Notes under the pieces: model-generated | Databases searched by the model: none | What the model was told of the DNA's origin: nothing | Seen by the model: the letters and a program-made list of their open reading frames with translations, nothing else | Program-made: the position numbers and the translations under genes | Assembly (NCBI GenBank): GCA_963681505.1 | Contig: OY811991.1 | Location: 5,132,556-5,196,555 of the forward strand | Direction: 5' to 3' | Length of the DNA: 64,000 nucleotides | Source: Eunapius fragilis | Lineage: Eukaryota > Porifera > Demospongiae > Spongillida > Spongillidae | Shown here: in pieces, positions 1 through 64,000 of the stretch | How positions within the stretch are numbered: the first letter of the stretch is position 1 | Layout: each line of letters opens with the position of its first letter

Positions 1-2502
1 GACTCCGTGGACAGACCCCAGGACTCCCCTGTTTCTGAGCTGCAGCACTCTGTGTCCCTCTCAGAGGGTAGCCAAGACAACGGTCCCCTCCTGGAAGCGC
101 TCGAGTCCAGAAGCGAGGGGACAGGAAGTAGGGGCGTGGCTTCGGGGAGCAGGGGGGAGGACCATGTCGTCGTCGAGAGGGGCAAACCGGAGGAGCAGGC
201 ACGTGGAACGGGAATGGGACCAGAGATCGATCACCTGCAGGCGCAGATCAGGAGTCACGTGAGCGAGAAAATGAGAATGGACACTTATATTCGTGAGCTG
301 GTCAGCGAGAAGGCCAGTTTGGATGCTAAGATCCGTGAGCTGTCTGAAGTGAGTTCCCCTCTTCCAACCTTCCCCTCCCCTCCCTCATCACAACCTTCCC
401 CTCCCCTCCCTCATCATTCCTCATGCCTGCCAGCAAATTAAGTACCCCATATGTGGGTGATGAGGGACAGTACCAGATAGCAGATTTTATCCAGTGACAT
501 GTGATGAATGTGTAATAATCCCCCATAAGAATATACCCCCACCCTGATCCCCAGGCCCATCACAAACTACCTGCAGTTCCCCTACCGTCCATAATAAGCA
601 TACTTATGTTGTTAGGTTGAGATGATAGGTATCTGCTTGAATGATGGCATCCGATTTCAAACTCCTGTAGAGGGTGTCCAGGTTTATTATTATTTTTGGT
701 GAAAACATACCCTATAAATTTGAACCAATGTGACACTACTTAAAGAATGTTCTGCTACCCTGGCATCTAACTATGTGTTTGGTTGTGTCCAGTGCCATGG
801 TAACCAAGGCTATTTATAGCGTCATGTACTTTGCAGTGCAAGGAGGAGTGCACCAAGTTGCAGAGCCAGTTGAAGGAGCTTCAGGAAGAGGGCGTGGCCA
901 AGGACAAGAAGATAAGGCAGTTGGAGGAACTAAAGATGCAAGCCATGGAGATAGGCCGCGAGCTGGAAGTGACCCAGGAACGCTGCACCATTTTGGAGAC
1001 AGAGCTAGCTGGACTGAGGGGAGAACTCAGCCAGAGGGAAGCCATGATTGCACGGCTGGAGCTGGTCAGTGCTGGTTTAAATGTCACCATGGCGATGTCA
1101 TTGCAAAATTGGGCTGCATTATATTAAAATTAAGTATGTGTGAAGAGGAAGGGTAATGCAGGAAAAGTGTTGCAAGGGGTAGTGTGTAAGAGGGAGCAGT
1201 GGGTGTAATGTTGAGGGGCAGTGGGTGTGGTGTTGAGGGGGCAGTGGGTGTGGTGTAATGGTGAAGGGGTGTGATGTAATTATGAATGTTGTCTGTAGTT
1301 TGAAATAACCTGAAGTCATTGTCTAATTTTAGAGCAAGAAAACTGAACTTGAAGAGAGAGCAAATGAATTGGATGCACACATGGTATGTCACCTCCACAC
1401 ATGCACACATGTCACCTCCACAGGTGCACACATCACTTCCACACATGCACACATCACCTCCACACATGCACACATCATCTCCACACATGCACATGTGGTA
1501 TGCCTCCCACACACAACCACGCACACACGTACATCACTGCCCATATGTGGTACTAAATATTGCTTGTCATGGTTACTGGGCCTCTTGCAGCATAAGGCTG
1601 AGGAGCTAGAAGCTACGATAGTAGCCAAGGAGAAGTTCTGCGACAGCCTTAGGTCCACACTTGAAGAGCTCCAGAAGATGGTGGACTCCAGAGAGAGGAC
1701 GCCCGGATTGGCCCAGAGCTGTGCCGCAACTCAGACCGACTTCATTCCGTCCAGCACTAGCACTTTTAACCCTTTGGCTTCTGCAGCCCACCCTTCCACT
1801 GACACCCTCCCCTCTCAAGTGGCCGAGAGCGTCTCATTGCCCTCCTCCCCAGGCCCTCCCAATGCCATCACTGATGTCACAGGGGGCATGTCAGACGTAA
1901 GGGCCAGACCAACGTCGGCGTCCTCGACCAGACAGGGCCAAGGGGGTGGGGCCAGCCTCTCCACGTGCAGCCTGGACGCCAACCTCCACTCGGAGATGAG
2001 GAAGGCGGGGTTTGACGTACCCGATCCGTACGAAGCCATCGACTCTTCTGCACAGCAGAGCACTGCTTCTCTCCTGAGCGACGTGGACAGGAGGTCTGGT
2101 GTGGTGGTTGTGGGGGATGCCAGGGAAGGTGTGGGGGAAGGGGAGGGGAGCGTCAGCAGTGGACCGTCATCGCTCCTCGGGCTGTTACCCTCTCCTGATA
2201 AGAACACGGGTGCTGATGCGGCGCAGGGTCCCGATGATGGTCTGGGGAAGAGGTACTCGGTGGAGGAAGACGATGAGGACCTGTTCCACAGGGTGGTGGA
2301 GACCATGGAGCCCGTTGTCGTGGAGACTGCTGGCGTGGAAGGTGCCCAGGGGCTTGAGGTGATGGACTGTGAGGATGAGACCCTGACAAGTGAGTGGAAG
2401 GGAAGGGAGGGAGGGGGAGGGGAAGAGGAGAGAGGACTATTGATGTTGTGTTATATCCCATTTAGACTATGAGTTAAATTAAATGGTTAAACCACCCCCC
2501 TC

Positions 2503-2539
<37 letters not shown>

Positions 2540-5500
2540 GATCTTTTCCCCCCATTCCACAAGGCCTGCTGAATGCAAGGCTGTAAGCACAATGCTATCA
2601 CATGTTTTGACTTCACCTCTCACAGGTGGTGTTGCTTGTGGTCTAGGAAAATAATGATATTACTCATTCATAAGCGTTAGGTCATGACATTACTTGTACC
2701 TTGCACTGTGAGCAGGCTATGATTATACTAACTGTAACTGCTGGTATAACTGAGGCTTAACAATCAACACTGCTAGCAGGCTATGGTTAGTTAAATGCTG
2801 CTGCTATAACTAAGACGTAACTTGGTATAACTTTGGTATAATTCGATTAAATGTAAATGTGTGTTTATACCAAAGTTATACCAAGTTGTGATGTCTTAGT
2901 GATACCAGCAGTTAAATAACTATAGTCTGCTCGCAGTGTTGATTGGGTAAAGATAAATTCATCATTCTCTGCAGTTGAAAACCATATTGAAACTAGTTGG
3001 TAGTACTGGAGTAGAGTATGGTTCACAGGGGAAAAATCGTGTTCCGGACCTTGGGTTTTATCCTATCGACCTTGGGATCTGTTCCATCATATGTATTCAC
3101 TGTTGTCTTAGGCACTTTGAATACGTTTGATGGAACAGATCCCAAGGTCGATAGGGTAAAACCCAAGGTACAGAACACGATTTTTTTTTCCCTGTGGTTG
3201 GTGCTTCCCTACACCTTCCCTTCAATACAGTGGGAAAAAATACTTGGTGGTTATCATCACCAATACATGTACACAGGAAAAAACTTGTGGTTATTGGGCA
3301 AGAAACCCTTTGGTGACCACATCACAATCCACAATAAACCCTTGCTTCATGTTTCACCCCACCCCAAACCAAGTGCTTGCTATTTTGTTCTCAAGCCTGT
3401 TAAGCCTGTCTTACCCAGAGCTGAAGGATTAAAAGTACAGGGGACGTCGACGTCCTATTGAACCCTAACCATACCCTAATCATACATGATACAGGTTCTC
3501 CTCCCCTCCCCTCCCCTCCCCTCCCTTCTCCACCAATCCCTCCCTTTTGCAGACCACACTGCCCAGCAGCCTCCTCCCCAGACCACCTCCCTCTTCATAG
3601 CCCGGTTCAGCTACAACCCATCAGAGTCCTCACCCAATCCAAGTTACGATCAAGAGCTGGCCATCACAGCAGGGGAATACCTCTATGTGGTAGGGGACAT
3701 GGATGAGGATGGCTTCTACCTGGCCAAGCTGATGAATGGCCGCAGTGGTATGGTTCCTTCCAACTACGTGGAGAGGGTTGATGGAACTTCTGATGATGCA
3801 CAGCTGAATGAAACGCCACCAGGTTTGGGAGGGGACTGGGGAGGAGCAGTGAGTTGGGAAGGGAAGGGGGAGGAGTGAGGTATGTATAGGAATGTGTATG
3901 CAGTGGGTGTAGCTGGAGCACCACATGAGGTGTAGCTGGAGCACCACATGAGGTGTAGCTGGTGCACCACATGAGGTGTAGCTGGTGCACCACATGAGGT
4001 GTAGCTGGTGCACCACATGAGGTGTAGCTGATGCACCACATGGGGTGTTGCTGGTGCACCACATGGGGTGTTACTGGTGCACCAGGGTGTTCTTTATAAT
4101 GTGCCTTTTTTGTCAGTAGGTTTATTAATTTTTTTTTGTTCTCCACCACAGAAACCCCACCAATCAGAAGGAAGTCGCTTAACCTGGACAAGATCCCAGA
4201 GGGGGAGGAGGGGGAAGAAGATGAGGAAGAAGAGATTGAGGAGAGCCATAAGAGTGCCATCAGTCCGCCATTACGTGTGGAGCTCCTGAAGCAGTTTGTA
4301 GAGGGGAATGTATACACAATAGCCATCAAATGGGAACTTCCACAGTATCTCCCCCAAGATGCCCAGGGATATAACATATCTGTGAATGGAGACGTCAAAA
4401 TGTTTGTCAGAAACCCACTGGAGACAACAGTGATGCTGTCAGATATCCCTAGACATATGGTATGTGTTGTGTGTGCTTTAAATAGAACATTTGCGTGTGT
4501 GTGTGGGCCCTGGGAGTGCCTAGAGTGGTTGTTACATGGGAATATTTGCATCGCTTTCCTTAGAGAGTAAAGATCTCGCTACAAACAGTGACATCTTCGG
4601 GACTACTCTCTGAACCTAGCCAACCACTGGTTCTTAACCCTCGTAAGTTGAGCAGGTGTGGGCATCCCACTGGTCCTTAACCCTCGTGGGTTGAGCAGAG
4701 TGTGTGATCCCTAACCCTCGTATGTTGAGCAGGGTATGTGATCCTTAACCCTCGTATGTTGAGCAGGGTATGTGATCCTTAACCCTCATATGTTGAGCAG
4801 GGTATGTGATCCTTAACCCTCATATGTTGAGCAAAGTGTGTGATCCTTAACCCTCGTATGTACATTGAGAACCTATATTTATATTTGTTCATTGGTTGGG
4901 CTTCATCTTTTCTCTTTACATCTACTTTCTTACCATCTCCATCCTTTTCCCTCTCCCTCCTCACCCATCCCCATCCCTCTCTCCCTCCTCTCCCTCCCCT
5001 CCCCCTCCCTCTTCCTCCCCTTCCCCTCCCTCTCCCACCCCTCCCCCTCCCTCTCCCTCCCCCTCCGTCCCACCCACCCTCCCTCTCCTTCCCTCCCCTC
5101 CCTCTCCTTCCCCTCCCCTCCCTCTCCTTCCCCTCCCCTCCCTATCCTTCCCCTCTCCTCCCTCTCCTTCCCTCCCCTCCCCTCCCTCTCCTTCCCCTTC
5201 CCCTCCCCTCCCTCTCCTTCCCCTCCCCTCCCTCTCCTTCCCCTCCCCTCCCTCTCCTTCCCCTCCCCTCCCTCTCCTTCCCCTCCCCTCCCTCTCCTTC
5301 CCCTCCCCTCCCTCTCCTTCCCCTCCCCTCCCTCTCCTTCCCCTCCCCTCCCTCTCCTTCCCCTCCCCTCCCTCTCCTTCCCCTCCCCTCCCTCTCCTTC
5401 CCCTCCCCTCCCTCCCACCCACCGCCACCCAACCCCTCCTCTCCCTCACTACTTCTTTTCTTCCACACCTAGAATACCCTGAGCCCCCCTCCAATGTAAA

Positions 5501-8500
5501 GGTTTCAAAAGCAGTGGATGCGGCTATTTTGGTCAGCTGGCGTGCCGTCGTCCCGGATCCACAGGTAGAAGGGGATTCCCCCGTGACAGGCTACACCATC
5601 TACCTCAACGGCACCAAGTGTGTCAACCTGTTGGGAACAGCCACGCCCACCAAGGACAAGGAGATCGTGTGTCAGGCACTGCTCGAGCCGCTGGACACGC
5701 CCCCCAGCATGTTCAAAGTGCGGCCGACCAGCCTGGTGCTCACGGTGAGGTCTGTGGCCCAGTACGAGTCTTCAGACTCCATGGCTGTGCAGCTGAGCAA
5801 GGAGATGTGTGATGAGATGTTGGGAGGTGGGGGTGACGTTGTGAATGGTCATCCGTCCAATGGAGTTCACGGTGGTAAGTGGGGGTGGGGGGGAGGGGTG
5901 TACCCTGCATGTGGTGGGAGGGGGTTGGTTAATACTGAGAGGGGAGAGATATTCTGTTTCCACCCATGTTTCTTGTATGATTCTTTTTACTGCACTCTTT
6001 CTTTCTGAAGGGTTTGTTCCGAAGTACTTCAAAGCTTTATATGACTACAATCCAGTTGAACAATCGCTGAATGATGGAGTGGAGGAGGAGTTAGCGTTTG
6101 CTGAGGGAGACATTATACTGGTGGGTGACGGAAATTAAAGGGAGGGAGGGGGTGGGTGGAGGGAGGGGAATCCATGCTTAACACTTGTACCTGCCCACTC
6201 CTCCAAGATGTGGTGGGGTAAGGGAGGGAGGGCTGTACTCACTAGACAGGTGGGGAAGGAGAGAAGAGGGAAGGGAGATGTTTAAAAAGGAAAAGGAAGC
6301 AGGGTCACTCGAATCACATTATGAAATTTGCCAACAAAGGGGGGGGGGGGGCAGGATGTGGCTTTGAGTTTCCTGGTGTTAAAGTTGCGATGCATTGATG
6401 AGAATGGCTGCCTAGGCAATGGTAGGTATCTCCAACATGGTCTTGCTCATTAATGCCTTCTAGGCAAAATTTCTGGGTGCAAACATCCATAGCACCACTT
6501 TAGTTCAGCAAGCAAGTCCCCATCATGCAAGTACTCTGTATACTGTGTCCCTCCTTAACTGTACCAGTGGTATATCCTTAACTGTACCAGTGGTGTATCC
6601 TTAACTGTACCAGTGGTGTGTCCTTAACTGTACCAGTGGTATGTCCTTAACTGTATCAGTGGTATGTCCTTAACTATACCAGTGGTATGTCCTTAACTGT
6701 ACCAGTGGTATGTCCTTAACTATACCAGTGGTGTGTCCTTAACTGTACCAGTGGTATGTCCTTAACTATACCAGTGGTATGTCCTTAACTGTACCAGTGG
6801 TATGTCCTTAACTATACCAGTGGTGTGTCCTTAACTGTACCAGTGGTATGTCCTTAACTGTACCAGTGGTATATCCTTAACTGTACCAGTGGTATATCCT
6901 TAACTGTACCAGTGGTATGTCCTTAACTGTACCAGTGGTATATCCTTAACTGTACCAGTGGTATATCCTTAACTGTACCAGTGGTATGTCCTTAACTGTA
7001 CCAGTGGTATGTCCTTAACTGTACCAGTGGTGTGTCCTTAACTGTACCAAGGGTACATGTATGTCCCTCATGTACTCAGTGGCTATCACTCCATTATAGC
7101 CCTCTTTCCTCCCCTTCCCCTCCTCCCCTCTCATCCAGGCTAAGACTCCGGTCGACGAAGATGGTTTCTTTGAAGGCGAGTTGAACGGTCGATGTGGTCT
7201 GGTACCTGTGAACTTGGTGCAAGAAATAGCCCAGTCTGAGGTGCCCGCCTCCATCAGTAATGGCACACAGTATCCTACCACGCTGGCCGTAAACGGCACA
7301 GCTTCACCGCAGCACAAGGATGGTGGCCCCCGTCAGATGGTAGCTATTTATGACTACGATCCTTCAAAGGATTCCCTCAACGCCGATGGTGCAGAGGTGG
7401 AGCTGGCATTCCGTGCTGGTGACATCATAATGGTATCTGGAAAGATTGACGACGGGTTCATTCAGGTGAGGGTAGGGCAGGAGGAGGAGGTTGTATCACT
7501 GGGGACAGCGTCACTGTGAAATGGTGGGATGTGGTGGATGTGTTTTTTTTTTCAAAGTCTGATACATTTGTATGTCCTCTACACAAATCTTGTGGCACTG
7601 GGTGTTCAATAAGTCCTACATTTCAATGCAAGCGTTGCTTTATATTGCTTGTTCTAGCAAATGCATTAGGGTCCTTTTTTTGCAGACATTGTCATTTGTC
7701 TCATTTATTTCTGAGTGTGGTTTTTTAATAGCATATAAAAGATTTAATGGTCTATCATGTGTTTATGATTGGTATTAATGCAGACGTATAAGTGCTTGGG
7801 AGGGGTGAGGATTAGTGGTGTTGGATGAGGGTGTGTCTAATGGCTGTCCCGCTGCCCATCACACAGGGTGAGCTGTGTGGAAGGAAAGGTCTGGTCCCCA
7901 CCACCTTCATTGAAGCACTGACACAGGACTGCAAGGCTGAAGAGCCAAACCCACCTGTCCCCGTGTCACCAGCACCTTCATCGTCACCAGCACCTACATC
8001 ACCAGTACCTCCATTATCACCAGCACCTGCATCATTAGCACCAGTTCAGGTATGTTCCCTATAGCATACACCTTTGGCATTTGTGGAGGGGTCATGTGAC
8101 ACAACCTTGGCATTGATGGAAGGGTCACATGACTTATCTTGGCGTTGATGGAGGGATCACATGACTTATCTTGGCATTATGGAAGGGTGGGTCATGACTT
8201 ACCCTGGCACTGACGATCATGTCAGATGTTTCGATGAAGCCATGATTCCATAAGACTGTCTCCTCTCTTTCACGTTGCCTTCAATATTAAAAAATATATA
8301 TACAATACCTTGTAAGGTCTGTTGTCATGTGCCCAGTAGACGTGACCATTGTTCACTGTATGGGATTGGAAGACCTAGTGGGTGGGGCATTTACAATGGC
8401 TTCCACCATCTACCTGGAACTTCTTACTAACAATTATTGCATCCATTTGTTGTCATGAAGGGGGGGGGGGGGGGGGGGGGGGGGCCAGTCAGTTATACTT

Positions 8501-8600
8501 ATTTGATCGGCTGTTCAACCTGTTTCAGGTGGATGCTGTTCAGAAAACTGAGAAAAAACGATTGTTTCCAAAACTGCTGCGAAGGAAGAAGGATACTTAG
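1..8600 (+). CDS. RIMBP: RIM-binding protein (RIMBP family), 3' part, 12 exons
   Basis: In animals RIM-BPs are active-zone scaffolds that tie RIM and voltage-gated calcium channels together through SH3 domains. Exons read from the sequence: 1-348 (open at the window edge), 837-1064, 1333-1383, 1591-2389, 3553-3822, 4152-4459, 4564-4642, 5473-5874, 6011-6120, 7139-7465, 7867-8049, 8529-8600 (TAG). All introns are GT-AG and phases match, giving 1058 visible residues. Exons 1-4 encode a heptad-rich coiled coil (to about residue 245) followed by a Ser/Pro-rich linker. Exon 5 holds SH3-I (ARFSYNP, GDMDEDGFY, GMVPSNYVERV). Exons 6-7 and 8 each encode a fibronectin III domain. Exons 9-10 hold SH3-II (KALYDYNP, DEDGFFEGELNGRCGLVP) and exons 10-11 SH3-III (AIYDYDP, GRKGLVPTTFIEAL). 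The order matches RIMBP, although vertebrate members have three FN3 domains. The N-terminus lies upstream. Confidence 0.9.
1195..1270. repeat. GT-rich minisatellite, RIMBP intron 2
   Basis: About three imperfect copies of a unit containing GGGCAGTGGGTGTGGTGT. Intronic. Confidence 0.6.
1390..1500. repeat. ~24-bp tandem repeat, RIMBP intron 3
   Basis: Four to five copies of a unit containing CACACATGCACACATCAC. It begins only a few bases after the donor of the 51-bp exon 1333-1383. Confidence 0.7.
2506..2538. repeat. (CA)n microsatellite, RIMBP intron 4
   Basis: Uninterrupted CA dinucleotides lying after a short C-rich run. Confidence 0.9.
2761..2945. mobile_element. MITE-like inverted repeat in RIMBP intron 4
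   Basis: The two halves are inverted copies of about 80 bp. The element opens with CAATCAACACTGC and closes with GCAGTGTTGATTG, and the inner arms pair through TTGGTATAACTTTGGTATAA against TTATACCAAAGTTATACCAA. It has no coding capacity, so it is a non-autonomous DNA-transposon type element. A degraded related segment lies just upstream at about 2700-2760. I see no clean target-site duplication, so the superfamily is not assigned. Confidence 0.65.
3024..3196. mobile_element. MITE with CACAGGG termini in RIMBP intron 4
   Basis: A near-palindrome: arms of about 75-80 bp run inward from CACAGGGGAAAAATCGTG and from the complementary CCCTGTG end. Both arms carry TATCGACCTTGGGATCTG or its complement. 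Its termini match those of the larger element at 30873-31198, which suggests one transposon family. No open reading frame belongs to it; the flanks do not show a convincing target duplication. Confidence 0.7.
3893..4085. repeat. 23-bp minisatellite, RIMBP intron 5
   Basis: About eight copies of a unit containing GTAGCTGGTGCACCACATGA, starting about 70 bp after the exon 5 donor. Confidence 0.85.
4629..4860. repeat. Minisatellite that includes a 5' splice site, RIMBP intron 7
   Basis: Six or seven copies of a ~33-bp unit built around CTTAACCCTCGTATGTTGAG. The first copy straddles the 3' end of exon 4564-4642 and its donor (CTC|GTAAGT), so later copies carry donor-like CTCGTRTGT sequences inside the intron. 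Confidence 0.8.
4960..5425. repeat. Polypyrimidine minisatellite before RIMBP exon 8
   Basis: C/T-only tract dominated by a 20-bp unit (CTCCCTCTCCTTCCCCTCCC). It lies just upstream of the exon 8 acceptor (CACCTAG, exon starts 5473). Long open frames on both strands here are composition artefacts. Confidence 0.9.
6545..7050. repeat. ~23-bp minisatellite, RIMBP intron 9
   Basis: About 22 copies of a unit containing TCCTTAACTGTACCAGTGGT with minor variation. It fills more than half of the intron that splits SH3-II. Confidence 0.9.
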
Positions 8601-8770
8601 GCACCTTTTTTTAAGTCTCAGAAGTGCTATTTATTCCTGTATGTACCATGATGTCATCCTTACATCTTCATCCCTGGTAAACATGTTCTGTGTGCCTATC
8701 TCTTTTTGTTATTTGTATGTGTATTGCGCAGTTGCTATGACAACTTGCTTATGCGGATCCTGAGTCCAAT

Positions 8771-8776
8771 AATAAA
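8771..8776 (+). terminator. Poly(A) signal of the RIMBP gene
   Basis: Canonical AATAAA, 171 bp after the RIMBP stop codon and followed by a T-rich stretch. It is the first such hexamer downstream of the stop. Confidence 0.65.
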
Positions 8777-9680
8777 TCTTTCTTCTTCTGTGTCACATGA
8801 CCCTGACCACTAATATGTAAATTAGTACAGATGACATCAAAGATTTGATCAGACATATGACAAGCTGACACATTGCTATTACTGATGCTGCCTGTGCTCA
8901 ACAGAACAGGAAATGATATTAACACCCTTGTGGTCTTAGGCCTTTCTAATGAAGCGACCTGAGTGTCAAAATTGCACTGGAGTGGGGAGGTAGTTATCTG
9001 AAGCTATGGAATGGGTTTGTACCATAATGGCTTTTATATCCTAACTTTGTTCGCATGGTTCCAGAGTAAAATGGATAAGTGGGTGACATGGCATGGATGA
9101 TGGTGCAGACCTCGTCGATGATACAATCATTTGGAACGACGTTCTACAAGATTTCGATCCTCAGTTGCCACCGTACTACCGTGATTTTTTTTTTAAGTGG
9201 AATATTATAAATCACGCGATGAAGAAGGTACAGGTGTATCACAAACCAGGGGTGGCGGAAGCAATTCAGCATTGGTCCGGCTTGGGCGTGGCCATAAACG
9301 TTTTTCTAAATCGATAGCTGCCATACTTCGTAGTGTAATATTGTGCAATTATGACGCAGACACAGAGGCAATGAAGGTGCTTAATTGGACCACACAGCAT
9401 GTGCAATTATTAGGATTTAAGAAACTAATATATATTTTTTAAGCTCAGTATTAAGATTGGTCCGGCCAAAGCCGGACCTGCCACCCTGCAAACCGTACAT
9501 ATGACTGTCGTACTAGCACTAATTATGCTGCGGTTCCGCCGGCCGTAATTAATTTATACCACTGACGTAATCGTTCAATTACTCAGGAACGCGAATTCCC
9601 CGGGACGCTTTATTCTGTTTACCTCCTCTATTCCTCCGGAAGCTGATAAACCCAATCGAACGGTTGCGAAGTAGAGTTAG
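8777..9680. other. Intergenic, RIMBP to subtilase
   Basis: No gene recognised. A 74-codon frame at 9093-9317 starts at an ATG but matches no family I know, and no splicing connects it to anything. Two copies of ATTGGTCCGGC occur (about 9272 and 9455), the second inside a small perfect hairpin GGTCCGGCCAAAGCCGGACC. The last ~100 bp must contain the subtilase promoter, but no TATA box is obvious. Confidence 0.6.
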
Positions 9681-10360
9681 ATGCACACGGGATTACTTAC
9701 CTGCCTACTGGGCGCATCATTGCTGCTGCTCGGGATTTCGGCGAGTCCAATCGACGAATGGAGCGAAACAGTGACGAAAGCTACCAACCACGACCACTGG
9801 GATAAATTGGTGAGAAGATCCGCCGAGCGAGCGAGGGCTCAGGGCATCGAGGACGACACTGTCCACATCCAAGACGTCCAGGCTTACTACCGGGACGTTT
9901 TCGCCAGCGACAGCGACTGGGACACTGCGAGCGCGCTGCGCCTAACGTCGCAAGCGGAAGTCCACAACCTGCGCGTCATGCAGTCCTTGGAGGCGTACCT
10001 ACAGGCCAAGGACGACCAAGAGAAGGCCAAAGTGGAGGCGGCGGACGAGTCGATGGTGCCGGAACAGTCGCAACAGAAGAAAATCAAGGGGCGCTACATC
10101 GTGACGATGTCCAGCGATGCGACGGATGAGATATTGGATCGCACGCTGAGCATCATGAGGTATGCCACCACCGCTAGCAAGCAAAGGCTCCGCGCCGATC
10201 ACATCACGACTTTCCGACGTGCGGGAAAGGGTTTTACTGGTACACTCAGCAGCAAAATGGTGGAGTTGGTAAGGTTATTGAAGTTGCCTTTTTAATAATT
10301 GTAAGAACCATGCATAACTCCATCCAAACGTTTACTGATGACTGAAGACACACACACACG

Positions 10361-10397
<37 letters not shown>

Positions 10398-10465
10398 CCA
10401 CCAATATAACCTGTTATGCACACAGCAGTACATTAAGCATACCAAAGTAATTGTGTGTAAGGGAA

Positions 10466-10507
<42 letters not shown>

Positions 10508-10594
10508 CCATTAATATAACCTGTTATGCACACAGCAGTACATTAAGCATACCAAAGTAATTGTGTGTAAGGGAAATACACACACACATGCACA

Positions 10595-10647
<53 letters not shown>

Positions 10648-11760
10648 AACAGGGTACACTCTGTAATTGCAATCCGCCTCCTCTATACCCCACAGCTCCA
10701 CAAACATCCCTCAGTAACATCCATTGAGGAAGACGTGGCAATTCGCAGGTCATACTTGAGTATCAGCGACAACATGCCTTCTTCGGGCAATGCGATGTCA
10801 CGCACGCTTAGAGCCCAGTCGGAAGCAACGAACAAAGGATCCGTGACCCAGACTGCGAGCGTGCCCTGGAACCTGGACCGAATCGACCAGCACCCGTCCC
10901 CCCTAGACGGGCAGTATAATCCCGAAGGAACGGGCAAAGGAGTGGACGTGTTCATCGTGGACACGGGAATCCGCTACACTCACACGGACCTCGGCGGCAG
11001 GGCTAAATACGCGGGCCTCGACGTCATCGACCAACTGACGGGTAGCACCCTTAATGGGTCCGACTGCCAAGGGCACGGGTCCCACGTCGCCGGCGTTGTC
11101 GGGGGAAACAGCTTCGGGGTCGCCAAAGGGGCCAACATGTACAGCCTACGGGCACTGGACTGCTCCGGTACTGGTGCGGTGAGCGGGGTCGTAACGGCCC
11201 TAGAATACATCGCGAGTTTCCAGTCAAGTAATCCTAAAGTGATATCCCTATCCCTCGGCATCGACTCCTCTCCAGCCTTAGACAACGGACTGAGAGAGGT
11301 CGTCAACACGCACGGTATCACGGCCGTAGCAGCCTCCGGCAATAACGGTCTGGACGCGTGCAACTTCAGTCCGGCATCCTCCGGCGTCACCATTGACGTC
11401 GGTGCCACCGATAATGGGGACGAGGCGGCTTCCTTCTCCAACACGGGAGCCTGTATGGACGTCTTCGCGCCGGGCAAGATGATCAACAGCGTCGGGTTTG
11501 GGTGCGACACGTGTACGAAAATGATGTCGGGCACCTCGATGGCTTGCCCTCACGTGACCGGTTACGTTGCCGTGCTGCTGGAGCTGCAACCCACCATGAC
11601 CCCAGCTCAGGTGCTGGACAACATTGTGACCAAGTCCACCAAGGGTGCTGTTCGACTCAATTACGTGTCAAACAGAAACACCGCGGCCCAAACCCCTAAC
11701 CGTTTGCTTTACGTTCCTTCCCTGGGCGCTGCTGATGCCGATTCAACTAAACGGATATAA
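9681..11760 (+). CDS. Secreted proteinase K-type subtilase (peptidase S8)
   Basis: Serine endopeptidase made as a pre-pro-enzyme. Two exons, 9681-10268 and 10696-11760, join in phase 0 to give 550 residues. Residues 1-22 form a signal peptide (MHTGLLTCLLGASLLLLG). An I9-type propeptide follows (GRYIVTMSS) and crosses the intron into HPSVTSIEEDV. The catalytic domain shows Asp285 (FIVDTGIRYTHTDL), His323 (GHGSHVAG), oxyanion Asn412 (ASGNNG) and Ser477 (GTSMACPH), so the triad is complete. DTG, the GxHV variant and GTSMA place it in the proteinase K branch rather than with kexin/furin. There is no TM segment or P-domain. It is likely extracellular and digestive or defensive, but the substrate is unknown. 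The start is the first ATG before the signal peptide. Confidence 0.92.
10345..10650. repeat. Duplicated segment plus three (CA)n arrays in the subtilase intron
   Basis: A ~110-bp block containing ACCTGTTATGCACACAGCAG is present twice (about 10396 and 10505). Each copy is flanked by long CA dinucleotide runs, and a third CA run lies at about 10598-10645. The intron seems to have grown by duplication of one CA-flanked block. Confidence 0.85.
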
Positions 11761-13085
11761 TCAGTTTTCTTTGGCCGTTCACGATGTTAATTCTAATACT
11801 ATAGAGTTGTGCTGTACATTAACAGATTTTTAGTAATACATGTAAAAAACCACATAAAATGGTACAGCTTGGTGGGTGGGGGGAGGGAGACAGTAAAAGC
11901 AAAGTTAACGTTGCCGCTTATATCGACCCCCCCCCCCCCCCCCCCCCCAAGTAATGCCCGTACAATGCGATGCGCTCTTAAGGAGGGCCCTGTACTCGTT
12001 CTCGGTGAAGACATCCAAATTGTCTCACAAGGTACTGCACCTTGCTGATAGAAACAGTCGACTGCATGGGGGTGTGGTCAAAAATGTTAACACATGTCAA
12101 TGCATGCGTATACGATAAGGCTAAGCGCAGTCTATTGCGTGCTTGTTGGAAAGAGGAATTGCATTATTATTTAATTGCATTGCAGTGCCCGCTAGCGTAC
12201 ATGTACCAGGCTAAGAAGAACAATGCGCACAGAACAAAGCTCTTTCTTGCATGCAAGAAATCAGCAGCTATGATGAAGATTGGGCAGCCTGTTGTACATT
12301 TAAATTGCAAAATCACCCGCATTATATTATTTTGAATACTATACTATTATTCTCGCCCACTTTGCTTTATAACGAGTGCACTGATGTGCGGTTACGCTGG
12401 AATGCAACACTTCGAAGTCACGTGAGAAATTGGCTGTAACGCATGCGCGGAGTGCAACATTTCTTTCTTTCTAGGTTGTGTTGACGTTTTTTGCGCTGGC
12501 TCCTTTTCAGTGGAACAGCGAAAAATAATTTCTTTCTTCTGCAAGAAGCTTGTATATCTTTCTCCCGGGGTACAAATCTTTTTGGCTACAGCTTTCCAAG
12601 GCACTACAACACCCGCAAGTAGGGCAGACTGGTCCCAATCACTTGGCCAGACGGTGAGCCGCCATCTTGTTTCCTGTGTGTGTTGCAGCTGTCCGTTGTA
12701 TTCCCGTATGATACTAAGGGGGTTGAGCTGGCTCCAGTTCGGGTGTACAGTATTCTTTTGAGCGCGGGATTCGATCCACATTACCACACACGAATGTTTG
12801 CTATGCTCGGAAGCTTTGACAACGAATCGTATTCTCGGCGTTCGTTTTGCGGTGCTCCCAAATAAGCATACTACCGAGGCTACCGTATTGGCTGTATATT
12901 AGGCGTCGTGCACTTGCATTAAATGAGCGATTTTGTGCAGCAATGGCGTGCGTCGTGTTACGTGCGTTGCTAGTACTCATGCATGTGGTTTTAGTTACCG
13001 CAGGATGGTTGAGAGATTTGGCCTGTTTAAAATGTTTTTTTAAAATGTCGCTGTTCTTTTTCAGGTTTGATCGACATCCCCCGGC
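11761..13085. other. Intergenic and 5' region of the poly-HTH gene
   Basis: Contains a ~19-base C run at about 11930 and otherwise unique sequence. Several frames below 100 codons match nothing known. A donor-like ACG|GTGAGC at 12653/12654 and a good acceptor (TTCTTTTTCAG, ending 13064) could bound a 5'-UTR intron of the downstream gene. That would place the promoter near 12.4-12.65 kb. Confidence 0.45.
12658..12669 (+). promoter_or_regulatory. YY1-type element
   Basis: GCCGCCATCTTG is a perfect match to the YY1 consensus (reverse of CAAGATGGCGGC) and is followed directly by an ETS-like TTTCCTG. In animal promoters this motif commonly sits just after the transcription start. Here it lies 4 bp inside a putative first intron of the 13086 gene, which fits a TSS slightly upstream. 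Confidence 0.45.
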
Positions 13086-16000
13086 ATGCACCGAGGGGTA
13101 ATTCAGATGGACTCCAGATCACAGCGGAGGCAACACGGCGCAGAGAACCAATCGGCTTTGGAAGCGAGCAGGCTGGGGACCGACGTCTTGGAACAGGTCT
13201 CCGAGTCTGTCAGCGAGGTGTCCCTATCGGACTCCGCTCGCGCCGCCCACGAAGCTACGTCCGTGAGCAGCATGGCCGGTAGTGGTGGCGGGGGTGGTGT
13301 GGAGATCGAAGGAGAGGTGGTGGAAGACCTATCCATGAACCAGTCAAACGTTCAGCAGGCGGTTGGGGACGAGGACAACGGCGGAGAGTACGCGGGCCAC
13401 ATCGTGGTGGACGATTGCGAGCCAGCAGAGGAAGGGGACGGCCTCAACATGGTTGGATCGCCCGGCTCGATCACGGCCGACGTAGTGGTGGGCTTTGCGG
13501 AAAAGTACTCCATCGAGACAGCCGCAAAGAGGTTCAACATCCCAGCGGCCACCATCCAAAGCTGGACCAGGTCTCCCGAGGGGATGCAGCCACACCACCA
13601 GCATCAGCACCAACACAAGTTCAACTCCCCCGGCCAGGGGAGAAAGATATCGTACTCCGCGGCGACCGACGGCCTCATAGCCGAGCACGTCAGGGAGATG
13701 CTGGGGAAGGGGGAGAGGGTGACGCTGCACTACCTGTGCAGCTACGCCAAGGCCCACATCCACCAGGAGAACCCCCAGTTCAACGCCTCCCAAGGGTGGG
13801 CACAGCGGTTCCTCCTGAGGCACGACATAGACCTAGGGGACCATGGGAAGAAGCCGTCCAACTCGAAGCAGGACGCGAGGAGCTCTGAGCGCGGCAGGCC
13901 GCTCTCTTACTCCACAGAGACCGACCAGAACATTGCGGACTGGGTGAGGATGAAGCAGCTGGAAGGGACGCTGGTGACCAACTCTGAGCTCAGGAAGTAC
14001 GCCAAGACCCTCATACTCAAGGAGAATCCCAACTTCACCGGTTCTGCCAGCTGGGCTCAGAACTTTCTCCTCAGGCACAAGCTCAGCCTCCACAACCAGT
14101 CCTCCTCCTCCACCTCCGGGGTCAGTGCCAGCAACGGCATGGGCGCGGACCAGCTGCGCCTCAGCTCCGATTTGTCCCAGATGGGGTCCCCGCAGTCCCT
14201 CACTGTCAGCTCTGCAGTTGGGGGCGTTTCCCTCTCGAGTGCCCAGGACATGTCCGTTTCCACGCACACCACGTCGTCCATGTATTCGGACCCGGTGGTG
14301 GCCGTGAGCAGCGAGTACACGCCCGACTCATCGGCCGACGACCCCATGAAGACGGCGCTGGCCATCCTCACGGGGGAGACCATCGATTCAACCATCCTCA
14401 ACCCTGCCCAGGCGGCAGCCCTGCAGAACACGCTCAGTGAGCTGGCGTCTGAGAACGTGTCCCTGGTGGACCTGCTGAACAGCGCTCAGAACATGCACGA
14501 CCAGTCGGGTGGGGGCGACGGCAGCGTTGGGTTCTCGCACTCGCTGGACCCGCCCACCAGCGCAGCCCTTTACCTCAGCCTGCAGTCGGCGGACCCGTCC
14601 TTTCACACCTTGGCCAGCGCCGGGAACCACCACCTGGGCGCGGCTTTCAAGCAGCACTTGAGCCGGTTCGAGGCCGACACGGGCCCGGCAAGTCGTCCCC
14701 TCTCGTACACCAAGGAGACGGACCACGCGCTGGCAAAGTGGGTGCAAGAGCAGCAGGCCACTGGCAAGAAGGTGACCTTTGCCTCGCTGCGCTCCTACGC
14801 CAAGAAGCTGGTGCAGTCTGAGAACCCCAATTTCAATGCCTCAGTCGGATGGGTGACGCCATTCCTATTGAGGCACAACCTCGACCTCTCGGTCAACAAG
14901 AAGCAGAAGCAGTTCCGCAAACTCAAGGCGGACCTGTCTGGATCCGACAACGAGAGTGACGTCTCCCTCCTGAGGGAAGGCGACGTGAGCAACGAAGGTC
15001 TGGACCAACAGGACGACCTTGAGCCGTCGGACACCGCTCAGACTGCTGGTGAGGGTGTAGGTGACAGTGCAGTTGGTGAGTCAGAATCGCCTTCTGTTCA
15101 GGTGCTCCATCTGCAGCCAGAGTCCAGCGTGGTCACTGTTTCTGACAGAGCACACGACGGTGCGCGCTCTAACCTAAGAATTACCAATGTTGCTTCCTCC
15201 AATGCAGAAGCCCATGACGATTGTGGGGGAGGACGGTCACTGGCGAAGAGGACCAGCGCGCGGAGCAGGCACACCCTCGCGGAGAAGCTGGAGGTGGTGA
15301 GGCTGATGAAGGAGTACAACGTGGCGGGCCACTACGTCTGCCGCATGCTAGGCATCGCCAACTCCACCATTGCTGGCTGGATCAAGCTCGTGCAGCAGAA
15401 GGGACCCGAACTGGAGGCCCTGTCCGTCAACAAGAAGAGGGCCAACGTCTCGGGTCAGGGGAGGCCCCTCAGCTACTCCCGGGCCAAGGACGACGCCATT
15501 GCGCAGTGGGTGCTGTCTCAGCAGCAGCAGGGAGCGCAGGTCACTTCAACCGACCTTGCCAAGTACGCCACCAATCTGATTGGTCAGGAGAATTCAAACT
15601 TCACCGCCTCTACGGGATGGCAGCAGAAGTTCCTCCAGCGGCACAACCTCCAGCTTACCCCAAAGGTTTCGGGGGACCGGGTGCCCCTGATGGAAGACCA
15701 ACAGAGCATCCCTGCCCCCGTGCAGACAGAAGAGGTGGTCACCCACGAGAGCATGGTGGTCGTGGAAAGACCTTACTCAGAGGAGGCAGAGGAGCAAATC
15801 GCTGATTGGGTGCGTACCAAGGTGGCCGAGTGCGGCAGCATTGACGTCCAGATGCTGTGCCAGTACGCCGAAGAGCTCGTTAGTGGGGCCGGAGCCCCCT
15901 TTGTTGCCACCCTGGGTTGGGCGTTCCGGTTCCTGCACCGCAACAAGCTCCTCCTCGATCCAAAGCCGCACATCCAGAACATGGACGGTTCCACCTCCTC

Positions 16001-17753
16001 CTCGCCCGCGGCGGGGACCCCGGGCTCCTCGAGGAGGCGGCCCCTGGGGGGCAGCCCCGAGTACTCCACCCCTAAGAAGCTGCGCACTCAGCTGGAGCAG
16101 GCCATGACCATGTCGCCCAGCACCGGGAACCTGTGCGAGGCCCTCCTCGCCCTCTCCAACCCGGCAGAGGGTGCCACTCCAGAGAGCGTGCAGGCCGTGA
16201 TGGAAGTGGTGGAGAACGCCATGCAGCAGGCACAGGCCGCCCAGCAGGCCGCGGCCCAGCAGGCGCAGGCGGCGGCCCAGCAGCAGATGGACGAGGAGGG
16301 AGGGGACCTGCAGGCGACCACCTCCACGTACTTTGGGAAGCCGGCGAGGGAGTTCACCCCCGAGGAGAAGGAGGAGGTCGTGAGGTACGCAAACGCCACC
16401 ACCCTGCAGAAGGCCGCCTCCAGGTACGGCGTGGCTGCTCCCACCGTGTGGCGCTGGAGGGTGGAGTTGAAGCTCCACCAGCCCAAGTACACGGCCATGC
16501 AGAAGAAGTACATCATTAAGTTTGCGGAGAATAACTCGCTGAAGGAGGCGGGGCAGAGATTTGGGATCACGACCAAGACGATTCAAAACTGGCGGAAGGC
16601 CCTGAACGCGGAGGGCCTAATGAGCGATGAGGGTGCTAACGCGTCCCAGGAGCTCCAAGATGGGATGGATGCCAACGACATGTCAGGTGGCTCCGATGTG
16701 GTTAACTATGACGGCCAGAACTTCCAGTTCATTGTTGACGGAGGGGAAGTGGTCGATGGCAATACGCGCAGTGGAGAGCAAGGTGGAGAAGGGGGCGTCA
16801 GAACTGACTCTGTTCCCCTGGAGGTGACCAATGAGGTGGACATTGAGAACGTCGGCATGGAATACGACATAGTCTCTTCGGAGGGCCACTCTGCCAAGCC
16901 TCGTTGCACCCAGCAGGAGAAGATGCAGATACTCCAGTACGCGCTCGACCATTCCATCAAGGAAGCATCCCAGAAGTACGGCATCAGCCCGGGTACCTTG
17001 TACTACTGGAAGAAGAACCTTAACCCTGCGCTGGCGGGTTCTGGATCAGGCAGTACAGGTGAACAGAGTCCTTCCACAACCAGCGACGCCGGAACCTATA
17101 CACTGATGACAGAAAACGGTGGTGGTGGTGGCGGTGGTGGTGGTGGCGCAGGAAACTTGACCATACAGTTCACGGGAGGAGGGGGGCAGTCTGGGGACGG
17201 GGGCATGATCCAGGTGCTGCCTGCCCTTGTGACGTCGGATGCCGTGGTCCTCCCCATACCTGAGGCCCTGCTGTCCAGTGCCGGAACCACAGCAGAAACC
17301 GTGCAGGCCCTGTCCCAGACGCTTGCCAGTATGTCTCCAGAAGCGCTCCAGAACCTTCCAGCCGACTTCAACCTCCTGCAAGCCGTTACGAGCTTGCTTA
17401 GCAATGTGGAGGCAGCGAGTGAGGGTGGTGGGAACAAGCACAAGTCGGGCTTCCACAAGCTTGCTGCCGCAGTTATCAGCAGGGAGTTGGCTTCGCCCAG
17501 TGATGTTCTGATTCCGTTTAGCGACCAACCCACCTCCGATGCGGAGCAAACAGTAGTGACTGACGCGCATACCACAGGGCTGGAGCAGCAGGTGGTCACC
17601 AGTGAGGAAGTCATATCCACACATCCTCCAGACAGTAGTAGTGCTGAAGGTATGAACCCTGCTGAAGTAACTAATCACCAAGATGTCCAGTCAACAGGAA
17701 TGGACACGTGTCAACACATACCAACAGATTCCACAACTTCTAAGGAACCATGA
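13086..17753 (+). CDS. Multi-HTH protein with repeated CENP-B/Psq-type DNA-binding modules
   Basis: Intronless, 1555 residues. Four clear copies of a CENP-B-type HTH (pattern RPLSYS.ETD, WV, LR.YAK, ENPNF, GW, FLLRHNL) lie at about residues 184-249, 268-333, 535-600 and 792-857, with a degenerate fifth at 893-958. Five Psq-like HTH units (AAKRFNIPAATIQSW type) lie at about 125-160, 729-772, 1089-1130, 1135-1176 and 1274-1315. Between them are Ser/Gln/Ala-rich linkers and a Gly run near residue 1350. Pogo/Tigger transposases carry one Psq-like plus one CENP-B HTH followed by a DDE domain; I see no DDE domain here. It looks like a host DNA-binding protein built from domesticated transposase HTHs and is presumably nuclear. 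Its targets are unknown. The first in-frame ATG is used; another at 13110 is possible. Confidence 0.85.
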   Translation: MHRGVIQMDSRSQRRQHGAENQSALEASRLGTDVLEQVSESVSEVSLSDSARAAHEATSVSSMAGSGGGGGVEIEGEVVEDLSMNQSNVQQAVGDEDNGGEYAGHIVVDDCEPAEEGDGLNMVGSPGSITADVVVGFAEKYSIETAAKRFNIPAATIQSWTRSPEGMQPHHQHQHQHKFNSPGQGRKISYSAATDGLIAEHVREMLGKGERVTLHYLCSYAKAHIHQENPQFNASQGWAQRFLLRHDIDLGDHGKKPSNSKQDARSSERGRPLSYSTETDQNIADWVRMKQLEGTLVTNSELRKYAKTLILKENPNFTGSASWAQNFLLRHKLSLHNQSSSSTSGVSASNGMGADQLRLSSDLSQMGSPQSLTVSSAVGGVSLSSAQDMSVSTHTTSSMYSDPVVAVSSEYTPDSSADDPMKTALAILTGETIDSTILNPAQAAALQNTLSELASENVSLVDLLNSAQNMHDQSGGGDGSVGFSHSLDPPTSAALYLSLQSADPSFHTLASAGNHHLGAAFKQHLSRFEADTGPASRPLSYTKETDHALAKWVQEQQATGKKVTFASLRSYAKKLVQSENPNFNASVGWVTPFLLRHNLDLSVNKKQKQFRKLKADLSGSDNESDVSLLREGDVSNEGLDQQDDLEPSDTAQTAGEGVGDSAVGESESPSVQVLHLQPESSVVTVSDRAHDGARSNLRITNVASSNAEAHDDCGGGRSLAKRTSARSRHTLAEKLEVVRLMKEYNVAGHYVCRMLGIANSTIAGWIKLVQQKGPELEALSVNKKRANVSGQGRPLSYSRAKDDAIAQWVLSQQQQGAQVTSTDLAKYATNLIGQENSNFTASTGWQQKFLQRHNLQLTPKVSGDRVPLMEDQQSIPAPVQTEEVVTHESMVVVERPYSEEAEEQIADWVRTKVAECGSIDVQMLCQYAEELVSGAGAPFVATLGWAFRFLHRNKLLLDPKPHIQNMDGSTSSSPAAGTPGSSRRRPLGGSPEYSTPKKLRTQLEQAMTMSPSTGNLCEALLALSNPAEGATPESVQAVMEVVENAMQQAQAAQQAAAQQAQAAAQQQMDEEGGDLQATTSTYFGKPAREFTPEEKEEVVRYANATTLQKAASRYGVAAPTVWRWRVELKLHQPKYTAMQKKYIIKFAENNSLKEAGQRFGITTKTIQNWRKALNAEGLMSDEGANASQELQDGMDANDMSGGSDVVNYDGQNFQFIVDGGEVVDGNTRSGEQGGEGGVRTDSVPLEVTNEVDIENVGMEYDIVSSEGHSAKPRCTQQEKMQILQYALDHSIKEASQKYGISPGTLYYWKKNLNPALAGSGSGSTGEQSPSTTSDAGTYTLMTENGGGGGGGGGGAGNLTIQFTGGGGQSGDGGMIQVLPALVTSDAVVLPIPEALLSSAGTTAETVQALSQTLASMSPEALQNLPADFNLLQAVTSLLSNVEAASEGGGNKHKSGFHKLAAAVISRELASPSDVLIPFSDQPTSDAEQTVVTDAHTTGLEQQVVTSEEVISTHPPDSSSAEGMNPAEVTNHQDVQSTGMDTCQHIPTDSTTSKEP

Positions 17754-17920
17754 CCTTTTTTTTTTACACCTTCCAAACCTTTTTTTGTGCTAAATTTCAT
17801 GCATGTTTTTCCAATATAAGGGTGTTTTACAGCCATAATTTTAAAAAGGCTATTATTACATGTAAGAAAAATACAGAACACCAAAAAAAAACAATGTTGT
17901 GATTGCATGTGTGTGTGGAT

Positions 17921-19678
17921 TTAGGATTTGCTTGTGGCAATGCCATTGACTGAAAAGATAACATCTTCAGTATCTGAAGCCAGGTCAACAGGAAGCTCAG
18001 CTGGGGGGTCATCATTGTAGGCTGGGGCCTCGACAAGGGGCAAAGAGGTTGGTGGGTGAATCATCTTGTAGTTGAAGTTGGGCTTTCGCTCTGACTGTTC
18101 GTCGAGGGGAAGGGGGGCAAACCCCTTACGAGTGTGCCTGGACTTGATGAGGTGACAGGCGATAATGACCGAAAAGGTAACAATGGCTCCCAGAAGAAGC
18201 AGGATCACACCAAGTATCACACCCACTACAACCATTGGAATCGCCTGACTACCCCTGAAATGCGTAGATGTACTACCAGTGGGATGATCACTGCTAGACA
18301 CTGTTTCCGTAGTGACAGTAGCCACAGACTCCTGTGTTGCTCCCGTAGTGGTAGTAGCCATAGACCCCTGTGTTGCTCCTGTGGTGACAACTGCGGGCGT
18401 TGTTGTGCCAGTCGGCACAGAGGCATCGGACTCTATACCCTGAACAACCACCGTTTCCTGCGCCTGCAAAGTGAAATCCACTTTAACAGCGGGGCCGTTG
18501 CCAACGACAACCGTTTGCTGCTGGCGCACGTAGCCCGGGGCCGTTGCAGTGACGGTGTAAGTCCCAGGAGCGACAAGTCGCCAGAAGTCCCCGTCTTTGG
18601 CCGCTCTGACGGGGCGGCCGGACGGCACGGCGATCGTCGCTCCTTCGATCGGCTTCCCCTCGGCGTCCAAGACGAATCCCCTGATCCCCTTGTGCACTTC
18701 CTCCACAAAGGCGTACATGGCCCCCCTGTTGGCGTTCCATATGCCCTCCAGTTGGGACGCCGGAGGGTACTTGGTGCAGCCTTGCTCGATCGTTACCTCG
18801 AAGCAGTTGGAGTGGAGGTAGTTGTAGTCCTGCATCCCCCCGCTCACGCTGTACCAGGCCGCACCGTTAGTGATGCCATCCGTGAAGCCGGTAGCATCCA
18901 TCGGACACCGGTCTCCGCGCGACATGGTCGTGTGGGCGTGCGAGTAGGCCCGGGCGACCTGAACGAAGATGTCGTTGTCTTCGGTGGGCGTGTAAACAGA
19001 GAGCCCGTTGACGCTGTTGTCGTACGGATAGTTAGCAACGAGGGCGCCGTTGTGGAAGTTGGCCGACAGCACGAAAGGATACTCCTTCAACCATTGCATG
19101 ACCGCCTGCGTCTCCGGTTCCATTTCCCTGGATGCTGTCGTGGTTTCGGAAAAGCGGTCGGGAAAGTTGCGGTTCAGGTCTACGTCGTGAGCGTTGTTGC
19201 GTCCAAGGAGACCAGTAGTATCTTCCTCGGTCGCGATGGCGTGGCCGTCAGGGTTCATTGTGGGTAAAATGTGAATGCGTGTGGAGTCCACCAGCTTCGT
19301 GACTTTTGGGTCCACGCCATAGCGGTCGCACAAGTCCTGCATGAAGTGAAGTAGCGTCTCTCTTCCCGTTACCTCGTTCCCGTGCATGTTTCCTATGTAC
19401 TTGAACTCCGGCTCTCCAGGCTCGTGAACGCCAGGGTTATCGCTTATTTCCATCACATAAAGGTCGACTCCTTCGACAGACTTACCAATGGTATACATCC
19501 GCGTAATGGACTGACAGTCGTTTGCTACTTGCAACATGGTGTCGTGTAGGGCGCCATTGCCGTGATGGACGAACTCTACGACATGAGTCCTTCGAAAGGC
19601 GGGTGCCGTATTCGTGAGAGTCACACAGGCCGCGAAAAGAACCCACGCCACTTCAAGTGGTCGCTTCGGGCGCGTCAT
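17921..19678 (-). CDS. Type I membrane M14 (N/E subfamily) metallocarboxypeptidase
   Basis: Intronless, 585 residues. It removes C-terminal, probably basic, residues from peptides in the secretory path or at the cell surface, as CPD/CPM/CPN/CPE do. Signal peptide about 1-27. The M14 domain shows zinc ligands His99 and Glu102 (MHGNEVTGRE) and His209 (ANFHNGALVANYPYD), substrate-site NRN at 169-171 (DVDLNRNFPDRF) and catalytic Glu298 (CFEVTIEQGCTKYPP). A transthyretin-like domain follows (GIRGFVLDAEGKPIEGATIAV, about 331-405), then a Thr/Ser-rich stalk, a TM helix at about 480-508 and a ~75-residue cytosolic tail. The single catalytic domain with TM and tail resembles a one-domain CPD. It is convergent with the poly-HTH gene (167 bp between stops) and divergent from SGSM. 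Confidence 0.93.
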   Translation of the reverse strand: MTRPKRPLEVAWVLFAACVTLTNTAPAFRRTHVVEFVHHGNGALHDTMLQVANDCQSITRMYTIGKSVEGVDLYVMEISDNPGVHEPGEPEFKYIGNMHGNEVTGRETLLHFMQDLCDRYGVDPKVTKLVDSTRIHILPTMNPDGHAIATEEDTTGLLGRNNAHDVDLNRNFPDRFSETTTASREMEPETQAVMQWLKEYPFVLSANFHNGALVANYPYDNSVNGLSVYTPTEDNDIFVQVARAYSHAHTTMSRGDRCPMDATGFTDGITNGAAWYSVSGGMQDYNYLHSNCFEVTIEQGCTKYPPASQLEGIWNANRGAMYAFVEEVHKGIRGFVLDAEGKPIEGATIAVPSGRPVRAAKDGDFWRLVAPGTYTVTATAPGYVRQQQTVVVGNGPAVKVDFTLQAQETVVVQGIESDASVPTGTTTPAVVTTGATQGSMATTTTGATQESVATVTTETVSSSDHPTGSTSTHFRGSQAIPMVVVGVILGVILLLLGAIVTFSVIIACHLIKSRHTRKGFAPLPLDEQSERKPNFNYKMIHPPTSLPLVEAPAYNDDPPAELPVDLASDTEDVIFSVNGIATSKS

Positions 19679-19828
19679 TACAACGCACTAGCTAGTAACT
19701 TCAACAAGGAAATGAGGGGCCGGCCAATGGTTAATTATTACTCTGTAATTAATATTAAGTTCCGGTCGCGGGCAAAACATAAATCCGTTATGGCTTATCT
19801 ATGTCAATGATTGTCCCAAGAGTGGACA
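19679..19828. promoter_or_regulatory. Bidirectional promoter between carboxypeptidase and SGSM
   Basis: Only 150 bp separate the two start codons, which point away from each other, so both promoters and 5' UTRs must fit here. The interval holds a CCAAT box (GGCCAATGG, about 19722-19730) and an ETS-like TTCCGG at about 19760, and has no TATA box. The right-arm copy (61344-61502) keeps these motifs but has a short insertion (TTTCTATAG) next to the carboxypeptidase side. Confidence 0.6.
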
Positions 19829-21183
19829 ATGGACTCCACGCATTTCGAATCGCTCGTCAACCGTTGCAAGCAAGAGGTAAGTTGGTTTCATGGGGCTGGA
19901 GATGCAAAATAAATCATACACCGCGATCGTGTCCCACACATTATGCGTGCATATGTTTGTGCGCCTATGCGTACATTCGAGAGGCTTTCGGGTGCATCCA
20001 AGCAGCTAGCGGTCATAGTCGTTATATTACTATATGCAATGTCGGTACGCAACGGAACGTTAGTTATTTAGAGGGACATCTTCAAGGGGTTATGGACTGT
20101 CCTGTTATTAATAATAGCACTTGTATTGTAGAGGTAGTGGGAAGTTAAAATCCTCACCATCCCTCCTCCTCCCTTTCCCCTCCGTACAGTCCAAACAAAT
20201 CATTGAGGCAGGCGTAGCCTCTAAGATTCATTGGAGTCACTCGAAGTTTTCCACGTTCTGTGGTGAGCGGGGGACATATGGTTTACATGTGCATGTATAA
20301 ACCATGCTATGGGGCATATGAATCAACTTTGATACGAAAGTGGTAACTACGATGCTACAACCATCTTACCATACCTAATGTCTCTTTTCTCTCCGCTACA
20401 TTGCCACCACTATATCACCCCATGACCCCCCCCCCCCCCCCCCCCCCCTCAACTGATGAGTAGACGTGGTTGAGGAAATCCTCTCCTGTGGGACGAAGAA
20501 ACGGTACCAAGCCTCCCGATCCAAGCCCCTCCCACCATCAGGGAAGATACTGCATGACCTTGGCAAGAGGGTCAGGGAAGCCGAAGAAGTGTACACCACC
20601 AGCTTCACGCAGCAGGCCAACGGACGTCCCGACTATGCCCACATGCAGGGCAGCGCCCCCACCGAGCGGAGGATCATCTGGGTCAGGGTGGCCATGGTGG
20701 AGGGAAAGCTGAAGGCCATCGTCGATGCCATAGCAACTAACGCTGGGTGAGTAGTATGTTGTGATGGTCGGGGGGGGGGGGGGGGGTCAGAGGTGGGAGT
20801 GCTGAGCAGGTTAAGAGGGTGGGAATGGAGGTCGGGAAAAGACGGGTGAAAGGGGCTTGGAGAGGGGGTTGAAGGAAGGATGTTTTGTTATGTACACTGA
20901 CATCTTGTTTACAGCTTGTACTATGTGGAACATTCAATCATGAGACACCCAGTGTATGGGGATATCTTCTGTACACTGTTAGGTAAACCAAACCATGTAA
21001 TGAGCACTTGTATGCATGCTTGTGCGTGTTTGTGGTAGTTACTCACCTTTGATTAACTCTGTGGCAGACGGCCCCTGCTCTCTTCGATTCAGTCGGCTCA
21101 AATCAGTGGATACTTCCTTTCTGTCGCCTTCACCTATGGAGATTGTCAAGCGACACTCTCCGTAAGTATGCATATATGTGCTT

Positions 21184-21252
<69 letters not shown>

Positions 21253-24200
21253 ACATACGTTGCAATGTTGACCTATTTACATTTCCTTACAGTGCTATGG
21301 CAGCCATATATGTGAGTGAATAATTAGTTCACCATTGTTAATGAGTATGTGCTTTATTCTTTTTATTAACTCTCTCCTCCCTCCTCTCCCTCCCCTCCCT
21401 CCTCTCCCTCCCCTCCCTCCTCTCCCTCCCCTCCCTCCTCTCCCTCCCCTCCCTCCTCTCCCTCCTCTCCCTCCCCTCCCTCCTCTCCCTCCCCTCCCTC
21501 CCCTCTCTCCTCTCCTTCCCTCCCTCCCCTCCCTCCTCTCCCTTCTCTCCCTCCCCTCTCTCCTCTTCCTCCCTCCCTCTCCTCCCTCTCCTCCCTTCCT
21601 CCCTCCCTCCCTCCCTCCCTCTCCCCTTCCCTCCTCTCTGCCTTTGAGCATTCTATCAATGCTAAATGGGAATTTGTAATATGTTTATTTCTTAAGTGTT
21701 GTATAATCACACGTGTTCCATTTTGTGTTCTCACCAAAGGAGATAGTGTGGACTTAGTTGTTACAACTATTGCCTCCTCTACCCGCTGTTATTTTTGCAC
21801 ACTGTTTCTTTAATGAACATCTTTGCACTCGGCCTTTTAATTTTTTTATTTTGTAGCTTGCACCTCTTTTGCACCCTTCCCTGCCTAGCTGGTTTTTTTT
21901 TTTTTTTTTTGCACCACGTTTTGCAGAATTCAATGTCACTGTCTTCCCTCCTCCTCCCCTCTCCCATTTGTGTACCCACACACAGGAGGGGGTACCCTCT
22001 GAGGAGGCATGGGATCACGTTCAATCCTTGTACCAGAGCCCAGGCAGCTCAGTGGTCTTTGGAAAGAACAATGTCCACGTCCAGCCAGTGAGCAGGGAGG
22101 GAGGGGGAAGGGGGGGGGGGTTGTGTTGTACAACATGCCCGCACATGCACACTCACACACATGCACACACACCATACATAGATATGCATGCACATACACA
22201 CACATAATACAGTCATGCCCAACTAAGTCCTCTTATGCTCACACACACTCACTCACACACACTCACTCACACACTCACACTCGCTCACACACACATACAC
22301 ACTCCACACTCACACACTCACACACACACACTCACTACTCACATCATCCAACACACTATACCCCCTTAGCCTGGCTTTACCGTCGCGTTGCCTGGGTATC
22401 TAAGCTTGCACCAAGTGAACTCTGCCATTCTCCTAAAATGGTTACCCAACTCTGTTCTGGAAAGTGACGGAGCTATTGTCAACAACAAAAGGTGATACCT
22501 TCTGAAGGGAAAGCCAAATCTGAGGGGAGGAAGAGGGGAGGAGGAGGGGAGTGCACCTACCTTAAAATTTTCAGTGGAGAGACTGCTAATTCCTTTGTCC
22601 GTAGCCCATGGTTGTGCCTCCTCCCCATTCCTTTGTGCCTCCTCCCCAGCCTCTAGTGCCTCCTCCTCCCCATCTCCTTGTGCCTCCTCCCCATTCCCCT
22701 TTAAAGATGTATCAAAGATAGTTTGTTTGGACAGTAGTGCAGCCTCCCTGGTTACAGTCTCCCTGGTTACAGCCTCCCTGGTTACAGCCTACAGCCTCCC
22801 TGGTTACAGCCTCCCCGGTTACCACACCATGTGTATTGCACGTGCTGTACTGCCACTTGTAACAATGTGTAACAGATATGTGTACACCTGTGTGCATATG
22901 TGTACTCATCAGCTGAAGCCTGGTTACCTTAGCATGCAAATGTAAGGCTTCACAGGTTGTAGATTCTGCTGATTCCCCGACCACATTCGCTTACAAATGT
23001 TAGAGAGCATCGTTAACCCCTTTGTAGCTGCATATTAATCTTAAAAGCCCATTAGTCAACATATAATTCTCATTAGAGAATGTCACATATGGGCGTTAGC
23101 TTGTAATGGTAGTACGAGGAGTGGAGGTGATGTACTAGTTGCTTATTAATGCCCACCTTGGTTTTACCCTTTCAGTTTTCTTTGGGAACACGTGATGTGT
23201 ATTGATGTGGACAGAGATGTTGCCCACCTTCATTGCCACTGTTCTCCTGGTAAGTGTGCTCTCTTCTGTTCCCCACAACCACCACTACCACCATCACTAC
23301 TCACTCCCCACTACCACCATCACTACTCACTCACCACTACCACCATCACTACTCACTCACCACTACCACCATCACTACTCACTCACCACTACCACCATCA
23401 CTACTCACTCACCACTACCACCATCACTACTCACTCACCACTACCACCATCACTACTCACTCACCACTACCACCATCACTACTCACTCACCACTACCACC
23501 ATCACTACTCACTCACCACTACCACCATCACTACTCACTCACCACTACCACCATCACTACTCACTCCCCACTACCACCATCACTACTCACTCACCACTAC
23601 CACCATCACTACTCACTCCCCACTACCACCATCACTACTCACTCACCACTACCACCATCACTACTCACTCCCCACTACCACCATCACTACTCACTCCCCA
23701 CTACCACCATCACTACTCACTCACCACTACCACCATCACTACTCACTCACCACTACCACCATCACTACTCACTCACCACTACCACCATCACTACTCACTC
23801 CCCACTACCACCATCACTACTCACTCCCCACTACCACCATCACTACTCACTCACCACTACCACCATCACTACTCACTCCCCACTACCACCATCACTACTA
23901 CTCCCCACTACCACCATCACTACTCACTCCCCACTACCACCATCACTACTCACTCACCACTACCACCATCACTACTCACTCACCACTACCACCATCACTA
24001 CTCACTCACCACTACCACCATCACTACTCACTCCCCACTACCACCATCACTACTCACTCACCACTACCACCATCATTACTCACTCCCCACTACCACCATC
24101 ACTACTCACTCCCCACTACCACCATCACTACTCACTCACCACTACCACCATCACTACTCACTCACCACTACCACCATCACTACTCACTCACCACTACCAC

Positions 24201-27200
24201 CATCACTACTCACTCACCACTACCACCATCACTACTCACTCCCCACTACCACCATCACTACTCACTCCCCACTACCACCATCACTACTCACTCACCACTA
24301 CCACCATCACTACTCACTCCCCACTACCACCATCACTACTCACTCCCCACTACCACCATCACTACTCACTCCCCACTACCACCATCACTACTCACTCACC
24401 ACTACCACCATCACTACTCACTCACCACTACCACCATCACTACTCACTCACCACTACCACCATCACTACTCACTCACCACTACCACCATCACTACTCACT
24501 CACCACTACCACCATCACTACTCACTCACCACTACCACCATCACTACTCACTCCCCACTACCACCATCACTACTCACTCACCACTACCACCATCACTACT
24601 CACTCCCCACTACCACCATCACTACTCACTCCCCACTACCACCATCACTACTCACTCACCACTACCACCATCACTACTCACTCCCCACTACCACCATCAC
24701 TACTCACTCACCACTACCACCATCACTACTCACTCACCACTACCACCATCACTACTCACTCACCACTACCACCATCACTACTCACTCACCACTACCACCA
24801 TCACTACTCACTCCCCACTACCACCATCACTACTCACTCACCACTACCACCATCACTACTCACTCACCACTACCACCATCACTACTCACTCCCCACTACC
24901 ACCATCACTACTCACTCCCCACTACCACCATCACTACTCACTCACCACTACCACCATCACTACTCACTCACCACTACCACCATCACTACTCACTCACCAC
25001 TACCACCATCACTACTCACTCCCCACTACCACCATCACTACTCACTCCCCACTACCACCATCACTACTCACTCCCCACTACCACCATCACTACTCACTCC
25101 CCACTACCACCATCACTACTCACTCCCCACTACCACCATCACTACTCACTCACCACTACCACCATCACTACTCACTCACCACTACCACCATCACTACTCA
25201 CTCACCACTACCACCATCACTACTCACTCACCACTACCACCATCACTACTCACTCACCACTACCACCATCACTACTCACTCACCACTACCACCATCACTA
25301 CTCACTCCCCACTACCACCATCACTACTCACTCACCACTACCACCATCACTACTCACTCCCCACTACCACCATCACTACTCACTCCCCACTACCACCATC
25401 ACTACTCACTCCCCACTACCACCATCACTACTCACTCACCACTACCACCATCACTACTCACTCACCACTACCACCATCACTACTCACTCACCACTACCAC
25501 CATCACTACTCACTCACCACTACCACCATCACTACTCACTCACCACTACCACCATCACTACTCACTCACCACTACCACCATCACTACTCACTCCCCACTA
25601 CCACCATCACTACTCACTCCCCACTACCACCATCACTACTCACTCACCACTACCACCATCACTACTCACTCACCACTACCACCATCACTACTCACTCACC
25701 ACTACCACCATCACTACTCACTCCCCACTACCACCATCACTACTCACTCCCCACTACCACCATCACTACTCACTCCCCACTACCACCATCACTACTCACT
25801 CCCCACTACCACCATCACTACTCACTCACCACTACCACCATCACTACTCACTCCCCACTACCACCATCACTACTCACTCCCCACTACCACCATCACTACT
25901 CACTCACCACTACCACCATCACTACTCACTCACCACTACCACCATCACTACTCACTCACCACTACCACCATCACTACTCACTCACCACTACCACCATCAC
26001 TACTCACTCCCCACTACCACCATCACTACTCACTCCCCACTACCACCATCACTACTCACTCACCACTACCACCATCACTACTCACTCCCCACTACCACCA
26101 TCACTACTCACTCCCTTTTGCCCCTCCTCTCTCTGACATCGCTATTACCCCTCCCCTTGTCCCTCCCGACCCCAACCCCTCACCCTTACTCCTTCCACCC
26201 TCACCCTCCCCCAATCTCCCATCCCTCACCCTCACCCTCACCCCTCCCACCCTAACCCTTCCCACCCTCACCCTCACTCCCACCCCTGTACACAAATAAA
26301 CACACACATGCAAATGCCCCGTTTAACCCTTTCCAAACCACTCCCACCCCCTTAAATCCAAAGGCCAACCAGGGCAACTTATTCTGATAGGGTACGACGG
26401 CATAGCCTATCCCACAATCCTCTTCCTCCACCAACCCTCCCTCTTCTCCTTCCTGGAGTGTCTAGAGAACACCCTCCTTCCCCAAGGCTGTCTGGAGCCT
26501 CCCCTCTGGTTCCTCAAGGAACAGCATCTGAAGGGAAAGAGACTCCACATCTCCACCATGATGGGTCTGACTGAGGTGGAGGAGGACCCAGAGGGCTGGC
26601 GGAACATGGAGGAAGGGTGGAGCCAGGTGTTCAGAGTGAGGAGCAAGTTGAAGAGGAATGGAGAGCTTGTGCAGAGCCATGATGCACCTGGTATGAGTTC
26701 AGGACAGTGGAGGATGGGGGAGGGGGGGGGGGATGGCATGGGAACGAGACCCTAAGCTGCTCAAAGTATTTACTGCTATGTGAGGTTCCAGGTCTGTGGG
26801 GATGAAATTAATGTATTACACACTGCATAATAATTTGAATTTACATTGTACTTACTATTAATCTAAATACTGTATGTGAATACTGTATGTGTATAGTAAA
26901 TGAAACCTTTCTATTTACTACTGTGTTGATGTCACTTATACCATATTTAGTAACACATTTGGACCACATTTGATTGATAGTAAATACATTGTAAATATGC
27001 AGTGACAACTTACAATCATTCTCTCTTCCTCCTCCCCTTCCCTCCCTCCCCCTGCCTCCCCTCCCTCCCTCCCCCCTGCCTCCCCTCCCTCCCCCTCCCC
27101 CTGCCTCCCCTTCCCTCCCTCCCCCCTGCCTCCCCTCCCTCCCCCTCCCCCTGTAGCAGCTGCCCCCATCACACCTCTCAGGAGCCTCCCCAGCACACAG

Positions 27201-30200
27201 GGTTCATCCTCACCAGAGAGCATGCAGGACATCAGTGTTGCCTCCAGTAAACCAGGATCCCTGGCAAGGTGTGATGGTAAAGGGATGGAGTGAGGGTGAG
27301 GACTTTGGGCACATGTGGGGGACAATTAACACAGGTATCTTTGATGTGTAGAGAGTAATCTCCTAAGAGGGTGTGTTGGCCATGCAAGGCCAGTATGTAA
27401 TTATGAGACTATGTAAGGGGACAGACCCATAGGAGGTGGGCCCATAGGAGCTGGGCCCATAGGAGATAGGCCCATAGGAGGTAGGCCCAAATGTAAGGAG
27501 ACAGGACCATAGGAGATAGGCCCATAGGAGATAGGCCCATAGAAGGTAGGCCATAGGAGATAGGCCCATATGTAAGGAGACAGGACCATTGGAGATAGGC
27601 CCATAGGAGATAGGCCCATAGGAGATAGGCCCATATGTAAGGAGACAGGACCATAGGAGATAGGCCCATAGGAGATAGGCCCATAGAAGGTAAGGTAGGA
27701 AAACAGGACCATAGGAGATAGGTTCATATGTAAGGAGTGTTTTTTCTGCTATACTTTCTTCAGAAAGGATGTTTCCAGAGGTATATGTTTGCTTTTATTA
27801 GAATAGCAATGAAGCCATTTATGTCATTTGTCCTTTTATGGTGTATCAAGGTGTTTAATTGGGTGCTAAGGAGTTACATGATGTGGTGCTGGGTGTTATA
27901 CGTTGTGCTGAAGTGTTATTTTGGAGTGAAGGTATAATATGGTGTTAGGTGTTCTATATGGGTGCTAAGGTGGTGTTAGGGTGCTATGGTGGCGTTATGG
28001 GTGCTAAGGTGGTATTATGGGTGCTAAGGTGGTGTTAGGGGTGCTAAAGTGTTCTATATGGGTGCTAAGGTGGTGTTAGGGGTGCTAAGGTGTTCTATAT
28101 GGGTGCTAAGGTGGTGTTAGGGGTGCTAAGGTGTTCTATATGGGTGCTAAGGTGGTGTTAGGGTGCTAAGGTGGCGTTATGGGTGCTAAGGTGGCATTAT
28201 GGGTGCTAAGGTGGCGTTATGGGTGCTAAGGTGGTGTTAGGTCTGCTAAGGTGGTGTTAGGGTGCTAAGGTGGTGTTAGGGCACTAAAGTGGTGTTAGGT
28301 GTGCTGAGGTGGTGTTAGAAGTGTAGGGGTGCTAAGGTGGTGTTAGGGTGCTAAGGTGGTGTTAGGTCTGCTAAGGTGGTGTTAGATCTGCTAAGGTGGT
28401 GTTAGGGTGCTAAGGTGGTGTTAGGTCTGCTAAGGTGGTGTTAGGTCTGCTAAGGTGGTGTTAGGGTGCTAAGGTGGTGTTAGGGTGCTAAGGTGGTGTT
28501 AGGTCTGCTAAGGTGGTGTTAGGTCTGCTAAGGTGGTGTTAGGGCACTAAAGTGGTGTTAGGTGTGCTGAGGTGGTGTTAGAAGTGTAGGGGTGCTAAGG
28601 TGGTGTTAGGGTGCTAAGGTGGTGTTAGGTCTGCTAAGGTGGTGTTAGGGTGCTAAGGTGGTGTTAGGGTGCTAAGGTGGTGTTAGGGTGCTAAGGTGGT
28701 GTTAGGGTGCTAAGGTGGTGTTAGGGTGCTAAGGTGGTGTTAGGTCTGCTAAGGTGGTGTTAGGGCACTAAGGTGGTGTTAGAAGTGTAGGGGTGCTAAG
28801 GTGGTGTTGGGGGTGCTAATGTGGTGTTAGGGTGTTATGGGTGCTAAGGTGGTGTTAGGGTGCTAAAGTGGTGTTAGGGTGCTAAGATGGTGTTAGGGGT
28901 GCTAAGGTGGTGTTAGGGGTGCTAAGGTGGTGTTAGGTGTGTGGCATGGTACTTTCAGGGAATGAGGGCTGGTGTGGGGGGCTGGTATGGGGGCTGGTTG
29001 CATATGTCTGGTATGGACTGGAGTCATGACTGAGTTGGTATTTCATTACAGGAAGGATTGGGAGAAATTCCAAACTAAGGTTTCCAGGCAGCTGCTGGCG
29101 AGATATTTCTATGGCTGTGAGCATTCCATTGGTGGAGTGTGTATCCATTTTATCTCCTCCCCTTCTCCCTCCCCACCCATTCACATCAGGGTGGTCCTAT
29201 TGTCGCCATGTGCACAATATGAAGAAGAGGTTGTCCCATATGATTAACACTAACGAGGTGGTTACCATGGAGACTCAAAATGGGCTGGATGAAACCACAT
29301 GGCTACAGTTCCTGCAGCGTGTAAGAGACCTTTGCACCCCCTCCCACATAGTGGAGTTAATGCTATTCATGATGAGCATGTGGGGAGGGAAATTTGAGGT
29401 CTGGGAACCCACCTTTGAGGTCTGAGAACCCCATGGAAGCTCTTCTCCCGAAGAGACTTATACAACATATCAGGTGGTTGATTAATGATAGGAAAGGGGG
29501 GAGGGGGGGGAAGAGGGGGAGATTGCTCCTCCCCAGGCCTGTCTCTAATGCTTTACTTAACTCCTCTGCTCCCCTGTTCAGAGAACACAGTGGAGCGACA
29601 TTCTGAGGGCTGTATATGCGGGGGGAGTAGACCCCACCCTCCGACCAAAGGTAATACCATACTGCAGTGCAGAGGCCATAGTTAATGCCTGTATCCATCC
29701 CCCCAATGTTGGGTATTGAATCAGAGAAACATGTGTGCACTAAAGCAGTTTGAAACTTTAACAGCACTGGTACTCCCACCCTACAAGTGTTACATACTTC
29801 TGCACATACACACAAGACTTGCGCGCACATGTGGTCCCCCATCTTCCCCTCCCCTCCTCCTCACCTCAACTTCTCCCTCCTCCCTCCTCCTCACCTTACC
29901 TCCTCCTTCCCTCCTCTCCTCCTCTCTCCCTCCCTCCCTCCCCTCCTCCCCTTACCTCCTCCCTCCCCTCACCTCCCCTTCTCTTCATTCCCCTTCTGTA
30001 ACCTGTAGGTATGGCCACACCTTCTTGGTCTCTTCCCCTCTGATGGCAATGAAGCTGACAGCTCTGCAGTTCACAAGCACTGTGTAACTGACTACTCCCT
30101 CATCCTGGACCAATGGAAGCCAATCGATGAACTCTACCAGTCACGCAGACACACAGACTCAGTCAAGGCGTGGAGGCGTGTCCTCCGTGGTGGGGGCGGG

Positions 30201-33200
30201 GTTGGCACACCTCCCACTACCACCGCCACCCCAGCCCCCTCAAGCGGGCAGATGTCAGAGTTGCCGGGGGCAACGACAGGGATGGGGAACACAGAGGGGT
30301 CACGTGGGGGCACAGGGACCCAGGAGGGGTCACGCGGGGGCACAGGGACCCAGGAGGGGTCACGCGGGGGCACAGAGACCCAGGAGGTGGTGCATGAACG
30401 TGAGGATACCCAGCCGGGGGAGGGACCCCACATGGACGGACCACCAGGCCACTCGGCTGGTGCTCCCCCTCTGACTGGCATTGTTCCAGCTGCGTTGCTA
30501 GGGGATGTTGCTGGGGAACAGGTACACGTTATTGACTCCCCAAGTCTCCATGACCACACCCACGAGGCCTTGTATTCCTACTGCGATGCCGAGAAGATAC
30601 AGCCGAGGGTCCCCAGTCCTTTGAAGGTCCCCTGTCCTTTGAAGGTCCCCAGCCCCTCTGTGTTAAGTTCATCTCCATATAACCATAAGGGATCTGGTGG
30701 GTCTGGGCCCATGGAGAAGGCAGAAGAGGGGGAGGAGGAGGAGGAGGAGGAGGAGGAAGAGGAGGAGCCTGTTGACCCCAAGACCCAAGAATTCATGGAT
30801 GAGCTGTCCAAAATTGACAAGGACATTCCGAGATGCGATAGAGATTACTGGTAGGCGGATGGTGGTGGTGGTCATAGGAAAAAGTTATAAACATCCAGCC
30901 TGGATTTTTTTGGCTGGTTTTTAACAAAAACCCATCCTAATAGCGTAAAAACCATCCTGGGATTGAATGTTCAGGGTGGGAATAGTGGAAAATCCATGTT
31001 GCTCTACCCTGCCATGTTTAAGTATGAGTATAATTATTTCCTCAACATGGTTTTTGTTTGACAGTAGAACCATATCTATTCCCAGCCTGGACGCTCAATC
31101 CCAGGATGGTTTTTACACTATTTGCTCCATTCCAGAATGGGGTTTTGTTAAAAACCAGCCTAAAAATCCAGGCTGGACGTTTATAACTTTTCCCTGTGGG
31201 TGGTGGTGGTGGTGGTGGTGGTGGTGGTGGTGGTGGTGGTGGGTATAATGTGATTTGGCAGCATTGTTAAAAATGTTGGAATTTAGAAAGACGTATGCCA
31301 CCCACCTCTGCCATGCCCCACTCTCCCGTGCCCCGCCCCTACACACCCCAATTTCAGGTACTTTAAACTTGATGGAAATCTCAACAAACTGCGGAACATC
31401 ATCGTCAGGTAACCATTATTATGCCAATTAATTAAACCTGTTATTAGGCATAAAACCTTGTCAGCAGCAGTTAAATTTGTTTACTGGTGTTCATAAGAGG
31501 TTAAGAGAGGTTAAGGGGTTAAGATGGGTTAAGGGGCAAGAGGAGTTAAGGAGCTAAGAGGGTTAAGGGTTAAGAGGGTTAAGTGGTTAAGAGGGTTATG
31601 AGGGGTTAAGAGAGTATGGGGGGTTAGAGATTATGGGGTTATGAGGAGTTAAGGGTTATGGGGTTTAATTGGTTAAGAGGGATTTTGTGGTTATGAAGTT
31701 TGTGAGGTCCTACAAACAAGATTTGGCAAGAATTTGGGACACATGTTTTAAAAATCTCCGATGCTTAGCACTGTATACTGTGCAAAGCCATTCTTAGGCA
31801 CCTTTGATAGGTTCATGCACAACTAAGTACTCCATTAATGTAATGCTAAGGTATCAAAAACATGTGCTCCCAATTCTTGCATCATTATAGAGAGGGGGGG
31901 GGGGGGGGAGGGGAGGGGAGGAAGGAGATTGTGAGAGGTTGTGGGTGGTTGTAGGACACTTATTACTTGAAATGTAGTGCATCTTGTCCTCATCTAACCT
32001 ATCCATCTTCCCTTGTATCACACACACACACACACACACTCACACACATCTCACTTCAGCTATGTCTGGACTCACATGAGCGACGGGTACTCCCAAGGGA
32101 TGTGTGACCTCCTGGCACCACTTCTTGTTGTGTTTGATGAGGGTGAGTGTTGTGTGTGTAGGGGGTTGTGGTGCACAGAGAAGGCTTGAAAGTGGAGTGT
32201 GAGTCTTTAGGAGATGATACAGTGTAAAGAGATTGTGATGGTGTGGGGAAGTGTGAAATAACAATGTGATGTGGCGAGGTGTGATGTGACAGTGTGATGT
32301 GGGAAGGTGTGCAGTGATGTGGGGAGGTGTGCAGTATGTGGGAAGGTGTGCAGTTATGTGGGGAGGTGTGCAGTATGTGGGAAGGTTTGACAGTGATGTG
32401 GGAGGTGTGCAGTGAGTATGAGGTGTTTTGTTGAGTACAATACAGAAAGTAAAAAAACTAGAAAAATTTTTTGTTGTAGGGACTATAAGTTTCTCATCCA
32501 CTTCTGCAGAGCCACTTGCTTACAGCTGCTACTTGAAACTGATGGCAACACAGAGGGAGCTATTTCCTCCTGAAGTTGGTATGAACACAAGAATGACCAA
32601 TCTGAGAGAACTGCTGGAGGTATGAGGGGGTGCTGAGGAAGGGAGGGGAGGAGTGAATGAAGTAGGGAGATAAGGGAGGGAGAAAGGACAGTAAATATGG
32701 TTAAGGTTAGGCAATGTAAACCTTGGTTCATTCATGGGCCTTCATAATTGTTTCTCCATTTCGCCTCCTCCCTCTTCTCCCCCCTCCCCTCTCTCTTCTC
32801 CCCCTCCCCTCCCTCTTCCCCCTCCCCTCTCTTCTTTCCCCTCCCCTCCCTCTTCTCCCCCTCCCCTCTCTTCTCCCCCCTCCCCTCTCTCTTCTCCCCC
32901 CTCCCCTCTCTCTTCTCCCCCTCCCCTCTCTCTTCTGCTCAGGTGACAGATCCAGATTTCTTTCAGTACCTTCAGGAGAAGCCAATGGGTGACAGCCTGT
33001 TTTATTGTTACCGATGGTTTCTAGTGGGCTTTAAAAGAGGTACAGGCTATTGTGTGGTACCAGGGAAGGTGTAGGTTTGGGATGTGTTTCAGGCTGCATA
33101 CTTCACTATGGCCTAGTGTTGAGATATGAATGTTATGCTCATCAAGTGATTTAGTCAAATATCCTTAGAATTTCAATATGAAGATGTTTTTCGTCTATGG

Positions 33201-34238
33201 GAGGTCACCTGGGCTGCAAGAGCTTTGGTATCTAAGCACTTTGAGGAGTTCTTTGCCTTGGCCATCATGAATCAGTACAAGTGAGGTCCTTTCCTTCCCC
33301 CCCCACCCCCCTTTCAACTCCTTACCTCTACTTTCAAGGAACGTCATCATGGATGCTCGCATGGATCCCAGTGATATTGTCAACCTTTTCACATGTAAGT
33401 GTGTTCTAAATGATCCTGCCTTCCCATGCGTGAATGCTGCTACCTTTTTTAAATGCATTACGTGTTATCTTTTATTTCGGCGGATACATAAACCTTGTTT
33501 TTGAGTGGTTATGTAAGGATGAACTAATCAGCTGATACACCGTAACAGGGATATAATAAACATTTATTCCCTTCAAAGATTCAGAGCCATTGATATACAG
33601 AAGATGCATGTTTCTTGATACGTGAGGCTACACAATTAAGCTAGTGTACATATTATCACCAAAACAACTACCCCCAAGTACTAAATGAAATCTTTTATTG
33701 ATTTCCTTAGGCAGTGATCAATCGAATTTATTCCCTTACTTACGGCTCTGAATCTACCATTATAAGACACCTAGTTAACTTTGTTAATAATTCAGCTAAT
33801 TAATCATTTTGCAAATAATGTCCCTATGGACTGGGGACTAGTGTGCTGTCATGCACTGCATGTCTCATCCGGTCATTGGGTATAATAAGGTGTATCATTG
33901 GGTATAGCCATGTTGTGTCATTGGGTATAGCCATGTTGTGTCATTGGGTATAGCCATGTTGTGTCATTGGGTATAGCCATGTTGTGTCATTGGGTATAGC
34001 CATGGTGTGTCATTGGGTATAGCCATGTTGTGTCATTGGGTATAGCCATGTTGTGTCATTGGGTATAGTAAGGTGTGTTTTGTAGCCAATACTTGTGCAG
34101 GAGTCACATGTAGATAATGGCCACACCTCTCTCTCACTAGCTCTGGCTGATAAGAAAGTCCTGAGATGTTTGGAGATACTGAGGTCAGCACAGAGTACCA
34201 TCGCTGACATGCAGAAGGCATTGTCAAAAAGAGATTAG
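19829..34238 (+). CDS. SGSM: Small G-protein signalling modulator (RUN + TBC domains), 22 exons
   Basis: SGSM1/2 proteins bind Rab/Rap GTPases and act as Rab GAPs in trafficking. Exons: 19829-19876, 20190-20262, 20464-20746, 20915-20982, 21068-21161, 21293-21311 (19 bp), 21986-22087, 22370-22491, 23176-23249, 26391-26690, 27157-27268, 29052-29131, 29190-29320, 29582-29650, 30009-30850, 31358-31408, 32060-32142, 32510-32619, 32943-33039, 33169-33280, 33339-33394, 34141-34238. They sum to 3024 nt, a clean frame of 1007 residues, close to vertebrate SGSM2. Exons 1-6 form the RUN domain ([40 protein letters not shown]). Exons 7-10 carry the SGSM mid-region ([41 protein letters not shown]). Exons 13-21 form the TBC domain with VWPHLLG, the arginine finger IDKDIPR and the glutamine finger [14 protein letters not shown], so GAP activity is likely. 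A 280-residue exon 15 adds a repeat-rich acidic insert. Confidence 0.93.
21187..21251. repeat. (TG)n microsatellite, SGSM intron 5
   Basis: About 32 TG dinucleotides. The right-arm counterpart (59875-59967) is about 30 bp longer, so this is a real length difference between the arms. Confidence 0.9.
21370..21640. repeat. CT-rich minisatellite, SGSM intron 6
   Basis: CTCCCTCCCCTCCCTCCTCT-type units. The right-arm counterpart (about 59595-59755) is roughly 110 bp shorter. Confidence 0.9.
22135..22350. repeat. CACACT/CACTCA-rich simple repeat, SGSM intron 7
   Basis: Impure CA/CACT repeats; markedly shorter in the right arm (about 58985-59115). Confidence 0.85.
23276..26114. repeat. 26-bp minisatellite, about 109 copies, SGSM intron 9
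   Basis: Unit CACTACCACCATCACTACTC plus ACTC(A/C)C, period 26. Units come in two main types, A or C at one position, interspersed without a simple order. There is one unit with a short deletion near 23895 and one point variant near 24074. Since 26 is not a multiple of 3 and the unit lacks stops, all three forward frames are open for about 1000 codons and read the same 26-residue His/Tyr/Pro repeat. The array is inside an intron: exon 23176-23249 and exon 26391-26690 splice cleanly across it. Confidence 0.97.
27020..27150. repeat. Polypyrimidine minisatellite before SGSM exon 11
   Basis: CCCTCCCCCTGCCTCCCCTC-type repeats that run directly into the acceptor CTGTAG of the exon starting at 27157. 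Confidence 0.9.
27416..27735. repeat. 15-bp minisatellite, SGSM intron 11
   Basis: About 20 copies of GGCCCATAGGAGATA, some joined by TGTAAGGAGACAGGACC. Reverse-strand frames (MGLSPMG-type) are open only because of the 15-bp period. Confidence 0.9.
27930..28940. repeat. 19-bp minisatellite, SGSM intron 11
   Basis: About 50 copies of GTGCTAAGGTGGTGTTAGG with higher-order variants (TCTGCTAAGG and GAAGTGTAGGG types). With the 15-bp array it makes up about three quarters of the intron. Confidence 0.92.
29835..29998. repeat. CT-rich tract before SGSM exon 15
   Basis: CCTCCTCCCTCACCT-type pyrimidine tract ending just before the acceptor ACCTGTAG (exon starts 30009). Confidence 0.8.
30291..30390. 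repeat. 30-bp coding repeat in SGSM exon 15
   Basis: Just over three units encoding [10 protein letters not shown] in frame. It sits inside the TBC region between the VWPHLLG motif and the arginine-finger motif. Confidence 0.85.
30873..31198. mobile_element. ~326-bp MITE with CACAGGGAAAA termini, SGSM intron 15
   Basis: Long inverted repeats of about 140 bp each. Left end CATAGGAAAAAGTTATAAAC (one base decayed), right end GTTTATAACTTTTCCCTGTG. The arms share CCAGCCTGGATTTTT, GGCTGGTTTTTAACAAAA and ACCATCCTGGGATTGA. GGTGGTGG flanks both ends, compatible with an 8-bp target duplication, but the right flank is itself a GGT repeat. Its termini match those of 3024-3196. Non-coding. It begins 22 bp after the exon 15 donor. 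Confidence 0.8.
31200..31242. repeat. (GGT)n microsatellite
   Basis: About 14 GGT triplets abutting the right end of the MITE, perhaps expanded from its target site. Confidence 0.9.
31495..31690. repeat. GGTTAAGA-type degenerate repeat, SGSM intron 16
   Basis: Many imperfect copies of AGAGGGTTAAGGGGTTA. Resembles telomere-like GGTTAA strings but is too irregular to be an interstitial telomere. Confidence 0.7.
32760..32940. repeat. CT-rich minisatellite before SGSM exon 19
   Basis: Units of CCCCTCCCCTCTCTTCTCCC lead straight into the acceptor TGCTCAG (exon starts 32943). Confidence 0.9.
33890..34075. repeat. 23-bp minisatellite, SGSM intron 21
   Basis: About eight copies of CATTGGGTATAGCCATGTTG plus TGT, ending about 65 bp before the last coding exon. 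Confidence 0.9.
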
Positions 34239-34614
34239 CACTTCTTCACAAAGCAGCGCTCTCTATTCAGAGTTTTATTGTTTTTAAATTTGTGCAATGC
34301 AATATTTTATTTAATGATGGCGTGTTAATGCTACTGGTAGTTTTGATAGGACCAGCTTCCTAGAAGACTTGCCACTCCCCCTCCCTCCCCAACCTCAAAG
34401 GGATGTGGGTGGAGCCATGACACACTGTACCCTCCCTCTCCAGTTCTAATACATCTGGGACAGGTTAGTAATGAACGCATCTGTTACAGACTTGTAGACA
34501 CAATCATTGAGACACAAATAATGACGGGGAGGTTGGAGGGAGGAAGAGGTGACAGTATGAGTGCCTCTGAAGTGGTGTGTGAAGTACAAAGTGCACAGAA
34601 TGGCTTAGTAGACT
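34239..34614. other. Shared 3' intergenic space of SGSM and the sulfotransferase locus
   Basis: The genes run tail to tail with 376 bp between stop codons, so both 3' UTRs lie here. No AATAAA was spotted on the SGSM strand; no gene or repeat seen. Confidence 0.6.
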
Positions 34615-34777
34615 TCAACCTTTGCCGTCGGCGGGGAATTTTGGGTACCCCAACTCCTTCAGCATGTCACACTCCTCCCATATCTTCTCCAAGACGGGGA
34701 GAGGGATACTGGTACGCCATGTGTCCAGGGAATCAGTGTTGACTGGCTTCTTCACCTGATTGGTTGAAGGTTCCAAA
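34615..34777 (-). CDS. TPST: Tyrosylprotein sulfotransferase: common C-terminal exon
   Basis: After an acceptor TTCGTTATGCAG (reverse strand) this exon reads LEPSTNQVKKPVNTDSLDTW, then a helix and KELGYPKFPADGKG before TGA. It aligns with the C-terminus of animal TPSTs (IERSTDQVIKPVN ... LGY), a segment that helps shape the PAPS and substrate sites. The first base completes a split codon, so only a phase-2 donor fits. All three upstream catalytic exons (A, B, C) end in exactly that phase and at the homologous codon. No second copy of this exon is seen between 34.8 and 41 kb, so it is apparently shared. It encodes 53 residues plus the split codon. Confidence 0.88.
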
Positions 34778-35458
34778 CTGCATAACGAAACAGAAGCATA
34801 CACGTAATGTGAGAAGAGTCATAGAGGAGATGATGTCATAGTCTAGGAGATGATATCATAGGAGATGATGTCATAGAGGAGATGATGGATTAAAAGAGCT
34901 GCTGGTGGGACAGTAATACACATAGAGGGTGCATTATATAGAAGCACTTGGCATGGGCGTGATGACACGATTACACATACATGATGCAAGCACAGCAGCT
35001 AGTCATTACAACACATGTACCATGCACAGCCAAAGGTTGTGTGTGTGTGTGTGTGTGTTATAAAACCATGCATCATAAAATTTGAACACAGATGAATTCA
35101 GCACTCCCACCTCTTTCACTATTTCAAGAGTTAATATAACAGCATAAGGAGATATAATGCTACATTTTGTGGTAGCAACATCATTCATGTTATGCTCCTA
35201 TCATTTGTTACGTGAGGAGGGATTTAAACTTTATTAAATCACAAGCTTCCGCGCGCACGTGGTAGAGGTCAAACACTGCCCCCAATGATGGCAAATGGCG
35301 TATGCGGTAATGGTATTCACGCGTCAAATCCCCGACTTCGCCCCGGGGGTTGGGGGGTGTCTCATGTGACAATGATAGCCCCATCATTATGCATACCCCC
35401 CAAACGCTCGCTATCGACATCGTAAGTAACTACTGTAGAAAAAAAAAAAAACGCTTAC

Positions 35459-36249
35459 TCCGAAAGCGAGACCTCGGATCCTATGAGCTCGTGATGTCGG
35501 AGGACGTCATCATGCCAAGGTATGTCCAAGAAGCGGAGTACCTCCTTCATCTGCCCCGAAGGGTCCCGCACTAGTTCCTCGTAGAACACGGTCATGCACT
35601 TGTCGGCTAGCTGCGAGCATTGTTTGACAGTCTCGTTTACCAAATTGTTCCACGCCTGGGCAATGTGAAAGCTGTCATTAAAAACGGTACTCAACCTGTC
35701 CGCGACGGAACGGGCCACGGCTCGACCGTCTCGGATCATGAACACGAACTTCGACGCGGCGAATAACCTCTCGAGCGTGTGCAGCTCCTGCAGGAGGGGT
35801 CCCTTGTAGCACAGATACTTGGCGCCGCTGGTTCCGCGTCCGGCGACGATTTTGGTTACGAAGGCCCTCGTGGCTCGCGCCAACACGCGGTACGGCACTC
35901 CCGTGCTCTCGAAGAAACGACGGCCCGCCTCGGACCCTATCGTTCCGCGGTACAACGCTAGCATTTGGTGTAGGGCCTGGCACTCTCTCGTGCAGCGGAT
36001 GTTTGCGTGCCCATCCAGCATCGCCCTGAAGAGAGTCGTCCCGCTTCCAGGGTGCCCGCCTATGAAGATGATCGCCGGGGACGAAAGCGAACGCGGGTTC
36101 GCTGCGGCAAGTTCGGCCTCGTCCAGCTCTAAGCAGAGATAAGGAGACTTCGGCCTGCTCAGGAGGTAAACGCTGACTGCGACACAGAGGAAGAACAGAG
36201 CTTCGCGCCGCTCTAACGAGGCGAAACACGAGATGGCCAGCTGTCTCAT
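35459..36249 (-). CDS. TPST: Tyrosylprotein sulfotransferase variable exon A (divergent active site)
   Basis: Encodes 263 residues ending at a phase-2 donor (TCG GA|GTAAGC). Joined to the common exon it gives a ~317-residue type II Golgi-type protein. ATG at 36249, short cytosolic segment, TM anchor LFFLCVAVSVYLL at 18-30, then the sulfotransferase fold. The 5'-phosphosulfate loop is GGHPGSGTT (64-72) instead of GGxPRSGTT, so the conserved Arg is Gly68. The RCGEET motif, which carries the proposed catalytic Glu of TPST, is RCTREC. The CNKDP motif is CYKGP and keeps the Lys. The 3'-phosphate region FVFMIRDGRA is present. The last ~50 codons are nearly identical to exon B, while the rest is far more distant. 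It may have changed specificity or be catalytically weak; it looks intact, not a pseudogene. Confidence 0.85.
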
Positions 36250-36392
36250 CTTCCTACAATTAATCAGCGCCCGCGCGATTATTTTTTTTTGAATTAAGAA
36301 CACATACACACACGTCACAGTGACACACACATACACACACTCACAAACACATACACAAACACGTCATAGTGACATCTATACACACAATGTCA

Positions 36393-36398
<6 letters not shown>

Positions 36399-36460
<62 letters not shown>
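36399..36460. repeat. (CA)n microsatellite between sulfotransferase exons A and B
   Basis: Perfect CA run preceded by CACATACACAC/CGTCATAGTGACA pieces. It differs in length and purity in the right arm (about 44917-44974). Confidence 0.9.
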
Positions 36461-36464
<4 letters not shown>

Positions 36465-36729
36465 AACCGTTAATCTACTATATAATTTCCATTCAAGTAT
36501 CTATGACATTTCATGCCGCTTTTAAATAACAATGCGGTGCGAAGGGGAAAAAAAAAGCAGACGGTATATATCACAGGTACATTTTGATTGATTTTATAGA
36601 TGACTGGGCATACTTGCGAAAGAATCCTGTTCAATCACGCGGTGATTTTACAAGTAATTATATCATCTATGAAATCAAGAATTGATTCGCGGTCTTTTTT
36701 CACTGTGTATATATGTATCGGTGACTTAC

Positions 36730-37565
36730 TTCGAGAGGATGACCTCGGATCCTATGAGCTCGTGATGTCGGAGGACGTCATCATGCCAAGGTATGTCCAA
36801 GAAGCGGAGTACCTCCTTCATCTGTCCCGAAGGGTCCCGCACCAGTTTCTCGTAGAACACGGTCATGCACTTGTCGAGAAGCTGCGAGCAGTCCTCGGTC
36901 ATCGTCTGCATCAATTTGTTCCAGAACAGCGCCGTGCTAAGATAGTCCGTTATATTCACACCAGATATCGTTATGTTTCTGCTCACGATCGAATGTGTCA
37001 CTCCCCTACCGTCTCGTACCATGAGGAGAAACTTGGACTTTGGAAACATCCTCGCCAGTGATTTCATCTCTTGCAAGAGGAGCGGATCCTTGTTGCACAG
37101 GTACTTGGCGGGAGCGCCGTGACCCGCGATTATTTTGGCGGTAAACGCACGCGTAGCTTGAAACACGGCTTTAGTCTCTGAATCATCCGGACTCTCCGCA
37201 CCTTGTCGTTCCAGCCGCGCCAAATTGACCATCCAATTGTACAAAGCAAACACCCTAGGAATAATATGGGTCTCCTCCCCGCAGCGAATGTCCGGGTGTG
37301 CGTCCAGCAGTACCCTGGCGAGCGTCGTTCCGCTCCGCGGACACCCGCCCACAAAGATGACCATCTGCGATATAAGCGACTTCGTTTTCGAGTTGTAGCT
37401 GTCGTTGGTGGTGAGTGTTGCATCATCTTCCTGCAACGCGCAGACGTAAGGCACCTGCAGCCGGTTCAGAAAGAAAATGTTGAATGCGACGGACAAGGCG
37501 AAAGCGATCTTAAGGTGCTGAGGTAACGTCATTATGGCGAAATGCATTTTGTTGCAATCTTCCAA
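36730..37565 (-). CDS. TPST: Tyrosylprotein sulfotransferase variable exon B
   Basis: Transfers sulfate from PAPS to protein tyrosines in the trans-Golgi if it acts like its family. Encodes 278 residues ending at a phase-2 donor (TCG AA|GTAAGT); with the common exon about 332 residues. TM anchor IAFALSVAFNIFFL at about 20-33. It keeps the full TPST signature: GGCPRSGTTLARVLLDAHPD (Arg77), RCGEET (Glu97/98), KYLCNKDP, SKFLLMVRDGRGVTHS, and WNK before the C-terminal block CMTVFYEKLVRDP. ATG at 37565 chosen; an ATG at 37547 is possible. The part from about 37234 downstream has an inverted copy at 44137-44644. Confidence 0.88.
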
Positions 37566-40135
37566 TGGCTTTTTAAAATTATGGATGCGGGCGGGATCGG
37601 GGTAATAAAAATTCGTGTAAACCGCTTACATGTAGTGAAAAGGGTAACCATTTGGAAATAAGCCGATTTGTAGCGGCGGCGCTGCGTGAACTTGCATGCA
37701 AACACGTACACACACCACACACAAGCACATAACTGACATGTCCACTACAGGTAAGCAAGCTGCTATCTCATTGTGGGGGTGCATGCACAGAAAGCAATGA
37801 CATGCAGCTGTTGGGTGCGTGCTTTTCCATTGGTGGGGCCCAGCCACCACTTATTGGCTATCTAGCTGATGTTCCTCTGGTCTCTATAGGGATTAGTTCA
37901 AGGCCTGGATATGGTACAACATGCAGATAGCCAGGCAGGGGATGCAGGGGGGATTTTTGTCGGACGGGAGGGCTCCGGGAAAGAAGGGAGTTAAACTGTA
38001 TGTTCTCTAGCTGGTGTGCTGGTGTGGATAGAAATTAAGGAATCAACAGTGGAGCACATGACTGTCTAACAGCCTCCACCTGGAAATGGTCTAGGACCTG
38101 CCATAATATAATTATTATATTGACAGAGACAGCAAAGGCTGCATGACAGAGGCAACAAAGGCTGCAGGTGAATATAATATCAACCAGAAGAAAAGAAATT
38201 CAACACCCTAAAAATCAAGTTGCTTTATTAGGGCAAAGCGGTCCCCAGACCAACGCTCGTCCACTTTAAACTCTTCACCGTAATTCCGTATGCATATAAA
38301 GTACTTCAGTGGCTGCCACGGTGTCACGAATGACATAGCATCCTCCATCTTGATCGCAAATGAGCTGTAGCTGAATTAATTTGCTCGAGACATGCGCACA
38401 TACCAGAGTGTGGTGCATCCTCCATTGTTCCATTGAACAGCGCCTACATATCTTTTTCTCTAAGACCTGCACTATCTTATCTTTACCTTTCTTCCCCCAT
38501 CGTAGCTACACGCTCGGACAGGTCCCCAGACTAGCGCTCGCCCGCTTTAAACCGCTTCGCTGACAGTATTTGTAAGCGTGGTTGTTAATTAACTTGAAAT
38601 GAGCGGTCATATAATCATCTCGATTTAGTGTAGCCAAACGTTTCATGTGCCTTGACATGAAACTTCTGGCTATGTAATTGATTCATTAGATTACTTAATG
38701 TTTGTCATTGGTCCGTGCTAGTACACTAAGAGAATATTACAATCCACTTGGAGCCGGTGTACTGTAACAAGTCCAGTACAGTACTGTAGTATGTCCAGTA
38801 CAGTACTGTAACAAGTGGAGTATGTCCAGTACAGTACTGTAACAAGCAGAGTATGTCCAGTACAGTACTGTAACAAGTGGAGTATGTCCAGTACAGTACT
38901 GTAACAAGTGGAGTATGTCCAGTACAGTACTGTGACAAGTGGAGTATGTCCAGTACAGTACTGTAACAAGTGGAGTATGTCCAGTACAGTACTGTGACAA
39001 GTGGAGTATGTCCAGTACAGTACTGTGACAAGCGGAGTATGTCCAGTACAGTACTGTAACATTAAAATGCCATGGAGTATGTTAGCAAGCTGCAAAATAT
39101 TCACTTTTGATGGAATAGTTTAGTTACAGCGGTAGAGATACTGCGTCTCTCCGTTTTATAGTTATATGCGCTGTTCCATTTTAGCAATATACCATGCATG
39201 CATCGATCCAACATTTATCGATGCCTCATGCTGCGTCTTACGACGTATTATATAATTGCTGGACAATGGACTTTACCAGACCCAGAAGACGCCATTTTCG
39301 GATCCAAACAACATGACGTAACGTATATGAACGGTTAAATAGTTTACGTGCATCGACAAATCATGTGTGTGCAGCTAGTATATGCGAAGGTTTTTAAAGA
39401 AACCTTACTGCCTTCTAGTATTTGCCATGCTAACTCCTTTATAGCCATCTGCAATTGCTCATCTCAGTGACTTAATATACGGAGGGTGCAAGTAAGTTCC
39501 CCTGGTGAACATCTGTTATGATGTGTTAACATGGTTGTTTTGTTTGGTGACTCTAAAGCGCGTCTCTCCGTCTAAGGGAGCACCGCTCATTGTTATATGC
39601 ATGCCCTTTTGCGTACAATGATTATCTACTTTTGTGTATTGTCTTATTGTCAAGTGCCAAGTATATATTGTGCACTGTTTTTCTGTACATGATTCCCCCC
39701 CCCCCCCCCCCCCATTCTTGAGTGCTATCATTTCCTACTGTTTGTTTGCTATCTGATCTCATACATTCCGCGTCCAACGTTGAGGAACATGACAACGTCC
39801 TAAGTGCAGCGTGTAGGTTCCATTCTATCTACCGTTGCAGGGGTAGGCCAAAATCGATCTATTTTAAAAATTGTGCTTTCAACTGATGGATCCACAAATT
39901 AAGAATTAAAAAACTGTTGAACCACACACAATCGCTAATCATGGTAAAACTCATACATAAAATGGGACTGACCATAAGGTGAGTGTGGGGAGGAAATTGA
40001 GTATTAATTAACCATTTGTGAGCATGCAATATTACATCCCACACAGCACATTGCCCATATTATCTTAGCAGACATGCAGAATGCAACACATACATGTACA
40101 CAGTAGTTAAAATTATTACTTTAAAACTAACTAAC
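37566..40135. other. Spacer between sulfotransferase exons B and C
   Basis: No coding sequence recognised and no copy of the C-terminal exon. It includes two direct copies of a ~40-bp element (GGTCCCCAGACYARCGCTCG, about 38240 and 38521), the 31-bp repeat array at 38760-39060 and a ~17-base C run at about 39694. If exon C is spliced to the common exon this is intron, plus the promoter of exon B. Confidence 0.55.
38760..39060. repeat. 31-bp minisatellite with palindromic core
   Basis: About nine copies of GTCCAGTACAGTACTGTAAC plus AAGTGGAGTAT. Each unit contains the perfect palindrome ACAGTACTGT. Reverse-strand open frames here are repeat artefacts. Confidence 0.9.
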
Positions 40136-40956
40136 CTGGAGACGGGAACTTCAGACCCTACGAACTCGTGATGTCGGAGGACGTTATCATGCCAAGGTAT
40201 GTCCACGAAGCGGAGTACCTCCTTCATCTGTCCCGAAGGGTCACGCACCAGTTTCTCGTAGAACACGGTCATGCACTTGTCGGGAAGTTGCGAGCAGTCC
40301 TCGGTCATCGTCTGCATCACTTTGTTCCAGAACAGCGCCGTACTAAGGTAGTTCTTCGTATCCACACCAGATATCGTTATGTTCCTGCTCACGATCGAAT
40401 GTGTCACTCCCCTACCGTCTCGTACCATGAGGAGGAACTTGGACTTTGGAAACATCCTCGCCAGGTTTTTCATGTGTTGCAGGAGAAGCGGATCCTTGTT
40501 ACACAGGTACTTGGCGGGAGCCCCGTGGCCGATAATGATCTCGCTCACAAAGGCCCCCATGGCTCGATCCATCAGTTCCTCGGACACTCCTGCCCCATCG
40601 AGGCGCTGATGTTCGAGCGGGGACTGGAACATCTTGCTCCCGATCATCATGAACCGTGGGAGGACCCGGGTCTCCTCCCCGCAGCGAATGTCCGGGTGCG
40701 CGTCCAGCATCGCCCTGGCGAGCGTCGTTCCGCTCCGCGGACTCCCGCCCACGAAGATCACCAACTGCGAACGCAGACCGATGTCGCCGTCGTCGTCATC
40801 CCGCTGTGACTCGCCCACAACTCCTGTCGCGAGCATAGCGTCTGCCAGACCCATAGGGTTGGCACAGTGGTAAGGTACCCTAAGTCTAATCACGAGGTAC
40901 ATGTTTGCCGCTACGCTCGCAAGGCAGACGAGGAGAACGGCCTTGTGCCTGACCAT
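40136..40956 (-). CDS. TPST: Tyrosylprotein sulfotransferase variable exon C
   Basis: Encodes 273 residues ending at a phase-2 donor (TCC AG|GTTAGT); with the common exon about 327 residues. Start at MVRHKAVLLVCLASVAANMY, where the TM anchor begins almost at once, as in TPST. Motifs: FVGGSPRSGTTLARAMLDAH, RCGEET, a TPST-like helix region (GVSEELMDRAMGAFVSEII), KYLCNKDP, SKFLLMVRDGRGVTHS, CMTVFYEKLVRDP. All expected catalytic positions are conserved, so this is the most canonical of the three. The frame is open further upstream to 41133 but would run through a hairpin and lose the N-terminal anchor, so I reject that start. It is present once only; the right arm stops before it. Confidence 0.88.
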
Positions 40957-41062
40957 CGAATCTAGATGTGAACTGTGGACCATGGGTCTGGGGCCGAGAA
41001 GCACGTAAACACGTAGTCTCGTGCCCGTACCCACAGCTGCGGGTTGGATTACGTCGCCGTAT

Positions 41063-41138
41063 GCTAGTTGGGCGTAGCCCAACCTTCGCGTATTGGCGGA
41101 TGCGCCAATACGCGAAGGTCGGGCTACGCCCAACTAGC
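41063..41138. repeat. Near-perfect 76-bp hairpin
   Basis: Arms 41063-41098 and 41103-41138 (36 bp each, one mismatch) around the loop GATG. The arm starts GCTAGTTGGGCGTAGCCC. It lies about 105 bp upstream of the exon C start codon, between the divergent sulfotransferase exon C and the lysozyme. Confidence 0.95.
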
Positions 41139-41428
41139 CGTATGCGCAAGCCCGAACTATCTCTACAGTTGTATAAAACAAGCTCACCATTAAAAAAAAA
41201 AAAAAATTTCTGGTCGCTTGCCCTTAACGGCCGTCTGTTTGGTCTAAAGTTTAGTTTGATCGTCTGCACTTTATATGAAGGGCCACGGTGAAACTGTGAT
41301 GTTTTCTCCATAAACTATAGGGCGTCATGCTGCTAGGTTTTAGTACTCTTGTGGAGGCGATCATCTACCGAGCTGGTGCTCACGCGCATGCGTAATCATC
41401 ACTATAGCGCGCGCCGTGGAGTGGGATG

Positions 41429-41434
41429 TATAAA
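41429..41434 (+). promoter_or_regulatory. TATA box of the lysozyme gene
   Basis: TATAAA in the context GGATGTATAAATCCGCC, 56 bp before the ATG at 41490. This predicts a start site near 41460 and a 5' UTR of about 30 bp. It is the only clear TATA promoter in the window. Confidence 0.7.
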
Positions 41435-41489
41435 TCCGCCGTTCTTTTATTATTTGCATTCGTCAGTTTACACGACACCAGCAGCAGTA

Positions 41490-42417
41490 ATGGCCTCGCC
41501 TACTACTTCTACTCTCTTGCTGCTGCTGCTCACCCTCGGCATCGAGCACTCAACGGCACACTTCTTCAATATGTCAAACATAACTAGCGCGCCTGCCGCA
41601 GGAACCTACGGAGTCGATGTCTCCTCCCCAATAGACGAGAGCACCTTCTCCTGCCTCAAAAGCAATGGATTTACGTTTGCTATCGTTCGAGCCTACCAAA
41701 GCGACGGTTGGGGACTTCTCTTAACACGCTAGCTGACGTAACCTTGTGTAAAATATCATTCGCCAGGCGAACCCGACAAGAACGCTCCGGCCACCATCGC
41801 CAACGCAAGGGCCGCGGGTCTGCAGTATGTTGACGTGTACATGTTCCCATGCCCTAAGTGCTCTCAGTCTGCTTCGCAACAAGTAGCCGCGATGAGTAAG
41901 AGATTTATTCCGCTGTGTATATGTGTGCGAGCACGGGGGTGGATGGCGGCAAACATAAAATATTCTATCTACTTAACAGTGCAAAATCTCAAAGGTTCCA
42001 ATTATGGAATGTTGTGGTTGGATATTGAGGTAGGTTGATGCATCATGTGACCGCGAATAGTCACGTGTAATAACTATTTCACGCGTGGTGTATTTTGCAT
42101 TCGGTACAGGGCAGTCAATATTGGCTTGGATCTGCATCAGCAAATCAGCAATTTTTTGGAGAGCTCCTGACAGCTGCTCAGGTGAGCATTAATTGTAAGA
42201 GGGGGGAGGGGCATTATCCTTCAAACCTGGGCTTAATGATTTTTAATTTATATGCTCTTAAGAGAACCACACACACACACACACACACGTTTGTGGAACT
42301 GCAAATCATAAATTTATGCCAATGTGTTCACAACTGGTTAGTGGGTAGTTCTGTGTGAATACAACCACAAAGCAGATATCCAAGACAACCAACCCCTTAA
42401 GATGGCACGCATAATCA

Positions 42418-42448
<31 letters not shown>

Positions 42449-42898
42449 TACACACACACGCACACATCTATATGCAGTCATTAAACTAACTGACGTGCTC
42501 TCTAATCGGCATGTACGTACAACAAGGGTTAATAGCATCAGTTTGTCACCTTGGGACATGACTTAACAGGAGTTGACAGTGGAGATAATTATGAAAATAC
42601 CTATTTAATGAAGTACAGAATTATGACCAGTGGAACAGGTGTATGACATTTTCTCGCTAATGTTCAGTTTGGATGATACATATGAATAACAAAACATAAC
42701 CATAGTATTGTTGACTTATAACATGCCCAGTACTATGCACCAACACTTGTGTACTGCCTCTGCCTGTAGGCACACAAGTGTACTGGTGTGTACTCAAGTG
42801 AATCACAGTGGAGTGAAATATTTGGATCCAGCTACACTGGTGGATCAGCCCGTCCCCTCTGGTAACCCAAACCAAAGGCAACTGTTGTGGCTATTTTA

Positions 42899-42936
<38 letters not shown>

Positions 42937-43239
42937 CGTGTGTGTGTGTGTGTGTGTTTTTTTTGCCCAAAAGGTATGCACACTATGATAACAATCCATC
43001 GTTCAGCGATTTTTCTCCCTTCGGTGGGTGGTCAAAGCCTTCAATAAAGCAGTATGCTGGAGATGCAACTGAGTGTGGTAAGTATTGGGGGGAGGGGGGG
43101 TGTTGAAAAGGTGAAAACAGGTGGGTGGGTGAGTTTGTGGAGATGAGGAGGAATCTGAAGACTAGTTGAAGCAATGAGCTGTCTGTCACCTAAGCTAACC
43201 TCTATTTCAGGCGCTGATGTGGACACGAACTGGTATTGA
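41490..43239 (+). CDS. GH25 lysozyme, secreted, seven exons
   Basis: Muramidase family that cleaves bacterial peptidoglycan (N-acetylmuramyl bonds). Exons 41490-41706, 41767-41895, 41980-42029, 42110-42181, 42770-42861, 42974-43077 and 43211-43239 splice to 693 nt = 230 residues with stop. Signal peptide about 1-23 ([15 protein letters not shown]). The GH25 barrel starts at YGVDVSS (Asp43) and carries the catalytic pair in MLWLDIEGSQYW (Asp130, Glu132). Other family motifs are [41 protein letters not shown] and [20 protein letters not shown]. The CPKC and Cys pattern resembles the lysozymes of nematodes and amoebae. Complete, TATA promoter and poly(A) signal present. Likely a digestive or antibacterial enzyme. 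Confidence 0.93.
42903..42957. repeat. (TG)n microsatellite in lysozyme intron 5
   Basis: TG run broken by CGTGCG, directly before the T-rich acceptor tract of exon 6. Confidence 0.9.
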
Positions 43240-43356
43240 TTGAAGTGCAACATGACAAGCTAAAGTGTCATGGTGCATAGTCTAGTGTTACCTTGCCTAT
43301 GGAAACTGTGTTTTTATTTGTGTGTGAGATAATAATATTTGCTGAACCAACATCGG

Positions 43357-43362
43357 AATAAA
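43357..43362 (+). terminator. Poly(A) signal of the lysozyme gene
   Basis: AATAAA, 118 bp after the stop codon and followed by a T-rich stretch about 25 bp on. Confidence 0.75.
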
Positions 43363-43936
43363 ATTGATTAATCTGAGCAGACAATTTTTTTTTTCGTGCA
43401 TCTTATGTGATCAATATTGCACAGCTAAAGGTTTTAAATATTATTTTCCCCGTCTTTAAAAGTTTCGTAGAATGGCATTATTACACTGAGGGGAAAAAGT
43501 TAGCACTCAAGGTTTTGATAACAGCAGTATTATTCAATCACACTGTACACCCAAACAAACGATATATTCTACATTATATCAGAGTGACCTACCTAGCCTT
43601 GCCAGCAAGACCCTTGCATTCAACCTCTGAGGTAGCTATGTAAACTGGAGTGGACTTCTGCTCGAGTGTATAACATTCAAATAGCCATATGTGAGGTGCT
43701 GGATCAGCTTACTCCTTCCCTACCCTAATTCTAGTTCCACAAGACTTACTGCCAGGCAAATCATATGATCTAGTTTAGTTATCAAAAGTCCATTTGAAAG
43801 ATCTGGGAATCCAACCTTCAACAATGATTCCAAGTATAGACTAGAAATGACGAGTCTCCTACTCGACCCATAGCTCTATGGATCTGATAGCAGAGTTCAT
43901 TATCTATTATCATATGATCTAATTATTGGTTGCACC
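43363..43936. other. Sequence between lysozyme and the assembly gap
   Basis: No gene, RNA or repeat recognised. This is the last sequence of the left contig. Confidence 0.6.
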
Positions 43937-44136
43937 NNNNNNNNNNNNNNNNNNNNNNNNNNNNNNNNNNNNNNNNNNNNNNNNNNNNNNNNNNNNNNNN
44001 NNNNNNNNNNNNNNNNNNNNNNNNNNNNNNNNNNNNNNNNNNNNNNNNNNNNNNNNNNNNNNNNNNNNNNNNNNNNNNNNNNNNNNNNNNNNNNNNNNNN
44101 NNNNNNNNNNNNNNNNNNNNNNNNNNNNNNNNNNNN
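43937..44136. other. Assembly gap, exactly 200 N
   Basis: A round-number run of N is a scaffolding placeholder of unknown true length. The sequence to its right starts in the middle of a copy of sulfotransferase exon B in inverted orientation. Confidence 0.99.
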
Positions 44137-44644
44137 GGATGGTCAATTTGGCGCGGCTGGAACGACAAGGTGCGGAGAGTCCGGATGATTCAGAGACTAA
44201 AGCCGTGTTTTCAAGCTACGCGTGCGTTTACCGCCAAAATAATCGCGGGTCACGGCGCTCCCGCCAAGTACCTGTGCAACAAGGATCCGCTCCTCTTGCA
44301 AGAGATGAAATCACTGGCGAGGATGTTTCCAAAGTCCAAGTTTTCTCCTCATGGTACGAGACGGTAGGGGAGTGACACATTCGATCGTGAGCAGAAACAT
44401 AACGATATCTGGTGTGAATATAACGGACTATCTTAGCACGGCGCTGTTCTGGAACAAAATTGATGCAGACGATGACCGAGGACTGCTCGCAGCTTCTCGA
44501 CAAGTGCATGACCGTGTTCTACGAGAAACTGGTGCGGGACCCTTCGGGACAGATGAAGGAGGTACTCCGCTTCTTGGACATACCTTGGCATGATGACGTC
44601 CTCCGACATCACGAGCTCATAGGATCCGAGGTCATCCTCTCGAA
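44137..44644 (+). CDS. TPST: Partial copy of sulfotransferase exon B (right arm)
   Basis: Starts within exon B (WMVNLARLERQG) because of the gap and ends at the same phase-2 donor (AA|GTAAGT). At least two single-base indels (near 44213-44220 and 44343) and a change near 44458-44462 break the frame relative to the left copy. The pattern (indels, hardly any substitutions) suggests poor consensus at a contig end rather than gene decay. Confidence 0.75.
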
Positions 44645-44912
44645 GTAAGTCACCGATACATATATACACAGTGAAAAAAGACCGCGAATCAATTCTTGAT
44701 TTCATAGATGATATAATTACTTGTAAAATCACCGCGTGATTGAACAGGATTCTTTCGCAAGTATGCCCAGTCATCTATAAAATCAATCAAAATGTACCTG
44801 TGATATATACCGTCTGCTTTTTTTTTCCCCTTCGCACCGCATTGTTATTTAAAAGCGGCATGAAATGTCATAGATACTTGAATGGAAATTATATAGTAGA
44901 TTAACGGTTTAT

Positions 44913-44956
<44 letters not shown>

Positions 44957-45124
44957 TGTGTGTGTGTGTGTGTATGTGTGTGACATTGTGTGTATAGACC
45001 CGTCACTATGACGTGTTTGTGTATGTGTTTGTGAGTGTGTGTATGTGTGTGTCACTGTGACGTGTGTGTATGTGTTCTTAATTCAAAAAAAATAATCGCG
45101 CGGGCGCTGATTAATTGTAGGAAG

Positions 45125-45918
45125 ATGAGACAGCTGGCCATCTCGTGTTTCGCCTCGTTAGAGCGCGCGAAGCTCTGTTCTTCCTCTGTGTCGCAGTCAG
45201 CGTTTACCTCCTGAGCAGGCCGAAGTCTCCTTATCTCTGCTTAGAGCTGGACGAGGCCGAACTTCGCCGCAGCGAACCCGCGTTTCGCTTTCGTCCCCGG
45301 CGATCATCTTCATAGGCGGGGCACCCTGGAAGCGGGACGACTCTCTTCAGGGCGATGCTGGATGGGCACGCAAACATCCGCTGCACGAGAGAGTGCCAGG
45401 CCCTACACCAAATGCTAGGCGTTGTACCGCGGAACGATAGGGTCCGAGGCGGGCCGTCGTTTCTTCGAGAGCACGGGGAGTGCCGTACCGCGTGTTGGCG
45501 CGAGCCACGAGGGCCTCGTAACCAAAATCGTCGCCGGACGCGGAACCAGCGGCGCCAAGTATCTGTGCTACAAGGGACCCCTCCTGCAGGAGCTGCACAC
45601 GCTCGAGAGGTTATTCGCCGCGTCGAAGTTCGTGTTCATGATCCGAGACGGTCGAGCCGTGGCCCGTTCCGTCGCGGACAGGTTGAGTACCGTTTTTAAT
45701 GACAGCTTTCACATTGCCCAGGCGTGGAACAATTTGGTAAACGAGACTGTCAAACAATGCTCGCAGCTAGCCGACAAGTGCATGACCGTGTTCTACGAGG
45801 AACTAGTGGCGGGACCCTTCGGGCAGATGAAGGAGGTACTCCGCTTCTTGGACATACCTTGGCATGATGACGTCCTCCGACATCACGAGCTCATAGGATC
45901 CGAGGTCTCGCTTTCGGA
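45125..45918 (+). CDS. TPST: Copy of sulfotransferase exon A (right arm)
   Basis: Same ATG context (GAAGATGAGACAG) and same donor (GA|GTAAGC) as the left exon A, but several small indels between about 45165 and 45530 shift the frame. The stretch from about 45530 onward reads as in the left arm apart from an indel near 45808. Treated as a low-quality duplicate of the same exon. Confidence 0.75.
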
Positions 45919-46581
45919 GTAAGCGTTTTTTTTTTTTTCTACAGTAGTTACTTACGATGTCGATAGCGAGCGTTTGGGGGGTATGCATAATGATGGGGCT
46001 ATCATTGTCACATGAGACACCCCCCAACCCCCGGGGCGAAGTCGGGGATTTGACGCGTGAATACCATTACCGCATACGCCATTTTGCCATCATTGGGGGC
46101 AGTGTTTGACCTCTACCACGTGCGCGCGGGAAGCTTGTGATTTAATAAAGTTTAAATCCCTCCTCACGTAACAAATGATAGGAGCATAACATGAATGATG
46201 TTGCTACCACAAAATGTAGCATTATATCTCCTTATGCTGTTATATTAACTCTTGAAATAGTGAAAGAGGTGGAGTGCTGAATTCATCTGTGTTCAAATTT
46301 ATGATGCATGGTTTTATAACACACACACACACACACACTACATGTGTTGTAATGACTAGCTGCTGTGCTTGCATCATGTATGTGTAATCGTGTCATCACG
46401 CCCATGCCAAGTGCTTCTATATAATGCACCCTCTATGTGTATTACTGTCCCACCAGCAGCTCTTTTAATCCATCATCTCCTCTATGACATCATCTCCTAT
46501 GATATCATCTCCTAGGACTATGACATCATCTCCTCTATGACTCTTCTCACATTACGTGTATGCTTCTGTTTCGTTATGCAG

Positions 46582-46744
46582 TTTGGAACCTTCAACCAAT
46601 CAGGTGAAGAAGCCAGTCAACACTGATTCCCTGGACACATGGCGTACCAGTATCCCTCTCCCCGTCTTGGAGAAGATATGGGAGGAGTGTGACATGCTGA
46701 AGGAGTTGGGGTACCCAAAATTCCCCGCCGACGGCAAAGGTTGA
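46582..46744 (+). CDS. TPST: Copy of the sulfotransferase common C-terminal exon (right arm)
   Basis: Identical in translation to 34615-34777, with the same acceptor TTATGCAG and the same TGA. Order in this arm: partial B, A, common exon. Confidence 0.85.
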
Positions 46745-47122
46745 AGTCTACTAAGGCCATTCTGTGCACTTTGTACTTCACACACCACTTCAGAGGCACT
46801 CATACTGTCACCTCTTCCTCCCTCCAACCTCCCCGTCATTATTTGTGTCTCAATGATTGTGTCTACAAGTCTGTAACAGATGCGTTTCATTACTAACCTG
46901 TCCCAGATGTATTAGAACTGGAGAGGGAGGGTACAGTGTGTCATGGCTCCACCCACATCCCTTTGAGGTTGGGGAGGGAGGGGGAGTGGCAAGTCTTCTA
47001 GGAAGCTGGTCCTATCAAAACTACCAGTAGCATTAACACGCCATCATTAAATAAAATATTGCATTGCACAAATTTAAAAACAATAAAACTCTGAATAGAG
47101 AGCGCTGCTTTGTGAAGAAGTG

Positions 47123-50100
47123 CTAATCTCTTTTTGACAATGCCTTCTGCATGTCAGCGATGGTACTCTGTGCTGACCTCAGTATCTCCAAACATCTCAG
47201 GACTTTTCTTATCAGCCAGAGCTAGTGAGAGAGAGGTGTGGCATTATCTACATGTGACTCCTGCACAAGTATTGGCTACAAAACACACCTTACTATACCC
47301 AATGACACAACATGGCTATACCCAATGACACAACATGGCTATACCCAATGACACACCATGGCTATACCCAATGACACAACAGGGCTATACCCAATGACAC
47401 AACATGGCTATACCCAATGACAAACATGGCTATACCCAATGACACAACATGGCTATACCCAATGATACACCTTATTATACCCAATGACCGGATGAGACAT
47501 GCAGTGCATGACAGCACACTAGTCCCCAGTCCATAGGGACATTATTTGCAAAATGATTAATTAGCTGAATTATTAACAAAGTTAACTAGGTGTCTTATAA
47601 TGGTAGATTCAGAGCCGTAAGTAAGGGAATAAATTCGATTGATCACTGGCCTAAGGAAATCAATAAAAGATTTCATTTAGTACTTGGGGGTAGTTGTTTT
47701 GGTGATAATATGTACACTAGCTTAATTGTGTAGCCTCACGTATCAAGAAACATGCATCTTCTGTATATCAATGGCTCTGAATCTTTGAAGGGATAAATGT
47801 TTATTATATCCCTGTTACGGTGTATCAGCTGATTAGTTCATCCTTACATAACCACTCAAAAACAAGGTTTATGTATCCGCCGAAATAAAAGATAACACGT
47901 AATGCATTTAAAAAAGGTAGCAGCATTCACGCATGGGAAGGCAGGATCATTTAGAACACACTTACATGTGAAAAGGTTGACAATATCACTGGGATCCATG
48001 CGAGCATCCATGATGACGTTCCTTGAAAGTAGAGGTAAGGAGTTGAAAGGGGGTGGGGGGGGAAGGAAAGGACCTCACTTGTACTGATTCATGATGGCCA
48101 AGGCAAAGAACTCCTCAAAGTGCTTAGATACCAAAGCTCTTGCAGCCCAGGTGACCTCCCATAGACGAAAAACATCTTCATATTGAAATTCTAAGGATAT
48201 TTGACTAAATCACTTGATGAGCATAACATTCATATCTCAACACTAGGCCATAGTGAAGTATGCAGCCTGAAACACATCCCAAACCTACACCTTCCCTGGT
48301 ACCACACAATAGCCTGTACCTCTTTTAAAGCCCACTAGAAACCATCGGTAACAATAAAACAGGCTGTCACCCATTGGCTTCTCCTGAAGGTACTGAAAGA
48401 AATCTGGATCTGTCACCTGAGCAGAAGAGAGAGGGGAGGGGGAGAAGAGAGAGGGGAGGGGGGAGAAGAGAGAGGGGAGGGGGGAGAAGAGAGGGGAGGG
48501 GGAGAAGAGGGAGGGGAGGGGAAAGAAGAGAGGGGAGGGGAAGAGGGAGGGGAGGGGGAGAAGAGAGAGGGGAGGGGGGAGAAGAGGGAGGAGGCGAAAT
48601 GGAGAAACAATTATGAAGGCCCATGAATGAACCAAGGTTTACATTGCCTAACCTTAACCATATTTACTGTCCTTTCTCCCTCCCTTATCTCCCTACTTCA
48701 TTCACTCCTCCCCTCCCTTCCTCAGCACCCCCTCATACCTCCAGCAGTTCTCTCAGATTGGTCATTCTTGTGTTCATACCAACTTCAGGAGGAAATAGCT
48801 CCCTCTGTGTTGCCATCAGTTTCAAGTAGCAGCTGTAAGCAAGTGGCTCTGCAGAAGTGGATGAGAAACTTATAGTCCCTACAACAAAAAATTTTTCTAG
48901 TTTTTTTACTTTCTGTATTGTACTCAACAAAACACCTCATACTCACTGCACACCTCCCACATCACTGTCAAACCTTCCCACATACTGCACACCTCCCCAC
49001 ATAACTGCACACCTTCCCACATACTGCACACCTCCCCACATCACTGCACACCTTCCCACATCACACTGTCACATCACACCTCGCCACATCACATTGTTAT
49101 TTCACACTTCCCCACACCATCACAATCTCTTTACACTGTATCATCTCCTAAAGACTCACACTCCACTTTCAAGCCTTCTCTGTGCACCACAACCCCCTAC
49201 ACACACAACACTCACCCTCATCAAACACAACAAGAAGTGGTGCCAGGAGGTCACACATCCCTTGGGAGTACCCGTCGCTCATGTGAGTCCAGACATAGCT
49301 GAAGTGAGATGTGTGTGAGTGTGTGTGTGTGTGTGTGTGATACAAGGGAAGATGGATAGGTTAGATGAGGACAAGATGCACTACATTTCAAGTAATAAGT
49401 GTCCTACAACCACCCACAACCTCTCACAATCTCCTTCCTCCCCTCCTCCCCCCCCCCCCCCCCCCCCCTCTCTATAATGATGCAAGAATTGGGAGCACAT
49501 GTTTTTGATACCTTAGCATTACATTAATGGAGTACTTAGTTGTGCATGAACCTATCAAAGGTGCCTAAGAATGGCTTTGCACAGTATACAGTGCTAAGCA
49601 TCGGAGATTTTTAAAACATGTGTCCCAAATTCTTGCCAAATCTTGTTTGTAGGACCTCACAAACTTCATAACCACAAAATCCCTCTTAACCAATTAAACC
49701 CCATAACCCTTAACTCCTCATAACCCCATAATCTCTAACCCCCCATACTCTCTTAACCCCTCATAACCCTCTTAACCACTTAACCCTCTTAACCCTTAAC
49801 CCTCTTAGCTCCTTAACTCCTCTTGCCCCTTAACCCATCTTAACCCCTTAACCTCTCTTAACCTCTTATGAACACCAGTAAACAAATTTAACTGCTGCTG
49901 ACAAGGTTTTATGCCTAATAACAGGTTTAATTAATTGGCATAATAATGGTTACCTGACGATGATGTTCCGCAGTTTGTTGAGATTTCCATCAAGTTTAAA
50001 GTACCTGAAATTGGGGTGTGTAGGGGCGGGGCACGGGAGAGTGGGGCATGGCAGAGGTGGGTGGCATACGTCTTTCTAAATTCCAACATTTTTAACAATG

Positions 50101-53100
50101 CTGCCAAATCACATTATACCCACCACCACCACCACCACCACCACCACCACCACCACCACCACCCACAGGGAAAAGTTATAAACGTCCAGCCTGGATTTTT
50201 AGGCTGGTTTTTAACAAAACCCCATTCTGGAATGGAGCAAATAGTGTAAAAACCATCCTGGGATTGAGCGTCCAGGCTGGGAATAGATATGGTTCTACTG
50301 TCAAACAAAAACCATGTTGAGGAAATAATTATACTCATACTTAAACATGGCAGGGTAGAGCAACATGGATTTTCCACTATTCCCACCCTGAACATTCAAT
50401 CCCAGGATGGTTTTTACGCTATTAGGATGGGTTTTTGTTAAAAACCAGCCAAAAAAATCCAGGCTGGATGTTTATAACTTTTTCCTATGACCACCACCAC
50501 CATCCGCCTACCAGTAATCTCTATCGCATCTCGGAATGTCCTTGTCAATTTTGGACAGCTCATCCATGAATTCTTGGGTCTTGGGGTCAACAGGCTCCTC
50601 CTCTTCCTCCTCCTCCTCCTCCTCCTCCTCCCCCTCTTCTGCCTTCTCCATGGGCCCAGACCCACCAGATCCCTTATGGTTATATGGAGATGAACTTAAC
50701 ACAGAGGGGCTGGGGACCTTCAAAGGACAGGGGACCTTCAAAGGACTGGGGACCCTCGGCTGTATCTTCTCGGCATCGCAGTAGGAATACAAGGCCTCGT
50801 GGGTGTGGTCATGGAGACTTGGGGAGTCAATAACGTGTACCTGTTCCCCAGCAACATCCCCTAGCAACGCAGCTGGAACAATGCCAGTCAGAGGGGGAGC
50901 ACCAGCCGAGTGGCCTGGTGGTCCGTCCATGTGGGGTCCCTCCCCCGGCTGGGTATCCTCACGTTCATGCACCACCTCCTGGGTCTCTGTGCCCCCGCGT
51001 GACCCCTCCTGGGTCCCTGTGCCCCCGCGTGACCCCTCCTGGGTCCCTGTGCCCCCACGTGACCCCTCTGTGTTCCCCATCCCTGTCGTTGCCCCCGGCA
51101 ACTCTGACATCTGCCCGCTTGAGGGGGCTGGGGTGGCGGTGGTAGTGGGAGGTGTGCCAACCCCGCCCCACCACGGAGGACACGCCTCCACGCCTTGACT
51201 GAGTCTGTGTGTCTGCGTGACTGGTAGAGTTCATCGATTGGCTTCCATTGGTCCAGGATGAGGGAGTAGTCAGTTACACAGTGCTTGTGAACTGCAGAGC
51301 TGTCAGCTTCATTGCCATCAGAGGGGAAGAGACCAAGAAGGTGTGGCCATACCTACAGGTTACAGAAGGGGAATGAAGAGAAGGGGAGGTGAGGGGAGGG
51401 AGGAGGTAAGGGGAGGAGGGGAGGGAGGGAGGGAGAGAGGAGGAGAGGAGGGAAGGAGGAGGTAAGGTGAGGAGGAGGGAGGAGGGAGAAGTTGAGGTGA
51501 GGAGGAGGGGAGGGGAAGATGGGGGACCACATGTGCGCGCAAGTCTTGTGTGTATGTGCAGAAGTATGTAACACTTGTAGGGTGGGAGTACCAGTGCTGT
51601 TAAAGTTTCAAACTGCTTTAGTGCACACATGTTTCTCTGATTCAATACCCAACATTGGGGGGATGGATACAGGCATTAACTATGGCCTCTGCACTGCAGT
51701 ATGGTATTACCTTTGGTCGGAGGGTGGGGTCTACTCCCCCCGCATATACAGCCCTCAGAATGTCGCTCCACTGTGTTCTCTGAACAGGGGAGCAGAGGAG
51801 TTAAGTAAAGCATTAGAGACAGGCCTGGGGAGGAGCAATCTCCCCCTCTTCCCCCCCCTCCCCCCTTTCCTATCATTAATCAACCACCTGATATGTTGTA
51901 TAAGTCTCTTCGGGAGAAGAGCTTCCATGGGGTTCTCAGACCTCAAAGGTGGGTTCCCAGACCTCAAATTTCCCTCCCCACATGCTCATCATGAATAGCA
52001 TTAACTCCACTATGTGGGAGGGGGTGCAAAGGTCTCTTACACGCTGCAGGAACTGTAGCCATGTGGTTTCATCCAGCCCATTTTGAGTCTCCATGGTAAC
52101 CACCTCGTTAGTGTTAATCATATGGGACAACCTCTTCTTCATATTGTGCACATGGCGACAATAGGACCACCCTGATGTGAATGGGTGGGGAGGGAGAAGG
52201 GGAGGAGATAAAATGGATACACACTCCACCAATGGAATGCTCACAGCCATAGAAATATCTCGCCAGCAGCTGCCTGGAAACCTTAGTTTGGAATTTCTCC
52301 CAATCCTTCCTGTAATGAAATACCAACTCAGTCATGACTCCAGTCCATACCAGACATATGCAACCAGCCCCCATACCAGCCCCCCACACCAGCCCTCATT
52401 CCCTGAAAGTACCATGCCACACACCTAACACCACCTTAGCACCCCTAACACCACCTTAGCACCCCTAACACCATCTTAGCACCCTAACACCACTTTAGCA
52501 CCCTAACACCACCTTAGCACCCATAACACCCTAACACCACATTAGCACCCCCAACACCACCTTAGCACCCCTACACTTCTAACACCACCTTAGTGCCCTA
52601 ACACCACCTTAGCAGACCTAACACCACCTTAGCACCCTAACACCACCTTAGCACCCTAACACCACCTTAGCACCCTAACACCACCTTAGCACCCTAACAC
52701 CACCTTAGCACCCTAACACCACCTTAGCAGACCTAACACCACCTTAGCACCCTAACACCACCTTAGCACCCCTACACTTCTAACACCACCTCAGCACACC
52801 TAACACCACTTTAGTGCCCTAACACCACCTTAGCAGACCTAACACCACCTTAGCAGACCTAACACCACCTTAGCACCCTAACACCACCTTAGCACCCTAA
52901 CACCACCTTAGCAGACCTAACACCACCTTAGCAGACCTAACACCACCTTAGCACCCTAACACCACCTTAGCAGATCTAACACCACCTTAGCAGACCTAAC
53001 ACCACCTTAGCACCCTAACACCACCTTAGCACCCCTACACTTCTAACACCACCTCAGCACACCTAACACCACTTTAGTGCCCTAACACCACCTTAGCACC

Positions 53101-56100
53101 CTAACACCACCTTAGCAGACCTAACACCACCTTAGCACCCATAACGCCACCTTAGCACCCATAATGCCACCTTAGCACCCATAACGCCACCTTAGCACCC
53201 TAACACCACCTTAGCACCCATATAGAACACCTTAGCACCCCTAACACCACCTTAGCACCCATATAGAACACCTTAGCACCCCTAACACCACCTTAGCACC
53301 CATATAGAACACTTTAGCACCCCTAACACCACCTTAGCACCCATAATACCACCTTAGCACCCATAACGCCACCATAGCACCCTAACACCACCTTAGCACC
53401 CATATAGAACACCTAACACCATATTATACCTTCACTCCAAAATAACACTTCAGCACAACGTATAACACCCAGCACCACATCATGTAACTCCTTAGCACCC
53501 AATTAAACACCTTGATACACCATAAAAGGACAAATGACATAAATGGCTTCATTGCTATTCTAATAAAAGCAAACATATACCTCTGGAAACATCCTTTCTG
53601 AAGAAAGTATAGCAGAAAAAACACTCCTTACATATGAACCTATCTCCTATGGTCCTGTTTTCCTACCTTACCTTCTATGGGCCTATCTCCTATGGGCCTA
53701 TCTCCTATGGTCCTGTCTCCTTACATATGGGCCTATCTCCTATGGGCCTATCTCCTATGGGCCTATCTCCAATGGTCCTGTCTCCTTACATATGGGCCTA
53801 TCTCCTATGGCCTACCTTCTATGGGCCTATCTCCTATGGGCCTATCTCCTATGGTCCTGTCTCCTTACATTTGGGCCTACCTCCTATGGGCCTATCTCCT
53901 ATGGGCCCAGCTCCTATGGGCCCACCTCCTATGGGTCTGTCCCCTTACATAGTCTCATAATTACATACTGGCCTTGCATGGCCAACACACCCTCTTAGGA
54001 GATTACTCTCTACACATCAAAGATACCTGTGTTAATTGTCCCCCACATGTGCCCAAAGTCCTCACCCTCACTCCATCCCTTTACCATCACACCTTGCCAG
54101 GGATCCTGGTTTACTGGAGGCAACACTGATGTCCTGCATGCTCTCTGGTGAGGATGAACCCTGTGTGCTGGGGAGGCTCCTGAGAGGTGTGATGGGGGCA
54201 GCTGCTACAGGGGGAGGGGGAGGGAGGGGAGGCAGGGGGGAGGGAGGGAAGGGGAGGCAGGGGGAGGGGGAGGGAGGGGAGGCAGGGGGGAGGGAGGGAG
54301 GGGAGGCAGGGGGAGGGAGGGAAGGGGAGGAGGAAGAGAGAATGATTGTAAGTTGTCACTGCATATTTACAATGTATTTACTATCAATCAAATGTGGTCC
54401 AAATGTGTTACTAAATATGGTATAAGTGACATCAACACAGTAGTAAATAGAAAGGTTTCATTTACTATACACATACAGTATTCACATACAGTATTTAGAT
54501 TAATAGTAAGTACAATGTAAATTCAAATTATTATGCAGTGTGTAATACATTAATTTCATCCCCACAGACCTGGAACCTCACATAGCAGTAAATACTTTGA
54601 GCAGCTTAGGGTCTCGTTCCCATGCCATCCCCCCCCCCCTCCCCCATCCTCCACTGTCCTGAACTCATACCAGGTGCATCATGGCTCTGCACAAGCTCTC
54701 CATTCCTCTTCAACTTGCTCCTCACTCTGAACACCTGGCTCCACCCTTCCTCCATGTTCCGCCAGCCCTCTGGGTCCTCCTCCACCTCAGTCAGACCCAT
54801 CATGGTGGAGATGTGGAGTCTCTTTCCCTTCAGATGCTGTTCCTTGAGGAACCAGAGGGGAGGCTCCAGACAGCCTTGGGGAAGGAGGGTGTTCTCTAGA
54901 CACTCCAGGAAGGAGAAGAGGGAGGGTTGGTGGAGGAAGAGGATTGTGGGATAGGCTATGCCGTCGTACCCTATCAGAATAAGTTGCCCTGGTTGGCCTT
55001 TGGATTTAAGGGGGTGGGAGTGGTTTGGAAAGGGTTAAACGGGGCATTTGCATGTGTGTGTTTATTTGTGTACAGGGGTGGGAGTGAGGGTGAGGGTGGG
55101 AAGGGTTAGGGTGGGAGGGGTGAGGGTGAGGGTGAGGGATGGGAGATTGGGGGAGGGTGAGGGTGGAAGGAGTAAGGGTGAGGGGTTGGGGTCGGGAGGG
55201 ACAAGGGGAGGGGTAATAGCGATGTCAGAGAGAGGAGGGGCAAAAGGGAGTGAGTAGTGATGGTGGTAGTGGGGAGTGAGTAGTGATGGTGGTAGTGGTG
55301 AGTGAGTAGTGATGGTGGTAGTGGGGAGTGAGTAGTGATGGTGGTAGTGGGGAGTGAGTAGTGATGGTGGTAGTGGTGAGTGAGTAGTGATGGTGGTAGT
55401 GGTGAGTGAGTAGTGATGGTGGTAGTGGTGAGTGAGTAGTGATGGTGGTAGTGGTGAGTGAGTAGTGATGGTGGTAGTGGGGAGTGAGTAGTGATGGTGG
55501 TAGTGGGGAGTGAGTAGTGATGGTGGTAGTGGTGAGTGAGTAGTGATGGTGGTAGTGGGGAGTGAGTAGTGATGGTGGTAGTGGGGAGTGAGTAGTGATG
55601 GTGGTAGTGGGGAGTGAGTAGTGATGGTGGTAGTGGGGAGTGAGTAGTGATGGTGGTAGTGGTGAGTGAGTAGTGATGGTGGTAGTGGTGAGTGAGTAGT
55701 GATGGTGGTAGTGGTGAGTGAGTAGTGATGGTGGTAGTGGGGAGTGAGTAGTGATGGTGGTAGTGGGGAGTGAGTAGTGATGGTGGTAGTGGTGAGTGAG
55801 TAGTGATGGTGGTAGTGGTGAGTGAGTAGTGATGGTGGTAGTGGTGAGTGAGTAGTGATGGTGGTAGTGGTGAGTGAGTAGTGATGGTGGTAGTGGTGAG
55901 TGAGTAGTGATGGTGGTAGTGGTGAGTGAGTAGTGATGGTGGTAGTGGGGAGTGAGTAGTGATGGTGGTAGTGGGGAGTGAGTAGTGATGGTGGTAGTGG
56001 GGAGTGAGTAGTGATGGTGGTAGTGGTGAGTGAGTAGTGATGGTGGTAGTGGGGAGTGAGTAGTGATGGTGGTAGTGGTGAGTGAGTAGTGATGGTGGTA

Positions 56101-59100
56101 GTGGTGAGTGAGTAGTGATGGTGGTAGTGGTGAGTGAGTAGTGATGGTGGTAGTGGTGAGTGAGTAGTGATGGTGGTAGTGGTGAGTGAGTAGTGATGGT
56201 GGTAGTGGTGAGTGAGTAGTGATGGTGGTAGTGGGGAGTGAGTAGTGATGGTGGTAGTGGGGAGTGAGTAGTGATGGTGGTAGTGGGGAGTGAGTAGTGA
56301 TGGTGGTAGTGGGGAGTGAGTAGTGATGGTGGTAGTGGGGAGTGAGTAGTGATGGTGGTAGTGGTGAGTGAGTAGTGATGGTGGTAGTGGTGAGTGAGTA
56401 GTGATGGTGGTAGTGGTGAGTGAGTAGTGATGGTGGTAGTGGGGAGTGAGTAGTGATGGTGGTAGTGGGGAGTGAGTAGTGATGGTGGTAGTGGTGAGTG
56501 AGTAGTGATGGTGGTAGTGGTGAGTGAGTAGTGATGGTGGTAGTGGGGAGTGAGTAGTGATGGTGGTAGTGGTGAGTGAGTAGTGATGGTGGTAGTGGTG
56601 AGTGAGTAGTGATGGTGGTAGTGGTGAGTGAGTAGTGATGGTGGTAGTGGTGAGTGAGTAGTGATGGTGGTAGTGGGGAGTGAGTAGTGATGGTGGTAGT
56701 GGTGAGTGAGTAGTGATGGTGGTAGTGGGGAGTGAGTAGTGATGGTGGTAGTGGGGAGTGAGTAGTGATGGTGGTAGTGGTGAGTGAGTAGTGATGGTGG
56801 TAGTGGGGAGTGAGTAGTGATGGTGGTAGTGGTGAGTGAGTAGTGATGGTGGTAGTGGTGAGTGAGTAGTGATGGTGGTAGTGGTGAGTGAGTAGTGATG
56901 GTGGTAGTGGTGAGTGAGTAGTGATGGTGGTAGTGGTGAGTGAGTAGTGATGGTGGTAGTGGTGAGTGAGTAGTGATGGTGGTAGTGGGGAGTGAGTAGT
57001 GATGGTGGTAGTGGGGAGTGAGTAGTGATGGTGGTAGTGGGGAGTGAGTAGTGATGGTGGTAGTGGTGAGTGAGTAGTGATGGTGGTAGTGGGGAGTGAG
57101 TAGTGATGGTGGTAGTGGGGAGTGAGTAGTGATGGTGGTAGTGGTGAGTGAGTAGTGATGGTGGTAGTGGTGAGTGAGTAGTGATGGTGGTAGTGGTGAG
57201 TGAGTAGTGATGGTGGTAGTGGTGAGTGAGTAGTGATGGTGGTAGTGGGGAGTGAGTAGTGATGGTGGTAGTGGGGAGTGAGTAATGATGGTGGTAGTGG
57301 TGAGTGAGTAGTGATGGTGGTAGTGGGGAGTGAGTAGTGATGGTGGTAGTGGTGAGTGAGTAGTGATGGTGGTAGTGGTGAGTGAGTAGTGATGGTGGTA
57401 GTGGTGAGTGAGTAGTGATGGTGGTAGTGGGGAGTGAGTAGTGATGGTGGTAGTGGGGAGTAGTAGTGATGGTGGTAGTGGGGAGTGAGTAGTGATGGTG
57501 GTAGTGGTGAGTGAGTAGTGATGGTGGTAGTGGGGAGTGAGTAGTGATGGTGGTAGTGGGGAGTGAGTAGTGATGGTGGTAGTGGTGAGTGAGTAGTGAT
57601 GGTGGTAGTGGTGAGTGAGTAGTGATGGTGGTAGTGGTGAGTGAGTAGTGATGGTGGTAGTGGGGAGTGAGTAGTGATGGTGGTAGTGGGGAGTGAGTAG
57701 TGATGGTGGTAGTGGTGAGTGAGTAGTGATGGTGGTAGTGGGGAGTGAGTAGTGATGGTGGTAGTGGTGAGTGAGTAGTGATGGTGGTAGTGGGGAGTGA
57801 GTAGTGATGGTGGTAGTGGTGAGTGAGTAGTGATGGTGGTAGTGGTGAGTGAGTAGTGATGGTGGTAGTGGTGAGTGAGTAGTGATGGTGGTAGTGGTGA
57901 GTGAGTAGTGATGGTGGTAGTGGTGAGTGAGTAGTGATGGTGGTAGTGGTGAGTGAGTAGTGATGGTGGTAGTGGTGAGTGAGTAGTGATGGTGGTAGTG
58001 GTGAGTGAGTAGTGATGGTGGTAGTGGTGAGTGAGTAGTGATGGTGGTAGTGGGGAGTGAGTAGTGATGGTGGTAGTGGTGGTTGTGGGGAACAGAAGAG
58101 AGCACACTTACCAGGAGAACAGTGGCAATGAAGGTGGGCAACATCTCTGTCCACATCAATACACATCACGTGTTCCCAAAGAAAACTGAAAGGGTAAAAC
58201 CAAGGTGGGCATTAATAAGCAACTAGTACATCACCTCCACTCCTCGTACTACCATTACAAGCTAACGCCCATATGTGACATTCTCTAATGAGAATTATAT
58301 GTTGACTAATGGGCTTTTAAGATTAATATGCAGCTACAAAGGGGTTAACGATGCTCTCTAACATTTGTAAGCGAATGTGGTCGGGGAATCAGCAGAATCT
58401 ACAACCTGTGAAGCCTTACATTTGCATGCTAAGGTAACCAGGCTTCAGCTGATGAGTACACATATGCACACAGGTGTACACATATCTGTTACACATTGTT
58501 ACAAGTGGCAGTACAGCACGTGCAATACACATGGTGTGGTAACCGGGGAGGCTGTAACCAGGGAGGCTGTAACCAGGGAGGCTGTAAGCAGGGAGGTTGT
58601 AACCAGGGAGGTTGCACTACTGTCCAAACAAACTATCTTTAACAGGGAATGGAGGTACAAGGAGATGGGGAGGAAGAGGCACTACGGGCTGGGGAGGAGG
58701 CACAAGGGAATGGGGAGGAGGCACAACCATGGGCTACGGACAAAGGAATTAGCAGTCTTTCCACTCAAAATTTTAAGGTAGGTGCACTCCCCTCCTCCTC
58801 CCCTCTTCCTCCCCTCAGATTTGGCTTTCCCTTCAGAAGGTATCACCTTTTGTTGTCGACAATAGCTCCGTCACTTTCCAGAACAGAGTTGGGTAACCAT
58901 TTTAGGAGAATGGCAGAGTTCACTTGGTGCAAGCTTAGATACCCAGGCAACGCGACGGTAAAGCCAGGCTAAGGGGGTATAGTGTGTTGGATGATGTGAG
59001 TAGTGAGTGTGAGTGTGTGAGTGTGGAGTGTGTATGTGTGTGTAAGTGTGAGCGAGTGAGTGTGTGTGTGAGTGTGTGTGAGTGAGTGTGTGTGTGTGCA

Positions 59101-59873
59101 TGTGCGGGCATGTTGTATAACACAACACCCCTCCCCCCCTCCCCGCTCACTGGCTGGACGTGGACATTGTTCTTTCCAAAGACCACTGAGCTGCCTGGGC
59201 TCTGGTACAAGGATTGAACGTGATCCCATGCCTCCTCAGAGGGTACCCCCTCCTGTGTGTGGGTACACAAATGGGAGAGGGGAGGAGGAGGGAAGACAGT
59301 GACATTGAATTCTGCAAAACGTGGTGCAAAAAAAAAAAAAACCAGCTAGGCAGGGAAGGGGTGCAAAAGAGGTGCAAGCTACAAAATAAAAAAACTAAAA
59401 GGCCGAGTGCAAAGATGTTCATTAAAGAAACAGTGTGCAAAGATAACAGCGGGTAGGGGAGGCAATAGTTGTAACAACTAAGTCCACACATCTCCTTTGG
59501 TGAGTACACAAAATGGAACACGTGTGATTATACAACACTTAAGAAATAAACATATTACAAATTCCCATTTAGCATTGATAAAATACTCAAAGGCAGAGAG
59601 GAGGGAAGGGGAGAGGGAGGGAGGGAGGGAGGAAGGGAGAGGAGGGAGGGGAGGGAGGGAAGGAGAGGAGAGAGGGGAGGGAGGGGAGGGAGAGGAGGGA
59701 GGGGAGGGAGAGGAGGGAGGGAGGAGAGGAGGGAGGAGAGGAGGGAGGAGAGAGTTAATAAAGAATAAAGCACATACTCATTAACAATGGTGAACTAATT
59801 ATTCACTCACATATATGGCTGCCATAGCACTGTAAGGAAATGAAGTAGGTCAACATTGCAACGTATGTGCACA

Positions 59874-59968
<95 letters not shown>

Positions 59969-61343
59969 AAGCACATATATGCATACTTACGGAGAGTGTC
60001 GCTTGACAATCTCCATAGGTGAAGGCGACAGAAAGGAAGTATCCACTGATTTGAGCCGACTGAATCGAAGAGAGCAGGGGCCGTCTGCCACAGAGTTAAC
60101 CAAAGGTGAGTAACTACCACAAACACGCACAAGCATGCATACAAGTGCTCATTACATTGTTTGGTTTACCTAACAGTGTACAGAAGATATCCCCATACAC
60201 TGGATGTCTCATGATTGAATGTTCCACATAGTACAAGCTGTAAACAAGATGTCAGTGTACATAACAAAACATCCTTCCTTCAACCCCCTCTCCAAGCCCC
60301 TTTCACCCGTCTTTTCCCGACCTCCATTCCCACCCTCTTAATCTGCTCTGCACTCCGACCTCTGACCCCCCCCCCCCCCCCCCCCCCCGACCATCACAAC
60401 ACACCACTCACCCAGCGTTAGTTGCTATGGCATCGACAATGGCCTTCAGCTTTCCCTCCACCATGGCCACCCTCACCCAGATGATCCTCCGCTCGGTGGG
60501 GGCGCTGCCCTGCATGTGGGCATAGTCGGGACGTCCGTTGGCCTGCTGCGTGAAGCTGGTGGTGTACACTTCTTCGGCTTCCCTGACCCTCTTGCCAAGG
60601 TCATGCAGTATCTTCCCTGATGGTGGGAGGGGCTTGGATCGGGAGGCTTGGTACCGTTTCTTCGCCCCACAGGAGAGGATTTCCTCAACCACGTCTACTC
60701 ATCAGTTGAGGGGGGGGTGGGGGGGTGGGGGGGGGGGGGGTGGGGCGATATAGTGGTGGCAATGTAGCGGAGAGAAAAGAGATATTAGGTATGGTAAGAT
60801 GGTTGTTGACATTGTAGCATCACTTTCGTATCAAAGTTGATTCATATGCCCCATAGCATGGTTTATACATGCACATGTAAACCATATGCCCCCGCTCACC
60901 ACAGAACGTGGAAAACTTCGAGTGACTCCAATGAATCTTAGAGGCTACGCCTGCCTCAATGATTTGTTTGGACTGTACGGAGGGAAAAGGGAGGAGGAGG
61001 GGTGGTGAGGACTTCAACTTCTCACTACCTTTACAATACAAGTGCTATTATTAATAACAGGATAGTCCATAACCCCTCGAAGATGTCCCTCTAAATAACT
61101 AACGTTCCGTTGCGTACCGACATTGCATATAGTAATATAACGACTATGACCGCTGGCTGCTTGGATGCACCCGAAAGCCTCTCGAATGTACGCATAAGGC
61201 GCACAAACATATGCACGCATAATGTGTGGGACACGATCGCGGTGTATGATTTATTTTGCATCCGCAAAATCTCCAGCCCCATGAAACCAGCTTACCTCTT
61301 GCTTGCAACGGTTGATGAGCGATTCGAAATGCGTGGAGTCCAT
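47123..61343 (-). CDS. SGSM: SGSM copy (right arm)
   Basis: Mirror of 19829-34238: ATG codon at 61343-61341 and TAG at 47123-47125, with exon order and splice sites conserved (for example, final exon motif [12 protein letters not shown]). The exon equivalent to 30009-30850 lacks one G in a G run near 51170, which would shift the frame. Intronic C/G runs also differ by single bases (for example near 48050). These are typical consensus errors. Not evidence for a second SGSM gene. Confidence 0.8.
47285..47490. repeat. Mirror of the 23-bp minisatellite (33890-34075)
   Basis: ATACCCAATGACACAACATGGCT units; same array as on the left, with one extra unit or so and single-base differences. Confidence 0.85.
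48420..48595. repeat. Mirror of the CT-rich tract (32760-32940)
   Basis: GGGGAGGGGGAGAAGAGAGA units; a few bases shorter than the left copy. Confidence 0.85.
50164..50489. mobile_element. MITE copy (right arm)
   Basis: Inverted duplicate of 30873-31198; same length and same decayed CATAGG end. Confidence 0.8.
52425..53430. repeat. Mirror of the 19-bp minisatellite (27930-28940)
   Basis: CCTAACACCACCTTAGCAC units in the same variant order as the left arm. Confidence 0.9.
53632..53947. repeat. Mirror of the 15-bp minisatellite (27416-27735)
   Basis: TATCTCCTATGGGCC units; the open frames translate identically to those of the left arm. Confidence 0.9.
55247..58087. repeat. Mirror of the 26-bp minisatellite
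   Basis: Same total length, same order of A/C unit types as far as the translated frames show, same short unit (about 57465) and same point variant (about 57287) as the left array. Confidence 0.95.
59595..59967. repeat. CT-rich tract (59595-59755) and (CA)n (59875-59967), right arm
   Basis: Counterparts of 21370-21640 and 21187-21251 but of clearly different length, showing that this outer part of the right arm is a different allele. Confidence 0.85.
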
Positions 61344-61502
61344 TGTCCACTCTTGGGACAATCATTGACATAGATAAGCCATAACGAATTTATGTTTTGC
61401 CCGCGACCGGAACTTAATATTAATTACAGAGTAATAATTAACCATTGGCCGGCCCCTCATTTCCTTGTTGTTTCTATAGAAGTTACTAGCTAGTGCGTTG
61501 TA
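61344..61502. promoter_or_regulatory. Bidirectional promoter copy (right arm)
   Basis: Same CCAAT-containing intergenic region as 19679-19828, 159 bp here, with a short insertion near the carboxypeptidase start. Confidence 0.55.
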
Positions 61503-63260
61503 ATGACGCGCCCGAAGCGACCACTTGAAGTGGCGTGGGTTCTTTTCGCGGCCTGTGTGACTCTCACGAATACGGCACCCGCCTTTCGAAGGACTCATGT
61601 CGTAGAGTTCGTCCATCACGGCAATGGCGCCCTACACGACACCATGTTGCAAGTAGCAAACGACTGTCAGTCCATTACGCGGATGTATACCATTGGTAAG
61701 TCTGTCGAAGGAGTCGACCTTTACGTGATGGAGATAAGCGATAACCCTGGCGTTCACGAGCCTGGAGAGCCGGAGTTCAAGTACATAGGAAACATGCACG
61801 GGAACGAGGTAACGGGAAGAGAGACGCTACTTCACTTCATGCAGGACTTGTGCGACCGCTATGGCGTGGACCCAAAAGTCACGAAGCTGGTGGACTCCAC
61901 ACGCATTCACATTTTACCCACAATGAACCCTGACGGCCACGCCATCGCGACCGAGGAAGATACTACTGGTCTCCTTGGGCGCAACAACGCTCACGACGTA
62001 GACCTGAACCGCAACTTCCCCGACCGCTTTTCCGAAACCACGACAGCATCCAGGGAAATGGAACCGGAGACGCAGGCGGTCATGCGATGGTTGAAGGAGT
62101 ATCCTTTCGTGCTGTCGGCCAACTTCCACAACGGCGCCCTCGTAGCTAACTATCCGTACGACAACAGCGTCAACGGGCTCTCTGTTTACACGCCCACCGA
62201 AGACAACGACATCTTCGTTCAGGTCGCCCGGGCCTACTCGCACGCCCACACGACCATGTCGCGCGGAGACCGGTGTCCGATGGATGCTACCGGCTTCACG
62301 GAGGGCATCACTAACGGTGCGGCCTGGTACAGCGTGAGCGGGGGCATGCAGGACTACAACTACCTCCACTCCAACTGCTTCGAGGTAACCATCGAGCAAG
62401 GGTGCACCAAGTACCCTCCGGCGTCCCAACTGGAGGGCATATGGAACGCCAACAGGGGGGCCATGTATGCCTTTGTGGAGGAAGTGCACAAGGGGATCAG
62501 GGGATTCGTCTTGGACGCCGAGGGGAAGCCGATCGAAGGAGCGACGATCGCCGTGCCGTCCGGCCGCCCCGTCAGAGCGGCCAAAGACGGGGACTTCTGG
62601 CGACTTGTCGCTCCTGGGACTTACACCGTCACTGCAACGGCCCCGGGCTACGTGCGCCAGCAGCAAACGGTTGTCGTTGGCAACGGCCCCGCTGTTAAAG
62701 TGGATTTCACTTTGCAGGCGCAGGAAACGGTGGTTGTTCAGGGTATAGAGTCCGATGCCTCTGTGCCGACTGGCACAACAACGCCCGCAGTTGTCACCAC
62801 AGGAGCAACACAGGGGTCTATGGCTACTGCCACTACGGGAGCAACACAGGAGTCTGTGGCTACTGTCACTACGGAAACAGTGTCCAGCAGTGATCATCCC
62901 ACTGGTAGTACATCTACGCATTTCAGGGGTAGTCAGGCGATTCCAATGGTGATAGTGGGTGTGATACTTGGTGTGATCCTACTTCTTCTGGGAGCCATTG
63001 TTACCTTTTCGGTCATTATCGCCTGTCACCTCATCAAGTCCAGGCACACTCGTAAGGGGTTTGCCCCCCTTCCCCTCGACGAACAGTCAGAGCGAAAGCC
63101 CAACTTCAACTACAAGATGATTCACCCACCAACCTCTTTGCCCCTTGTCGAGGCCCCAGCCTACAATGATGACCCCCCAGCTGAGCTTCCTGTTGACCTG
63201 GCTTCAGATACTGAAGATGTTATCTTTTCAGTCAATGGCATTGCCACAAGCAAATCCTAA
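61503..63260 (+). CDS. M14 carboxypeptidase copy (right arm)
   Basis: 585 residues, intact. It differs from the left copy by four residues: Q195R, D267E, T443A and V484I. Zinc ligands, catalytic Glu298, transthyretin-like domain, TM helix and tail are all kept. Conservative differences with no frameshifts look like allelic variation. Confidence 0.9.
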   Translation: MTRPKRPLEVAWVLFAACVTLTNTAPAFRRTHVVEFVHHGNGALHDTMLQVANDCQSITRMYTIGKSVEGVDLYVMEISDNPGVHEPGEPEFKYIGNMHGNEVTGRETLLHFMQDLCDRYGVDPKVTKLVDSTRIHILPTMNPDGHAIATEEDTTGLLGRNNAHDVDLNRNFPDRFSETTTASREMEPETQAVMRWLKEYPFVLSANFHNGALVANYPYDNSVNGLSVYTPTEDNDIFVQVARAYSHAHTTMSRGDRCPMDATGFTEGITNGAAWYSVSGGMQDYNYLHSNCFEVTIEQGCTKYPPASQLEGIWNANRGAMYAFVEEVHKGIRGFVLDAEGKPIEGATIAVPSGRPVRAAKDGDFWRLVAPGTYTVTATAPGYVRQQQTVVVGNGPAVKVDFTLQAQETVVVQGIESDASVPTGTTTPAVVTTGATQGSMATATTGATQESVATVTTETVSSSDHPTGSTSTHFRGSQAIPMVIVGVILGVILLLLGAIVTFSVIIACHLIKSRHTRKGFAPLPLDEQSERKPNFNYKMIHPPTSLPLVEAPAYNDDPPAELPVDLASDTEDVIFSVNGIATSKS

Positions 63261-63428
63261 ATCCACACACACATGCAATCACAACATTTTTTTTTTTTTG
63301 GTGTTCTGTATTTTTCTTACATGTAATAATAGCCTTTTTAAAATTATGGCTGTAAAACACCCTTATATTGGAAAAACATGCATGAAATTTAGCACAAAAA
63401 AAGGTTTGGAAGGTGTAAAAAAAAAAGG

Positions 63429-64000
63429 TCATGGTTCCTTAGAAGTTGTGGAATCTGTTGGTATGTGTTGACACGTGTCCATTCCTGTTGACTGGACATC
63501 TTGGTGATTAGTTACTTCAGCAGGGTTCATACCTTCAGCACTACTACTGTCTGGAGGATGTGTGGATATGACTTCCTCACTGGTGACCACCTGCTGCTCC
63601 AGCCCTGTGGTATGCGCGTCAGTCACTACTGTTTGCTCCGCATCGGAGGTGGGTTGGTCGCTAAATGGAATCAGAACATCACTGGGCGAAGCCAACTCCC
63701 TGCTGATAACTGCGGCAGCAAGCTTGTGGAAGCCCGACTTGTGCTTGTTCCCACCACCCTCACTCGCTGCCTCCACATTGCTAAGCAAGCTCGTAACGGC
63801 TTGCAGGAGGTTGAAGTCGGCTGGAAGGTTCTGGAGCGCTTCTGGAGACATACTGGCAAGCGTCTGGGACAGGGCCTGCACGGTTTCTGCTGTGGTTCCG
63901 GCACTGGACAGCAGGGCCTCAGGTATGGGGAGGACCACGGCATCCGACGTCACAAGGGCAGGCAGCACCTGGATCATGCCCCCGTCCCCAGACTGCCCCC
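63429..64000 (-). CDS. C-terminal part of the poly-HTH gene copy (right arm, cut by window)
   Basis: Mirrors the last ~190 codons of 13086-17753 (MIQVLPALVTSDAVVLPIPE to TDSTTSKEP) with the same stop. The translation is identical over the visible part. Confidence 0.88.
   Translation of the reverse strand, partial: GQSGDGGMIQVLPALVTSDAVVLPIPEALLSSAGTTAETVQALSQTLASMSPEALQNLPADFNLLQAVTSLLSNVEAASEGGGNKHKSGFHKLAAAVISRELASPSDVLIPFSDQPTSDAEQTVVTDAHTTGLEQQVVTSEEVISTHPPDSSSAEGMNPAEVTNHQDVQSTGMDTCQHIPTDSTTSKEP

Follow-up and report, generated by a model that had tools for sequence, protein, structure and literature searches.

Organization of the locus

The locus lies within a 64,000-nucleotide stretch of the genome of the freshwater sponge Eunapius fragilis (hereafter the window) and is formed by three tandem, homologous large exons, C, B and A, and by a single downstream exon, CT (coordinates in Table 1). 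All of them are read from the same strand. Each large exon is open and ends at a GT donor of matching phase at the homologous codon; the donor sequences of the three are CCAG/GTTAGT, CGAA/GTAAGT and CGGA/GTAAGC. The lengths are 821 nt for C, 818 nt for B from its first ATG and 791 nt for A, all being 2 modulo 3. CT is preceded by TATGCAG, and its base 1 fills in the codon split across the junction. After in silico splicing to CT, the product of C has 327 residues, that of B (counted from its ATG) 326 and that of A 317. Three same-strand open exons with donors at the homologous codon and lengths of 2 modulo 3, as well as one downstream exon completing the split codon and encoding the tail of a tyrosylprotein sulfotransferase (TPST), had been proposed in the sequence-only reading, and all of this is borne out. 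The 5' limit of exon B is to be corrected: the codon at 37565, given there as the start, is TTG (the frame is open as far as 37625), so that the initial length of 836 nt becomes the above 818 nt and the initial 332 residues become 326; the sizes given for A and C stand. A Pfam search of four adjoining stretches returned 0 families in each.

Table 1. Features of the sulfotransferase locus and its mirror arm (positions in the window).
Feature	Position	Strand	Remarks
Two AATAAA signals	34274..34311 (starts 34311, 34279)	-	downstream of CT stop
Common C-terminal exon CT	34615..34777	-	stop codon; tail including Ser286 equivalent
Candidate competing terminal exon	35230..35434	-	acceptor-like site, first base 35432; AATAAA from 35235
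Variable exon A	35459..36249	-	weak anchor, diverged TPST core; phase-2 donor 35458/35457
Variable exon B	36730..37547 (from first ATG)	-	borderline anchor, TPST core; phase-2 donor 36729/36728
Variable exon C	40136..40956	-	ATG, membrane anchor, TPST core; phase-2 donor 40135/40134
Assembly gap, 200 N	43937..44136
B', partial mirror of B	44137..44644	+	single-base indels
A', mirror of A	45125..45918	+	single-base indels; limits set by hand from alignment
CT', mirror identical to CT	46582..46744	+	found by DNA and protein search

Splice sites were scored with approximate matrices from 34000 to 43900. Of 668 GTs, the donors of C and B rank within the best 8 and that of A is the 45th; of 564 AGs, the CT acceptor (8.5 bits) ranks within the best 7. 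The strongest acceptor-like site of the locus is at 35432, with 14.4 bits vs 8.5 for CT. Scores like that of CT are found at 36176 and 36128, inside exon A, and at 38138, upstream of B. On the 5' side of the variable exons the same matrix gives 2.3 bits for the best site close to the ATG of A (36253) and 7.1 bits for C (40987); B has no strong acceptor within ~300 bases, the site at 38138 reaching 8.5 bits. The acceptor GTAG/GAAGATG upstream of A (2.3 bits) is not favoured. TATA-like words occur in the locus and carry no weight as promoter evidence.

Similarity to TPST and catalytic residues

The spliced products are similar to human TPST1/2 chains with solved structures, with best E-values of 3.4e-80 (C), 2.2e-71 (B) and 5.4e-51 (A), in agreement with the TPST core ascribed earlier to each exon. 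The homology of all three extends past the junction into the tail; the core and tail of human TPST1 and TPST2, the two human isoforms, are homologous throughout to the sponge products. The Sulfotransfer_3 family is found in 3 of 3 exon products. The catalytic residues of TPST1 are R79, E100, K159 and S286 (PMC5562738). As mapped by eye on the alignments, this set is complete in C-CT and B-CT (4/4 each), whereas A-CT has 3/4, with G at the position of Arg79. The equivalents of R79, E100 and K159 are kept in the bodies of B and C and that of S286 is located in CT, so that B and C need CT. Compared to human TPST, P replaces R285 in CT and H replaces R102 in B (both mapped by eye). C-CT and B-CT are expected to work as TPSTs; A-CT, without the Arg79 equivalent, is probably weak, altered or non-catalytic.

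A transmembrane anchor had been ascribed to each exon; in TPSTs it is of type II and near the N-terminus. By hydropathy it is clear in C but borderline in B and weaker in A (19-residue Kyte-Doolittle mean maxima of the N-terminal segment 2.11, 1.56 and 1.36, respectively). Of the earlier expectation of three sulfotransferases, the anatomy (three variable bodies, a common tail and matching splice phase) is real, but for A the term claims too much: this body is without the catalytic Arg79 equivalent and its anchor is weak.

Searches for other tails and TPST genes

With CT as the query, whole-genome searches at the DNA and at the protein level each find 2 matches, which are CT itself and the mirror copy. 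The TPST core has 7 matches in the genome at E 0.001 or better (8 candidates scored), all within the locus or the mirror, so that these searches of the assembly yielded neither a core nor a tail of TPST elsewhere. A tblastn search with the tail over 204 kb around the window gives CT, its mirror and then a 28-residue match at 5487-5570 (E 0.027) which, like its own mirror, has no S-T-x-Q motif and was rejected as a tail. A motif scan of the same 204 kb finds CT, the mirror and coordinate 75306, past the window end; the latter was rejected, its continuation being unlike a TPST tail. PF13469 has 14 matches in the genome, of which 7 belong to the locus or its mirror and the remaining 7 lie outside. 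Four of the outside ones (L028, L032, L033, L034) are sulfotransferase-like and, by eye on the longest frame, not TPST; for L029, L030 and L035 the longest frame is not the matching one. Thus, within the limits set by assembly completeness, there is one downstream constant exon and zero private 3' exons. The assembly is incomplete (BUSCO 60.0% complete, 32.1% missing; 802 gaps), and further TPST genes or tails may therefore be unassembled.

The mirror arm

The sequence-only reading reported no other C-terminal exon in the locus. To the letter this is wrong, as an identical copy, CT', is present within the window, yet it looks like an opposite-strand mirror image in the assembly. Its strand does not allow CT' to serve B or C. 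The inverted duplicate begins directly beyond the 200-N gap. Near the gap, 23 indels and 9 substitutions listed in the alignment set it apart from the left arm (counts excluding one alignment edge row, a 136-base overhang at 34000); 7 kb without any difference follow, with the arms identical over positions 23000-29999 of the window, and beyond that ~1% of substitutions are seen. On the right, pieces of inverted similarity extend from 44137 to ~+120 kb; their counterparts on the left run from 37234 down to ~-55 kb. The duplicate looks like a misplaced haplotig; on the arm alignments, a pseudogene and an independent allele were rejected as readings of the mirror arm.

Divergence and probable gene conversion

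The N-terminal parts of the variable exons have diverged largely, yet every frame is open. In a neutral-drift simulation (0.5 substitutions per site, 2000 runs) the fraction of runs with an open frame is 0 for A, 0 for B and 0.0005 for C, which makes the open frames unlikely under neutral drift. For A vs C, in one window of the comparison, dN equals dS (0.68 and 0.68). By the segment test the 3' ends of C, B and A are homogenised. The longest-run test for B and C is weaker, 225 of 5000 shuffles reaching the observed run, and GC3 gives no consistent sign of conversion (0.743 to 0.711 in A, 0.670 to 0.733 in B, 0.741 to 0.667 in C). The homogenisation looks like the result of gene conversion, as in fugu protocadherins.

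Discussion

The locus probably represents a TPST gene with multiple variable first exons, where one of C, B and A serves as the first coding exon of a transcript and CT is common. This reading is based on the matching phase-2 donors and the CT acceptor completing the codon, on TPST homology through the junction in all three products, on genome searches without a TPST tail or core beyond the locus and mirror, and on the alignment of Ser286 of TPST1 to CT. The frames kept open, the 3' homogenisation and the well-scoring donors of C and B and acceptor of CT agree with it. Against it are the site at 35432, which outscores CT and from B or C would give a truncated protein, the CT-like scores at 36176, 36128 and 38138, the rank of the A donor, the equality of dN and dS for A vs C (one window), and the missing BUSCO fraction and gaps.

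It is unlikely that CT is joined to A alone (or to one exon), the others being decaying tandem copies with lost tails. A lies closest to CT, and neither B nor C is followed by a tail exon, but the set of Arg79, Glu100 and Lys159 equivalents is kept by B and C and not by A, every frame is open despite the large N-terminal divergence, and the donors of B and C outscore that of A; moreover, an assembly in which A alone used CT would be without any canonical TPST. B and C joined to the terminal exon from 35432 would gain seven residues before a stop (by eye), giving truncated non-catalytic or regulatory forms. The best acceptor-like score in 34000-43900 and the AATAAA at 35235 speak for such an exon, which we nevertheless regard as quite improbable, as the product would be without the Ser286 equivalent, the score, from an approximate matrix, is owed mostly to a T run and the site is only 26 bases past the donor of A.

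That each exon is a complete gene whose own tail exon is missing from the assembly would fit the 32.1% of missing BUSCO genes, the 802 gaps and the position of C 3 kb from a gap. Against it stand the gap-free order C, B, A, CT (the next gap is at 43937 and the left one ~64 kb before the window) and the only ~480 bases from B to A, and we regard it as highly improbable. As for the right arm (B'-A'-CT'), there is little likelihood that it forms part of a large palindrome with a real second locus for TPST. The extended inverted similarity would suit a palindrome, but the right arm starts exactly at the gap, near-gap differences are almost all single-base indels followed by 7 kb of none and then ~1% substitutions, and the assembly report for the genome mentions curated misjoins and haplotypic duplications.

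In the reading with variable first exons, C, B and A would each supply a start codon, a hydrophobic segment at the N-terminus and the larger part of the sulfotransferase core. We infer that transcription starts ahead of one variable exon, whose donor is spliced to CT, and that CT contributes the catalytic serine (the Ser286 equivalent) of the predicted enzymes together with their conserved C-terminal segment. The differences between C-CT and B-CT would then concern the anchor, the stem and some of the residues in contact with the substrate, and gene conversion would hold the donor-proximal 3' parts of the variable exons alike. A single locus thus probably makes three enzyme versions by the choice of the body spliced to a common end. 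RNA-seq run ERR11641155 is named for the species in PMC12616128.

The nearest layout, in our best reading, is that of vertebrate GCNT2 (IGnT), the sponge case lying in a new gene family. According to PMC1885805, GCNT2 of human, mouse and rat has three first exons that resemble one another, each encoding a transmembrane segment at the N-terminus, joined to common constant exons of a glycan-modifying transferase. It belongs to another enzyme family and has two constant exons vs one in the sponge; a promoter per exon and separate splicing were demonstrated there. The same paper reports no prevalent gene conversion in GCNT2, in contrast to the marked conversion here. UGT1 and UGT2A also have tandem variable first exons for the N-terminal half and common 3' constant exons, but four or five of the latter, and encode UDP-glucuronosyltransferases; the layouts of UGT1, GCNT2 and UGT2A are called vertebrate-specific in that paper (PMC1885805). 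In fugu clustered protocadherins, large variable exons are likewise joined to constant exons and 3' homogenisation is ascribed to gene conversion (PMC1852091). Clustered protocadherins are however adhesion proteins with many variable exons, and their constant part is cytoplasmic and not of an active site. Chelicerate sDscam is an invertebrate case in which variable cassettes with alternative promoters stand in tandem on the 5' side of a constant part (PMC4835542), but its cassettes are of two or four exons and its products are immunoglobulin proteins. Among the literature matches listed, none describes alternative first exons in a TPST or deals with the TPST of a sponge.

A further, rather doubtful possibility is that the sponge cluster arose independently of the vertebrate ones and provides all protein tyrosine sulfation from one locus by promoter choice, with A kept as a pseudoenzyme competing or pairing with the active forms and gene conversion holding the splice-proximal parts alike. 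If the proposed organization is true, the variable/constant design would reach beyond the bilaterians and take in an enzyme that modifies proteins, with a catalytic residue in the constant part of the cluster, and three variable exons with one constant exon would form a small system for studying how promoter choice and gene conversion act on loci of this type.

Organization of the TPST locus

The locus consists of three open exons on one strand, C, B and A, each encoding the body of a tyrosylprotein sulfotransferase (TPST), and of a downstream exon, CT, the first base of which completes the codon split by the phase-2 donors of all three. This layout of same-strand bodies with matching donor phase, proposed by the sequence-only reading, bears out in silico. 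The spliced products C-CT, B-CT and A-CT contain 327, 326 and 317 residues, respectively. The earlier sizes of the C and A products stand; the B start placed at 37565 is a TTG codon, and counting from the first ATG replaces the earlier length of about 332 residues. By hydropathy C has a clear hydrophobic stretch near its N-terminus (Kyte-Doolittle maximum 2.11), whereas that of B is borderline (1.56) and that of A weak (1.36), which qualifies the transmembrane anchor ascribed earlier to each body.

Features of the TPST locus and its inverted copy (window positions)
Feature	Position	Strand	Description
Exon C	40136-40956	-	open exon, first in transcription order; phase-2 GT donor at end
Exon B	36730-37547	-	open exon, second in transcription order, counted from first ATG; phase-2 GT donor
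Exon A	35459-36249	-	open exon, third in transcription order; phase-2 GT donor at end
Exon CT	34615-34777	-	163 bases, last in transcription order; terminates in stop
Inverted duplicate	starts 44137	+	directly after 200-N gap; near-copy of left arm, contains CT' (copy of CT)

Splice sites were scored with matrices over all GT (n=668) and AG (n=564) dinucleotides between 34000 and 43900. By these matrices 8, 5 and 45 of the 668 GTs score at least as high as the donors of C, B and A, and 7 of the 564 AGs as high as the CT acceptor. No strong acceptor is found directly before the start of A (best 2.3 bits) or within ~300 bases of B (an 8.5-bit site lies further off at 38138); near C there is a 7.1-bit site at 40987. 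On these scores C, B and A are likely first exons. The top acceptor-like site of the region by the same matrix (35432, 14.4 bits), just past the A donor, counts against a locus with multiple variable first exons: B or C joined to it would gain seven more residues and then a stop, with AATAAA downstream at 35235. Two further acceptor-like sites (9.6 and 8.6 bits) lie within exon A.

Between C and B a 31-base unit forms a tandem array (38788-39061, 8.8 copies, 96% matches). A near-perfect hairpin (41050-41155; 36-base stem, 4-base loop, z-score -13.7) is located ~100-200 bases upstream of C. Its relatives across the genome give at least 80 matches with both strands counted (40 of 172 candidates scored), mostly on contig C2 among the matches listed, and the family is like a dispersed MITE-type element. 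Beside C, exon-like frames on the + strand (41490-43106) recall a lysozyme-like protein by eye; the pieces tried matched no Pfam family.

Active site and divergence of the exons

Pfam Sulfotransfer_3 is present in all three spliced products (that of C entered without its second residue). The best E-values against TPST chains of known structure are 3.4e-80, 2.2e-71 and 5.4e-51 for C, B and A, and the matches continue across the junction into the CT tail. The catalytic residues of TPST1 are R79, E100, K159 and S286, according to PMC5562738. Mapping by eye along the aligned 5wrj chain, with R79 set on the R of PRSGTT, finds the first three equivalents in C and B; A retains those of E100 and K159 and has G at R79. 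The S286 equivalent is the serine of LEPSTNQV, encoded in CT, and a complete active site therefore requires CT. By the same mapping R285, a substrate contact of TPST1, corresponds to P in CT, R102 to R in C, H in B and Q in A, and R106 to R in C and B and Q in A.

Across matched parts B and A are 70% and 49% identical to C. Toward the N-terminus most comparisons show high dS that exceeds dN (for instance 1.79 against 0.69 in B/C columns 1-40), unlike A/C columns 121-160, where dS = dN = 0.68. In 2,000 neutral simulations, which model substitutions and ignore indels and conversion, the stop-free share for A, B and C is 0.065, 0.0715 and 0.12 with 0.1 substitutions per site and falls to 0, 0 and 0.0005 with 0.5. 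Codon identity among same-residue codons clusters at the 3' ends of the exons: the best segments hold 48/51 identical codons for A/B (44/84 outside; reached by 0/5000 shuffles), 100/109 for B/C (37/69; 0/5000) and 33/36 for A/C (45/85; 9/5000). Together with the likeness between exons, which ends a few bases beyond the donors, this clustering points to gene conversion adjoining the donor. GC3 of C, B and A shows no consistent rise.

The inverted duplicate and the assembly

The genome searched (218,937,333 bases, 24 contigs) has two sites matching CT, queried either as DNA or as protein: CT itself and an identical copy inside the inverted duplicate (46582-46744, +), which for the window as a whole corrects the earlier finding of no other C-terminal exon in the locus. 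Among pieces longer than 700 bases, inverted similarity pairs 37234 down to ~-55 kb with 44137 up to ~+120 kb. Within the window, ~20 kb (44137-64000, continuing beyond) is nearly a copy of 17182-37234 in opposite orientation. In the part closest to the gap (34000-37234 in left-arm positions) 23 indels separate the two arms; of the 9 substitutions among the differences listed there, 2 fall in an AC repeat and 7 in one 12-base cluster, which looks like compensating indels. The arms are identical across 23000-29999 and have 110 mismatches in 11,828 columns across 9480-21251. The duplicate is probably a misplaced haplotig, one end of which is unpolished. Read in this way, the frameshifts in the mirror copy of A say nothing about A, the mirrored B'-A'-CT' order is not independent confirmation, and genes from 44137 onward would appear falsely duplicated in annotation. 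A long tandem repeat array of ~2.8 kb (23280-26115) recurs in the mirrored arm with no change in its sequence or in the number of its units.

PMC12616128 gives 218.91 Mb, 23 chromosomes and a 28.5 kb mitochondrial genome for Eunapius fragilis, with BUSCO 60.0% complete and 32.1% missing and 802 gaps; the missing share and the gaps make the absence of a further TPST or tail provisional. Contig C24 (28,504 bases) is the mitochondrial genome; it has nine TGA codons in its COX1 frame, 25 tRNA genes and, by eye, an atp9-like frame. Such features are typical of demosponges. Contig C9 has COX1-like pieces around 9.625 and 9.674 Mb that carry TGA, TAG and TAA in frame and are probably nuclear copies of mitochondrial DNA.

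Comparison with known clusters and proposed mechanism

At the DNA level the locus has the structure of multiple-variable-first-exon clusters, in its homologous same-strand exons of matching donor phase and its one constant exon; a promoter for each variable exon and its separate splicing are predicted. The closest layout is that of GCNT2, in which three similar first exons, each with a TM segment, share constant exons (PMC1885805), followed by UGT1 and UGT2A, clustered protocadherins and chelicerate sDscam (PMC4835542); conversion near the donor is also described for fugu protocadherins (PMC1852091). Among the publications listed, none reports such an arrangement for a TPST or for a sponge.

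Structure and homology are as observed, and the most likely mechanism is promoter choice with joining of the chosen exon to CT. The predicted promoters would make C, B or A the first coding exon, the donor of which would be spliced to CT. TPST activity is expected of C-CT and B-CT, which would differ in their anchors and substrate contacts, and A-CT is probably impaired.
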